Part shown: positions 1 to 48,970 of the stretch, piece by piece | Layout: each line of letters begins with the position of its first letter | Numbering within the stretch: the first letter of the stretch is position 1 | Source: a virus | Direction: 5' to 3' (one strand) | IMG/VR virus record: IMGVR_UViG_3300038441_000646 | Location: 1 to 48,970 of that record | DNA: 48,970 bases | The notes under the pieces: generated by a model | Database searches by the model: none | Seen by the model: only the letters and a program-made list of their open reading frames with translations | What the model was told of the DNA's origin: nothing | Program-made: the position numbers and the translations under genes

Positions 1-1
1 G

Positions 2-70
2 ACCGTTAGTGAGGCGATTCTTACCGTGACCCACAAACTGGCCCGACAGGAGGCAAAGGATGGCGACTGA
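2..70 (+). CDS. C-terminal end of a truncated upstream gene (partial)
   Basis: An open frame enters from the left edge and stops at TGA 68-70. The visible tail, about 22 residues, ends in ARQEAKDGD. It is too short to assign to a family. It overlaps the next start candidate (ATG at 60), which follows the overlapping-gene habit of the rest of the window. It could also be a chance open frame at the edge. Confidence 0.35.
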   Translation, partial: TVSEAILTVTHKLARQEAKDGD

Positions 71-98
71 GAGCGACAAGAGGCGGTGGACGATATGA
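60..98 (+). CDS. 12-codon mini-ORF, possible translational coupler
   Basis: A strong Shine-Dalgarno sequence (AGGAGG near 47-52) precedes ATG 60 by a good spacing. The frame encodes only MATESDKRRWTI and stops at TGA 96-98. That stop overlaps ATG 95 of the next gene in an ATGA arrangement. The likely role, if translated, is to deliver ribosomes to the following gene. The alternative is that the SD serves another start. No family is recognisable. Confidence 0.3.
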   Translation: MATESDKRRWTI

Positions 99-490
99 GC
101 AAGGCAATACCCGCACGATTAAAATTCCCGACGCCTGTATCACGGCTCGACCACTTGCAGAAGTGGCTCGCGGCTATCGGTTCGAAGATCACGGTTCGAT
201 GGCACAAGCATTCGTGTGACCTGTACGTATTCGAGGGTGGACACCGGAACCACAAATCGAACTTCGATGAAGCCCGAATATTTCTATCAGGCGTGGACGA
301 AGGACGGCGAGACTATGCGGAACAAAACGCTCGCCTCGTATCCGACCTCGAAACAGCGAAGCGGGCGTTGGAGTTCTACGCAGAGAACGGTCGTCTTTGT
401 CGGCTGATCCACAGCGGGGGCGATGCCGGTCGTAATGCTCTCGCAGAGGACGGCGGAAAGATCGCACAGGCTGCACTAAAGAGTGAATAG
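95..490 (+). CDS. Hypothetical protein, 131 aa
   Basis: I do not recognise a family. The protein is soluble, with no signal peptide or membrane helix. The N-terminal part is basic, and a helical, charged stretch follows around residues 65-100 (YAEQNARLVSDLETAKRAL) that could form a short coiled coil. The start at ATG 95 is chosen because it overlaps the stop of the upstream mini-ORF (ATGA). A GTG at 86 in the same frame is possible. It is the first of several small accessory genes on this strand before the packaging module. Confidence 0.6.
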   Translation: MSKAIPARLKFPTPVSRLDHLQKWLAAIGSKITVRWHKHSCDLYVFEGGHRNHKSNFDEARIFLSGVDEGRRDYAEQNARLVSDLETAKRALEFYAENGRLCRLIHSGGDAGRNALAEDGGKIAQAALKSE

Positions 491-502
491 GAGAAACGAT
501 AA

Positions 503-697
503 ATGAGAAAAGATGAAAACGGAAATGAGTGTCCGGCAACGCTGGGCGAGTATCGGGATATGTGCGCGGCCCTTGCTCCAAATAGTAAGGCCGTCGAATG
601 GCTTGACGGAAAGATCGCGGAGCAAGGCCGTGACGAAGAGGTGGTCGCCGCGGATTCACAAGTGCGGATGATTCTGATGCCGATGCTGATTCAATGA
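503..697 (+). CDS. Hypothetical protein, 64 aa
   Basis: This small soluble protein has a clear SD (AGGAG at about 488-493) ahead of ATG 503. Its stop TGA 695-697 overlaps the ATG of the next gene (ATGA), so the two are probably translationally coupled. It contains CPATLGEYRDMCAAL, with two Cys but no complete zinc motif. I do not recognise a family. Confidence 0.55.
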   Translation: MRKDENGNECPATLGEYRDMCAALAPNSKAVEWLDGKIAEQGRDEEVVAADSQVRMILMPMLIQ

Positions 698-825
698 CCG
701 ACCCGATAGAAGTTCAAGCCCGACTATCTCTCGCCAATATGCGCGAGGTGGTAAAGCTGTCTAAAGGGAACAAGGACGAAGCCCGCAAACTCGTCTCGAA
801 GTGGAAACGCAAGCTATCGGCGTGA
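694..825 (+). CDS. Hypothetical protein, 43 aa, basic C-terminus
   Basis: This frame starts in an ATGA overlap with the preceding gene and runs to TGA 823-825. The predicted protein is helical and ends in a basic stretch (KLVSKWKRKLSA). Coupling to a gene with a good SD and the absence of internal stops support it, but it is short and no family is recognised. A - strand frame over this area with a hydrophobic N-terminus looks like a shadow. Confidence 0.45.
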   Translation: MTDPIEVQARLSLANMREVVKLSKGNKDEARKLVSKWKRKLSA

Positions 826-856
826 ATAGCACCGAATCCTCAAAACAGATTACCGA

Positions 857-964
857 GTGACAGATCCGATGCCTGAGAAGATAATCCCAGTCCTGAAAGG
901 AATCGACGGACGTAACCAGATGCTTGAAAACCAACTCAGACGATTTATCGAGGATTTTAACTAA
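857..964 (+). CDS. Small hypothetical ORF, 35 aa
   Basis: The start is GTG 857 or ATG 869 and the stop is TAA 962-964. The product would be a small helical polypeptide (IDGRNQMLENQLRRFIEDF in its second half) resembling a short coiled coil. There is no convincing SD. It fills the gap before the bacteriocin-like gene, and support is only its open frame and composition. Confidence 0.3.
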   Translation: MTDPMPEKIIPVLKGIDGRNQMLENQLRRFIEDFN

Positions 965-1077
965 CCCCAACCCCTGCAACGTCAGGGACAAAATGATGAC
1001 GACATAAAACAGGGCGGATAACAACACCCGATATGAAATTTGCTCTCATACAAAACCAAAATAGGAGATAAATTCAA

Positions 1078-1641
1078 ATGAGATTGTTCACAATCCCCCT
1101 ACTTTTACTGGCCTTCGCGTTTACCGCGTTAGGACAATGCGATCCGGAGATCAGCGCGGTCAAGCAGCAGTTCCGCTTAGCCACGCCCGCGCAGAGATCC
1201 ACCGCGATCCTTGCTAATCTTGCCGAGGTCCGCGCTGACATTCGGATCACAACAGAACAAAGGAACCTGGTCAACGAGATCATCCCGCTTATCAAACCTA
1301 GTCTTTACACCGACGGAGAGAAACGGACCTATCTGCCGGCCGAACTATTCGAACGGATTGGAAAGGTATTTGCCGCAGATCCATCGCTGTTAACGCGCCC
1401 TCGGGAGGTCGTTAAATCCTACTTTGCTAAGCATCTAAGCAAAGCCACATTCCAGAAAGCCTCGTTCGTTCCGGCTTGTGAATGTAATAGCTCCTGGAAC
1501 ACATCACTGTCCCCGGATTGCAGTAGTGTTGTGTGTAACGATTGGAAAACTGCTTGCGTCTATTCCTCTTGGGGATGCGGACACCTTTGGCTGTATTCCT
1601 GCGATCGTATGTGCGGCCAGTATATCTATCCGTGGCCTTAG
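1078..1641 (+). CDS. Fulvocin C-related cysteine-rich bacteriocin precursor
   Basis: This is a predicted secreted protein of 187 aa. Residues 1-19 form a Sec signal peptide (basic start, leucine-rich core, cleavage near ALG/Q). A helical pro-region of about 110 residues follows. The last 54 residues carry eight cysteines (134, 136, 148, 153, 160, 167, 175, 179) with aromatic and Ser/Gly residues, including TACVYSSWGCG. From memory of the family, this spacing (CxC, then AC-Y--xGCG-x-W-Y-C) resembles fulvocin C of Myxococcus fulvus, a peptide of about 45 residues with four disulfides. A clear SD (TAGGAGAT, about 1063-1070) precedes the ATG. The next gene encodes a small membrane protein that could be its immunity factor. 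Activity is inferred; assignment rests on the cysteine pattern. Confidence 0.7.
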   Translation: MRLFTIPLLLLAFAFTALGQCDPEISAVKQQFRLATPAQRSTAILANLAEVRADIRITTEQRNLVNEIIPLIKPSLYTDGEKRTYLPAELFERIGKVFAADPSLLTRPREVVKSYFAKHLSKATFQKASFVPACECNSSWNTSLSPDCSSVVCNDWKTACVYSSWGCGHLWLYSCDRMCGQYIYPWP

Positions 1642-1662
1642 CCGCTTGACGTTCGAGGTACA

Positions 1663-1857
1663 ATGTTTCCCATGCAAATACTCCTTACCATCGTTACCGC
1701 ATTGGCCGCCGTTTTGTGTATTGGCGTTGTAGTCGCAAAGAACGTATTTGCACAGGACGGCATTGATAAGCAGACAGGACTCTTCCTGTTCTGTGTTTCC
1801 TTCGCTGGCCTGATCGGACTCGCGATCGTCGAGGCCATCAACAAGCGGAAGAACTAA
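1663..1857 (+). CDS. Small two-helix membrane protein, candidate bacteriocin immunity protein
   Basis: The 64-aa product has two hydrophobic segments, about residues 4-25 (ILLTIVTALAAVLCIGVVVA) and 40-57 (LFLFCVSFAGLIGLAIV). A short polar loop separates them and the tail is basic (NKRKN). ATG 1672 (second Met) is an alternative start. It lies 21 bp after the fulvocin-like gene on the same strand and just before the packaging module. Small two-helix proteins next to bacteriocin genes often act as immunity factors in the inner membrane. That role here is inference from position. A holin-like role is the alternative. Confidence 0.6.
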   Translation: MFPMQILLTIVTALAAVLCIGVVVAKNVFAQDGIDKQTGLFLFCVSFAGLIGLAIVEAINKRKN

Positions 1858-1903
1858 CAACCCCGTCTGGCGTGACCGGCCCACCCTTTTCGCGCCGGAA
1901 GGT

Positions 1904-1927
1904 GTAGACTTGTAGACGGATAGACGA
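1904..1927 (+). promoter_or_regulatory. GTAGAC array 1 (8-bp period), before the packaging operon
   Basis: Three hexamers occur at exact 8-bp steps: GTAGAC 1904, GTAGAC 1912, ATAGAC 1920. The array ends about 5-8 nt before ATG 1933, in the place where an SD would be, and no SD is present. The same element recurs at four other module boundaries. It is probably a phage late promoter or operator. Whether the transcript is leaderless is inference. Confidence 0.6.
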
Positions 1928-1932
1928 TTCTT

Positions 1933-2460
1933 ATGCCCGCAGCCGGAACGACGAAAATCCCTAGAACGAAAAAGGCGAGAATCATCGCTGAAAACAGGGT
2001 TGGTTTAGGGACTACTGCTGAAATTGCTAAGAAATACAAGGTCGCGCCGAAAACTGTAAAGAATCTTGTGAGCTCCCCGCCCGCCTCGATACTGCCGCTA
2101 GTCAAGAATTACGAGAAGCGATTTAGCGAGATCGCGGCATCAGCGGCCGAGAAAGGTTTGGTGGAGATTGACAGGCGGCTTTCGAGTGAGAACGTCAAGA
2201 ACGAAAGCCTGAAAAACGTTGTCGGAGCGACAAAACTCGTGTACGACGTTCACCGGCTCCAAACCAACCAGCCAACCTCGATCAATCAAAGCAACCAGGC
2301 TCCGGTCGACCGGGCCTTGAAGTACGCCGAGATCCTGATCGGTAAATACAAGCCCGAGGACGCTCGAAAGATTTTCCGTGCCTCGAAAACTGCCCGTATT
2401 GGGATGGGCGCGAGCGAAGAGGAATGGATCGAGGCGGAAGTAGCGACTTTTGATAAATAG
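1933..2460 (+). CDS. HTH DNA-binding protein, probable terminase small subunit
   Basis: This protein has 175 aa. A basic N-terminus leads into a helix-turn-helix at about residues 20-50 (LGTTAEIAKKYKVAPKTVKNLV). A charged helical middle follows (residues 65-110) and the C-terminus is acidic. An N-terminal HTH plus a helical oligomerisation region is the usual plan of phage small terminases, which recognise pac or cos DNA. It opens the operon that contains the terminase large subunit. GTAGAC array 1 sits directly in front of it and there is no SD. Since the large subunit is about 2.5 kb downstream, a role as a transcriptional regulator of the arrays is a real alternative. Confidence 0.55.
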   Translation: MPAAGTTKIPRTKKARIIAENRVGLGTTAEIAKKYKVAPKTVKNLVSSPPASILPLVKNYEKRFSEIAASAAEKGLVEIDRRLSSENVKNESLKNVVGATKLVYDVHRLQTNQPTSINQSNQAPVDRALKYAEILIGKYKPEDARKIFRASKTARIGMGASEEEWIEAEVATFDK

Positions 2461-2464
2461 CCCT

Positions 2465-2641
2465 ATGCCAATGTACGAATTCAACTGCCCGAAGTGCGAG
2501 CGTAAGCAGACAGAACTTCGCCGTATCGAGGACCGAGACAGGCCGACCCGCTGCGATAAGTGCGGGAATGAGATCGAGCGAGCGATCGCATTGACCGGAC
2601 CGCCGAAGGTGCAGGGCGGGACGCCGAGGTTTTACCGATGA
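2465..2641 (+). CDS. FmdB-type small zinc-ribbon protein
   Basis: The 58-aa product begins MPMYEFNCPKCERK and has a second pair in RCDKCGNEIERA. The two CxxC pairs make a zinc ribbon. The opening MP-YEF-C--C and the trailing TGPPKVQGG match the FmdB regulatory-protein family found in bacteria and phages, whose exact function is unknown. It starts 4 nt after the upstream stop and its own stop overlaps the next ATG, so it is part of one operon. Confidence 0.75.
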   Translation: MPMYEFNCPKCERKQTELRRIEDRDRPTRCDKCGNEIERAIALTGPPKVQGGTPRFYR

Positions 2642-3015
2642 CGGACTTCGAACAGACCGTCGCGGCCCAAGCAAGGCTCGCTGAAGCGGCGCACAGATCG
2701 AGCCGGCAGAACCGCGGCACACGAGATCTGATCCGTGAGCATCTGGCCTACTATCCAGAAAGTGGTTCACCCGAGCGGGCCGCTCAGGTACGCAAGTCGC
2801 TATTCACCGCGAAGCTGTCCGACGCTCTTAAACCTGACGAGTGCGATGCGGTCGTTCGGCTAAGCGATGCGTATCGATCAATGAACGGGGAGATGGATCC
2901 GGTAGGATTGTCGTTTGAAGGCGATAACATTCCCGAGCGATGGCAGTACGTCCTGTTCGTTGTCCTAGTCCTGATCGGAGTGCGGGCAATCATCGGAATA
3001 GCGGTAGCAATATGA
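2638..3015 (+). CDS. Hypothetical protein with C-terminal membrane anchor
   Basis: The protein has 125 aa. Residues 1-100 are soluble and charged, with Arg-rich helices (RSSRQNRGTRDLIREHL). The C-terminal 23 residues are a single hydrophobic helix (YVLFVVLVLIGVRAIIGIAVA), giving a tail-anchored topology. It starts by ATGA overlap with the zinc-ribbon gene and ends by ATGA overlap with the next gene. I do not recognise a family. A membrane-attached accessory role is inferred from topology only. Confidence 0.6.
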   Translation: MTDFEQTVAAQARLAEAAHRSSRQNRGTRDLIREHLAYYPESGSPERAAQVRKSLFTAKLSDALKPDECDAVVRLSDAYRSMNGEMDPVGLSFEGDNIPERWQYVLFVVLVLIGVRAIIGIAVAI

Positions 3016-3257
3016 TCCACGACCACAACGACAAGCGACTTGGCGGTCCGAACGCGGACGTTATTGAGCGGATCGAGGCGATGAGCAGGCCGAAGCTGGT
3101 TCAATCCGAAGCTGTACCAGAAGGGGAGATATACGCCATCGACTTTCCCGCCGTCGCGGAAGCGATGAAGCGCGGCAAATCGCTCGACGAAGCGCTGAAA
3201 GCCCATTCCGCGAAAATCATCAACATCGACTTCGGCCAGAAGAGGAAGTTTTTATGA
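3012..3257 (+). CDS. Hypothetical protein, 81 aa
   Basis: ATG 3012 overlaps the upstream stop (ATGA), which is why this start is preferred over an in-frame extension further upstream. The protein is soluble and acidic/basic mixed. Its C-terminal half reads like a small alpha-beta domain (FPAVAEAMKRGKSLDEALKAH, then IINIDFGQKRKFL). The stop overlaps the next start (ATGA). No family is recognised. Confidence 0.6.
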   Translation: MIHDHNDKRLGGPNADVIERIEAMSRPKLVQSEAVPEGEIYAIDFPAVAEAMKRGKSLDEALKAHSAKIINIDFGQKRKFL

Positions 3258-3658
3258 AACCTTCACAAATCCTGTACTTCCTTCGCCCGGACGGTAGTAC
3301 AACCTCGAAATGGGTTGGCTTGAGTCCGTTCGTTATCATCGGAGCCCCGTTCATGTACGGCGATGCTCGAAAGAAGTCAGACGGCGCCTACGAGTTCGGG
3401 CAATGGCGGTTCCGAAAGCTCTATCGACAATTCACGTCCTACACGTATTGCGATGGCTGGGTTTGTATGAAGGACGGACTGACGGCGCGGATACTGGTCG
3501 CATATTTCAAATGGTTCGACCGGCATTTCTTCAACCTCGCCACATGGGAATCAAAACGCCGGACCGATTTCGTCTCAGGGGAAACCTTACCGATTAACAG
3601 CATCTCCGGTTTGTGGGGATGGATAGATATGCGATTTCGGAGGTTTCTATGTCAGTAG
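3254..3658 (+). CDS. Hypothetical aromatic-rich protein, 134 aa
   Basis: The product is rich in Trp, Tyr and Phe (FGQWRFRKLYRQF; YFKWFDRHFFNLATW) and basic, without a clear membrane helix or signal peptide. Coupling to its neighbours by short overlaps supports translation. I do not recognise a family. The aromatic and basic composition could suit a membrane-associated or nucleic-acid-binding peptide, but nothing in the sequence decides this. Confidence 0.55.
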   Translation: MKPSQILYFLRPDGSTTSKWVGLSPFVIIGAPFMYGDARKKSDGAYEFGQWRFRKLYRQFTSYTYCDGWVCMKDGLTARILVAYFKWFDRHFFNLATWESKRRTDFVSGETLPINSISGLWGWIDMRFRRFLCQ

Positions 3659-3849
3659 ACGAACAGAAGCCCGCGCACGGGCTCGAATACCTGATCGCCG
3701 ATCTCGAACGGCAGAAACTCAACTGGCGTCTCAACATCATTCGTGGCTGGCTCGACGGCTACAACGAGAGCAAGGTCAAACATCTCAAGGATCAGTTCCT
3801 CGAACCGGAACAGGCCGCGGCAATGGCAAGGGTAAATCGATTCTTTTGA
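3649..3849 (+). CDS. Hypothetical helical protein, 66 aa
   Basis: ATG 3649 follows an SD-like GGAGG (about 3638-3643) and overlaps the end of the preceding gene. The protein is predicted almost all helical and charged (EYLIADLERQKLNWRLNIIRGWLDGY). The open frame resumes directly after its TGA stop and encodes a zinc-finger-like peptide; see the next entry. No family is recognised. Confidence 0.6.
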   Translation: MSVDEQKPAHGLEYLIADLERQKLNWRLNIIRGWLDGYNESKVKHLKDQFLEPEQAAAMARVNRFF

Positions 3850-3853
3850 GAGG

Positions 3854-4044
3854 ATGCAAAACACTTCCACGTATTTCGCCGGTGCGGAAAGGTCGGGTAC
3901 GACACCCGTTCCGATGCTCGGAAGGCGAAGAAGCGATTAGCTGAGCAGTACCGGAAGGTTTACACCGAATACGAATGCACACGATGCTCCTGGTGGCATC
4001 TGACGACGATGGATAGGGATAAGCGGAGAAATCGCAGGAAATAA
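3854..4044 (+). pseudogene. Small zinc-finger protein gene, apparently frameshifted near its start
   Basis: From about 3860 to TAA 4042-4044 a frame encodes a convincing small zinc-binding protein: RRCGKVGYDTRSDARKAKK, then YECTRCSWWHLTT, then a very basic tail. The pattern C-G-K--Y-T---A ... Y-C--C--WHLT is typical of short phage and plasmid zinc fingers. This frame has no start codon; its first possible codon follows the TGA of the upstream gene. ATG 3854 is one frame off. One extra A in the CAAAAC run at 3857-3862 would join it to the zinc-finger frame as MQKHFHVFRRCGK. Options are a sequencing error, a real one-base deletion, or slippage. Confidence 0.55.
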
Positions 4045-4047
4045 CAT

Positions 4048-5007
4048 ATGCATTCAATTATCTGCAAGGGATGTGGAAACTTGTTCCCCTCGAGATATGC
4101 TTCAAAACTCTATTGCACGCTCAAGTGTTATCAAAGGAGCGATGAGTTCCTGCGTCGCCGGCGTATACACGGAGAAAACAAGCAAAGGGCGGCTCGTATT
4201 AAAGCGGGACTAGACCCTAACGTAGAGCCTTCTATCGTCTGTCTGAACTGTGGCACAGTAAAGGCTGTTAAGGCGTCGGAAGTGCGTGATAGGAAATACT
4301 GTGGGGCAAGGTGCTATAGAGAATACATGGCTAATCGGTTCGATCGGTTTATCGCCAACCCCGAAAGTTTAGCCCTGCCTCAATGCTACGACGAATACTT
4401 AACGGGTGATGAATTAACTTGTCTTATAGAGGGGTGCGGGTGGTCTGGAAAGGCTTTAAGTATGCATATGAATATGAGCCACGGGATACCAAAAAAGAAA
4501 TTCAAGGAGATGGCGGGATTCAACGCATCGACTGGGGTTATCCCCACTGCGTATTCAGAACGACTGTCTCAGGCAAAGATAGATCAAGGTTGGTCTGCCG
4601 AGCATATGAAACATCTCCGGTCATTAGTGAAAAACCGAAAATTCCACCGTGACGGCACCCAAAGACTTGAAGGTAAAGAGCACCTACGGAAATCTCAAGC
4701 TCTAAGCCGGGCCGAAAGGAATATCAGAACCGTGTGTGAAGGGTGCCAAACGGTTTTCCTTACAGGCGAGATGCACAAGAAGTTCTGCACGATTGAATGT
4801 AGAACACAATACTACAGCGAGGTTCAGAAAAAGCAACGGCAGGCAAATAAACGGCATATTTTAACCTGTAGTACATGCCAAAAGACATTTCTAGGCGACG
4901 ATGAGCAACAGAACCGCGTCAATCAAAACCTTGCTGTGGCGTGCAGTTATTATTGCCGTCAGAAGCGGGCGGGCCACATTGCGAGAGGGACTTGGACGGG
5001 CAAATGA
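4048..5007 (+). CDS. Multi-zinc-finger protein, 319 aa
   Basis: Several Cys-pair modules are visible. Residues 6-27 have CKGCG then CTLKC. Residues about 72-95 have CLNCG then CGARC. A C2H2-like unit (CLIEGCGWSGKALSMHMNMSH, about 127-147) is followed by helices resembling MucR/Ros regulators. Later come CEGCQ/CTIEC (about 229-252) and CSTCQ ending in CSYYC. This implies four or five zinc-binding units and a nucleic-acid-binding role. Base composition is visibly more AT-rich than the flanking genes, hinting at separate acquisition. It is inserted between the small-gene run and the terminase, whose ATG overlaps its stop. No nuclease motif was found. Confidence 0.6.
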   Translation: MHSIICKGCGNLFPSRYASKLYCTLKCYQRSDEFLRRRRIHGENKQRAARIKAGLDPNVEPSIVCLNCGTVKAVKASEVRDRKYCGARCYREYMANRFDRFIANPESLALPQCYDEYLTGDELTCLIEGCGWSGKALSMHMNMSHGIPKKKFKEMAGFNASTGVIPTAYSERLSQAKIDQGWSAEHMKHLRSLVKNRKFHRDGTQRLEGKEHLRKSQALSRAERNIRTVCEGCQTVFLTGEMHKKFCTIECRTQYYSEVQKKQRQANKRHILTCSTCQKTFLGDDEQQNRVNQNLAVACSYYCRQKRAGHIARGTWTGK

Positions 5008-6959
5008 CCGAAGCCGAGATACAAGCCCTTGCCGAGATGGAGTCGGAGCAGGCCGTTGCAGAGATGCAGGCCGAGGGACAGAGTGTCGGCAGCGTTAAGA
5101 CCATCCAGCTTGAAGCACAAGGCCCGTTCGTCTGGCTGATGACACTGTTCCCGTTCTGGTTCGGCTCGGACTTCTCCGAGGACCAGATTGGCTTTTGGGA
5201 ACTGCGTTGGAGCGTTCTTCAGCGATACAAACGCCAGCAGGAAGAGGACCGAAAGCATAACTTCCGCACGGAAGAAGAGAAAGTCGCTCATTATCAGGCT
5301 CTCGGAATATACGTCACAGCTAAGGAAGCGACGATATTCGAGTTTTGGGGACGCGGACTCGCCAAGTCGTCGACGATCGAGGCCGCCCGGATAATGTACG
5401 GGGCGATCCTTGGCTCAGGATACTCGCTGATGGTGTCGGAAACCGACGACCAGGCTCAGGAGCATCTTGGAAACTGCCGCATCCTGATCGAGCATCCCGA
5501 TTCAAGGTTGCTCGAGTTCTATCCCGAAATGGCGATGACCGAGACGGCTGACGCTCTGAAAGGGATGCCGACGGCGGATCGCAAGGAAATGTTCATCTGT
5601 AAAAACGGATGGATCCTTAGAGCAAAGGGATTAGCCGCCAAGATGCGCGGGCTCCGTGTAGGTAATCAGCGCCCAACCGAGATCGCCCTTGACGACATCG
5701 ACGACGTAAACGATTCGCTGATGGTGTCGATGAACAAAGAACGGCTCGTAACCGCTTCGATCCTGCCGGTACTCGATAAGCAACGGCTGATTATCGACTT
5801 CGCGCAGAACCTCATTACCGAACATTCATTCGCTACACGCCTGTTTCGAGGCAAGTCGGACGCTTTGGCCGAGCGCACCGTGTTCGGTGTCACAAACGCT
5901 TTCACTCAACTCGATATCGAAACCTACACAGATGCGACAGGGAAGCTGCGACACCGCATTAAGCCTTCGAGTATACCTTCGTGGGCGGGACTCAACATCG
6001 ACACGGCTCAACGCTTTCTCGACAACTCCGGGCTGCAGACGTTCAAGGCCGAGTACCAGAACGAATTCGACCAGTTCAAAAGCGGTAAGGTCATTCCCGA
6101 GTTCGGAGATCATCAGATCATCTCGTGGAGCGAGTTTGAGGCTGTATTCGGCGCGAGACGCATCCCGCCGCACTGGATCTGCAAAGCCGGTCTGGACGTA
6201 GGCTACTCGACCGGTCAGCATCCTCACTATTCCGCATGGGATTGGTTCGCCACCAGCGCGATGAACAGCCGTTATCCCGGTCTCGTGTTCTGCTATCGGT
6301 CCCGGTCGTATATGGGAACGTCGATCGATGATCAGGCGATGAGCGTCCAGGCCGATATGTGGCCTGATGAACACGTCACAACGTGGCAGATGTCGCATGA
6401 GCGGACCGGTGAAATGATGACGCTGAACGAGAAGTACGGCTTTCGGTTCACTAAATTTCAGTATTACAAAGCCGAGGACGGCGTAGCCCAGTGGCGGCAT
6501 CTGTCCCGCATCGATCCTGAGAAGCACAATCCGTTCACCGGAGAGAATGGCTGCCCGTTCCTGTTCTATGTAGTCGACGACGACCAGAAGCAGATCGCCC
6601 GCGACGACAGCGGGATGAAGTTGCTTCGTGAACAGGTCCCGATGTGGGAATATGTGACTGTCAAGGTCACGGAAAGCGGGCAGACTCAGCAGAAGCCGTC
6701 GAAGATCGCGGACGACCATTGCGACGTGAATAAGGGTATCCTCGCTCTATTCGCTCCGCCGGCGAAAGGACTGACGAAAGAGGAAAAGGTTGAAGAGATC
6801 CTGCACGAAAAAGGGCTCGCATGGGAAGAGATCATCGAAATTCCAAACGAGCAGGAGCAGCTAGCCACGATCCAGCAGCGTATGATCCAGCAGCAGGCGT
6901 TAGTAAAACCAAAACAGAGCGTCCGCTATCCGAGGGTGGCGGTGAGGAGGGGAAGGTGA
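5004..6959 (+). CDS. terL: Terminase large subunit
   Basis: This is the ATP-driven DNA packaging motor and nuclease, 651 aa from ATG 5004, which overlaps the upstream stop. The ATPase domain has a Walker A-like loop GRGLAKSS (residues 116-123) and a Walker B IALDDIDD with acidic pair D230-D231. The RNase H-like nuclease domain shows GLDVGYS (D398) and a C-terminal acidic motif ADDHCD (D570, D571, D574). Length and motif order fit T7-like and related podoviral large terminases. It acts at the portal of the procapsid. The gene ends in an overlapping GTGA with the next ORF. Confidence in function is high; the subfamily is not determined. Confidence 0.93.
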   Translation: MTEAEIQALAEMESEQAVAEMQAEGQSVGSVKTIQLEAQGPFVWLMTLFPFWFGSDFSEDQIGFWELRWSVLQRYKRQQEEDRKHNFRTEEEKVAHYQALGIYVTAKEATIFEFWGRGLAKSSTIEAARIMYGAILGSGYSLMVSETDDQAQEHLGNCRILIEHPDSRLLEFYPEMAMTETADALKGMPTADRKEMFICKNGWILRAKGLAAKMRGLRVGNQRPTEIALDDIDDVNDSLMVSMNKERLVTASILPVLDKQRLIIDFAQNLITEHSFATRLFRGKSDALAERTVFGVTNAFTQLDIETYTDATGKLRHRIKPSSIPSWAGLNIDTAQRFLDNSGLQTFKAEYQNEFDQFKSGKVIPEFGDHQIISWSEFEAVFGARRIPPHWICKAGLDVGYSTGQHPHYSAWDWFATSAMNSRYPGLVFCYRSRSYMGTSIDDQAMSVQADMWPDEHVTTWQMSHERTGEMMTLNEKYGFRFTKFQYYKAEDGVAQWRHLSRIDPEKHNPFTGENGCPFLFYVVDDDQKQIARDDSGMKLLREQVPMWEYVTVKVTESGQTQQKPSKIADDHCDVNKGILALFAPPAKGLTKEEKVEEILHEKGLAWEEIIEIPNEQEQLATIQQRMIQQQALVKPKQSVRYPRVAVRRGR

Positions 6960-7198
6960 GCATAATCGAGCAGATCAAGGCGTTACCGGAGGTTAAGAAC
7001 GGCTATTTCGTCTGGCAAGCTCCAAACGAGCAGTTAGAAGGCGGTTTTCGTCCCGAGGATTTGACAGCCCTCGCCGAGTCGCACGAGCGGCTGCTGAATC
7101 TGCTCAAGACTCGCGGACACGACAGCACATCAGCCGAGGACGGCGAAAGATGGACGAATGCGGTTCGAGTCGCGATCGTGGAGGCCGAGAAGCTGTAA
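6956..7198 (+). CDS. Hypothetical protein, 80 aa, downstream of terminase
   Basis: The start is GTG 6956, overlapping the terminase stop (GTGA) with a GAGGAGGGGAAG SD just upstream. The protein is soluble and helical (RPEDLTALAESHERLLNLLKTRG, then WTNAVRVAIVEAEKL). Small helical genes at this position occur in many podoviruses, but no specific family is recognised. Confidence 0.6.
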   Translation: MSIIEQIKALPEVKNGYFVWQAPNEQLEGGFRPEDLTALAESHERLLNLLKTRGHDSTSAEDGERWTNAVRVAIVEAEKL

Positions 7199-7217
7199 CC
7201 ACAACATCTAGCTGTCT

Positions 7218-7622
7218 ATGATAGAACTATTGCTAATCACCCTAATTCTTTGTGTTATACTTTCCGCGTCCGCGGCGGTGTACTTCTACGCCCAATCGAA
7301 AGGCCGCAAGGAACTGATTGAAAAGCAGAACGAGATCATCGTCGTCCAACGTGAAGAACTCCGTGACTGGCAGAACAAAGCCTTATTCCGGAACAATCTG
7401 AGCCCGCTGGGACGCGAAACGGAGCCGTCAAAGCCGAAGGATCCGAACGCCGTCAATGGTACGCCGAGAGTGGCGATGCGAGCCCAACGGCAGGCTCGGG
7501 CGGAAGGGCATAACGGCTCAGCCATTACGATCCACGCAGAAGAAATTGTGAACCCGAGAACCCAGGACACCGTGGAAAAGGCGAAAGGCATAATACGGCA
7601 GTCGGAGATCGACGCGGAATAA
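7218..7622 (+). CDS. Membrane-anchored protein with cytoplasmic coiled region
   Basis: The 134-aa product begins with one N-terminal membrane helix (IELLLITLILCVILSASAAV, residues 2-21). A charged coiled segment follows (about 30-55), and then a basic, low-complexity tail. This is an Rz/i-spanin-like or DUF-type topology. The location between terminase and portal is unusual for a lysis gene, so the role is unknown. It is the last gene before GTAGAC array 2. Confidence 0.6.
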   Translation: MIELLLITLILCVILSASAAVYFYAQSKGRKELIEKQNEIIVVQREELRDWQNKALFRNNLSPLGRETEPSKPKDPNAVNGTPRVAMRAQRQARAEGHNGSAITIHAEEIVNPRTQDTVEKAKGIIRQSEIDAE

Positions 7623-7640
7623 GTTTTTTTGACTGAAATG

Positions 7641-7664
7641 GTCTACACATAGACACGTCTACGA
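7641..7664 (+). promoter_or_regulatory. GTAGAC array 2, before the portal gene
   Basis: Three hexamers lie at 8-bp steps with mixed orientation: GTCTAC 7641, ATAGAC 7649, GTCTAC 7657. The array ends 6 nt before ATG 7671 and occupies the SD position. The strand alternation makes inverted repeats of the type GTCTAC-N10-GTCTAC and RTAGAC-N2-GTCTAC. It is probably a promoter or operator for the portal unit. Confidence 0.6.
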
Positions 7665-7670
7665 CTCACG

Positions 7671-10187
7671 ATGCACGACGCCTTACCCGAAGCCAATCCA
7701 GAGATCACGGCAGAAAAAGCGCCGGACTTTTCCATCGACACCGATACAGCCGATTGGCTCCGCAACCTCAAGTCAAAGTGCGAGAAACTAAACGAATCGG
7801 ATTGGCTCAACATCAAGCGTCAGATGCTCCGGGCAAGGAACTACTTTGACGGCCGGCAGTACGGCGATGTCACCCCGCAACTTCAATGGCAGGACTATCC
7901 GAAACAGGTTGGCGAGATCTCGTACACGGCTCCGACGTATCAGGCTCACGTTCAAACCGCGCAGACGGAAATGAGCAAGGGAACGACGCAGTTGTCCTTC
8001 TCGCACGTCTCAGGCGAATCCCGGCGCGGGACATTGATCGCAAAGATCGCTGACCTTCGATTCAAAGCCCACAAGCGCAAGACCTTCAACTCAACAAAGA
8101 AAACGCAGGAAAATCTCAACCTGCTCCTGTCCGGCGTTGCTATCCGCTATACCTTCACGAAAGACTGCGATTACAAGCACAAGACCCCGAAACTCGGGGA
8201 TAAGGTGACAGCCGGGGAAAGCGTCAGCACCTGCTCGGAATGCTACGCTCCGATGTCCGGACCAAAGTGTGAGATATGCGGGAATGACAGCATTGCGGAG
8301 ATCAAGACTCCCGACTTCTCGATGAAAACCATCGTCGGGTATGACGAAGTGGCCGCGAAAGAGTCCGATTGGATAGCCGCCGACCCGATCGGCTTTATCT
8401 GGTATCTCCACGCGACGACCGTTCGCGAAACGCCGTTCGTCATCTGGAAACAAGCCTTTCTTACCGAGACGATCCAAGCCAAATACAAGGACGTAAAGAT
8501 CAAGGAAGGCGTCAAATCGCCCGAATTGACGTACAAAGCCTACGGAGAGGCGGCAACACCTGCCGAAAGGGCGATGGGTACGGACGAAGCGACCGGGAAG
8601 TGCGAATTGCATTTCTGCTGGTTCGACCCGCCGATGTACGCCAATTACGTTCCGAAGCAGGATCTTAAACTTCGCCGCGGCGTTGTCGCTCCGGCTAACG
8701 TCCCGCTCGGTAAAACGTGGCCGAATGGCGTCCTTATCGTGTTCAACGACAAGACCATCCTCGACATTGAAGGCGAGGACAAGAACACGAAGCTAACGAT
8801 CGCTCCATACGTGACCCGTATCGGTTCGATGATCGGCGCGGGAACATCCTCCGCCCTCGACGACCAGGACACAAAGAACGACCTTCGCAACCTGCACATG
8901 CAGTCGATCTACAACGACGCATTCAGGAAAGAGTTTGTTGATCCGCAGTTCATCGACCCCGACCAGATACCCGCGAACCCGACCGAACGAGCCGTCCTGC
9001 GAAGCTCGCCACCCGGCGGCAAGATAGTCGGATCCGCAGTCGATGCCTTGCCGCCCTCTCCGCTTTCGTCCGATGCTTACGCGATGGAAGAACGCATCGA
9101 CGGCGAGATGCAGATGCTGATGGGTACGTTCTCCGGCACTCAGAACGGTATGCCGGACCTCAAAGCCGTTCAAGACACGGCCGCCGGTATGCAGATGTGG
9201 CGGGAAATGACGATCGGGCGATTCTATCCGATGCTCGAGACTCGCGCCGATTGCTTGGACCGTGAACAGGCTTATCAGTTTCTCGAAAACGATCAGAAAT
9301 ATCTCTCACCCGAGCAGTGGAACAAGGTCAAGGGTGAGTACGACGAAGAAGCCGTTCAAGAGTTCCTTAACTGCGATCTGCGTGAGGAGTTGATCGTCGA
9401 GGTCGTACCGGAATCGTTTATGCCGGTGTCGACGTCGCAGAAACAAGCCGGACTGATGGGCTGGTCGAAGTTCATTATGGAAACCCAAGCACCGCCCGAC
9501 AGCGAGATCAGCGCTCACGCCGCGGACCTGTTCAACGTGCCGAAGAAACTCGTCGCAAACGACGCTTTCGAGTCGATGGCCCACGTCTTTATCGACGCCT
9601 GCAAAGAGCAGTCCGATGCGGTTATCAGTGATCCCGAACTCGGCGACCTCGACAACTACGAGCTTGAGGATCCGACAACCCGGATGCTTGCCGAATTGAT
9701 ACTGAATCAGGCGAATATGCCGATCAGTTTCAAGATGGACAATCTCTCGGTGCTTGCGGACACGCTCAAGGACTGGTGGGCGACGGATGAAGGCCGGAAC
9801 AGTTCGAATCTGCTGAAAGCTACCATCCTGCTCCGAATGGAAGAGATCGACGGCGCGGCGATCGCGAAGTCGCACGACGATTTCAACAAAACGATGCAGG
9901 CTCAGGCTCCGGCAATGGAGATGCAGGCTCAGGCCGCGAATGCTCAGATGGAGCAGCAAAATGCCGCAAATCAGGCCCAGGTTGACGCTCAAGGTCAGCA
10001 GGAGCAGGCGAAGATGGATGCCGAGGCTCAGAAGCGGCAGGAAGAAACCGAAGCAAAGGCTGTGGAAAAGGTTGTGGATCTTGAGCAGGCCGAGGCCGAA
10101 CGGACGTTTCAGGCGAATGAAGCTCAGAAAGCCCGTGACCACGAGGAAAAGATGGCAAAGATGAAGCCGGAGCAGAAAAAGAAATGA
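7671..10187 (+). CDS. Portal protein (head-tail connector), with zinc-ribbon insertion
   Basis: This 838-aa protein sits directly after the terminase operon and before scaffold and capsid, the standard place for a portal. Its N-terminal part resembles podoviral portals (WLRNLKSKCEKLN, RNYFDGRQYGDVTPQ). An insertion at residues 166-203 carries C166, C188-xx-C191 and C200-xx-C203, a probable zinc ribbon. The central region includes SALDDQDTKNDLRNLHMQS and a C-terminal Gln/Ala/Glu-rich coiled coil (about 740-838) suitable for a barrel extending into the capsid. The portal is a dodecamer through which DNA enters and leaves. It ends by ATGA overlap with the next gene. Assignment rests on position, size and composition. 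Confidence 0.8.
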   Translation: MHDALPEANPEITAEKAPDFSIDTDTADWLRNLKSKCEKLNESDWLNIKRQMLRARNYFDGRQYGDVTPQLQWQDYPKQVGEISYTAPTYQAHVQTAQTEMSKGTTQLSFSHVSGESRRGTLIAKIADLRFKAHKRKTFNSTKKTQENLNLLLSGVAIRYTFTKDCDYKHKTPKLGDKVTAGESVSTCSECYAPMSGPKCEICGNDSIAEIKTPDFSMKTIVGYDEVAAKESDWIAADPIGFIWYLHATTVRETPFVIWKQAFLTETIQAKYKDVKIKEGVKSPELTYKAYGEAATPAERAMGTDEATGKCELHFCWFDPPMYANYVPKQDLKLRRGVVAPANVPLGKTWPNGVLIVFNDKTILDIEGEDKNTKLTIAPYVTRIGSMIGAGTSSALDDQDTKNDLRNLHMQSIYNDAFRKEFVDPQFIDPDQIPANPTERAVLRSSPPGGKIVGSAVDALPPSPLSSDAYAMEERIDGEMQMLMGTFSGTQNGMPDLKAVQDTAAGMQMWREMTIGRFYPMLETRADCLDREQAYQFLENDQKYLSPEQWNKVKGEYDEEAVQEFLNCDLREELIVEVVPESFMPVSTSQKQAGLMGWSKFIMETQAPPDSEISAHAADLFNVPKKLVANDAFESMAHVFIDACKEQSDAVISDPELGDLDNYELEDPTTRMLAELILNQANMPISFKMDNLSVLADTLKDWWATDEGRNSSNLLKATILLRMEEIDGAAIAKSHDDFNKTMQAQAPAMEMQAQAANAQMEQQNAANQAQVDAQGQQEQAKMDAEAQKRQEETEAKAVEKVVDLEQAEAERTFQANEAQKARDHEEKMAKMKPEQKKK

Positions 10188-10486
10188 TCCAACGAGGCTA
10201 TTCCTACTCAACATCATTCGCGATCGAGGAGCTTCCCGGTAATACGCCGATGAGCCTTGCGGGATGCACGGCCACGTTCTGCGTTCGGATCGGTCCAGAA
10301 GGAAGCAAGATATTCGAATTTCCCGCGACAATATCGACACCCGCGACGAACGGCGAGGCGACTGTTGATCTAACACCCGCACAGACCGCCACGATCAAGA
10401 AAGGCTCGGGCAGGGCCTGGCTCAAGGTCGTTAGCGGCTCTTCAGCAAAGAACTACGGCGAACACGACATCACCGTTTCTGACTAA
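10184..10486 (+). CDS. Small beta-rich virion protein, Ig-like or decoration candidate
   Basis: The 100-aa product is almost entirely beta-type: alternating hydrophobic/polar stretches, many Thr/Ser/Gly, no helices of note. Strings such as AGCTATFCVRIGPEGSKIFEF and GRAWLKVVSGSSAKNYGEH are typical of small Ig-like or baseplate-upper-protein N-terminal domains (BppU-like). It starts in the portal stop (ATGA), ends in the next start (TAATG) and precedes a fibre-like protein, so it is likely an attachment module for that appendage. Confidence 0.55.
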   Translation: MIQRGYSYSTSFAIEELPGNTPMSLAGCTATFCVRIGPEGSKIFEFPATISTPATNGEATVDLTPAQTATIKKGSGRAWLKVVSGSSAKNYGEHDITVSD

Positions 10487-12414
10487 TGGCCGACACAGTA
10501 ACAGTCGTAGAGATCCCCACTACCGAAACCACCGTCACGCAACCGGGCGGGGTTGAGGTTGTTGTCACTGAGACGGAATCGACGGTTACGATCATCAACA
10601 CGGCCCAGCGCGGGCTTCAGGGCGAGCAAGGGGAACAGGGACCGCAGGGTGAACCCGGAACGGGAGGCGGCGCTGACCTCGTATTCGAGAACGCGAACGG
10701 CATCACCTTCGGAGTTAACGCCTCGACGGTCACGGCGAGCCATAACGGGCTGACCAACTCCGCTCTATTTCGGGCAACCGCAAACGACTCGCAACTCCAG
10801 TTCACTTCCGGAATGTCGAACTATCTCGGCTCGGGAGCGTCAGCCGGTTTTCGCCAGACGAATGCCGACAGCCAGCTTCAATTTACATCGGCGAACAGCA
10901 ACTTTCTCGGAACGGGTGCGAGTGCGTCATTTCGGCACACCAGCGACAACGGCCAACTCAGATACACGTCAGCGGACTCACAGCTTCAGTTCACATCCGC
11001 AAATTCAAACTTTCTTGGAACCGGAGCCACGGCGAGCCTGCAATTTACGTCCGACAATAGCCTTTCGTTAGGCACCGGGGCGACCGCGAGCTTCCGGTTC
11101 ACGTCGCAGAATTCGCAGTTAAGGTTTACGAGCGCGGATAGCCAATTGCAGTTCACCTCGGCGAACTCGAACTTGCTCGGATCTGCCGCAACTCAGAGCT
11201 TTAGGCACACGTCAGCCGATACGCAGTTACAATTCACGTCCGCAAACAGCCGATTCGTCCAAGAATGGGGATTGACGGGGAACTCGGCCGGCACAGCATC
11301 GAGCGCTCAAGGCTCTCGCCTGTACTTCTCGGGCGGGAATATGCTGACGATCTCAGGCAGCAGCAACTCGCTTGTTTTCTCGGTCAACTCGGCATCCTTA
11401 CTCGGGACCGGCGCAACGGCTAGCTTCCAGCACACGTCGGCAATGTCGAACTACCTGGGGACGGCGGCGACTCAGAGTTTTCAATTCACATCGGTAAACA
11501 GCCTATCGCTCGGGACCGGAGCCGCGGCATCGTTCGCTCAGGGCTGGCAGATCGGCAGCAACTCGTCCGGCACGTCGAGCTCGGCGGGTGGCAGCCGTCT
11601 CTACTTCGACGGCGGGAACAACATCACACTCAGCGGAAGCGGAAATACTATCGTTATCTCGGCAGCGGCCGCAGCGCCTTCGCCGGTAGCCATCTCAGCG
11701 GGCGGTGCAAGTGCGAGCCTCGGGAGTATCGTCTTTTCGAACTCGAACTCGGTCAGCTTTGGCTTGAATGGCTCAACGATTACGGCATCGATCAAGAATC
11801 CCGACCTACAATACTTCGAACTTGACGACGTGCAGGGAATGGGCTTGATGACGAATGTTACAGCCATCAACACCCGCCCGATATTCGTTCCGTTCATCCT
11901 GAAAGGGAACCTGACCAACAACTCGCTGATAATGCAGGTGTCGCGGTCGACGAGCGGATCCAACGCCTTCACCTTGCAGGCTGCGATCTATTCGCACGTT
12001 AATTCAACGTCGATCGCTCGAATGGGATCGCTGCAGAACGCGTTCTCCGGCACTAATACAGCGTCATTCTCCGGTATTCGATATCTTGTTGGCACCGGTT
12101 GGGAAAACGGTGTGACCGCCTTGACGCCCGGAAACTACGTACTCGGGCTCAACTTCTCCGCGAATGGCGGTAACACCGCCTCGATGAACTATTCGCTGTT
12201 CGGCGGACAGTCAGCATCTCAGCCCGTCGGTTCTTTCGGAGCCGGCTCGGATAACGCCACGACCGTTGCCGATTCACGCGGACCGATACCGATGTGGGGA
12301 AGATACACGGCAAACTCCGCAGGGATGCCCGCCAACGTCGGACAGTCAGACCTGCAAGCGGGGTGGACAGGAGCAAGTCAGCCGCTCGCTCCGTGGTTCG
12401 TGCTGAAGCCTTAA
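10486..12414 (+). CDS. Repeat-rich fibre/appendage protein with short collagen-like segment
   Basis: This 642-aa protein has three parts. Residues 1-40 are a Thr/Val-rich beta segment. Residues about 43-62 carry a collagen-like Gly-x-y run (GLQGEQGEQGPQGEPG). Residues about 105-370 contain degenerate repeats built on SQLQFTSANSNFLGTGA and ASFRHTS, low-complexity strands suited to a trimeric fibre shaft. The C-terminal 200 residues look like a globular beta head (YFELDDVQGMGLM onward). The likely role is a virion fibre that could bind the cell surface. It is placed between portal and scaffold, with a glycosyltransferase and methyltransferase directly after it. It starts by TAATG overlap. Confidence 0.7.
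   Translation: MADTVTVVEIPTTETTVTQPGGVEVVVTETESTVTIINTAQRGLQGEQGEQGPQGEPGTGGGADLVFENANGITFGVNASTVTASHNGLTNSALFRATANDSQLQFTSGMSNYLGSGASAGFRQTNADSQLQFTSANSNFLGTGASASFRHTSDNGQLRYTSADSQLQFTSANSNFLGTGATASLQFTSDNSLSLGTGATASFRFTSQNSQLRFTSADSQLQFTSANSNLLGSAATQSFRHTSADTQLQFTSANSRFVQEWGLTGNSAGTASSAQGSRLYFSGGNMLTISGSSNSLVFSVNSASLLGTGATASFQHTSAMSNYLGTAATQSFQFTSVNSLSLGTGAAASFAQGWQIGSNSSGTSSSAGGSRLYFDGGNNITLSGSGNTIVISAAAAAPSPVAISAGGASASLGSIVFSNSNSVSFGLNGSTITASIKNPDLQYFELDDVQGMGLMTNVTAINTRPIFVPFILKGNLTNNSLIMQVSRSTSGSNAFTLQAAIYSHVNSTSIARMGSLQNAFSGTNTASFSGIRYLVGTGWENGVTALTPGNYVLGLNFSANGGNTASMNYSLFGGQSASQPVGSFGAGSDNATTVADSRGPIPMWGRYTANSAGMPANVGQSDLQAGWTGASQPLAPWFVLKP
10780..11560 (+). repeat. In-gene tandem-like repeats coding for SQLQFTS / LGTGA(S/T)ASF units
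   Basis: At least eight copies of a diverged unit are visible in the translation. They alternate QLQFTSANSN, FLGTGA(T/S)AS and F(R/Q)(H/F)TS. The DNA repeats are degenerate (synonymous drift), so they are protein-level repeats, not recent duplications. They probably form repeated beta strands of a fibre shaft and could allow length variation by recombination. Confidence 0.7.
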
Positions 12415-12417
12415 TTT

Positions 12418-13161
12418 ATGGAGCCTCGAATAATCGTTCCCGATACGGGAGGCCATCACAACCGCGACCTGCTCGCATCCGCCGCCCGGCTCAACAAAGC
12501 CGGATCCTACCGCGACCTTTCAACGATCATCATCTGCCCGACCAGAGGCGTCATTCCCGCAACCGTTGTCCAATCGTGGATGAATCTTGCCCGACCTATG
12601 AATCAGAAGGTCATCGGCCCTGTGTTCATTCAGGGAATGGAAGTCGGAGAAGCGTACTGTGCGGCAATCGATATGATCCTCGGGAATCCTGACCTCGCAT
12701 CGTATAAGTACATCCTGTCGATCGAGGAGGATAACTGCCCGCCGCCGGATGGACTGCTTCGACTGTACGAGTCGATCGAAGGTAAGGTCGACGGCGTGAA
12801 ATACGATTGTGTTGGCGGTTTGTATTGGGTGAAGGGCGACGAAGGGCAGCCGATGTGTTATGGCGATCCAAACGTATTCCCGAAGAACTTCATTCCTCAG
12901 ATACCGAAGCCGGACACGGTGACGGAAGCCAACGGCCTCGGGATGGGCTTCAACTTGTGGCGGATGTCGATGTTTACCGATAACAAGATCGAGAAGCCGC
13001 TGTTTAAGACCGTACAGGAGTACAAGCCCGGTGTCGGCGCTCAGTCGTGGACGCAAGACCTTTGGTTCTTCGCGAACGCGGCAAAGCACGGATACCGGTT
13101 CGGGTGCGACTCTCGGGTGCGTGTCGGGCATTGGGACCAGGCGAACTCGATAATGTGGTAG
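12418..13161 (+). CDS. Glycosyltransferase, GT-A fold (family 2-like)
   Basis: The protein has 247 aa. The core of a GT-A nucleotide-sugar transferase is visible: TIIICPTRGVIP (about 37-48), then YILSIEEDNCPPPDGLLRL (about 98-116) with an acidic DxD-like EEDN for metal/nucleotide binding. A C-terminal motif is WTQDLWFFANAAKHGYRFGCD, matching the usual ED-x-W acceptor region. The final GHWD resembles the H-x-D tail of family 2 enzymes. It follows the fibre gene by 3 nt, so a virion or cell-surface glycan target is plausible. The substrate is unknown. Confidence 0.75.
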   Translation: MEPRIIVPDTGGHHNRDLLASAARLNKAGSYRDLSTIIICPTRGVIPATVVQSWMNLARPMNQKVIGPVFIQGMEVGEAYCAAIDMILGNPDLASYKYILSIEEDNCPPPDGLLRLYESIEGKVDGVKYDCVGGLYWVKGDEGQPMCYGDPNVFPKNFIPQIPKPDTVTEANGLGMGFNLWRMSMFTDNKIEKPLFKTVQEYKPGVGAQSWTQDLWFFANAAKHGYRFGCDSRVRVGHWDQANSIMW

Positions 13162-13163
13162 TT

Positions 13164-13697
13164 ATGGCAAAAGCAAAGCAATCAGCCGAGCCGATCAGGC
13201 TAAATCTCGGATGCGGTCAGAATAGGATCGAAGGCTTCACAGGCGTCGATATTATGCCCGGAGCGGACGTCGTTCTCGACCTGTTCAAACCGAAATGGCC
13301 GTGGAAGGATAATAGCGTCGATGCGATCGAGTGTCTGCACTTCATCGAACACGTTCCGAGTCTGATCGATTTTATGAACGAGTGTCACCGCATCCTCAAA
13401 CCAGGCGGACAGATGCACGTTATTGCTCCGTACTACACCTCGATCCGGTGCTGGCAAGACCCAACGCACAAAAACGCCATCTCGGAAGTCTCGTTCATGT
13501 ACTACAACGCCGACTGGAGAAAGGCGAATAAACTCGATCATTACCCGATCACAGCAGACTTCGATTTCGCGTATGGATACGCTTTCAATCCGATATGGCA
13601 GGCGAGGTCTGACGAGGCTCGACAATTTGCACTCGCCCACTACTGGAATGTCGTCTCGGATATTGAAGTTACGTTGACGAAGAAGGTAGACACGTAG
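13164..13697 (+). CDS. SAM-dependent methyltransferase (class I)
   Basis: This protein has 177 aa from ATG 13164, 2 nt after the glycosyltransferase stop. Motif I is LNLGCGQNRIEGFTGVD (about residues 12-28), giving the SAM-binding Gly loop and the acidic end of strand 2. An acidic motif lies around VDAIECLHFIEHVP, and motif IV/post I is LKPGGQMHVIAPYY. This is a class I (Methyltransf_11-like) enzyme of the type found in sugar-modifying clusters, so the substrate is probably a sugar rather than DNA. Pairing with the glycosyltransferase suggests a capped glycan on the virion or host. The stop lies inside GTAGAC array 3. Confidence 0.8.
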   Translation: MAKAKQSAEPIRLNLGCGQNRIEGFTGVDIMPGADVVLDLFKPKWPWKDNSVDAIECLHFIEHVPSLIDFMNECHRILKPGGQMHVIAPYYTSIRCWQDPTHKNAISEVSFMYYNADWRKANKLDHYPITADFDFAYGYAFNPIWQARSDEARQFALAHYWNVVSDIEVTLTKKVDT

Positions 13698-13701
13698 ACG
13701 T
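13686..13701 (+). promoter_or_regulatory. GTAGAC array 3, upstream of scaffold/capsid unit
   Basis: Two direct GTAGAC copies occur at an 8-bp step (13686, 13694), overlapping the last codons of the methyltransferase (K-K-V-D-T-stop). A TTAATAT sequence lies about 6 nt downstream and could serve as a -10-like element. The scaffold start is about 135 nt further, beyond a hairpin and a terminator-like structure. It is the weakest of the five arrays by copy number. Confidence 0.5.
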
Positions 13702-13724
13702 TTCGTGTTAATATCTCTCACTAA

Positions 13725-13736
13725 GGGCTTCGGCCC
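13725..13736 (+). other. GGGC-TTCG-GCCC hairpin in the scaffold leader
   Basis: A perfect 4-bp GC stem closes a TTCG tetraloop, an unusually stable RNA hairpin type. It is followed by CGACAAAAATT, not a clean T-tract, so it is not a canonical terminator. It may stabilise or process the transcript between array 3 and the scaffold gene. Confidence 0.45.
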
Positions 13737-13771
13737 CGACAAAAATTAAATAGGTTTTTACTTTTCGAAGT

Positions 13772-13830
13772 AACGCCGCTTTTCAAACGGTCTGCTAATT
13801 CCAGATCGCCAGAAGGCGGCGTTTTTATTT
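13772..13830 (+). terminator. Intrinsic terminator immediately before the scaffold gene
   Basis: AACGCCGC (13772-13779) pairs with GCGGCGTT (13816-13823), followed by TTTTATTT to 13830. An inner CGCC-AGAA-GGCG hairpin (13807-13818) offers a competing fold. The T-tract ends about 5 nt before ATG 13836, and no SD follows. Read-through or switching between the two folds could set scaffold and capsid output. Confidence 0.65.
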
Positions 13831-13835
13831 GTGTT

Positions 13836-15281
13836 ATGGCTGAAGAAAACACGGATGTTTCAACAGGCACAGCCGTAGAAGCTACCGAGAGCGTGACTGA
13901 CTCCGCTCCGGTGGTTGATACGGCAACCCCAGAAAACGCTACGCCCGAGGTCGCAAAGACCGAGGAAGCGGGTGTCGATTGGGACACGCCTTTTCCTGAA
14001 TTTCCCGTCGAAGAAGAAGTCAAGGAAGCAACGCCCGCCGTCGAAAAAGAGGGTGACAAGTCCCCTGCTCCGGAGTCCGGCGAGGAGAAAGCGAAACCAG
14101 AAGAAGAAAAGGAAGATGACGACGAGCCTGAAATAGCACTCGCCGACATCGACCCGTCGAAGCCGCCGAAGCTGTCACGACGACAGCGTGAAAAGGCGGT
14201 CGCCGACATCATCGACCCGTTTCGCGATCCCAGCGTTCCCACCGAGGACGTATTCAACCGCCTTTACGCCCTAGACCCCGACAGAGCGACCAGTCTGGTC
14301 AATACCGCTGTCGAGAAAAGTGTCTCTTCATTCCCCGATGAGTGGTTATCCCAAATTCTCGGCGAAACGGTCACGGTCGCGGACGTAAAAGCGAAGCTAA
14401 GCACACCCACCCAGGCCCAGGCAGAAAGCGACACATTCAGCGAGATCGAAAAAAGTCTCACCGAGACTTATGGCGATGCGTGGAAAGACGCTTCCAGGGA
14501 TGACGAACTTCTGAGCGAGGATAAAGCCTTCGTTCAAGCGATCCGGGCGTACCGATCAGATGAAGCAGCGAAGAACCAGCAGCTTTCCGACAGCGAGAAA
14601 AAGATCGCTGAACTCGAGCAAAAGCTGAATACCGAGCTTGGTTCGATCAAAGACGCTCAAACCCAACAGATCCAGCAGGACACGGAAAGTCTGTACGAAC
14701 AGTCGGTCGGAGAGTACCGCGGCGACCTCGAAAAGAAGTCACTCGCGAAAGTATTCGAAGATGCCGGACTCAACCCGAGCGAAAACGACACCCCGGACGT
14801 GAAGGCCATCAAGGAATTCGTGACCGCCCGGTTCGATTTCAACAAGAGCGGCGATTTCGACCGCTTTGTCGGGACCGAGTTCAGCGACCGCGAGAAAGCA
14901 CAGACGATCATTGCCCGTGTAGATCAGAACTTCAAAGATGCCGCAAAAGCAGAAGCGGAAGCCAAGCGAGCGACCGGCGACCAAGCCGCTCAGCTTCGCA
15001 CTCAGGCCAAAGCCCTGCGAAACAAGGCTCAGATGGAGAAGGCTACTTTGACCGTTCTCCACCGAACCGCGGCCCAAGAGTTCTTAGGCAAAGCCCTCGC
15101 ACCCGTGATGAACGTGCTGAAACAGAACGCCGACCTACGGCGCCAACTGTCGCAGACACGTCCGGAACTTGTGAATGGTGCGGCCGCCGCCGCCGGTGAT
15201 GGTTGGAAGGAGAGATTGCAGAAGTCAGATGACCCCTGGGAGTCGAAAGAAGGATGGGGCGAGCTTGCCGCAGGCCGCTGA
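13836..15281 (+). CDS. Scaffold (capsid assembly) protein
   Basis: This protein has 481 aa and is very acidic in its first 110 residues (runs of Glu, Pro, Ala, Lys and a KPEEEKEDDDEPEIALADI segment). Long charged coiled coils follow (about 225-300 and 360-400) with a Gln/Arg/Ala-rich C-terminus. It lies directly upstream of the major capsid gene. These are the normal features of podoviral scaffolds, which shape the procapsid and then leave. The start at ATG 13836 has no SD and lies just after a terminator T-tract. The next gene begins 21 bp later with a GGAG SD. Confidence 0.8.
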   Translation: MAEENTDVSTGTAVEATESVTDSAPVVDTATPENATPEVAKTEEAGVDWDTPFPEFPVEEEVKEATPAVEKEGDKSPAPESGEEKAKPEEEKEDDDEPEIALADIDPSKPPKLSRRQREKAVADIIDPFRDPSVPTEDVFNRLYALDPDRATSLVNTAVEKSVSSFPDEWLSQILGETVTVADVKAKLSTPTQAQAESDTFSEIEKSLTETYGDAWKDASRDDELLSEDKAFVQAIRAYRSDEAAKNQQLSDSEKKIAELEQKLNTELGSIKDAQTQQIQQDTESLYEQSVGEYRGDLEKKSLAKVFEDAGLNPSENDTPDVKAIKEFVTARFDFNKSGDFDRFVGTEFSDREKAQTIIARVDQNFKDAAKAEAEAKRATGDQAAQLRTQAKALRNKAQMEKATLTVLHRTAAQEFLGKALAPVMNVLKQNADLRRQLSQTRPELVNGAAAAAGDGWKERLQKSDDPWESKEGWGELAAGR

Positions 15282-15302
15282 CCAAGACTCTAGGAGTTCA
15301 CA

Positions 15303-16565
15303 ATGGTTTACTCAACAACCCAACAGAATGAGCATGTAAAAGAGCTACTTGATGCTCGCATTCAGGCTTCATTCCCGAACAATTATCAAACGCTCAAGCG
15401 CTTCAAGCGTGAGACGACGACCGAGGACATCACCGGACGCGGACGCGAGTTCGTGATCCTGCTTCAGGACAACGAATCTTACGGTTCGATCGCGGAAGGC
15501 GGAAACTTCCCGGCGGCCGGAGCCCTCGTTGAAGATCGTGCGGTTATCACGTTCCGCAACCAGTTCGCATCGTTCGACTTCACCGGCTCGGTTGAAGATC
15601 TTGCGACGAACAAGACGCTGCAGAACACGCTCACCCGCATCGTGAAGAACACGACGGAAGCGTTCGACGAGAAGCAGGAATTCTTCTTGTACGGCTCGGG
15701 CGACGGCGTGGTCGGACAGATCGACATCGCCAACACGAACGACATCACCGTTCTCAACAGCGTTACCTATCCGTATGGCTCGAACTTCATACGCAAGGGA
15801 CAGGTGTTGAATGCGTATGACGTTTCCGGTGCGGCCTATCGCTCAGGCGATATGGTCGTTTCGAGCGTCAACCGCTCGACAGACGTAGTTTCGGTCGATG
15901 CCGCCGCCGGTTCGATCGCGAACGACGACGACGACGTGTTCGTGTTTAAGTCATCGTATGGTGCTGCCCCCCTCGGGCTCAAGTACCACGTCGGCGACTC
16001 CGGTTCGTGGCTCGGGTTCACCCGTTCCTCGACTCCGGGTGTTAACTCGCTCGTCTATGACGCCGCGAGCGCGTCGATCGACTTCGACATCCTCGAAGCA
16101 GCGGAACAGCGTTCGGGCAACCTGCGTGGCGACGACGCTCCGGCTTGGGAGTTCGAATGGTTCATGCACCCGGCTCAGAAGCGTTATCTGAAGGCTCTCG
16201 CACGTTCGAGCGGCAACGTTCAGTTCAACGCGAATGTCGCGGGTAACGGCAAGATGGACCTCATTATGAAGGACGTTACGCCCGGCGGTAGCCGGATCAA
16301 CACGTCGTTCTGGTGCGCTCCGTCCGATGCTTACGGCCTGCGTATGGCTGACTGGTCGATCCAGGAAGTCGCACCGCGTCAGACCTACAAACATAACGAC
16401 GGCAACATCTTCATTCAGTCCCTCGGATCGTCCACGGTCTACAAGGACGCGAAAGAAGGCCGCGTGTACTGGCGCTACAACCCGCTCTGCAAGGCTCCGT
16501 ATGCTCAGGTTCGAATCAAGAATCTGAACTTCGCAGCGGCAGATTGCCGGCCGAAGCGTGCATAG
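15303..16565 (+). CDS. Major capsid protein (HK97-like fold)
   Basis: The 420-aa product is preceded by TAGGAG and follows the scaffold. Sequence features fit a phage major capsid protein: an N-terminal arm, a loop with SYGSIAEGGNFPAAG (E-loop region), DFTGSVEDLATN, a long helix (TRIVKNTTEAFDEKQEFFL; spine-helix position) and a hydrophobic SSYGAAPLGLKYHVGDSGSWLG segment. Codon use is highly regular, as in strongly expressed genes. It forms the icosahedral shell. An intrinsic terminator follows directly. Assignment is by context and composition, with moderate to high certainty. Confidence 0.85.
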   Translation: MVYSTTQQNEHVKELLDARIQASFPNNYQTLKRFKRETTTEDITGRGREFVILLQDNESYGSIAEGGNFPAAGALVEDRAVITFRNQFASFDFTGSVEDLATNKTLQNTLTRIVKNTTEAFDEKQEFFLYGSGDGVVGQIDIANTNDITVLNSVTYPYGSNFIRKGQVLNAYDVSGAAYRSGDMVVSSVNRSTDVVSVDAAAGSIANDDDDVFVFKSSYGAAPLGLKYHVGDSGSWLGFTRSSTPGVNSLVYDAASASIDFDILEAAEQRSGNLRGDDAPAWEFEWFMHPAQKRYLKALARSSGNVQFNANVAGNGKMDLIMKDVTPGGSRINTSFWCAPSDAYGLRMADWSIQEVAPRQTYKHNDGNIFIQSLGSSTVYKDAKEGRVYWRYNPLCKAPYAQVRIKNLNFAAADCRPKRA

Positions 16566-16582
16566 TCCCTAGCGGATAAGTG

Positions 16583-16613
16583 AAGGGCGGTCTAAAACGC
16601 CGCCCTTTTTTCT
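16583..16613 (+). terminator. Intrinsic terminator after the major capsid gene
   Basis: AAGGGCGG (16583-16590) pairs with CCGCCCTT (16600-16607) around a 9-nt loop, followed by a T-tract to 16613. The next gene starts at ATG 16619, only 5 nt after the T-tract and without an SD. It closes the scaffold-capsid unit. Confidence 0.85.
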
Positions 16614-16618
16614 AAAGA

Positions 16619-17374
16619 ATGTCAGAAACCTACGAATATTTGGCGAACGACCGCAGCACTTGGAGAGTCCATCGGGCTCCCGAGTTTCCGCATTGGTTTC
16701 AGGAAGCATTGAACCGTATCGGTGGGATGAACCGCCACGGTAAACCGAACCTACGTCTGGTTTGGGGCGGAACCTGCGAGTCAGAAAAGGCGGCTGAAAA
16801 AGGTCGTCTGAAGTATCTATGCGGGATGTCACCGCAGAATCTTGTCGGGTACGAATACGTTCTCGACGGCGAGCGTCATCAGGTCAAAACCATCGAAGAA
16901 GCACCGGCGAACGCGATGATCGCACCGGTCACACAGCGCGACCAACTTGGATTGCTCCGATGGATCATTGAGGTTTGGACCTCACCTGAAGCCCTCGAAG
17001 CCTCGCAGCGGTTCACGCAATCTTATCTTCCCGGCGAGATCAAGCCGATCCTGAGAGAGTTCCCGCGAGAAGGCGTCTATGACGTGCTTTTCGTCGTCGC
17101 GAACCGTGAGGACAAATACCGATCCGTCGGCAACGACCTGCTCGAAGTCGTGCAGGCGATGTGGAAAGAGCGGCAAAGGCCGTTCGATGAACTTGAGGCA
17201 AACGTTGCTAAGCACGAAAGCAATGAAACGGACCGGATCGCGAAGGAAGAAGCAGAATTTGACCGTGCCATGTGGCAGGGAGATCTAAAACTAGACAAAG
17301 AGGAGAAAGAAAGACGGGCCGAATATTGGGCGAAACACGATTACAGCCTAGATACGACCGGGACCTTCATGTAA
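16619..17374 (+). CDS. Conserved phage structural protein, post-capsid, 251 aa
   Basis: I do not recognise a precise family. The N-terminal half is a mixed alpha-beta region (WRVHRAPEFPHWFQEALNRIGG, then LRLVWGG). The C-terminal half is a strongly charged helix (KHESNETDRIAKEEAEFDRAMW, then KEEKERRAEYWAKHDY). It is located between capsid and adaptor genes, where podoviruses place head-completion or decoration proteins. It begins right behind a terminator, so it depends on read-through or a separate signal. Confidence 0.65.
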   Translation: MSETYEYLANDRSTWRVHRAPEFPHWFQEALNRIGGMNRHGKPNLRLVWGGTCESEKAAEKGRLKYLCGMSPQNLVGYEYVLDGERHQVKTIEEAPANAMIAPVTQRDQLGLLRWIIEVWTSPEALEASQRFTQSYLPGEIKPILREFPREGVYDVLFVVANREDKYRSVGNDLLEVVQAMWKERQRPFDELEANVAKHESNETDRIAKEEAEFDRAMWQGDLKLDKEEKERRAEYWAKHDYSLDTTGTFM

Positions 17375-17380
17375 ACCATT

Positions 17381-18388
17381 ATGAGCATCCGAGCAGTACC
17401 ACAGATCGCAAATCCAGAAGCCGTTAGCGACTCAGCAATCCGCTACGGCTATGTGGCGTATCACGACATCGCTCTCGGCAACGACCACCAGGTTCAACCG
17501 GACACAAGCCCGTATCACAAGCTGATACCGTGCCGCGAATTGATCCCGTTTTCCGATATGCAGGTGACGGAGATCGATGTTAAGAAGTATGGCGAGGGCG
17601 GGACGTTCAACCGTCAGAACGTCGCTCCGGTCGGACAGCGCCCAAAGAGCGCGAAGGAGTGCGCGGCCGAGATCGAGCAGGCGTACCAGTATTGGGCTTT
17701 CGTCGTTCTGACTCCGCTGACCGGCCTAAGCACCGACCGGGCGTTCAACATCTTCCAGACGGTTCAACCCTTCCCATACTTACTGAAGGATATGGAAGCG
17801 GGCCTTGACGATGCCGAGGCACGTATCGAAGCCACCGCTCCATATGAAGTGGCATATCAAGGAGAGATCGTCGACCTGCTGCCTCTGCCGGACGAAGATA
17901 AGGCGGTCGCGAAAGCGGTTCTCTCTCTCGTCAAGACATCCGCTGAATTCGCGGTTACGGAAGCGCATAGAAAACTCGACGTAACGATCGAGTCGATGAA
18001 CAACCGTTTCTCGGGCGGCGAAGGCAAGCGGGTCCCGGATCCGCACGATAAGTATCTTTCGAAGGAACTCGGGCTTGAGTTGCCGAAGCTGATCACAAAT
18101 CAGACGGCTCCGCAGCAGCAGGCTCCGGTCCAGCAGTTCGTGCAGAGCGAAAGCCCGCAGTCGATCGAACTCAAACAGCGTGAACTTGACCTGCGAGAGC
18201 GGGAATTGATCGCAAAGGAGATCGAGTTGGGCATTCGCCCGCGGCCTGATACCGTTCCGGTTCCGGCATCACCGATGGCAACCGCCCCGGCTGCTCGTAA
18301 GAAGTGCGCGGGGACAAACGCGGCCGACCAACCTTGCGGGGCATACGCAAAGCCGGACTCGGACTATTGCGCGTCACACGGCGAATAA
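17381..18388 (+). CDS. Phage protein with C-terminal Cys/His zinc motif, 335 aa
   Basis: Residues 1-210 are a soluble, mostly helical region of unknown type. Residues 240-310 are Gln/Pro-rich with a helical ELKQRELDLRERELIAKEI segment. The C-terminal end has KKCAGTNAADQPCGAYAKPDSDYCASHGE, a C-x8-C-x10-C-x2-H motif. This small zinc knuckle is common at protein ends in phages and Actinobacteria-type genomes, probably for binding a partner. The position between capsid and adaptor suggests a virion or assembly role. No enzymatic motif is visible. Confidence 0.65.
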   Translation: MSIRAVPQIANPEAVSDSAIRYGYVAYHDIALGNDHQVQPDTSPYHKLIPCRELIPFSDMQVTEIDVKKYGEGGTFNRQNVAPVGQRPKSAKECAAEIEQAYQYWAFVVLTPLTGLSTDRAFNIFQTVQPFPYLLKDMEAGLDDAEARIEATAPYEVAYQGEIVDLLPLPDEDKAVAKAVLSLVKTSAEFAVTEAHRKLDVTIESMNNRFSGGEGKRVPDPHDKYLSKELGLELPKLITNQTAPQQQAPVQQFVQSESPQSIELKQRELDLRERELIAKEIELGIRPRPDTVPVPASPMATAPAARKKCAGTNAADQPCGAYAKPDSDYCASHGE

Positions 18389-18391
18389 ACA

Positions 18392-19126
18392 ATGAGCATC
18401 CTCGCTGAAAACATCCTTCGCGAAAGTTATCAAATACTTGGCAGGCCGTCTCAGGGCGATCTGCCGTATCTCGATCTACTCGTACTCGTGAAGGATGTTG
18501 TTCGCGGCCGGATGGTCGATCTCAAAACATCCGGTCGGAATCACACGCTGACCGCCGGATCGTGGGTGATACCTACCGCCCGCGAGATGGGAACGACAGG
18601 CTTTGTCGGAGCATTGGATAACTTTGTCCCGACGAAAGTTGAATGGCGGACGTTGGCAGAATCGGGCGTATATCCCGAGCCGATGCCTAAGACGGTCGAG
18701 GTTGTTTCGTTCGAATCCCTGGGACCGCTCTACGGCATCAAGACGAGCTCGCTTGATACGTATTGTGCGTTTTACAACGGGTTTCGCGACATCGCATTCA
18801 GCGACGACGTGAACACGCTTCAGAACCGCCAGTATCGCATCTGGTACGAGGACACGGCGGACATCGTGCTTGAGGACATATCGGACGCCGCGGATTTACC
18901 GGAGTTGTTCATAACACTTTGTAAGTACGAGGCGGCACTGGTCGCACTTGATCAGATCCGTAATGCCGATCCGGAGTGGGCCGACCGGAGGGAAAGGCTT
19001 CGAGGTCAGTTTACCGCTCAGGTCGGGATATGGACGATGCGGTTCGAGAAGTGGCAGCGGACGTTGTGGGGAAATAAAAAAGTCCAAAAACACGGCGTTC
19101 CATCACGGTATAGAGCATTTCGATAG
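18392..19126 (+). CDS. Tail tubular protein A-like head-tail adaptor
   Basis: The 244-aa product begins MSILAENILRESYQILGR and has the length and helical order of T7 gp11-type adaptors: a helical N-terminus, a beta middle, a helical C-terminus with YRIWYEDTADIVL, and a basic end. It is placed after the capsid module and before the tail tubular B-like protein, matching the T7 order. It would form the ring joining portal to tail tube. Assignment combines position, length and general composition; I could not run a profile search. Confidence 0.7.
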   Translation: MSILAENILRESYQILGRPSQGDLPYLDLLVLVKDVVRGRMVDLKTSGRNHTLTAGSWVIPTAREMGTTGFVGALDNFVPTKVEWRTLAESGVYPEPMPKTVEVVSFESLGPLYGIKTSSLDTYCAFYNGFRDIAFSDDVNTLQNRQYRIWYEDTADIVLEDISDAADLPELFITLCKYEAALVALDQIRNADPEWADRRERLRGQFTAQVGIWTMRFEKWQRTLWGNKKVQKHGVPSRYRAFR

Positions 19127-19134
19127 GGGGAATT

Positions 19135-19443
19135 ATGGCAAAGAAGAAAGAAGAAGAATCAGCAGAAGTGGCGGAGGCTCCGGTCGGGTTCGGTGAGGAG
19201 CGGCTTGAAGCGTTGAACGAATCTATCGCCAAAGCAGAGGCCGACCTTGCGAAAGGTAAGGCGATGATCGCTCTCGTCGAGCCGAAGGTTGAACACCTGA
19301 AAGGCGTCGTCGATCGCATTAAGGAAGCCTCGACGACCGAGAAGCAAGTTGCCCGGCTTGAAGAGGCTGAGAAGATGGTCGCCGATCTTTACAAAGAGCC
19401 GGCGGTCGAGGAAGCACCCGCCGAAGAACCGGCAGCGGAATAA
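19135..19443 (+). CDS. Coiled-coil protein, 102 aa
   Basis: This short acidic protein is dominated by a heptad-like helix (ESIAKAEADLAKGKAMIALVE ... RIKEASTTEKQVARLEEAEKM) with a Glu/Ala/Pro-rich tail (EEAPAEEPAAE). It has a good SD (AGGGGG at about 19124-19129). Small coiled-coil genes between adaptor and tail proteins are frequent; a virion-assembly or chaperone role is plausible but not shown. Confidence 0.6.
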   Translation: MAKKKEEESAEVAEAPVGFGEERLEALNESIAKAEADLAKGKAMIALVEPKVEHLKGVVDRIKEASTTEKQVARLEEAEKMVADLYKEPAVEEAPAEEPAAE

Positions 19444-19448
19444 CGTAA

Positions 19449-20147
19449 ATGGCAGCGGACGAAACAACAGTTAAACAGCGTGTTACTGAGGTGCTGAACG
19501 CCTGCGATGCGGGTACATTCGGCACCACCATCAACACGAACAACAAGCACCGCAACGCGACGGCTATCTCTGAGGCTGTCCGCGAAGGTGCTTTGATGAT
19601 CGCCCGCGCCATTTGCTCGAACCCGAACCACGTTCACCGGGGCTTATACGTCTCAGGTACGCCGACCGCTCTCACTCACGGCGGCGAGTTGCCGGATACG
19701 GCTGGTGAAGGCGATCTAGTCGAGATCCAGCCGTATTCAGGTGCATCATTCGTTGTCGGAACGCCACGGACGGCTCAGGAGATCGATTCTTATCGGTCGA
19801 ACGTGTCGAGCCTTTACAGTTCAAACGCTCACAACGTCCAGAACTCGCCGATAGGAACGTACTACGCGATCTCGCAGGGCAGAATCCGGTTTTCGGGCTA
19901 CGCCGCGCAGATGTACCACCCGCTTATTTCGCGGTCGACGGTCGCATCGCTTATTCCCGACGAGTACGAGGACATCTGGACGGCATTATCCATCGGTTTG
20001 AGCGTCAAGGAAGGCGACAACCTGCTTCCGGTGGCGGGTTACTACATGTCCTTCGGACAGCAACAGCTTGCCCTTGCGACGGGTATGGGAACGGTCGCGA
20101 AACTGCCGCCGCCGCAGATGGCGATGGAGGCGAGAAGGGATGCCTAG
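19449..20147 (+). CDS. Tail or adaptor structural protein, 232 aa
   Basis: The N-terminus is a helical region (VKQRVTEVLNACDAGTFGTT, SEAVREGALMIARAI). The rest is beta-rich, with HRGLYVSGTPTALTHGGELPDTAGEGDL and RFSGYAAQMYHPLISRS. It resembles conserved podoviral proteins of the head-tail junction found next to gp11-like adaptors. There is no enzyme motif. The gene ends with an 8-nt overlap into the next one. The exact virion role is not determined. Confidence 0.6.
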   Translation: MAADETTVKQRVTEVLNACDAGTFGTTINTNNKHRNATAISEAVREGALMIARAICSNPNHVHRGLYVSGTPTALTHGGELPDTAGEGDLVEIQPYSGASFVVGTPRTAQEIDSYRSNVSSLYSSNAHNVQNSPIGTYYAISQGRIRFSGYAAQMYHPLISRSTVASLIPDEYEDIWTALSIGLSVKEGDNLLPVAGYYMSFGQQQLALATGMGTVAKLPPPQMAMEARRDA

Positions 20148-20442
20148 ATCCTACAAAAAGGAATCGATCACGGAAACCGGATGGTCTGATTGGTTAAGCC
20201 CGTCAGACCTTCAAGATTACAAGATCGCGTGCTGTGATTGCGGACTCGTTCACACGTTCCAACTTCGACCGATCGTCAAGGTCGTCGAAGGAAAGACCTT
20301 CACGATGCATGAACTGGTAAGCGACGGCTTGGAAGAAGGGCAAACCGTCTCGGTAGCAATCCGAGCAAAGCGGGACAACCGAGCAACAGGTCAACTAAGA
20401 CGGCGAAAGCGTCAGAATGGCGAACGCCTCAACTACGAATAA
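20140..20442 (+). CDS. Small zinc-binding phage protein, 100 aa
   Basis: ATG 20140 lies inside the end of the preceding gene. The protein has ACCDCGLVHTFQLRP (CxxCxxxxH) and later RAKRDNRATGQLRRRKR. This CCDCGL-H ... ARRDNR-TA--RRR pattern is recurrent in small phage proteins and probably folds as a zinc-stabilised nucleic-acid or protein-binding unit. It ends in a TAATG overlap with the next gene. Confidence 0.65.
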   Translation: MPRSYKKESITETGWSDWLSPSDLQDYKIACCDCGLVHTFQLRPIVKVVEGKTFTMHELVSDGLEEGQTVSVAIRAKRDNRATGQLRRRKRQNGERLNYE

Positions 20443-20894
20443 TGACCGAAGAATTCGACGTAGAAACCGCTATCAACACCCGCCTATCCAATCGGACGGC
20501 GGAAGAGTTAGACCGTGAACGCCGCTACCAGGAAGAACAGCGTCAGCGGCTTACCGTGATGGATACGCGAACGTCTCACGCTCAACGAGCCATCGACATT
20601 GCCCTTCACAACCTCGAATCGAATCCCGATGACGATTTCGAATATACCCGGATGGCAGAAGGGTACTATCTGCTCGGTGATTTCCAGAAGGCCGCGGAAC
20701 TGACTCGGAACGAGGAAAAACGGGCTGAATATCAAGCCTATGCCGACGCCAAGCCTATTCAATGCGTTTGTTCACCGGTCCGGCAGGGAAACGTAACGCT
20801 CGCTCCGCGATTCGTTAAAGAGAAGTTCCCCGGCAAAGATCTGATTTACTGCACGACCTGTCGCGAATATTTCTATGTTGAGAAGGCTCGCTAA
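20442..20894 (+). CDS. Helical-repeat protein with C-terminal zinc ribbon, 150 aa
   Basis: The N-terminal 100 residues are helical and include a TPR-like stretch (LESNPDDDFEYTRMAEGYYLL, GDFQKAAELTRNEEKR). The C-terminal part has QCVCSPV and YCTTCREYF, a CxC/CxxC pair that may bind zinc. It overlaps the next gene by 20 nt. It is in a tail-module context, function unknown. Confidence 0.6.
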   Translation: MTEEFDVETAINTRLSNRTAEELDRERRYQEEQRQRLTVMDTRTSHAQRAIDIALHNLESNPDDDFEYTRMAEGYYLLGDFQKAAELTRNEEKRAEYQAYADAKPIQCVCSPVRQGNVTLAPRFVKEKFPGKDLIYCTTCREYFYVEKAR

Positions 20895-22920
20895 ATTCAC
20901 GCTCAACGGCGGATACAATTCTTCAACGCCGCGCTTTGATCAGGCTCTGAACGAAATGGCGCAGGGTTCGCAGAATATCCTGATCGACGGGACGGGACGG
21001 ACGAAGCCTTTCACCGGATTTAATGCCGTCGGAGGCGTGACCGGTTCGCGCGTGCTGATGAACGTCGGGGATGATTACGGCGGGCTTGGCTCCCGGTCGG
21101 ACTCCGAAGGCGTAGGCTCGATATTCCGCGTACTCGGTGCGTGGTTTTTTATTGGGGCGGGGTCGCTGTTCAAGAACGGTGTCGACACGTCGGCGGACGC
21201 TTCGACGACGCTGCAGATCAAAAAGGTCACTTCCGGAAGTCTTGGAACTACCTATCAGGCCGGACTTGCCCAGCCATCCGCTCCGATCATCTCCGCGGTA
21301 ACACCGCCGTCGGGATACTCGGGGAAGAACAACGGCGTTGTCTCGGTGAAGATCGCTCGAGTCCGGGCCGCGACCGGTGCGCGGTCGAATGCGTCGCTTG
21401 TTTCGAATATCATCACGACGACGAATCAGTCCGTCGCCGTCACGTTCCCGTCGGTCGATGTCAACGGGCAGGACTATTGGGAAGTTGACGTTACAAAGAA
21501 TGGAGAAGGAGCGATCGGGAATCATTTCTTTCTTCAGGAGATACCGGAAACGGTCATTGCCGAAGCTATCACTGCCTCGCGAGTGGCAACGAACTCAACC
21601 ACCATCAAGGTTGCCAACGGAACGCTCACATCCGCGCATATCGGCTGGCAGTACACATCATCTGGCGATGTCACGACCTATATAACCAACGTCGGTGCGG
21701 CAGACTCAGGCGGTGCGGGACAGCAGGAGATCACTCTTGCCGCTGCGAACGGTTCGACTAATACGCAAAACGCGACCTTTACGCGAGCGGTAGCCGGTGT
21801 TACCCGAACATACGTCTTTGAATGGAAGGACACTGATATTGTCGGCTCCGACCTTGCTCCGACGCGAGACTATCCGCCGCCGGCCGCTATCTTCGGAGGC
21901 GTTCTCGGTGACGTAGTGTTCGTTGACGGCGCTTTGGGCGATACGGTCGACGTGACGCAGTACGCGATCGATAATTCTATCTCGCGGGCAAATACGACGA
22001 CGACCTTCCGAGGTAACGCTATCGCTGTTTCGGATCCTTCTCGGCCTGAATCATTCCCGCCCGACAATTATCTGTTTACGAACGATCCGCCAACGGCATT
22101 GCTACCGGGAACGCACGGCATCTACTGGCGATTCTCTCGCAACTCGCTCGGCGTCGTTCGGTACGTCGGCGGAAGCCCTGCTATCACCTACGAACGGCTT
22201 TGGACGGGCTTGGGTATCGAGAACCAAAAGCTCTGCACTCTCGGAGCGGGTGGGCGGCTCTACGCCTTCACCGGTTCGAAAGGTCTGGTTCGTCTCGGTA
22301 TCAACGGGGAGCCGGACACTGCCTTTGCGGGGCCGATCCACCGCGATCTCGACACGGCTACGGTTACGTGGCTCGGATACGATGGGCGAGGTCAGTACGT
22401 CCTTGTCGGCACAACGACGCGGATATTCGCCTTTCACGAACCGACGGGCAGGTGGTGTGCGCCAGTCGTGGCAACCAACGGTGCTGCGAGCGTTCCTCAG
22501 TGGCTTCATTGCGTCACGCAGAACGGACAGGCGATCATCGCGGCCAACGACCCCGATTCATCGACCTATAAGCTCTACAACTTCAATGAAGCCGGATTGA
22601 GCGTTACCGCATACCCGACCTTTGTAACGCCGTGGGTTCGAAGTGAGCAGTCATTCGACATTCTTTCGCGGGTGTACGTCGATCTTGACGCAGGGGCGAG
22701 CGGCGGATCAACGAACCTCAGCCTTTCCATTTCCTGCAACGGCGGGCAGTTCACCGGATACTCGTCAACCTCGATCGACGTGGACAACAACCTTCAGAAT
22801 GTTGCCGTGGTGCGTCCGAACGTCAGCAATGCCCGGTCGTGGAATCTCACTCTGACGCATAACACCGCGAACTTTGAGCAGGTTACGGTTGAGGGCGAAA
22901 GCAGCAATATAACGTTCTAA
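20875..22920 (+). CDS. Tail tubular protein B-like / tail nozzle protein
   Basis: This 681-aa, mainly beta protein begins with a helix and the phrase RFDQALNEMAQGSQNILIDGTGRTKPFTG. Such openings are typical of tail nozzle or phage-stabilisation proteins that sit below the adaptor. Multiple beta-propeller-like strands occur in residues 330-620 (GVVRYVGGSPAITYERLW; YVLVGTTTRIFAFHEPTGRW). The size is close to T7 gp12 (about 790 aa), and it occurs after the gp11-like gene. It would form the tail tube end. Assignment by order and general sequence style. Confidence 0.7.
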   Translation: MLRRLAKFTLNGGYNSSTPRFDQALNEMAQGSQNILIDGTGRTKPFTGFNAVGGVTGSRVLMNVGDDYGGLGSRSDSEGVGSIFRVLGAWFFIGAGSLFKNGVDTSADASTTLQIKKVTSGSLGTTYQAGLAQPSAPIISAVTPPSGYSGKNNGVVSVKIARVRAATGARSNASLVSNIITTTNQSVAVTFPSVDVNGQDYWEVDVTKNGEGAIGNHFFLQEIPETVIAEAITASRVATNSTTIKVANGTLTSAHIGWQYTSSGDVTTYITNVGAADSGGAGQQEITLAAANGSTNTQNATFTRAVAGVTRTYVFEWKDTDIVGSDLAPTRDYPPPAAIFGGVLGDVVFVDGALGDTVDVTQYAIDNSISRANTTTTFRGNAIAVSDPSRPESFPPDNYLFTNDPPTALLPGTHGIYWRFSRNSLGVVRYVGGSPAITYERLWTGLGIENQKLCTLGAGGRLYAFTGSKGLVRLGINGEPDTAFAGPIHRDLDTATVTWLGYDGRGQYVLVGTTTRIFAFHEPTGRWCAPVVATNGAASVPQWLHCVTQNGQAIIAANDPDSSTYKLYNFNEAGLSVTAYPTFVTPWVRSEQSFDILSRVYVDLDAGASGGSTNLSLSISCNGGQFTGYSSTSIDVDNNLQNVAVVRPNVSNARSWNLTLTHNTANFEQVTVEGESSNITF

Positions 22921-22921
22921 A

Positions 22922-24595
22922 ATGGCGCTTCCGAACTATCTATCCGAGACGATGAGCGACAATCTGCTTGATCAGCGGATCCGCGAACAGATCGAATCTG
23001 TCTACGGAACGCTCGACCGGCGCCTTCAGATTCTCGAAGCTCCGATCATCGACCCCGTTACATTCTCATCCTCGCCGAATATGCTCCCGAATTCGCATCC
23101 CGAGTGGTCGACGCTCGCCTACGGGACGCCCGGAACGACACCGGCGACAGCGGGAGATACGAACTACGAGGCATATAACTGGCTGTACGAGACTGAAGCG
23201 ACGACCGATCTTTCAACGAATGCCGACCCTTTACTTGCATCGGGACATTCAGGCTTTGCGGGACTGAACGCAGACGCTCCGGTTTGGGACAGGGTGAATG
23301 GCGCTTTCAAACTCGGCAGCGAAACGACGCAGTACGACATTTCCTGTCCGCTACCGACCGATTTCGTATCGCCTGGGCAACTATTCCGCATCTACTTCGA
23401 GGCGTCATTAGCGGCGGCCGACACGGACATCAACGAAGCTCAGTTCTACTGCGGATTTTGGGATGACACGAGCGGTCAGGAAAAATGGATCGAAGGCTCG
23501 GCCTTCACGCCGACGATAGGCGTTTTCGGTGCAACAGGCTCGCGAACGCTCGAATATAAGATCCTCGCGGAAACCGATACGGGCAGCCAGATACTCTCAA
23601 CTGCCGTTTCCGTCTCGAACGCTCCGGCGGTACTTACGTCGGCCGATCACGTCCGCCTATTCTTTAGCGGAGCTCCGGGCTTCATCCGGTACGTTATCTA
23701 TCGAAAGGACGGCTCGAACTACTACCGCGTCGGCGAGATCCGCAATTCGATCGACCTTCAATTTTTCGACATCCTCGAAAGCGGGGATACGGTCGTTCCC
23801 GAGGCCGGCTATCCGAGCGTATCGGGTTCGGAGCCGCGGGCGTATGCGATCACAAGTACATTCGCTCCGGGAGCGGCGGGTGCCTTTGCCATCCATACGA
23901 TGACGATCCAGGTTCCACTGACCTATAACCGCTCGAACACAGGGAACCATCAGCAGTATTTCAGATTCGGGCTCTCGCAGTTTGTCGCATCCGGTTCTGC
24001 CCGAGAGGTCGTCATTCGGCGTATCTCGGTCGCGGAAGGGAACGGCCCATGGTCCCGTTCGCCTTTGGACTTGCAAGCGGCATCGGGACCGTCGATCTCC
24101 GCAACCAGCGCTCCACCGCCGCCGGGAGGCGGGGGTACACCAAGCGATCCGCCGCCGCCGGGAGGAGGAGGCCCGCCGTGCCTTACGCTCGATACTCCGG
24201 TACTGACGCCCGAAGGATTCAGATGTATCGGCGATCTCAAAAAAGACGATTGGGTGATGTGCGGGATGGCCTCGAAGCTGGTAAAGCCGCCTCGCATCGG
24301 TACCGTGCAATTCGTTTGGGAAATAGAATGCGATAACGGCTCGGTCGTCAGATGTTCGGACACTCATAAGTGGATACGCGATGTGAAGGACAAGGGTGGA
24401 CGATCAGCAAGATTGCTCCAGGTCGGGGATACGCTGCTCGGCGCGGATTTTCGGCCGACGAAGATCATCCGAAAGGACAAGATTCTCGGCCAAGTGCAAG
24501 TGGTCGACATCCAGCTTCCGGATCCGCATCTCTTCATCGCGTCCGGTCTGGTCAGCCATAACCGGAAATCGGACGACGAGGGAATCTACTCGTAG
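22922..24595 (+). CDS. Tail protein with C-terminal Hint (hedgehog/intein) domain
   Basis: The protein has 557 aa. Residues 1-390 are a structural, beta-rich region. Residues about 391-419 form a Pro/Gly linker with two PPPPGGGG copies. Residues 420-547 form a complete Hint domain: C420 in CLTLDTPVLTPEGF, a CSDTHKW (TxxH-like block), a VGDTLLGADF strand, and the end LFIASGLVSHN with H546-N547. Only ten residues follow (R548 first). Inteins need Cys/Ser/Thr after the HN; Arg there predicts no normal splicing but allows N-terminal thioester formation and Asn cleavage, as in bacterial intein-like domains. No homing endonuclease is inserted. Array 4 overlaps its stop. Confidence 0.8.
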   Translation: MALPNYLSETMSDNLLDQRIREQIESVYGTLDRRLQILEAPIIDPVTFSSSPNMLPNSHPEWSTLAYGTPGTTPATAGDTNYEAYNWLYETEATTDLSTNADPLLASGHSGFAGLNADAPVWDRVNGAFKLGSETTQYDISCPLPTDFVSPGQLFRIYFEASLAAADTDINEAQFYCGFWDDTSGQEKWIEGSAFTPTIGVFGATGSRTLEYKILAETDTGSQILSTAVSVSNAPAVLTSADHVRLFFSGAPGFIRYVIYRKDGSNYYRVGEIRNSIDLQFFDILESGDTVVPEAGYPSVSGSEPRAYAITSTFAPGAAGAFAIHTMTIQVPLTYNRSNTGNHQQYFRFGLSQFVASGSAREVVIRRISVAEGNGPWSRSPLDLQAASGPSISATSAPPPPGGGGTPSDPPPPGGGGPPCLTLDTPVLTPEGFRCIGDLKKDDWVMCGMASKLVKPPRIGTVQFVWEIECDNGSVVRCSDTHKWIRDVKDKGGRSARLLQVGDTLLGADFRPTKIIRKDKILGQVQVVDIQLPDPHLFIASGLVSHNRKSDDEGIYS

Positions 24596-24623
24596 ATACG
24601 TAGACGTATTTACACGTATACAA
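24592..24623 (+). promoter_or_regulatory. GTAGAC array 4, before the internal virion operon
   Basis: Four hexamers follow an 8-bp step: GTAGAT 24592, GTAGAC 24600, ATTTAC 24608, GTATAC 24616. The array ends 3-5 nt before ATG 24627 and no SD is present. The last unit, TATACA, could act as a -10 element for a near-leaderless transcript. It overlaps the last codon of the Hint protein. Confidence 0.55.
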
Positions 24624-24626
24624 GAT

Positions 24627-24989
24627 ATGGTAGACTTACTTGACGAAAACGCCCGGGGCGTACTGTTTGACATCTACGATCAAGAGTTCGACGCGGAACT
24701 GCCGCACGAGGATCAGGCGAACATCATCGCTATCAAAAATGGTGACGACATCGAAGCCTTTGTTACGGCGGAAGTATTGATCAGAGCCGATATGTGGTGG
24801 ATCAAAGAAGAACTCCGAAACACGCCGAAGGCCGCGGCTCATATCAGGACGTTGAAAAACTACCTGCTAAAGAACATTCCGGCCGGATCGAGCGTCATAA
24901 CTCTAGCCGGCTGCGATACGCACCGGAAGATATTCGAGCATATTGGGATGCGATACGTCGCTGGGGATGTTTACAGACTGGATTTGTGA
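24627..24989 (+). CDS. GNAT-like protein, possible internal virion protein A
   Basis: This protein has 120 aa from ATG 24627; a longer in-frame extension into the Hint gene is rejected because array 4 and the Hint frame lie there. The arrangement I-AIKNGDDIEAFVTAEVLIR, then IRTLKNYLLKNIP, then HRKIFEHIGMRYVAGDVYRLDL resembles the end of GNAT acetyltransferases (F---GM/F----Y). T7-like phages carry a similar small GNAT-fold internal virion protein in this position (gp13). Acetyl-CoA-binding residues are not clearly visible, so an enzymatic role is uncertain. Confidence 0.5.
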   Translation: MVDLLDENARGVLFDIYDQEFDAELPHEDQANIIAIKNGDDIEAFVTAEVLIRADMWWIKEELRNTPKAAAHIRTLKNYLLKNIPAGSSVITLAGCDTHRKIFEHIGMRYVAGDVYRLDL

Positions 24990-25174
24990 GCGAAGCTAAA
25001 GTTGTAAAGAAGAACTCACCGGAACACGAGGCTTTGCAACTCGAACAATTTCGCGACCAACTTAAAACGGAAGTTAGCGATGTGAAACGCAGGATTCACG
25101 GTTTGCTGGGTGGTTTGAAGCCGATCGAAGAAAGGCTCAGGAAGATTGACAAGCTGATAGCAGCACTGGATTAG
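24986..25174 (+). CDS. Small coiled-coil protein, 62 aa
   Basis: GTG 24986 overlaps the previous stop (GTGA). The product is charged and helical (EHEALQLEQFRDQLKTEVSD, PIEERLRKIDKLIAALD), a likely coiled coil. An in-frame ATG at 24794 would place the start inside the previous gene, so GTG is preferred. It is followed by a strong terminator. Role unknown. Confidence 0.55.
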   Translation: MSEAKVVKKNSPEHEALQLEQFRDQLKTEVSDVKRRIHGLLGGLKPIEERLRKIDKLIAALD

Positions 25175-25193
25175 GGTTCGTATTCAAGATACC

Positions 25194-25241
25194 GCCCGCT
25201 GATGGAAAGGCTAAATCCCTTTCTGATCGGCGGGCTTTTTT
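25194..25241 (+). terminator. Strong intrinsic terminator
   Basis: GCCCGCTGAT (25194-25203) pairs with ATCGGCGGGC (25226-25235) including one G-T wobble. An inner GAAAGG/CCTTTC stem extends the hairpin. TTTTTT follows. It separates the GNAT-like pair from the virion gene at 25259, which has its own GAGGTAAAGG-type SD. Confidence 0.85.
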
Positions 25242-25258
25242 GTTTGAGGTAAAGGCTT

Positions 25259-25813
25259 ATGGGCGGCGGCGGACGAAATCGCGAACAACAGAATTATTGG
25301 AACGCTCAGGCGAAAACGCAAAATGCCGCGATCGTCGAAAAGACTCCGCTTGAAAAGGAGCTTGAGGCGAAGTCGCTTAGCCGTCTGAATTGGGAAAAAG
25401 AAGGACGCACCGACATCAGCGATCCCCGCGCCGGTCTTGCCAATTACATCCAGATCGGGCAAGCCGCTCTGGACCGCGGGAAACGCGAACGGATGGGAAC
25501 CGGAGCCCTCCAACTCGGCAATGCCGCAAATGCCGGATACGTCGACAACCTGAAACAACTTCATCAGAACGAGGCCGCCCAGGAATTCGGAGCGGGCCTC
25601 GAAAACGCCGACGCGATGGCTCACGCCGAAGCGACAGGCTCGGTAATGCCGCTCGCTCAACTCTCGACAAATCGAAACATCGCTCGAGCGAACAACTCAG
25701 CCGGGATGTTCGCTCAGTGGAACCAGCGGAAGTCAAAAAACTGGTGGGACTACCTCGGAGAAGGGATCGGCATGGCGAGCAATGTAGGCGGAATGCTTTT
25801 CGGCGGCGGTTAA
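25259..25813 (+). CDS. Probable internal virion protein, 184 aa
   Basis: The protein is Ala/Gln/Asn/Gly-rich and helical (NAQAKTQNAAIVEKTPLEKELEAK; ANAGYVDNLKQLHQNEAAQEFG), with a Gly-rich start and a C-terminal segment YLGEGIGMASNVGGMLFGGG. This composition is typical of T7 gp14-like internal core proteins, which are ejected into the envelope at infection. An SD (GAGG) lies 5' of the ATG. Assignment is by composition and position. Confidence 0.6.
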   Translation: MGGGGRNREQQNYWNAQAKTQNAAIVEKTPLEKELEAKSLSRLNWEKEGRTDISDPRAGLANYIQIGQAALDRGKRERMGTGALQLGNAANAGYVDNLKQLHQNEAAQEFGAGLENADAMAHAEATGSVMPLAQLSTNRNIARANNSAGMFAQWNQRKSKNWWDYLGEGIGMASNVGGMLFGGG

Positions 25814-25862
25814 ACCGTCATAGGGGGGAAGGAGGAGCGCCCTAGAGACTCCCAATAAAACA

Positions 25863-26495
25863 ATGGCCGCAAATGTAAACGTTACCGTTACCGGAACCCT
25901 CGTCGATGGCGCGGGTGCCGTCGTCACTTCCGCTATCGTCAAGGCTCAACGCTCCGACGTATCGCTTCTTCAGTCTGCAACCCAAAACACTGCCGATACC
26001 GCCGAAGCGACATCGAACTCGTCGACTGGCATCTTCTCACTCACGCTCAAGGGATACGACCTTATGGCCGTGACTCACAAGGTCACGCTTCCCGACGGTC
26101 GGTATTTCTACCTCACGCTTCCCGCGAACGCAAAATCTGTCGGCCTCGGCAAGATCACTTGTGGCAGGACTCCCGGTCGCGGCCCGAAGGACATCACCGC
26201 CCTTGTCACGGCCGGGCTGAAGTTCATCGGTCAGGATCTCGCGTCGGCCGCTGCACTTCCGGAGCCGACCTGCGATGTGCACGTCGTCACAGGAACAACC
26301 ACGATCACCTCGATCCTGGCAACGAACTTCCCCGTCGGTAAGGTGCTGATCCTGATCACTTCGGGATCGGTCACTATCAATGATGGCAACAACCTGTCAC
26401 TGACCGGAAACCTGTCGATGACAGCCAACGATACGCTCGCTCTCGTCTTTGACGGCACGAACTTCTCGCAGTTGGCGGCACCGCCGGCGATCTAG
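25863..26495 (+). CDS. Appendage protein with Ig-like N-terminus, 210 aa
   Basis: The protein is beta-rich and Thr/Ser/Val-dominated. Residues 1-100 look like an Ig-like or carboxypeptidase-regulatory fold (NVTVTGTLVDGAGAVVTSAIVKA, then SSTGIFSLTLKG). Residues 130-210 have short repetitive strands (TSGSVTINDGNNLSLTGNLSMT), resembling the head or hat domains of phage fibres. It is probably a receptor-binding or decoration protein of the virion. Four related-style appendage genes sit in tandem from here to 30207. Confidence 0.6.
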   Translation: MAANVNVTVTGTLVDGAGAVVTSAIVKAQRSDVSLLQSATQNTADTAEATSNSSTGIFSLTLKGYDLMAVTHKVTLPDGRYFYLTLPANAKSVGLGKITCGRTPGRGPKDITALVTAGLKFIGQDLASAAALPEPTCDVHVVTGTTTITSILATNFPVGKVLILITSGSVTINDGNNLSLTGNLSMTANDTLALVFDGTNFSQLAAPPAI

Positions 26496-26499
26496 TCGT

Positions 26500-26548
26500 A
26501 GCTTTTGGGGTTTCGGGGCGTTCACCTTAAACGCCCCGCTTCAAAGCT
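26500..26548 (+). promoter_or_regulatory. Nested hairpin directly before ATG 26549
   Basis: AGCTTT (26500-26505) pairs with AAAGCT (26543-26548) outside, and GGGGCGTT (26515-26522) with AACGCCCC (26530-26537) inside. There is no T-tract, so it is not a clear terminator. It ends at the base before the start codon and covers the SD position, suggesting translational control or transcript protection. Confidence 0.5.
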
Positions 26549-26869
26549 ATGGCTAAGAGCGTCACTTCTAAAAGTTCGATCAATGGTTGGGCAAACTTTC
26601 TTACGCTTGCGCGAGCGGCGGGCTATACAGGCTCGCAGGTCGTTAAGGACGGAACTATCGTCAGCCTCGGAGCGACGGCCGCGTATATCCACATCACAGA
26701 AGTCGGGAACGCAAACCCAGGAACTGCCGCAAACGGCGTTCCGATCGGATCGACGGCTTCAACCGCACCAAGCACGGTCTTCCGAGTTCCGGAAGGGACG
26801 GACCTCGCTTGTCTCTACATCAACACGGCAGGAGCCCAGGACATCACGTACAGCTTTACCGGAAAGTAA
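26549..26869 (+). CDS. Small beta-rich virion protein, 106 aa
   Basis: The protein is Thr/Ala/Ser/Gly-rich, without charged helices (NGWANFLTLARAAGYTGSQVV, TAAYIHITEVGNANPGTA). It resembles small fibre-tip or capsid-decoration proteins. It is immediately followed by the 694-aa appendage gene without any gap, and likely forms part of the same structure. No family is recognised. Confidence 0.55.
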   Translation: MAKSVTSKSSINGWANFLTLARAAGYTGSQVVKDGTIVSLGATAAYIHITEVGNANPGTAANGVPIGSTASTAPSTVFRVPEGTDLACLYINTAGAQDITYSFTGK

Positions 26870-28954
26870 ATGCAGTTAACAATCCCAACATTCCCGATCC
26901 CGAACTGGCAGAAGGGCGGTGCAAGCGTCACGCTCCGTATCTATGCCGATGTGACGTTCAAATCCTCTGACGACGTTATCATCCAGCGCGGCGATCCTCG
27001 CGGCGCGGGGAACTGGTACAAAGAGGTCGCGTGTTCTGTCTCGGGAACGACGATAACCGTCCCCGAGTTCACGATAGACTCAACGACCGATTCAAGCGAT
27101 CGCAACGCGACCTATACGGGCGTGCTATTCGACGCGAATGGCGTTCGGCGGGATACGTTCTTTGGCGCCTTCCGAATCCCTCACAACTTTGGAGCAAGCG
27201 TCGAATGGCAGGCTATCTATTCCTATAACGCGGCGGTTCGAAGCATTCTGCCTTATGCCTATCCGAACACGGATCAGGTGGTCGATATCGTCGAATCGAT
27301 GCTGTCGAACCTTCAGCCGGAAGATACCGACCTGACCGCGATCGCGGCGATAGACTCCGCACAGTCAGGCGTTATCGCATCGGACGGTGCGGGGTGGATA
27401 TACAAGTCTTACTCGGCCCTCAAATCAGCTTTGAGTATTGCGGTCGCGGACGTATCGGGGCTTGTGTCCGCACTCTCAGGCAAACAAGACACTTTAATTT
27501 CCGGCACAAGCCTAAAGACCGTTGATGGGCAGTCATTGCTTGGAAGCGGGGATGTTGCCGTCGGCGGAACCGTTATCGGTAAAGGTTCACTGTTCTTCGA
27601 TGCCACCGTTCATCAGAACATCAACGCGGGCGTTTTCTTCCGCTCACTGGTTGATTACTCACATTGTTTTTGGGAATTGTGGGTACGCCCTAGCCAGCAG
27701 AACGGAACGTGGGGCGGCTACGCGATAGCGGATACGGAAGGTGGGGCTCATTGCATTCTTTTCGGCGTCACGATGTCGGGTTCGATCTATCACGTCACCG
27801 GCAACATGCACGACGGCACGACGCTCAAGTCGTTCGCTTTTGATCTCCCGCAACCGGCTGGGTATTGGACACACATAGCAATCGGTTGGGATGGTGCTCA
27901 CATTCTCGGATGGATCGACGGCTTTCTTGTCTATAAAGACGCCTGGGCTCCAACCTCTCGCAAGAATCCTGGCGGCAACAACGAAGTTCTCTACTTCGGC
28001 GGCTCAGACCATAACAATTTTTGGGGAAACATCGCACAGGTTCGCGGGTACGAAGGATATGGCCGCTGCCGCTATGTAACCGATTTCGCTCCCGAGAGGT
28101 ATTTCCGTCCGTTGTCATACGACGCCTTCAGCACGCCGCCGCAGTTTGATCTACCGAACCTGCTGCACAACTATCAGGCAGGCGAGCAGACGATCTACCT
28201 GGACGCAAGCAGTGGATTCGAGGGAATGCTCCACCACGGCGTTCCACAGGCACAAGACAGCGTGCTTAGTGCGGGAGAAGTTACGGCTCCGTTCATTGAC
28301 AACGACCTGCCGACATTCGACCCCGAGGATATTATCTACGGCGACTATGTTCCGACGCCACCAGCCACACCGGTCGGAGCTATTGTTTGGGACTCGTTCT
28401 CTCGGGCGAATGTCAACTATCTGACAACCCGCGAACCGACGTGGGGAAACACCGAAGCCGGAAGCGCGGGAGTGCAAACCTGGACTGCTTTGGACGGCAG
28501 TTCGTTCCCGACTATTACGGGAGCGATCGTCAACGGTGTCGCGTTTATCTACAACAGCTTCACCGGCGGGACGGTTGCGACCGGAACGCTGACTCAGGAT
28601 GTCCGCGTTGACCGCATACCGGAGGCATACGGCGAGACTGGACTATATATCCGATACAAGGACGCCAACGATTACTACTTTGTCCAAGGGACCGATACAA
28701 ACGTTCACGTCGAAAAGCGCGAGGCGGGTGTGACGACTTCAGTTGATTACACCGTTTCGGCGGGATGGACGACGCTGAGAGCGACCGCAAGCGGCACGTC
28801 ATTCAACTTCTACGTCGGAGATGCCACGGAAGGCACATTCACGCTTGCGGGATCTTTTACCGGCACAAACACAGCAGGAGCGACCCGTGCCGGACTTGGA
28901 CGCTACGGCGGTAATAAGTTGGTCTACTCGTTCGACAACTTTTTAGTTAAATAA
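26870..28954 (+). CDS. Large tail-fibre/appendage protein with LamG-like domains
   Basis: The protein has 694 aa. The N-terminal part (1-105) matches a common fibre-attachment style (IPTFPIPNWQKGGASVTLRIYA). A shaft motif follows with LSGKQDTLISGTSLKTVDGQ and LLGSGDVAVGG (about 204-230), frequent in phage tail fibres. Residues 235-400 look like a LamG/concanavalin-A domain (SHCFWELWVRPSQQNGTWGG; WTHIAIGWDGAHILGWIDG). Residues 500-694 contain a second jelly-roll unit. LamG-type domains bind carbohydrate, so this is a candidate receptor-binding protein. Confidence 0.75.
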   Translation: MQLTIPTFPIPNWQKGGASVTLRIYADVTFKSSDDVIIQRGDPRGAGNWYKEVACSVSGTTITVPEFTIDSTTDSSDRNATYTGVLFDANGVRRDTFFGAFRIPHNFGASVEWQAIYSYNAAVRSILPYAYPNTDQVVDIVESMLSNLQPEDTDLTAIAAIDSAQSGVIASDGAGWIYKSYSALKSALSIAVADVSGLVSALSGKQDTLISGTSLKTVDGQSLLGSGDVAVGGTVIGKGSLFFDATVHQNINAGVFFRSLVDYSHCFWELWVRPSQQNGTWGGYAIADTEGGAHCILFGVTMSGSIYHVTGNMHDGTTLKSFAFDLPQPAGYWTHIAIGWDGAHILGWIDGFLVYKDAWAPTSRKNPGGNNEVLYFGGSDHNNFWGNIAQVRGYEGYGRCRYVTDFAPERYFRPLSYDAFSTPPQFDLPNLLHNYQAGEQTIYLDASSGFEGMLHHGVPQAQDSVLSAGEVTAPFIDNDLPTFDPEDIIYGDYVPTPPATPVGAIVWDSFSRANVNYLTTREPTWGNTEAGSAGVQTWTALDGSSFPTITGAIVNGVAFIYNSFTGGTVATGTLTQDVRVDRIPEAYGETGLYIRYKDANDYYFVQGTDTNVHVEKREAGVTTSVDYTVSAGWTTLRATASGTSFNFYVGDATEGTFTLAGSFTGTNTAGATRAGLGRYGGNKLVYSFDNFLVK

Positions 28955-28956
28955 AC

Positions 28957-30207
28957 ATGGCATTCCCAACAGCATATCGGGCCTCAAACGGCAGAGAAAA
29001 GTCACGGCGGACAGTCACTGGTGACACTGCTCTCGCGCCGACCGACAATGGCGGACAGATCATCGTGAACTCAGCATCGGCAGTTGAGATCACAGTGCCG
29101 CCTCTCTTAGTGATTGGCTTCCATTGCCAGGTCATTCGATACGGAACCGGAACCGTCGAATTTGTCGAGGCGTCGACGACGATCGAAAGCCCATCAGGGT
29201 TCTATGCGATCGATAAGCGATACGGAAAGGTGGAGATCGTCTCACCCTTGCCCGACGTGTTCATTTTAAGCGGAGAACTCTTCTACGACCGCGAGGCACC
29301 CACTGCCCCTGTCCTTGATCCTGTGACGATCGACAGTGACACGGAGATCACAATGGTCTGGTCGGCTGCAACTGACAACGTCGGGGTAACGAATTACCAG
29401 ACGCGTATTGACGGCGGAGCCTGGGTCGATCGCGGAAACATCCTCACCTATCAGTACACGGGACTTACTGGATCGACGTCATACGATTTTGAAGTGCGGG
29501 CTAACGATGCGTCCGAGAACTTTTCAGTGCCGTCTAACCTCGAATCCGGCACGACAGACGCCCCAGTTAATCACATCGTCGTTGAGTATGACGCTGAGCT
29601 TGAGGCTTACGCGAACAATGACTCGATGGGGCAGCTTACCGACCAGTCGGGGAATGCTTACCATGCGGTGCAGGCCACCGGATCCCTACAATTCCAGTAC
29701 AAGACCGACGACGGCGACTACTACAATTGCGTCTCCGCAGGCACCGGCCAGAACAAGAACTACGTCGTTCCGAACTACACGGCGGACATCGCTGATCGGG
29801 CGCAGATGTTTGCGGTCGTCAAGTGCAATGTCGTCAGCAGTAAATTATGGCGACTTCTTGGTGAGGGTGATCAGGCCGCCGCATACACCGAGACGTTCAG
29901 TAATAACGTCTACGAGCCCTTCGGTTCCGAAACTCGCAAAGACAACAAAGACCCGGCTCCGAACTTCGACACGGGCTGGGTAGTGTACCGCGTCGTGTCC
30001 AGGGATAACTTCTACGAGATGTCAGTGAACGGGGTGGTTTTCTTCACGACGACCACGAATACGTTCTCAAAGGACACGGTGAATCCATTTGAGGTCGGAC
30101 AGTCAGCAGGCTCCGGGTGCGATTACCGGTTGAAGTATCTCGCGATCTTAGATGACAACTCGACAGACCTGACCTCGGCACTGATGACCCGATTCGGAAT
30201 TACGTAA
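28957..30207 (+). CDS. Appendage protein with FN3 and LamG-like domains
   Basis: The 416-aa protein has an N-terminal beta domain (1-108). An FN3 domain follows, about residues 110-205 (APTAPVLDP, ITMVWSAATDNVGVTNYQ, TGLTGSTSYDFEVRANDASEN). The C-terminal domain (210-416) is LamG/jelly-roll-like (LTDQSGNAYHAVQAT; WVVYRVVSRDNFYEMSVNGVV). Such domains occur in phage surface proteins that contact host polysaccharide. The gene follows the previous appendage by 2 nt. Confidence 0.75.
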   Translation: MAFPTAYRASNGREKSRRTVTGDTALAPTDNGGQIIVNSASAVEITVPPLLVIGFHCQVIRYGTGTVEFVEASTTIESPSGFYAIDKRYGKVEIVSPLPDVFILSGELFYDREAPTAPVLDPVTIDSDTEITMVWSAATDNVGVTNYQTRIDGGAWVDRGNILTYQYTGLTGSTSYDFEVRANDASENFSVPSNLESGTTDAPVNHIVVEYDAELEAYANNDSMGQLTDQSGNAYHAVQATGSLQFQYKTDDGDYYNCVSAGTGQNKNYVVPNYTADIADRAQMFAVVKCNVVSSKLWRLLGEGDQAAAYTETFSNNVYEPFGSETRKDNKDPAPNFDTGWVVYRVVSRDNFYEMSVNGVVFFTTTTNTFSKDTVNPFEVGQSAGSGCDYRLKYLAILDDNSTDLTSALMTRFGIT

Positions 30208-30214
30208 TAACGAT

Positions 30215-31273
30215 ATGGCGGCAATCGACATACTAAAACAGATCTTGGCGAAGCGGCGGCCGGCAGAGAGCGTGCAGGCCGAGCAGATACCGCTTGGCAC
30301 AACGGTACAGCCGCAGCAGGAGCAGACGGTCACGCTTGGCGGGGATCAGCCTATCAATGCTCCGAGTCCGATGGCTACACGTCCGCGTGTCGTGCCGGAG
30401 AAGCCAGTGGCCGACGTCGTGCCCGCCGCGTCGATACAGGGCGACGATATTCGAATGGCGGATAGCTTGATGGCGACAAAGCCGGGGGTGATGGCTACAC
30501 CGGAGCAGCCCGCCCTTGATCTCTCCAACCCGCGACAGCGAGCGAGGTACATCGAGAACAAGGATTATTCGATCCAGAAGGACCCCGACGGCAACATCAT
30601 TCACCGCGGCGCCGACAGGGATAAGAAATGGAGTCTTGGCGATAAGGTCGGCAGCTTCATTATGGGCATGTTCGACGGTACGGGCGGTGTCAATGCCGCG
30701 ATGGACCGGAACTACATGGAGAAGCGACAGGACAAGCGAGACTTGGGGGAGGCTTACGGTTCGATCAATCGTCAGCAGGCGGTCGAGAAGGGCGACGCCG
30801 AGGCCGAACAGCGCCGTCTTAACAACGAATGGATGGCGGTTCGTCCGGACCTTGAACAGCAGAAGATCGACAATAAGGCCGCGGATGACCAAAGAGATTA
30901 CGAGATCAAGGCTCGCACTCAAGGATGGAAAGAGGCTGACCGCGTTGAATACTACCGTCTCGAGCGCGAGAAATTGGACGCTTTGAAATCAAATCGATCC
31001 GACCTCTACCAACTTGCCGTGCGTCGTCAGACCGAGCTCGAACGCCACAACAAGTCAACCGAGGGGCAGGCCGCAAGAAACGAACTCGGCAGGAACGCTC
31101 GGGCGAGTATGTCGCAGCAGGGAATGTCGGCCCGGCAGCAACTTTCGATCGCGGCTCAAGAAAAAGCATTACAGGTGCGCGATGCGATGAAACGCGGACA
31201 AATGGATGTCGCTCAACAGCACAAAAAAGAACTCGCGGCTCTGAAAGAACAGTACGACCAGGCTCCTGAATAA
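30215..31273 (+). CDS. Probable internal virion protein, helical, 352 aa
   Basis: The N-terminus is Gln/Pro/Met-rich low complexity (about 1-110). The middle has a short hydrophobic glycine-containing segment (VGSFIMGMFDGTGGVNAAMDR). The C-terminal 180 residues are a long charged helix (KEADRVEYYRLEREKLDAL; MSARQQLSIAAQEKALQVRDAMKRGQMD). The composition and place directly before the giant virion protein match T7-like internal core (gp15-like) proteins. The giant gene starts immediately after its stop. Assignment is tentative. Confidence 0.6.
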   Translation: MAAIDILKQILAKRRPAESVQAEQIPLGTTVQPQQEQTVTLGGDQPINAPSPMATRPRVVPEKPVADVVPAASIQGDDIRMADSLMATKPGVMATPEQPALDLSNPRQRARYIENKDYSIQKDPDGNIIHRGADRDKKWSLGDKVGSFIMGMFDGTGGVNAAMDRNYMEKRQDKRDLGEAYGSINRQQAVEKGDAEAEQRRLNNEWMAVRPDLEQQKIDNKAADDQRDYEIKARTQGWKEADRVEYYRLEREKLDALKSNRSDLYQLAVRRQTELERHNKSTEGQAARNELGRNARASMSQQGMSARQQLSIAAQEKALQVRDAMKRGQMDVAQQHKKELAALKEQYDQAPE

Positions 31274-34200
31274 ATGGCAAAGGGTGACGAAAACGACGAT
31301 CTTCTGAAATGGGCTGACAGCCTGCCGAAAGCAGAACCTACGACCCCGACAATGGCGGTAAAGCCGTCGGGGAAGTCGATGAAGGATCTCGCGAAAGGTT
31401 CGGGGTTTACCATCACATCGACGACGGGAGGGAAGCATAATACCGGTTCGCTTCACTACTCCGGTCGAGCGATCGATGTTCGCACTCGCGATAAGACGCC
31501 CGATCAGATCGATGCGTTCAAGCGTCAAATGGAAGGCGAAGGTTTTCGTGTGCGCGATGAAAGGACACGCCCGCAAGGTCAGAAGGTTTGGGGCGGTCCG
31601 CATCTGCATGTTGAGGATCGCGGTGGCCGCATATCGCCGACAAAGCCTGTCGAGACTCCGCAGATCGACGAGAAAAGCATTTGGGATGATGTTGACAGCA
31701 TCCTAACCCAGCCGCAGCCCGCGACGATCCAACAGCCGCCTATTCCGTCAACCGTGCCGTCGATGGCGACCCCGCCGCCGACAATGAAGGCTCCAATAGC
31801 ACCTATCGGCTCGAAACCGTTCTCGGACGGGATCACGATCGCCTCGCCTGTTCCGACGCCGGTGAGTGATCAGTTGAAGCAGGCTGTACGTGGGCGGTTG
31901 CAGCAGATCGCGACTCCGGGCATCGCTCAGGCTCCGGATGGTATGCCGCCGATGGCTCCGACCGCCGTTCCGCCCGTATCCGCAAAACAGCGGATGGCCT
32001 TAGATGAAGGCGAGTATCAGAAATGGCTCGCCGATAATCAGTTTACGGACGCTCCGGGCAGCCGTGAATCGTTCCTTGTGAACAAGCAGGCGGAGGCTCA
32101 GGCTGGACAGGTGCAATACGAACAGCCTCAGATGGCGCAACAGCCGCCGAAGGCAACACAGGCATCCCCGACCGCTCAAGCGCCGGCGACACAGACGCCG
32201 ACCGCTCGCGTTAATTGGGCTTCCGGTACTGGTAAATCTGCCAAGACGTTCGCTCTCGACGAAGCCGCGAGTCAGATATCCGCTCAGCTTGGAGTCGATT
32301 ACGACACGGTTCGGACGTTCTTCGACCAGAAAGGCGTTCAGGGACTGACCGACGACGTTGCGGAACGGCGGCGAAAAGACCGTCTCGAAACCATCATCGA
32401 CGTAGACGACAATGCCGTTCGCCAGATCAAGGCGATGCAGGAGCAGGCTGACAAGGCGAAACGCCGTCAGTCTACTCAGGAGGCCACAGCCGAGAATCAG
32501 GTGCGTCAGTACATCGCTGACGGCGAGATCGATTCGGTCGCTCAACTACTTGCGGCGAAGGATGTCGGTGTTAAGGACATCAAAGGCCGTTCGATCGACG
32601 AGATCATCCAAGAGGAACGGGATGCGTTTAAGCGGTTCCGCGACACGCTGCAGAACGACCCGAATGAATACAACCGGATTCTCCAATCGGAGCAAGCGAG
32701 ACTATCGGCGGGTGAATCGCCCGAGAAGATCGTCCAAGAGCGCTGGGCAAAAGATAACCAGGCTCGCATCGACGCTGTTCGTCGTGAGATTGCCGAGAAG
32801 CGGTTAGGCTCGTTCGTTGGCCGCGAGAAAGAACAGAAGCGGATCGCTGACACCTACGGGGAAAACCCGCTTATCGGTAACAACGCTCGTCCAATGGCGC
32901 GACCGGCCGAGTTCGTACTGAACATCGCCCGCGAGTTCGCCAAACTGCCCGGACAGGCCGCAAATCTTGTCGGTATGGGTGCGGATGCGATGAGTGCCGT
33001 CGGGATCGATCCGAAAGACAATCCGTTCCTGCAATTCGGCGAAGGATGGAAGGCTAAAATTGACGCGTCAGCCAACAAGGACCTGAAAGACGAGATGATC
33101 GTCGGCGATGTCTCAAGGGGCTTGGCTCAGTTGATGCAGCAGACAATCCTCGTTCCGTTTACAGGCGGAGCGTCGATTCTTCTGCCGGCGGCACAGGCCG
33201 CAGAGTCGCAGTACCTTGAGGCGGCAAAAGATGGCGCCGGACGAAACGCCCGCATCGGTTCTGCTCTGGTCGGGGCAATTATGGCCGTTCCCGACGCTTG
33301 GCTCGAATTCCAGTTTTTGAAAGGTCTAAGCCCTGCCGCTAAGGTCGGCTTTCTCGAGAATCTGAGCAAAGACCTGTTTGAAGGTTTGGCCTCGAAGATG
33401 TCCAAGGACGAGGCGAAGCAGGCAACGATCGCCGCAGTCGGCGAGTTTATCGCGAAAGCTCCGGTCGGCTACTTCGGAGAGAAGTATCAGGAGCAGATCG
33501 AGGACATCGGCAACAAGGCGTTTGCAAAGGTCACCTATAAAGACAAATTGACTTGGAAGGACGTATTTCAGGCGTCCGAGCGTGAACAACAGGGCTACGA
33601 GTCCGCCGGGCTGGTCGGCATCTTCGGCGCGGGCGGCGGTTCGATTACTAACTACGTTAATCGCTTGTCGGACGCCGAATTGATGAACGCTACGCCGGTT
33701 CTCGACGAAGCTCTCAAGAAAGGAACCATCACGCCCGAGCAGCGGAATGCGGTCGATGCGGCTGTATTCGCCGAAGCTCAGAAACGGAAAATCAGCCTTG
33801 AACCGATCAAAGTTCAGGACAAAAAAGGCAATCAATTCACCGTCGTCGAAGATCAAGGCGAGAAGTTAAAAGTAAAGGACGAAAAGGGCAGTATCTCGGT
33901 CAGGAACAAAGACCGGTTAACACCAATCAATGAGAAACAAACGGAAGTTCCGGCACAGTCCGCATCTGTGGAGCCGCCTGCATTGGCGAAGGATAAACCT
34001 GTTGAAAGCGCAGATGCGGTTCCGGGAGAAGCTAAACCGCCGATGAAACGCCCTGGCGGGGACTTGACGCAAAACAGACCTATCCCCGCAGTCGACCGTG
34101 ACGAAGAAACTGCGTCTTGGGTTATCAAGAACAAAGAAACGGGCGAGACTGTGATGGAAACGTTCGACCCTAAGAAGGTCGAGGCTCTGAATACTGACAA

Positions 34201-37200
34201 GTACGAGGCCGTACCGATTCAGGAGCATCTTGGCAATCTCAATAAGGAGATAGCCACAAAACCCGAATCCGTCCGCTACCACGAAAAGCGACCGAAGGGA
34301 ATGGTCGACGAGGCTCCGTTGCGTCCTGAGACTTTGACGGGAGCGAAGAATCGTATCGGTGAGCTTGAGACTGAGGTTCAGGAAGAACGCCGGAAAGCCG
34401 ACACGAACCCGCTGACGGGATTGGGCTCGAAAAACGCCTGGGCGAAGGCTAAGGACCGGATCGAAGCCGACACAAATCAGGAGATCGTTTCTTTCGACGT
34501 GAACCGGATGAAAGAGGCGAACGATACGACTTCGCACGATACGGTTGACGACAAGGTTCTGAAGCGTCTTGGCGAGGTCACGCAGCAGGTTCTCGAAAAG
34601 AACGGTATCGAGACTCGAAACGCATTCACTCCGGGTGGTGACGAACTATACGTCGCTCTCCCGAAAGGAAGGGCCGCACAGATCCGCGACGAGATCGAGA
34701 AAGCCTTTGGCACGGTCGAACTGACGGTTGAAAAGGACTATACGAATCAGCGAACGGGCGAGACGTTCAAGAAGGGCGACCGCATACCCGTAACCCTCTC
34801 GGGCGAATTCGGTCAGACGGTTGCCGAAGCTGAAAAGGGACTCGGAACGCGAAAGGACGCGAGCAAGAAGGCGAATCCGGTGAAGCGGGCGACGACGGCG
34901 AAAGAGCCGTGGCAGATGACCGCGAAGGAATGGGATGCCGAATTTGAGAAAGGCAAACCGAGTTCATCGGGATCGCACTCTGTAACCGCTGCCGCCAATA
35001 TCGGCAAGTCTCAAAAGGGTGCAGAAAATGCGTTTGATGCGCGGCGGAAGCGTATCGAATTTCTCAAGATGGGATTACCCGACTTCGACGCCGAAACGGG
35101 ACTCCCGTGGAAGGACGGCCCGAAAACAGGCTTGCAGTCATCGGCTCGCCATCGTCAGGTAATCGAACACGCCATCAAGCAGGGGCTGCCCGTACCCGCC
35201 GAAGTGCTTGCGGACTATCCCGACCTTGCGCCAAAGAAATCCGCCAAGCAGAGGCTTGCGGAGAAGGCGGAGCCGAAAGGTAAAAAGCAGGCTCAAACCG
35301 TCGCGGACGTTCCCGTTCTGCCGAAATCCGAACAGGTCGATCCCGACGCAGACCCGACGGCTAAAGAGGCTCGGGAGAGTGTTAAGGACGAGAAGATCAA
35401 TCCGCGCACCGGACTTACGAAAACGCAGACGGAATATCTCGCGAAGGAACTTCAAGACCTTGCCCACGACGCCTTGAAGAAAGGCATCGGTCACGATGAT
35501 GCGGGGTTCGAGCAAATGCTGTTGCAGTGGAAGCCCGACGGAATGCCGGAGTCTGTTTTCGGGCGGACCGGAATCGAGATGGACGAGTCTATCAAGGTTC
35601 CCGGTGACGGTTCGTTCAAGGTTCATAGTGTTGAAGCGGCGAATCGTCTTCATCAGAAGATCACGGGCAAGCCGATTGAGGGATTTGATAAAGCATCGAA
35701 AGCATCCATTCCGAGTTTCCGTCCGACGTTCGGACCGAGCACGGCGGCACAGGATGACCAGATGAATCTTGCCCTTCGGTTGTACGGCACACCGGAGCGG
35801 GCAATCGCATTCCTGACCGAGCAACGAGAACAACTTTCAGAAAAAGAGGACGAAAAGGCTCGGAAAGACCTTGATTCGGTCATTGCAAAACTAAACTCGG
35901 AACTTGGCCAAACCGTCTCGTATAAAGGTGTCGGTGAGCCATTAACCTCCGTAGGGCGGGAAGCAAAAGCGACCGCTGACACGGAGATTGCGAAACGACG
36001 TGAAGGGGCGACCGAGCGAGTCGCCGCTGCGTATCAAGAAGTTGTAGACAGGCTGAAGCCTGACATTACGCAGATCCGCAAGTTTCTGAAAGAAGAACTA
36101 CCGAAGATTCGTAAGCATCAGGCGGAGCTCCACACTCTCGGATCTCAGAATTACCGTGGCGGGCTCGCCGCGATCAAACGCCTGATCGAGAGTCGCGAGA
36201 ATGCTTTTATCCGGTACCAAACCAAGTTTGATGACGAGATCGCGGAACAACTGAAGGACGTGCAGAACGGGATGAATGCGGCGATCGGGTATAATCCCGA
36301 AGTCCGCAAACTGAAACTGCCGGAAAACGCTTCACTTCAAGAGATTGCGAGTGCGGTAAAGACTCAGTGGCAGACGTGGCGAGATGTGATCGACGGCGAA
36401 TCTAGCTACGAGCAAACCAAAAAGATTCGGGATCGTGAAAGCGTATTACGTCCGGCTAATACTGTGCTTTCCGAAACGGTCAAGCCCGACCCCACCCCCA
36501 CCAAAACCTCAGCCCGTCAAAAGCTCGCGGAGAAGGTGGAAAAGCCGAAAGCGGAAAAGGCTTCGGAGCCATCCAGTGCTCAATCGAAATTAACCGACCT
36601 GCAAAAGCAGTTGGAAACGGAAACCCATAACCCAACGGTGCATGACCTGAAACGGCGCATCGCTATTCAGGAGAACATTGTTGCGTACAACTTGCCGTTT
36701 GAGATCGACCCTGAAGCGGACTTTCCGCTCGAAGCGACTGGTAGGGCGTTTCAGTGGAATTCGATGGACCCCGACCGAAGGGCTCGCGGCGTCCAGAGAG
36801 ATTACGTCGAGGTCATCGGCGAGACTTACAAGAAACTTGCCCCGCTCGCAAAGACGCCGGAGCAGCAGGCGATCCTAGATGCTGAGATACAGCGTTTTCG
36901 TGACGGCTATATCCAGAAGGAGCGAGCCGTACTGTCCGCGACAGGTAAAACCGCTAGCTCGATGGTTACTGGTCCCGCGAGGTTCCCGGTCGAAAAGAAT
37001 CGAAGGGCATTAGATCGTGAAAGGGCAGTGTCCGACGAAGCTCTCGACTGGCGAAAGAGAGCGGTCGCATCCATCGAAAAGAAATTGCTTGACGCTCGCA
37101 CCGATGAAGTAAAGACTGACGAACGCTGGGGCGACCTGAAGGCGAAGATCGATCGCGGCTTTACCGCGAACATCGCTGGCGTAATCGAGCGGTTGGCCGA

Positions 37201-40200
37201 TAACGGAGAAGTTGAACTTGTAAACCGAGCCCTTGACTATATGCGGTCGATGGCGAAACCGCCGTTTACGCAACGCCATAAGGTTTGGGGATTCGGAGAA
37301 CGTGCAGAAAAGGCTGCGGCTAAAGTAAAACCGACCGGCTCGGGCGTTATTGCCGAATTCGACGGCGGAACCGTTGTTAATAACCGTGATGCCGAGCGGG
37401 TGCAGATACTTTTCGACGAGAGGCCATCACCGGAAGTTATCACGATCTTGAAAAAGAGCGGATGGCGATGGAGTCCGTCTAATAGTGCTTGGCAGCGGCA
37501 GAACACGCAAAACGGACTGATGAACGTCGATTACGTTCTGAAGAAAGCGGGTTTTGAGGTTCGTAAGCCCGAGTCCGGCAACGTCTCGCTTCAGATGGCC
37601 GCTGACGGTGATTACGAGGCTGCGATTCGAGACGCCGCAGAAGGGACGCTGACCGATCCTGTCTTTGTGGCTCAGACGAGCCCAATACTTGCCAAAATTG
37701 GCTTACCATCGCTGCCGATAGTGGTCACTCCAAAGGTTCTCGAAAAGACCTTTCACGGCAAGCATTCGGACAAAGGGATCACGCCGGACAATCTGATACA
37801 GATGCGGCCGGATATGGCTCGACCGATCGCGGTATTGAATTCGGACAATGCGGATGCTCCGGCGGGAAGCGTCTTATTGGTTTTGCCGACGAAAACGGCT
37901 CAAGGGGAATTTCTGACGGTTGCGATACACCCGAACCAGAAGATGGGACGATGGGAAGTGAATCGGATCGCAAGCATCCATTCGCGCAATCTTTTACATT
38001 CGTTTGGTTCGTGGGGTAATAAGGGACTATTCCGCTATCTGGACAAAAAACAAAGCCGTCGATTGGCTACGACCTACGGCTCTAATTTCGCCTCGGTGGT
38101 TCAGTCAATCAACGACTCTACCGACAACTTACTCTCCGAGGATGATTTTGTCAATAACAATGAATCCCTTCAAATGGAAGCCAGCGAGACGAACATCCAA
38201 CGCTTCAAGGACGTTCAATACGCTCACACTCAGACCATCCTCGAAGGTGCGAAGTCTGAGGTCAAGGTAGTCGCGGGCGCGACCGTCCTCGAACTCAACG
38301 AAGAGGCCGCGGAACTTGCCCGACGGCTCGAAAGTTCGCTTAGAAACGCGGACACGTCGCCGTTCTTCGGTACAACGCACACCGACCGGACACTGAAAGG
38401 TCTAGCCGAGGAAGCGAAGAAATGGGCGCTTCATTACGAGAACAACTCGGGCTATACGACCGAACAGGTTGCTTCCCTTCGGAAACTAGCCGACGACTTC
38501 ACCGAACTCGCAAAAGAGGCTCACGGTGTCGCCTACGTGTTCGACTTTGCGATCCCGCACGAGACGCATCATAAACTCGTTTTGGATGCCCTGGGCGGTA
38601 AGAAGTTTCCGCGAAAGGCGATCGAGAAGCTAAAGGCTCTCGACATCTGGAACGACAAAGGCTTGCAGCGTATTCTCCCGACCGGAGAGAAGCGGCTATT
38701 CCATCTCGACTACGGGAAAGTCTCGCAAGAGACTAAGGCTCTCGAACTTGCCGCGCAGCTTGAGACGGGCGAGATCGTTCATCCTGACAAAGATAAGTTC
38801 CTTGAGATCTTCGCAGATGGTATCTTGGACGTGACGACCGAACTGGATCCGGTCAAATTTGCGAGGGTAATTCAATATGCCAACACTCAGACCAGCGACA
38901 CCGGAAGAGATCGAGCAGAGCGAACAGACGCAGACGAAAACGAACGCGCTGATGGACGTGATACAGCGTCGGGCGAAGGAGCGCGGGATCGAACTGACAC
39001 CACCGCCGAGCGGGATGGTGGACGAACCGCCGATGACGCCAACTCCGACGGACGACAAAAAGTAAGTCAGACCCCGAAATCCCTTCGTGGTAAGGCCGAT
39101 ATTCCTGTCGACGATCGCACCTATACCGGCGTTACCAACAAAGGCCAGCAGGCATTCTCCGATGCTCAGATGGATAAGGGTGTCGAAGAGGCTGACCGCT
39201 GGTTCAACGAGAACGCCGACGACAACAACCTCAATGGTGGATCGACCGCCGTTGTCGGCCTAAACCTACTTAATCACTACGCCAAGACGCGACAGTTCAA
39301 AGAGATGAACGCCGTCGCGGATAAGCTCGTTCCGATGGTCACGCAGGCCGCTCAGACGGTGCAGGCGATGGCTGTTGTATCCGCATTCAATCCTCAGATG
39401 GCGGCGGCATACGCTGCAAAGGTCAAAAAGCAGAAGCAGGGTAAAGACCTCACGCCAGCAGAAGCGGAAAAGGCCGAACGGATAGCTCAGAATCTATCCG
39501 AAACAGCACAAGCCGAAGGTCTCTCCGAAGCCGCTTTGAAGCAGGCCGAGCAGTTCATTAAAGAACTCGAAAAAGAAGTCGAGCAGGCGAACACTTCGAT
39601 CCAGACGCTTGAAGATCAGAACAAAACGATCAAGGTCAATCTCGAAGAGGCTCGGAAGGTCGTCCGCTCACAAAAGGCGCAGATCGCCCGTTTGACGAAC
39701 GATAAACCGCGAACTCCGAAAGCGGCGGTCGTCAAAGACCTTCGCGCTCGGAAAGACGACATTCTCACGAAACTCGCGGAGAAGTATGGAACGCCGAGTT
39801 TGCAGATGGTGGCTCCGTCGGGTTCACTTCAGATGGCTGCTGACAGTTCACTCGATCCCGACCTGATCGACTGGGCAACGCTCACACTCGGAGAGAATTG
39901 GTCGACCATATCGGTCGGTCAGTTCAAAAATCTCGCAAACCAGATCACGAATGGTGCTTTATCGGAAAACGAGATCAACGAACTTCACGCTTCGGCAGTT
40001 GAAGCTCTACGTTCGGACCGAACTCAGTCCGACGACCAGAAATCGGCATTCAAGACCCGCTCGGAACATCTGCGAGCCGCCCGTAAGTTCCGTAAAGGGC
40101 AGATGCCGAACATCGACAAGACCGCTGCAGCGATAATGCGTCAAGGTGTCGAGGGGAACTATTCGGACGATGCCATCATCTTCGCTCTCGCTCGGAAGAA

Positions 40201-42358
40201 ACACGTGAAGCCCGAAGATGCGATGAACGAGTATAGGCAGCGAACCGGAGAGAAACCGTCGAAGGATACGATGGCTGAGGCTCACCAGCTTATTCTCGAT
40301 ACGAAACGGGCGATCGCTTCCGACCGGATGCAGGCCCGCTCCGACGTGACGCTCACCAAAGAGGATATGGACGCGATCCGCGAGGAACGGCGTGTCAATC
40401 GTGCGTCCGGTGCGAGGGAGCAGAAAATCGCGAATGCTTTCTACGAAGGGCTCGCGAAAACGCCGTATGAGGTTTCCCTTGAATCCGTCGTCAATCTTCG
40501 CCGTGCCAACCTTCTGACGGGCGTTAAGACGCATTTGCGGAACGTCGTCAGCAACGCGGGCTTTGCCGCCTCCGAAGAAGTCAGCCGGCCACTGGCGTGG
40601 CTCGCGGACGCTGCTGTGTCAGGACTGACCGGGGAGCGTACCGTTCACGGAATGTCACCGAAGGCCGTTTACAAAGCGTTTGAGTCACTTGTCCGCGAAG
40701 ATGACACCTTCAAGAACATCAACCGCGAATCCGGGCTGAGGATGGCGAAGCAGATACTTGTCCACGGAGCCACGTTCGACGAACTCGCAAAGCAGCAGCA
40801 CTCACGGTCGATCCTCGGAGAGAAGATCGGTAAACCGGGTGCGGCTCTCGATGCTTACGTCAACAAGGTCTTCGACGCCCTCGGAGCGGAAGATGCTGTT
40901 TTCAAGACCTATGCTTTCCGTCGATCGCTTGAAGAACAAGCAAAGACGATGACGGCGGATAAGGACGAGCGACTAAAACTAATCCTAAATCCGACGAACA
41001 CGATGCAGCAGATCGCATCGGACTACGCCGACTTCGCAACCTTCACGAACGACAATATCTTGTCGAACCTCATTCGGTCGGCAAAGGCCGGTGTTGCGCA
41101 TCAGGGTAAGGGCGGGCAGGCGGTCAAGGCTGTATTCGAAACGGTCGTGCCGTATGACCGAACGCCGACGAACATCTTTATCCGAGTTGTCGAGCATTCG
41201 CCTCTCGGACTCGTATCAGCCGGCGCGAAACTCAAGAATCTCAAACAGGAGCCGTCGAAAGCGTTCCGGAACAAATACCGTGCGGCTATCGAACTGGATC
41301 TTAATTCGACCGATGATTTTCTTGCCCTACCGAGGCCGCGGCAACGCAAGTTGATCGACGAAGGATTGCAGAAGGTTTGGACCCGTCAGCAGCAACAGGA
41401 CTTTGCTCGGACGTTCGGACGGGCATCGCTGGGAACGGGTACTTTCGCCCTCGGATTCTTCCTTGCCGCCGCTGGCCTACTTACCGGTTCGATGTCGCCC
41501 GAGGACGACGACCGCGAAGAGACGAACGAATTCTTCAAACGTCGCGAGATGGGCGTTGAGAATCGATCTTTACTTATCCCCGGTGTCGGGCGGTTCGTTC
41601 TGACCGATGATCCGCTATCTAAAGTCTTAGCGGCCGGAGCCACGGCTTACGAGCAAACCAAGGCCGATCGTGGAGCTCCCGTCGCTTCTGCTTGGAACGG
41701 AGCGAAGGAGGTCGCGGAAGATGCGATGTTCGAGCAGCCGCTTGTCGGCGGCGTGAATAGCCTTTACAAGCAGATCAAAGGAGCGAAGTTCGGAGAGTTT
41801 GCGGGTTCGTTAGTTGGAACGACGCTTATCCCGACCTTTGTAAACGACATTGGCGAGGTCGCGGACGCAAAGGCTCGTACCGGCTCGGGTTATCGTCCGG
41901 GCGAAAAGCGTTCGATATTGAATACCGATTATCAGGCGCGGGGATTCAAGAACTCGCTTCTGAAGCGCGTACCGATCGCTCGAAACTATGCCGTTGACGA
42001 GGCTCAGGGCGTTGTTCCGCCAGAGGTTCGTGGGGGTGTGTTGCGTCGAATGGTTCGTGCAATCGATCTTTTCAACACGCGCCCGCCGGTCGAATATGAA
42101 CCGCTGACCGCTCCTGAGAATTATCAGGACTTTATGAAGTCTGGCGACTTCAAGAAGATGGGGACGGACGATATCGTGACGATCATTCGATACGACAAGG
42201 CCGACGGTAAGGATACGAAGGAAATGGAGGGTGCTTTGAGAAAGAAGGTCGAAAACGCTCGTAAATCGGGAACCTTCACGGCAGATGAAGCGAGGCGGGT
42301 AAATGAAGTTCTCGGAACTAATTATCAGCCCGACGATTCAAAAGCGAAAAGAAAATAG
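31274..42358 (+). CDS. Giant polyvalent internal virion protein (M15, GGDEF-like, MuF-C-like, HExxH domains)
   Basis: This 3694-aa protein lies where T7-like phages encode gp16-like ejected proteins. Visible parts: M15 peptidase-like domain, residues about 40-120 (SLHYSGRAIDV with H61/D68, then HLH 110-112); hydrophobic segments about 616-680; GGDEF-like domain about 1030-1210 (DTNPLTGL at 1043, SFDVNRMKEAND, GGDEL 1121-1125, degenerate end); WSPS-WQRQ domain about 2020-2100; MuF-C-like barrel about 2113-2295 (PIVVTPKVLEK, AIHPN); zincin-like region with HETHH 2429-2433; a D/R/T linker; coiled coil about 2755-2816; and a C-terminal region with LLTGVKTHLRNVVSNAG and a hydrophobic segment about 3389-3409. 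SLQM motifs recur at 2105, 2298, 2842 and 2851. Probably packed in the virion and injected; enzymatic activities are inferred from motifs. Confidence 0.85.
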   Translation: MAKGDENDDLLKWADSLPKAEPTTPTMAVKPSGKSMKDLAKGSGFTITSTTGGKHNTGSLHYSGRAIDVRTRDKTPDQIDAFKRQMEGEGFRVRDERTRPQGQKVWGGPHLHVEDRGGRISPTKPVETPQIDEKSIWDDVDSILTQPQPATIQQPPIPSTVPSMATPPPTMKAPIAPIGSKPFSDGITIASPVPTPVSDQLKQAVRGRLQQIATPGIAQAPDGMPPMAPTAVPPVSAKQRMALDEGEYQKWLADNQFTDAPGSRESFLVNKQAEAQAGQVQYEQPQMAQQPPKATQASPTAQAPATQTPTARVNWASGTGKSAKTFALDEAASQISAQLGVDYDTVRTFFDQKGVQGLTDDVAERRRKDRLETIIDVDDNAVRQIKAMQEQADKAKRRQSTQEATAENQVRQYIADGEIDSVAQLLAAKDVGVKDIKGRSIDEIIQEERDAFKRFRDTLQNDPNEYNRILQSEQARLSAGESPEKIVQERWAKDNQARIDAVRREIAEKRLGSFVGREKEQKRIADTYGENPLIGNNARPMARPAEFVLNIAREFAKLPGQAANLVGMGADAMSAVGIDPKDNPFLQFGEGWKAKIDASANKDLKDEMIVGDVSRGLAQLMQQTILVPFTGGASILLPAAQAAESQYLEAAKDGAGRNARIGSALVGAIMAVPDAWLEFQFLKGLSPAAKVGFLENLSKDLFEGLASKMSKDEAKQATIAAVGEFIAKAPVGYFGEKYQEQIEDIGNKAFAKVTYKDKLTWKDVFQASEREQQGYESAGLVGIFGAGGGSITNYVNRLSDAELMNATPVLDEALKKGTITPEQRNAVDAAVFAEAQKRKISLEPIKVQDKKGNQFTVVEDQGEKLKVKDEKGSISVRNKDRLTPINEKQTEVPAQSASVEPPALAKDKPVESADAVPGEAKPPMKRPGGDLTQNRPIPAVDRDEETASWVIKNKETGETVMETFDPKKVEALNTDKYEAVPIQEHLGNLNKEIATKPESVRYHEKRPKGMVDEAPLRPETLTGAKNRIGELETEVQEERRKADTNPLTGLGSKNAWAKAKDRIEADTNQEIVSFDVNRMKEANDTTSHDTVDDKVLKRLGEVTQQVLEKNGIETRNAFTPGGDELYVALPKGRAAQIRDEIEKAFGTVELTVEKDYTNQRTGETFKKGDRIPVTLSGEFGQTVAEAEKGLGTRKDASKKANPVKRATTAKEPWQMTAKEWDAEFEKGKPSSSGSHSVTAAANIGKSQKGAENAFDARRKRIEFLKMGLPDFDAETGLPWKDGPKTGLQSSARHRQVIEHAIKQGLPVPAEVLADYPDLAPKKSAKQRLAEKAEPKGKKQAQTVADVPVLPKSEQVDPDADPTAKEARESVKDEKINPRTGLTKTQTEYLAKELQDLAHDALKKGIGHDDAGFEQMLLQWKPDGMPESVFGRTGIEMDESIKVPGDGSFKVHSVEAANRLHQKITGKPIEGFDKASKASIPSFRPTFGPSTAAQDDQMNLALRLYGTPERAIAFLTEQREQLSEKEDEKARKDLDSVIAKLNSELGQTVSYKGVGEPLTSVGREAKATADTEIAKRREGATERVAAAYQEVVDRLKPDITQIRKFLKEELPKIRKHQAELHTLGSQNYRGGLAAIKRLIESRENAFIRYQTKFDDEIAEQLKDVQNGMNAAIGYNPEVRKLKLPENASLQEIASAVKTQWQTWRDVIDGESSYEQTKKIRDRESVLRPANTVLSETVKPDPTPTKTSARQKLAEKVEKPKAEKASEPSSAQSKLTDLQKQLETETHNPTVHDLKRRIAIQENIVAYNLPFEIDPEADFPLEATGRAFQWNSMDPDRRARGVQRDYVEVIGETYKKLAPLAKTPEQQAILDAEIQRFRDGYIQKERAVLSATGKTASSMVTGPARFPVEKNRRALDRERAVSDEALDWRKRAVASIEKKLLDARTDEVKTDERWGDLKAKIDRGFTANIAGVIERLADNGEVELVNRALDYMRSMAKPPFTQRHKVWGFGERAEKAAAKVKPTGSGVIAEFDGGTVVNNRDAERVQILFDERPSPEVITILKKSGWRWSPSNSAWQRQNTQNGLMNVDYVLKKAGFEVRKPESGNVSLQMAADGDYEAAIRDAAEGTLTDPVFVAQTSPILAKIGLPSLPIVVTPKVLEKTFHGKHSDKGITPDNLIQMRPDMARPIAVLNSDNADAPAGSVLLVLPTKTAQGEFLTVAIHPNQKMGRWEVNRIASIHSRNLLHSFGSWGNKGLFRYLDKKQSRRLATTYGSNFASVVQSINDSTDNLLSEDDFVNNNESLQMEASETNIQRFKDVQYAHTQTILEGAKSEVKVVAGATVLELNEEAAELARRLESSLRNADTSPFFGTTHTDRTLKGLAEEAKKWALHYENNSGYTTEQVASLRKLADDFTELAKEAHGVAYVFDFAIPHETHHKLVLDALGGKKFPRKAIEKLKALDIWNDKGLQRILPTGEKRLFHLDYGKVSQETKALELAAQLETGEIVHPDKDKFLEIFADGILDVTTELDPVKFARVIQYANTQTSDTGRDRAERTDADENERADGRDTASGEGARDRTDTTAERDGGRTADDANSDGRQKVSQTPKSLRGKADIPVDDRTYTGVTNKGQQAFSDAQMDKGVEEADRWFNENADDNNLNGGSTAVVGLNLLNHYAKTRQFKEMNAVADKLVPMVTQAAQTVQAMAVVSAFNPQMAAAYAAKVKKQKQGKDLTPAEAEKAERIAQNLSETAQAEGLSEAALKQAEQFIKELEKEVEQANTSIQTLEDQNKTIKVNLEEARKVVRSQKAQIARLTNDKPRTPKAAVVKDLRARKDDILTKLAEKYGTPSLQMVAPSGSLQMAADSSLDPDLIDWATLTLGENWSTISVGQFKNLANQITNGALSENEINELHASAVEALRSDRTQSDDQKSAFKTRSEHLRAARKFRKGQMPNIDKTAAAIMRQGVEGNYSDDAIIFALARKKHVKPEDAMNEYRQRTGEKPSKDTMAEAHQLILDTKRAIASDRMQARSDVTLTKEDMDAIREERRVNRASGAREQKIANAFYEGLAKTPYEVSLESVVNLRRANLLTGVKTHLRNVVSNAGFAASEEVSRPLAWLADAAVSGLTGERTVHGMSPKAVYKAFESLVREDDTFKNINRESGLRMAKQILVHGATFDELAKQQHSRSILGEKIGKPGAALDAYVNKVFDALGAEDAVFKTYAFRRSLEEQAKTMTADKDERLKLILNPTNTMQQIASDYADFATFTNDNILSNLIRSAKAGVAHQGKGGQAVKAVFETVVPYDRTPTNIFIRVVEHSPLGLVSAGAKLKNLKQEPSKAFRNKYRAAIELDLNSTDDFLALPRPRQRKLIDEGLQKVWTRQQQQDFARTFGRASLGTGTFALGFFLAAAGLLTGSMSPEDDDREETNEFFKRREMGVENRSLLIPGVGRFVLTDDPLSKVLAAGATAYEQTKADRGAPVASAWNGAKEVAEDAMFEQPLVGGVNSLYKQIKGAKFGEFAGSLVGTTLIPTFVNDIGEVADAKARTGSGYRPGEKRSILNTDYQARGFKNSLLKRVPIARNYAVDEAQGVVPPEVRGGVLRRMVRAIDLFNTRPPVEYEPLTAPENYQDFMKSGDFKKMGTDDIVTIIRYDKADGKDTKEMEGALRKKVENARKSGTFTADEARRVNEVLGTNYQPDDSKAKRK
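38877..39065 (+). CDS. Nested ORF within the giant gene (+1 frame), 62 aa
   Basis: An SD-like GAGGG (38863-38867) lies 9 nt before ATG 38877. The frame encodes a well-composed acidic helical peptide (MPTLRPATPEEIEQSEQTQT; ALMDVIQRRAKERGIELTPP) and stops at TAA 39063-39065. The host frame over the same bases is a low-complexity D/R/T/E/G linker. This fits overprinting of a small gene onto a linker, or alternatively a pair of compensating frame errors. No membrane helix, so not a lysis peptide. Function unknown. Confidence 0.45.
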   Translation: MPTLRPATPEEIEQSEQTQTKTNALMDVIQRRAKERGIELTPPPSGMVDEPPMTPTPTDDKK

Positions 42359-42470
42359 CCGAGACGACGAGCATCAGGATCAGCCCGAAGGCTCCGCTGC
42401 CGTCCAAGTATTCGTAAGCGAGCAAGGCCACGAGGCCAAGCAGAAGGCTCCAACGTAAAGGATGTTTCAT
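42318..42470 (-). CDS. Small two-helix membrane protein, holin-like (50 aa)
   Basis: Read on the - strand from ATG 42470. The product has two hydrophobic stretches (WSLLLGLVALLAYEYL; FGLILMLVVSAIFFSLL) and a basic tail (NRRADN), a class II holin-like topology. Its start overlaps the stop of a second tiny membrane gene (ATGA). Its end overlaps the end of the giant gene by 41 bp, convergently. It lies opposite the endolysin, sharing the region around array 5. A longer in-frame upstream start exists but would cover the neighbouring tiny gene. Membrane topology is clear; the lysis or anti-lysis role is inference. Confidence 0.55.
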   Translation of the reverse strand: MKHPLRWSLLLGLVALLAYEYLDGSGAFGLILMLVVSAIFFSLLNRRADN

Positions 42471-42583
42471 TGGTCGTAAAACTCGCCGCGAAACCAGCTT
42501 AGGGCTTTCCCTACGGCGGCCGCGGCGATCAGAATGCCGACAATAGCGGCTACATATTTCAAAACGGAGATAAAACCGTCCAT
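42467..42583 (-). CDS. Tiny single-helix membrane protein (38 aa)
   Basis: Read on the - strand from ATG 42583 to TGA 42467-42469. The sequence is MDGFISVLKYVAAIVGILI, then AAAAVGKALSWFRGEF, with one amphipathic or membrane helix. It overlaps the next - strand gene by ATGA, so the two form a two-gene unit, possibly holin and antiholin. The start codon lies inside an inverted repeat (42575-42594). It is supported by coupling and hydrophobicity only. Confidence 0.45.
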   Translation of the reverse strand: MDGFISVLKYVAAIVGILIAAAAVGKALSWFRGEFYDQ

Positions 42584-42594
42584 TTGCGGACGGT
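42575..42594. promoter_or_regulatory. Inverted repeat covering the start of the - strand membrane gene
   Basis: ACCGTCC (42575-42581) and GGACGGT (42588-42594) are perfect 7-bp complements around a 6-nt centre. The structure includes the ATG of the 38-aa - strand gene. As RNA it would hide that start codon; as DNA it could be an operator. It lies 39 bp from array 5 in the divergent region. Confidence 0.5.
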
Positions 42595-42632
42595 AGCACA
42601 GAATGTATCAGCGGTAAATGGCGGCACAAGAT

Positions 42633-42656
42633 GTAGACACGTCTACACGTAGACCT
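42633..42656. promoter_or_regulatory. GTAGAC array 5, between divergent membrane genes and endolysin
   Basis: Hexamers GTAGAC 42633, GTCTAC 42641 and GTAGAC 42649 follow an exact 8-bp step. The first two form an inverted repeat GTAGAC-AC-GTCTAC. The array is in the middle of the only divergent intergenic region of the phage module, so it could drive or control both directions. ATGGTAGA follows, a string also found after array 4. The endolysin SD (GGGAGG, 42671-42676) lies downstream. Confidence 0.6.
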
Positions 42657-42681
42657 ATGGTAGAATGTGCGGGAGGTCGGG

Positions 42682-43266
42682 ATGAACTATCGACGAGCAA
42701 AATCTTTGGACAAATTGATGGAGCAGGTGAATGCTTTAGCTCCCAGTCGCGACAAAACTAGCGATGGGTGGATCGGCGATGCGGCCCACGCTTCGCGGGC
42801 ATCCGACCACAATCCTTGGGTGCGTGACGGAAAGGTCGGGATCGTGACCGCCCAAGACATTGATGAAGATCTGAATTTGTCCGGAAAGACGCTGATGGCG
42901 ATCGTCGATGCGATATGCGCGAGCCGGGATAAGCGCGTTAAGTACATCATCTACGAAGGCCGAATCACCGTGAAAGGTACGAACCTTCAGCAGTGGAAGA
43001 AGTACACCGGATCGAACGCTCACAAACATCACGCCCACATCAGCGTTTTTCCAGATAAAAACCTTTACGACAGTGTGGCGGATTGGGACATTGACGCGAT
43101 CCCCGCAACGCCGAATCCAGTAGACGAAACGAACTACATTGTCGCTCGCGGCGATACGCTTTGGGGGCTGTCCCGGAAGTTCGCAACAAGCGTCAATGAA
43201 CTGAAAAGGCTTAACGGCCTCGTCTCTGACGTGCTGCAGATAGGTCAGCAGTTAAGAGTGCATTGA
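42682..43266 (+). CDS. Endolysin: M15-type peptidase with C-terminal LysM
   Basis: The protein has 194 aa from ATG 42682, chosen for the SD GGGAGG 6 nt upstream; a GTG at 42667 is in frame. Catalytic zinc-site candidates are ASRASDHNPW (H43), VTAQDID (D59) and HHAHIS (H118, H120), in the order of M15/VanY-like L,D-peptidases that cut peptidoglycan peptide bonds. A LysM cell-wall-binding domain occupies about 149-193 (NYIVARGDTLWGLSRKF; LNGLVSD; IGQQLRV). It degrades the wall at lysis. Holin-like genes follow. There is no signal peptide, so release needs a holin. Confidence 0.85.
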   Translation: MNYRRAKSLDKLMEQVNALAPSRDKTSDGWIGDAAHASRASDHNPWVRDGKVGIVTAQDIDEDLNLSGKTLMAIVDAICASRDKRVKYIIYEGRITVKGTNLQQWKKYTGSNAHKHHAHISVFPDKNLYDSVADWDIDAIPATPNPVDETNYIVARGDTLWGLSRKFATSVNELKRLNGLVSDVLQIGQQLRVH

Positions 43267-43390
43267 AAATTCAGGTCCGGCGCGGCCGGTATCTAGGGCA
43301 GACAGTAACTTGTCACTACCTTCGAGTAGCCCTCCTAACCGCCGATCGCTAAGGCTGACGAGATTCTGCCCGCACTTGTCAGCTTTGCCT

Positions 43391-43410
43391 TCCGGCTCCG
43401 CACAGCCGGA
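43391..43410 (+). other. Hairpin in the 164-bp gap after the endolysin
   Basis: TCCGGCT (43391-43397) and AGCCGGA (43404-43410) form a perfect 7-bp stem around CCGCAC. No T-tract follows. The remaining gap (43267-43430) is GC-rich and shows no coding frame or tRNA-like features that I can support. It may be a transcript-processing structure or a weak Rho-independent element. Confidence 0.4.
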
Positions 43411-43430
43411 CGCGCCGGGCGTATAACGAG

Positions 43431-43541
43431 ATGGCTCTGACTCCGGAAGAACGATTTTGGTTACGAATGTTGGTTGCTGCCGTCATTCTCATCGGAGCGT
43501 TTTACGTTGTCGGAGCCGTGATCTTATCAAGGGGAAAATGA
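43431..43541 (+). CDS. Tiny single-span membrane protein (36 aa)
   Basis: The product MALTPEERFWLRMLVAAVIL continues into IGAFYVVGAVILSRGK, one membrane helix (about residues 11-32) with a short charged N-terminus and basic C-terminus. It lies between endolysin and the next membrane gene, which starts 18 bp downstream with its own SD. A holin, antiholin or pinholin role is suggested by topology and position. Confidence 0.55.
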   Translation: MALTPEERFWLRMLVAAVILIGAFYVVGAVILSRGK

Positions 43542-43559
43542 GAAGGAGACTGGAAAACT

Positions 43560-43733
43560 ATGGAACCGCAAGTTAATTGGAGCCGGATCATCGGCATTCT
43601 ATCGTTCGTGGCAACCGTACTGACCTTTGGGGCCACCTTCCTCGGTCAGATCGATCCGCAGTACAGCGTGTACGCTCTCGCAGCAGCCGCTGCTATCAAC
43701 GCGTTTACTGGACGCATTCAGGGCCAGAAATGA
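43560..43733 (+). CDS. Holin-like membrane protein (57 aa)
   Basis: ATG 43560 has SD AGAAGGAGA (about 43541-43548). The product has two hydrophobic segments (IIGILSFVATVLTFGATFLG; YALAAAAAINAFTG) with a short loop DPQYSV, a holin-like pattern. The stop overlaps the next start (AAATGA). It is the best holin candidate on the + strand because of its size and place behind the endolysin. Confidence 0.6.
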   Translation: MEPQVNWSRIIGILSFVATVLTFGATFLGQIDPQYSVYALAAAAAINAFTGRIQGQK

Positions 43734-43903
43734 ACGGCTGGCTCACCAAGATCAGATTAGGCATCGCCGTTGCCCGAGCCGCCACAGGCGGAAAGCACGG
43801 CAAGATATTCGACCGCATTGAACAGGGATCTGACATCGCCTCGAAAGCCGAGGAGATCGCGGAACTTGTAAAAGCGGCCACGAAAAAAGAGAAAAAGAAA
43901 TGA
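43730..43903 (+). CDS. Small basic helical protein (57 aa)
   Basis: The start overlaps the preceding stop (ATGA) and its own stop overlaps the next start (ATGA). The sequence has an amphipathic N-terminal helix (WLTKIRLGIAVARAATGG) and a charged helix ending in KAATKKEKKK. This resembles small phage proteins associated with holins, but no family is certain. Translational coupling in a four-gene run supports it. Confidence 0.55.
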   Translation: MNGWLTKIRLGIAVARAATGGKHGKIFDRIEQGSDIASKAEEIAELVKAATKKEKKK

Positions 43904-44532
43904 AAAGAACAATCACTCTCATCGCCCTACTGTTCACCGCGTTTCTCGCTGTACCGGCTCAGGACGCTCCGAAGAACGTTATCGCCGTAACAGGTGTTTA
44001 CAACCGCGAGGCGGTCAATATCGAGAATGTTCGAGGCGAGAAATTCGCTTGGGATGCCGCTCGGGATTCAATCGGCGGACAGTTCGAATACACGCGATTC
44101 TTTGCCGGTCCGCTTGGGATCGGAGCGGAAGCGGGCGTTACGTTTCACAACAAGCAGCTTGAGGACGTGACAGTCCCTTGCGGAACCGGTTGTATAGCCA
44201 CGAGTGCGGGAAAGGTCAGTAAGGTCGCCAAGGGATATTTCAACTACGCGATGGTACTGGCAGATCGTAAAGGAACGTTTCAACCATTTGTGAAAGGCGT
44301 TGTCGGACTCAAGAACGGGAACTTCGGCGGCGCTACATTCGGCCCGGGAGGGTCGGTGTCAGTTCGCCGCGGATCGTCATTCGTCTACGGCGGTGGAGCG
44401 GGGATAGACCTATGCTTCACCAAATCCAAACGAACGTGCTGGCGATCAGGATTGACGCTCACGAGGGCTTTCAACAAAGACACGAGCGGGTGGGACGCGA
44501 CGGTGCAGACGGGGCTGGCGTTTAAGTTCTAA
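43900..44532 (+). CDS. Outer-membrane beta-barrel protein (Lom/OmpA-like)
   Basis: The protein has 210 aa. Residues 1-20 are a Sec signal peptide ending AVPA/QD. The mature part consists of alternating strands (GQFEYTRFFAGPLGIGAEAGV; GSSFVYGGGAGIDLCF) and ends in LAFKF, a C-terminal Phe as needed for BAM insertion. Eight-strand barrels of this size are used by phages such as lambda (Lom) to alter the lysogen surface. It is translated with the lysis genes by ATGA coupling, so late expression is likely. Two Cys pairs (CGTGC, and C near SKRTC) are visible. Confidence 0.75.
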   Translation: MKRTITLIALLFTAFLAVPAQDAPKNVIAVTGVYNREAVNIENVRGEKFAWDAARDSIGGQFEYTRFFAGPLGIGAEAGVTFHNKQLEDVTVPCGTGCIATSAGKVSKVAKGYFNYAMVLADRKGTFQPFVKGVVGLKNGNFGGATFGPGGSVSVRRGSSFVYGGGAGIDLCFTKSKRTCWRSGLTLTRAFNKDTSGWDATVQTGLAFKF

Positions 44533-44628
44533 CAGTCCGCCTTCCCGATTGGCGTTAATCATCGGGTGGAGGGGGTGTGACATTCGTCACCGCCCGTCGT
44601 GCCGGTGGACGCTAAACACCGGCATCTT

Positions 44629-45186
44629 ATGAAAATCGAAGCGTTCATAGGGTGGGGTGTGATCGTTGTCATCGCACTACTCATTTGGTTACAGGCAGCG
44701 TGTGGCGGTGGTCAGATTCCAACACCGTCGCACAAAGCCGCATCGACTCCAAACGGCATCGCCGTAGTCTCACAGCAACCGATCCCGGCTGACGTTCTCC
44801 CTGAAATAGATAAACAGTATCAAGACCTTCTCGACATCGCTTCAAGTCAATACGAGGTCTATCCGGCATATTCCAATATCAAAGTTCAAATACTCCCCGT
44901 GTCGCCGCTTTGCGACAATATCAGCTTTTTAATAACACAGTCAGTTGCTCCCGGCACGAACTACGACGGCAGCGTATTCGACAAGGATGGACAGGTAAAC
45001 GGTCAGGTTTCGATCTGCGCGGCCGGCCGCTTTCTTGAGCCCGAGACGGTCCAGGTGACGGTCGAAGGGATACGGACGGCTCCGGTCGTGCGGTACGAGC
45101 TCGAACACTGGCTGCTCTATCGCGTCGATCGACAGAGGTATTTACAGACCGCGTATCACTATGACGCGGGGCATCCGATTTTATGA
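44629..45186 (+). CDS. Secreted or lipid-anchored hypothetical protein (185 aa)
   Basis: ATG 44629 is preferred; an upstream in-frame GTG at 44599 would add MPVDAKHRHL. Residues about 5-24 are hydrophobic (FIGWGVIVVIALLIWLQAA) followed by CGGG. This could be a lipoprotein signal (the residue at -3 is Gln, atypical) or a membrane anchor. The rest is extracytoplasmic, with Cys in SPLCDNI and VSICAAG. The C-terminus has YELEHWLLYRVDRQRYLQ and HYDAGHPIL with His and Glu residues that could bind metal. No family is recognised; a spanin-like or surface accessory role is possible. Its stop overlaps the next start. Confidence 0.55.
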   Translation: MKIEAFIGWGVIVVIALLIWLQAACGGGQIPTPSHKAASTPNGIAVVSQQPIPADVLPEIDKQYQDLLDIASSQYEVYPAYSNIKVQILPVSPLCDNISFLITQSVAPGTNYDGSVFDKDGQVNGQVSICAAGRFLEPETVQVTVEGIRTAPVVRYELEHWLLYRVDRQRYLQTAYHYDAGHPIL

Positions 45187-45683
45187 GACTCCAACACGAA
45201 CCAACGAAAATTCAGATACGGAAATCCGAAACAGCCGACACCCGTTCCTGCGATTGGTCGAAGGTCAGCATTGATCAACTCTGCGACAGCAGTAAGCAGC
45301 ATATCGAGGACGTGAAAGCGGGCTGCAATATGTTCGCGGCTCTGATGAAAACAGCCGGCGAGCGCCACGACTTCGATAAACTGACCGACATCGAAGGCTT
45401 TCACAGTGATTTCAAGACGGGCTTTGAGAAAACCGATTGGTGGGACAATCATCGCGTCGTGAACCGCCACCACCTACTGCAAGACGATGGTGTTCCCGAG
45501 GATGTGAACCTGGTCGATGTTATCGAGATGATCGTTGACTGTACGATGGCAGGACTTGCCCGCACCGGCGAGGTCTATCCGCTCAAACTCGATCCCGAGG
45601 TTCTGCAGCGGGCATTCGACAATACGGCTGCCTTGATGCTTAGCAACGTCGAGGTCGTGTCGGAGTCTACCGCGACAGCGTAA
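45183..45683 (+). CDS. Conserved phage protein with NHR-NRHH metal-binding-like motif
   Basis: The protein has 166 aa and is helical. Motifs DWWDNHRVVNRHHL (about 83-96), then GVPEDVNLVDVIEMIVDC and MAGLARTGEVYPLKL, are of a type recurring in phages. The His-rich helix pair and GERHDFDKL (His, Asp) recall an HD-like metal site. The function is not established to my knowledge. It starts in an ATGA overlap with the possible lipoprotein gene and ends the + strand operon. Confidence 0.6.
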   Translation: MRLQHEPTKIQIRKSETADTRSCDWSKVSIDQLCDSSKQHIEDVKAGCNMFAALMKTAGERHDFDKLTDIEGFHSDFKTGFEKTDWWDNHRVVNRHHLLQDDGVPEDVNLVDVIEMIVDCTMAGLARTGEVYPLKLDPEVLQRAFDNTAALMLSNVEVVSESTATA

Positions 45684-45834
45684 AAGATTCGCCGCGCCCG
45701 ACGGTCCGACGTGGACGGCTTAGCGCACAATTAGGAATTCCTGCAGTGGACTTCCGTATCCCTTTGACCAAACTGCTAAGTACGGCGCGGCGATACAAAT
45801 ATAGGCACAACTCTTGCCCACAAACAGGAGCATG

Positions 45835-46506
45835 ATGAACCGAACAATGGCAATGGAAACTCCCGAACTAAAGACTCTCGCCGACATTCTCGGGGAATAT
45901 TGGGGCTATCTCGTTAGCGGCATTACGGCTATCGGGGTTGCGTGGGCTTTCTATCGCCGATATGTACGGGGAAAGTACACAAAGGCAAAGGAATTCGTAT
46001 CACTTGCCGTCAACGCCCCGTATGCAATTGTTGCGATCCAGAACGAGCTTCAATTCGAGAACGGCGTCAGCCTGCGCGACCGGCTTATTACGCTCGGGGA
46101 GGATGTCGTCGGCCTTCGCCGGATGATGATGTCAGAGACGGCTAATCGGCGAATGACGCTGGCACTGGTCGAGACTCCGATCTTCGAGTGCAACAAGGAT
46201 GGCTCTTTTCTTTGGGCGAATCCAGCGCTTCTAAAGATGGCGAATCGTGGCCTTCATCAAATGGTCGGCGATAACTGGCGGAATTCGGTAGCTACGCCCG
46301 ATCGTGACCGCATTGTTGACGAATTCGAGCGGGCGGTCGACGACGGTACGGACTGCCGCCTAAAGTTCCGGCTGACGACCGGCGACGACACCGAAGAATG
46401 GGTAGTCTTGGACGCGATCTGCAACAAGGATGATTTGGGGAACGTCCTCGGCTTCATCGGGAATATTCGGCTGATACGAGATCCGCGTATTCACGCGACG
46501 GAATAA
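45835..46506 (+). CDS. Membrane-anchored PAS-domain protein
   Basis: The protein has about 223 aa from ATG 45835 (the SD AGGAG is very close; ATG 45847 is an alternative). An N-terminal membrane helix (YWGYLVSGITAIGVAWAFYRR) is followed by a linker helix and a PAS domain in the last 110 residues: VETPIFECNKDGSFLWANPAL, the mid-domain DRDRIVDEFERAVDDGTDC, and the final strands EEWVVLDAICN and GNVLGFIGNIRLIR. PAS domains sense small molecules or bind partners; no kinase or GGDEF output is attached. A lysogenic or host-signalling role is inference. It has its own 150-bp upstream region. Confidence 0.75.
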   Translation: MNRTMAMETPELKTLADILGEYWGYLVSGITAIGVAWAFYRRYVRGKYTKAKEFVSLAVNAPYAIVAIQNELQFENGVSLRDRLITLGEDVVGLRRMMMSETANRRMTLALVETPIFECNKDGSFLWANPALLKMANRGLHQMVGDNWRNSVATPDRDRIVDEFERAVDDGTDCRLKFRLTTGDDTEEWVVLDAICNKDDLGNVLGFIGNIRLIRDPRIHATE

Positions 46507-46552
46507 TAAGGCTTGCAATCGAAACGGAATTGCGGTCCAACCCGCCGCCGGG

Positions 46553-47563
46553 CTAAAGGACTTTCAGCACTCGCCGAAGGTCCTCGACCGCAACCGTCAG
46601 GTTGCACCCCGACCCGATAAGCGATAGTTCTGAATCAGGCTCACCGAAAAGACAATGAAATCGGTGTCCAAGGGCATCGGATAAATGCCAGTATCCAAAA
46701 TTAGGTTCGCGCTTTTGAAACTCGACAACATCGCCGCCGCCGGGCATAAACAAGCAATTCGTAAGACCGGCGCCGTGTATGCCCATTAGAACCGAACATC
46801 CCGAAAATAGATCTATTTGTTCTGCCAGCGACAGGTTATCAGGCCGCGCGATTTCGAAACCGAATTCGTGCAGCACCGGCTCAAGCTCGGACTCGTTCAG
46901 TACCTTACGTCTCCTTGCATCCGATCTCGATACATATAGGCGTCGATTACCCGCCGGCCGATCGCTGCGGAGCCGAGATCTCAAATCCCTCAATCGGTCG
47001 TCGTTTATCTGTTCGTGCGACGTCATTCGCGGCACGTAGTACATAGACGGAACTTTATAAAACTTGTCGGATCGAAGCCATACAATGTCAGCGAACTCTA
47101 TTCCAAGCAATTTCAGGCTCTCAAGTCCGATCGTTCGGACGTAAGGCGTATCAGGCAGCAAAAGAGTCAGCCGATGAGCGTTTTGCTCGATTACGCAAAT
47201 CTTCGGCAGCACTTCCATAAACCAATGGAAGTGCCCGGAAGAATTGCCGTCGGTAACGAGCACGTAATCACGTCCCTTTGGCAGCGACACCTGTTTGAAC
47301 CGCACCAACCCTTTCACCAGATGCCGCCAGCGGTAGTATCCGACGAGGGCCGGATCAATAACGGATTCAGGTAAGACGCGTCCGTATTTGTAAATCACCG
47401 AATCAGGAGATATCCGAACCTGACCGAGATATTCGACGCTCAAGCCTTTTCTTTTGTATCTCGACACGGGAAGAAAGAGATCTTGATCCTCAAGGCCGAT
47501 ATTGGCGGGCAAGGTTCGAATAGTAATACCGGGATTCTCAGTGCGGAAGTGGAAACTTGGCAT
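46553..47563 (-). CDS. Glycosyltransferase family 61 (DUF563-type)
   Basis: Read on the - strand, 336 aa. Motifs of GT61: GHFHWFMEVLPKICV (about 110-124), LYVSRSDARRRKVLNE (about 209-224), FSGCSVLMGIHGAGLTNCLFMPGG (about 254-277), then VVEFQKRE. These enzymes transfer sugars onto surface polysaccharides. It lies convergent to the PAS gene and beside the integrase, a typical place for lysogenic-conversion genes. A TATAAT string overlaps the ATG, so the true start could be further downstream. Substrate unknown. Confidence 0.8.
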   Translation of the reverse strand: MPSFHFRTENPGITIRTLPANIGLEDQDLFLPVSRYKRKGLSVEYLGQVRISPDSVIYKYGRVLPESVIDPALVGYYRWRHLVKGLVRFKQVSLPKGRDYVLVTDGNSSGHFHWFMEVLPKICVIEQNAHRLTLLLPDTPYVRTIGLESLKLLGIEFADIVWLRSDKFYKVPSMYYVPRMTSHEQINDDRLRDLRSRLRSDRPAGNRRLYVSRSDARRRKVLNESELEPVLHEFGFEIARPDNLSLAEQIDLFSGCSVLMGIHGAGLTNCLFMPGGGDVVEFQKREPNFGYWHLSDALGHRFHCLFGEPDSELSLIGSGCNLTVAVEDLRRVLKVL

Positions 47564-47591
47564 TATAGTAATGTATCAAATGTGTGTGGAG

Positions 47592-47708
47592 TTAGACGGT
47601 CTTTCGTGTCGGAGCCGGAGTCGAGCAGCGACAGTAAGAGAGGTTACAGCCCTTTTCATCATGCCAACTCCAATTATGGCCGCAATCTGGACAACAATCA
47701 GTGATCAT
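47592..47708 (-). CDS. Tiny zinc-ribbon protein (38 aa), coupled to integrase
   Basis: Read on the - strand from ATG 47708, which overlaps the integrase stop (ATGA). The sequence begins MITDCCPDCGHNWSWHDEKG and continues with CNLSYCRC. Six Cys and two His are arranged as CxxC--H ... C--CxC, a zinc ribbon of a small type seen in Actinobacteria and phages. It is too short for easy detection, but the Cys spacing and coupling make it likely. It may assist integration or excision; this is inference. Confidence 0.55.
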   Translation of the reverse strand: MITDCCPDCGHNWSWHDEKGCNLSYCRCSTPAPTRKTV

Positions 47709-48970
47709 GCCGGCCTCAACATCTTATCCATTTCATCGCTCGCTTCAAACTGAGCGTCATCGTCGACGTGAACATAATACTTGTAAGTCGTTGACAGTTC
47801 CGAGTGACCGGCATAAGCCTGCAACTTCTTTGGGTTCCGAAACCGATTCGCGAGCATTGACAGGCACGTATGCCGGAGAGATTGAAAGCTGTATTTTGAA
47901 TCATCGATCTTGGCGAGTTTCAAAATATCCTTAAAATCCCGCTTGCCAATGTTTTTCGTACTTTTCGGCCGGCCGTTCTCGGCGGGGAACACTAGATCGA
48001 ATCGTTTCATTTCAGCGGCACGTTCGCGGGATATTTGCCGATGCTTCACCCGTCGCTTGTATCGCGGCCCCATCGTAGATCGTTTATGAGCCAGTACCGC
48101 CCTGGTAGCCGCATCAGCTTCCGCGACCTCTATAATTTCATTTAGGATCTCGCGCTGGCGTTTAAGCCTGTCCGAGAGATATTGGCTGATCCCGATCGTT
48201 CGAGCCGATGCCAACGTTTTGAGTTCGCCCAGCTTACCACCCGCACCTTTGAAATCCTCGATCCAGGCTTGCTCGACGACGACCTTTCGCTTTTTAAGAT
48301 CAACGCTGTCCCACGCGAGCCCGAGAACTTCTTGCGGCCGTAAGCCTGTCTCGAGCGCGAATTCGAAGATGATGTAACGATCATCCTTCTGCGCCGCGGC
48401 AACGAACCTTTTAACCTCAGACGCCGACATAGCTACCGATTCGACCCGCTTGACCTTCGGCAGCATCACGCCGTCGCACGGGTTCGATATCATCTTGCCC
48501 CAGCGTACAGCCTGTTTGAACGCCATCGACAGAAAGACGTTGATCTTCTTGACCATCGACGCCGACGCTCCCGAAGCCATCAGGGAATCATAGAATTGCT
48601 GTACGGCGAGAGTTGTAAGACTCGCCGGTTCCATCTGAGCGATCGACGACGGCTTAATATGCTTCTCAAAAAGATGCGTGTAATAGTCGTGAGTTCGTTC
48701 GGCGACGGATTTTGCTTTTACCGATAGATAATGGGTGAGCAGATCCGCCACAGAGTCGGCAATATTGGGTTTGACTCCAAAGCGCTTCAACCGGAGATGT
48801 TCGATCTCCATTTCCCGAGCTAGCTCCGCCGCCCGTTCCCGCGTTTCCGGCTGGCAGGCTTTGGTGGATTGCTCGTAAATGATCCGACCTTTGGCGTTTC
48901 TTTTATCCGTCGGGAATTCCCGTTTTACGTGCCACCGGCCGCGTTTCAGGACTACATAAGGCGGTAGATC
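47705..48970 (-). CDS. int: Tyrosine-type site-specific integrase (5' end beyond the window)
   Basis: Read on the - strand. The open frame continues upstream of the internal ATG at 48811 to the right edge, adding an N-terminal arm-binding-like domain (RGRWHVKREFPT; GRIIYEQSTKAC; TRERAAELA), so the gene is partial here. A SAM-like core-binding domain (DLLTHYLSVKAKSVAERTHD) and the catalytic domain follow: LETGLRPQEVLGL (Arg), SFQSLRHTCLSML (Arg; the usual His of HxxR is Gln), AGHSELSTTYKYYVH (His and nucleophile Tyr). It integrates the phage at an attachment site not identified here. Its presence makes the phage temperate. Confidence 0.85.
   Translation of the reverse strand, partial: DLPPYVVLKRGRWHVKREFPTDKRNAKGRIIYEQSTKACQPETRERAAELAREMEIEHLRLKRFGVKPNIADSVADLLTHYLSVKAKSVAERTHDYYTHLFEKHIKPSSIAQMEPASLTTLAVQQFYDSLMASGASASMVKKINVFLSMAFKQAVRWGKMISNPCDGVMLPKVKRVESVAMSASEVKRFVAAAQKDDRYIIFEFALETGLRPQEVLGLAWDSVDLKKRKVVVEQAWIEDFKGAGGKLGELKTLASARTIGISQYLSDRLKRQREILNEIIEVAEADAATRAVLAHKRSTMGPRYKRRVKHRQISRERAAEMKRFDLVFPAENGRPKSTKNIGKRDFKDILKLAKIDDSKYSFQSLRHTCLSMLANRFRNPKKLQAYAGHSELSTTYKYYVHVDDDAQFEASDEMDKMLRPA

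Follow-up and report, generated by a model that had tools for sequence, protein, structure and literature searches.

The window analyzed here, the 48,970 bases of one uncultured virus record, encodes a 557-aa presumed tail protein that ends in a complete Hint domain (residues 420-547), carried behind a flexible Pro/Gly linker, with a full catalytic set minus the +1 nucleophile. Based on its sequence features and those of its relatives, we interpret this domain, with a probability of about 0.52, as a splicing-incompetent autoprocessing cap derived from a mini-intein, which would cleave itself at one or both ends. Extein ligation would not occur; in a single-turnover reaction, Cys420 would form a thioester with the end of the linker that is hydrolyzed to free the structural part, and/or Asn547 would cyclize and cut off the ten-residue tail. 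We infer that either bond may be cut and that the Hint may cap a virion appendage protein and be removed as the virion assembles.

Inteins are usually regarded as parasites of conserved enzymes. Here, Hints recur in phage tail proteins, at their end or in their flexible start, with the chemistry kept and the residue for a traceless exit dropped, and a Hint that cuts or conjugates in this position would be a virion maturation device. This recurrence is of more interest than the single case in the window. No papers on splicing-dead Hints in phage tail proteins were found in the open-licence literature (subscription journals were outside the scope), and the literature searched describes no processed product of such a protein. 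According to reviews, bacterial intein-like (BIL) domains and Hints without a +1 nucleophile mainly give cleavage products, with minor splicing (PMC4031507; PMC7664689).

The tail gene and its Hint domain

22922-24595 (+): 557-aa ORF, consisting of structural part, linker, C-terminal Hint, and 10-residue tail
22922-24112 (+): N-terminal part, residues 1-397, presumed virion (tail) protein from its gene position
24113-24178 (+): linker PPPPGGGG-TPSD-PPPPGGGG-PP, residues 398-419
24179-24562 (+): Hint (mini-intein-like) domain, residues 420-547, from sequence match, AlphaFold model, and superposition
24179-24181 (+): Cys420, Hint position 1, nucleophile of the N-S acyl shift, from alignment and superposition
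24356-24367 (+): block B S479-D-T-H482 with catalytic His482, from alignment
24506-24508 (+): block F Asp529, from sequence and alignment with gp41-1
24557-24562 (+): block G His546-Asn547, Asn cyclization
24563-24592 (+): C-terminal tail RKSDDEGIYS, with Arg548 and not Cys/Ser/Thr at +1
24593-24595 (+): stop codon of the 557-aa ORF
4941-6959: terminase-like gene (phrog_38)
15303-16565: major-head-protein-like gene (phrog_14242)
25863-28954: appendage genes with LamG and depolymerase-C-like matches
31274-42358: 3694-aa ORF with a MuF C-terminal domain at 2161-2262
42667-43266: LysM/endolysin-like gene
47705-48811: integrase

The 557-aa protein is labeled as tail-type because of its gene position and neighbors, as the ORF sits between the major-head-protein-like gene and the appendage genes (25863-30207). 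Family profile searches with the N-terminal 400 residues gave no family match, single-sequence structure prediction of this part gave no usable fold (pLDDT 37), and no close relative of it was found in viral contigs. No promoter or terminator signals of note were found around the ORF. Elsewhere in the window, the 3694-aa ORF also shows short matches to phage primase and unknown families, and a Glycosyltransferase 61 gene (46553-47563, - strand), an unusual cargo at a phage end, adjoins the integrase. The frame of the gene following the tail gene is open upstream (24396-24626, + strand) and overlaps the 3' half of the Hint in another frame, likely by chance. A frameshift restoring a C-extein was judged unlikely from the sequence, since the overlapping +1 frame gives Gly after Asn and hence no nucleophile.

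The last 138 residues of the ORF, from Cys420 onward, comprise the Hint and the tail before the stop codon. An earlier note on this DNA had described residues 420-547 as a complete minimal Hint domain with Cys420 at its start and an HN end, and sequence search, AlphaFold modeling, and superposition agree with this description. The best match of a single-sequence phmmer search was the splicing gp41-1 intein, aligned over the whole Hint (E = 6.5e-5), followed by inteins of phage terminases, helicase loaders, and ribonucleotide reductases. The NCBIfam intein C-terminal model scores 16.7 bits with the domain alone (cut-off 15.6) and 14.9 bits with the whole protein, and Pfam Intein_splicing is detected below its threshold (18.2, cut-off 35.8). 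The AlphaFold model of the Hint, based on a 50-sequence alignment, has a pLDDT of 92.8 and a pTM of 0.85, with the tail RKSDDEGIYS disordered. Foldseek matches this model to gp41-1 (E = 8.5e-9, TM 0.81) as well as to BIL domains, class-3 inteins, and the Hedgehog Hint, and VIA-align superposes it on gp41-1 (6riz) with Z 20.8 and an rmsd of 1.4 A over 123 residues, and on the Clostridium BIL (Z 19.4), Tetrahymena BIL2 (Z 19.4), and the Hedgehog Hint (Z 18.1). The alignment with Hint residues 1-128 spans each of the four structures from end to end, and the assignment of residues 420-547 as a full Hint is far beyond chance. The catalytic set is complete (Cys420, S-x-x-H482, Asp529, and His546-Asn547).

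Canonical splicing is not expected, in agreement with the earlier note: the place of the +1 nucleophile is taken by Arg548, which makes the ordinary transesterification step impossible, and the protein ends ten residues after Asn547. The two PPPPGGGG copies of the linker are likewise present as described (residues 398-405, 24113-24136; residues 410-417, 24149-24172), followed by PP and Cys420. They are no evidence for processing, since the octapeptide is a common spacer and no hallmark of Hints: about 4 of the 120 PPPPGGGG stretches listed from viral contigs lead into Hint-like sequence, which rules the octapeptide out as a class marker. The residue at -1 is Pro419, and in several model inteins a Pro in this place makes the N-S acyl shift slower. 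This weakens the thioester route for the window's protein and argues for slow N-terminal cleavage, and therefore C-terminal cleavage or no reaction are kept as options.

In trees, the window's Hint has a long branch and clusters with the splicing inteins of phages (gp41-1, SCTP-2, and Lak), whether or not gp41-1 is included, and apart from the K-type non-splicing class. Because of this grouping, a decaying intein is a serious rival, even if we consider it unlikely: a gp41-1-like phage mini-intein would have landed near the end of a tail gene, lost its +1 residue and C-extein, and persisted as inert baggage behind a flexible linker. The gp41-1 intein as best single-sequence match and Pro at -1 are consistent with decay, and the protein is unique, with no close relative of its Hint in viral contigs or genome contigs that could reveal selection. 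The tree grouping, the absence of close homologs, and Pro at -1 also count against the autoprocessing cap. Decay, on the other hand, is at odds with the catalytic residues, all of which are intact in the window's Hint, and with the distribution of comparable Hints in other phages.

Hint domains in phage structural proteins

Scans of contigs from uncultured viruses revealed dozens of phage structural proteins in which a linker rich in Gly/Pro leads into a Hint, often at the C-terminus. HN is kept in them, the +1 nucleophile is absent, and Lys is the most frequent residue at +1. Alignment A1, in its entirety, was too variable to serve as a locus query. In viral contigs, at least 57 stretches fit a DNA pattern that encodes four glycines, then two unspecified residues and C[LF]xxDT. 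The majority belong to Hint proteins, among them gpJ-like tail-tip proteins whose Gly-rich regions enclose an N-terminal Hint, proteins that end in a Hint plus a short tail, and proteins whose C-terminal Hint stops before HN. Two patterns for the C-terminal end separate enzyme inteins (HN-Ser etc.) from HN-Lys structural proteins, many of which terminate exactly at that Lys. HN-Arg (CGN codons) was rejected as a signature, as its single match listed did not resemble a Hint protein, compared with at least 87 for HN-Lys. The host polypeptides match the gpJ/central tail fibre, phage-tail_3, and tail protein phrog_2048 families, with further matches to tail fibres with Peptidase_S74, fn3, collagen, and LamG. 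A C-terminal Hint is also part of the family phrog_38766 itself ('virion structural protein'). The recurrence of the C-terminal layout, the short tails, and the missing +1 nucleophile in unrelated phages argues against simple decay.

A pattern for the start alone (C...MADG) provided a sample free of bias at the C-terminal end. Among the matches listed, exact-start Hints with an HN end, clustered at 60% identity, lack C/S/T at +1 in 20 of 21 cases, and Lys occupies +1 in 14 of 20, compared with 9.8% at +2 to +8 (p = 1.6e-10); with 45% clustering, Lys is at +1 in 7 of 12 of the matches listed (p = 1e-5). Loci with Lys at +1 include L388, L391, L397, L418, L430, L461, and L493, among others, and L190, L230, and L244. 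The catalytic residues are retained despite the missing +1 nucleophile: within the matches listed, loci picked by their C-terminal end alone have Cys1 (40/47) and block-B T/S-x-x-H (34/47), and those picked by their start alone have block-B T-x-x-H (35/36 and 24/24).

The arrangement of these Hints varies. Gly-rich sequence flanks both sides of a Hint near the N-terminus of gpJ-like tail-tip proteins (L009, L012, L020, L025, L047, L397, and L461), in which +1 is Gly, Ala, or Lys, and L025 and L047 carry two Hints. Tandem Hints in a single polypeptide occur in L187, L391, L434, L439, L593, and others, some beginning directly after the preceding HN-Arg or HN-Lys. The C-terminal Hints of L015, L021, L034, L045, and L390 start with CCF or CF and end with ...FYANGVLVY just before the position of HN, and only N-terminal chemistry would be possible for them. 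In L443 (563-2512) and L457 (325-2727), the Hint is followed by a C-terminal region resembling tail-fibre chaperones, with Pfam Peptidase_S74 in L457 and S74-like sequence in L443.

The strong enrichment of Lys at +1 in the non-splicing class bears on an alternative in which an external amine or thiol, or a nearby Lys, attacks the Cys420 thioester and ties the tail protein by a covalent bond to a virion partner or a surface; the earlier note had raised attack by an external amine or thiol and linkage to a partner. Amine transfer is a real chemical option, because BIL2 of Tetrahymena, a Hint without a +1 nucleophile, reportedly forms an isopeptide bond with a lysine side chain (PMC8616854). BIL2 is also the best PDB match of the class profile (E = 5e-28, followed by the Clostridium BIL with 1.6e-26 and gp41-1 with 7.6e-20), and the window's protein has Lys at +2. 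However, the +1 residue of BIL2 is Met, so its acceptor Lys is not at +1 and the phage +1 Lys is ruled out as its counterpart; moreover, the window's protein has Pro at -1, partner and product are lacking, and plain hydrolysis needs fewer assumptions, which makes acyl transfer quite improbable here. A general form, in which phages use splicing-dead Hints as acyl-transfer caps whose Cys1 thioester passes the tail protein on to an amine, supplied by Lys at +1/+2 or by a partner protein, and so gives conjugated virion appendages, is a long shot; if true, the +1 Lys enrichment would be an acceptor signature, and the appendages would be isopeptide-linked or otherwise conjugated. Hints similar to the phage +1-Lys Hints occur in bacterial genomes, where +1 Lys is widespread, and it is accordingly not a phage-only trait.

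Cultured phages with and without the Hint

Starting from the L457 Hint, about 60 records were reached, from jumbo phages and related ones. In Erwinia phage Y3, the protein Y3_110 is annotated as 'putative phage tail protein, contains intein domain', and its orthologs from Erwinia, Dickeya AD1, Yersinia fHe-Yen9-02, Alcaligenes Afa-NA1, and NCTB phages keep Cys1, T-x-x-H, Asp, and HN, followed by tails of 7-12 residues. The +1 residue is Thr in Erwinia and Dickeya AD1, Val in Yersinia fHe-Yen9-02, Met in Alcaligenes Afa-NA1, and Ala in NCTB. Conservation of this layout across the Erwinia, Yersinia, Alcaligenes, and NCTB orthologs is a further argument against decay. Phage NCTB also has a small separate 'intein domain protein' (L661, 2440-2901) with the end VHNKVD, adjoining a tail gene with its own C-terminal Hint. 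The orthologs of Dickeya JA29 and JA13 have 324 residues and no Hint, and end with ...ARNPK, 7-8 residues before the position of Cys1; thus, the structural part of the family exists without the Hint. The Dickeya jumbo-phage paper contains no mass spectrometry or tail-protein text. As the same gene occurs in cultured phages with the Hint (Erwinia Y3) and without it (Dickeya JA29), the role of the Hint is directly testable.

The dN/dS of the Erwinia-phage Hints is about 0.07-0.24, with many pairs saturated at silent sites and a value of 0.074 for the least saturated pair; the Hint in this cultured family is under purifying selection. Such selection alone is no proof of a non-splicing role because +1 is Thr in these phages, and it could favor splicing of the 10-residue C-extein; the Yersinia, Alcaligenes, and NCTB orthologs provide the better argument. 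The cultured orthologs with their 10-residue C-extein and Thr at +1, together with the low-level splicing of type A BILs without a side-chain nucleophile (PMC4031507), also bring up non-canonical splicing, in which the freed alpha-amine would attack, as proposed for type A BILs, and the linker would be joined to all or part of the ten-residue tail. For the window's protein this is very improbable, given that the reaction is reported as minor, that +1 is Arg, and that the short tail lacks conservation between families. The autoprocessing cap, by comparison, is made more plausible by the relatives, since they keep the catalytic residues, the Erwinia Hint is under purifying selection, and the Hint-less orthologs end near the junction. 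The putative self-processing proposed in the earlier note is strengthened in this respect.

Comparison with known systems

The window's Hint belongs to the Hint superfamily by its fold, Cys at position 1, and block A/B/F motifs. The profile comparison with BIL and Hint families suggested in the earlier note supports this membership. Scored against one model of the non-splicing set and another of the splicing set, the domain fares about equally.

With gp41-1 and other class 1 phage mini-inteins, its nearest relatives in the trees (subject to caution over the long branch), it shares the fold, the minimal size without an endonuclease, Cys1, the block B His, the block F Asp, and the His-Asn end. 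Unlike them, it has neither a +1 nucleophile nor a real in-frame C-extein, and it ends a structural protein rather than lying inside a conserved enzyme.

With type A BILs (Clostridium thermocellum, 2lwy; Tetrahymena BUBL1 BIL2, 6y75), it shares the HN end without a +1 nucleophile (HN-RKSDDEGIYS) and the variable flanks, whereas its sequence does not appear to be closer to BILs than to splicing inteins and its host is a protein of a phage virion region. We read it as BIL-like in what is missing, and not necessarily as a BIL by descent. Type B BILs have no HN end, in contrast to the HN at 546-547; L015, L021, L034, and L045, with their ...LVY ends, differ from the window's Hint in this respect.

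The Y3_110 family of jumbo phages has the same order of structural part, C-terminal Hint, and short tail (7-12 residues), but its structural part is collagen-like, its Hint is of a different subfamily, and most members have Thr at +1. No sequence relation was found between its structural parts and that of the window's protein. The Hedgehog Hint is also C-terminal and cleaves off the upstream domain through a Cys thioester, whereas the window's Hint has an Asn end and is followed by ten residues in place of a sterol-recognition region. We read the profile and tree placements to mean that tail proteins acquired Hints more than once, the one in the window probably having come from the mini-intein side.
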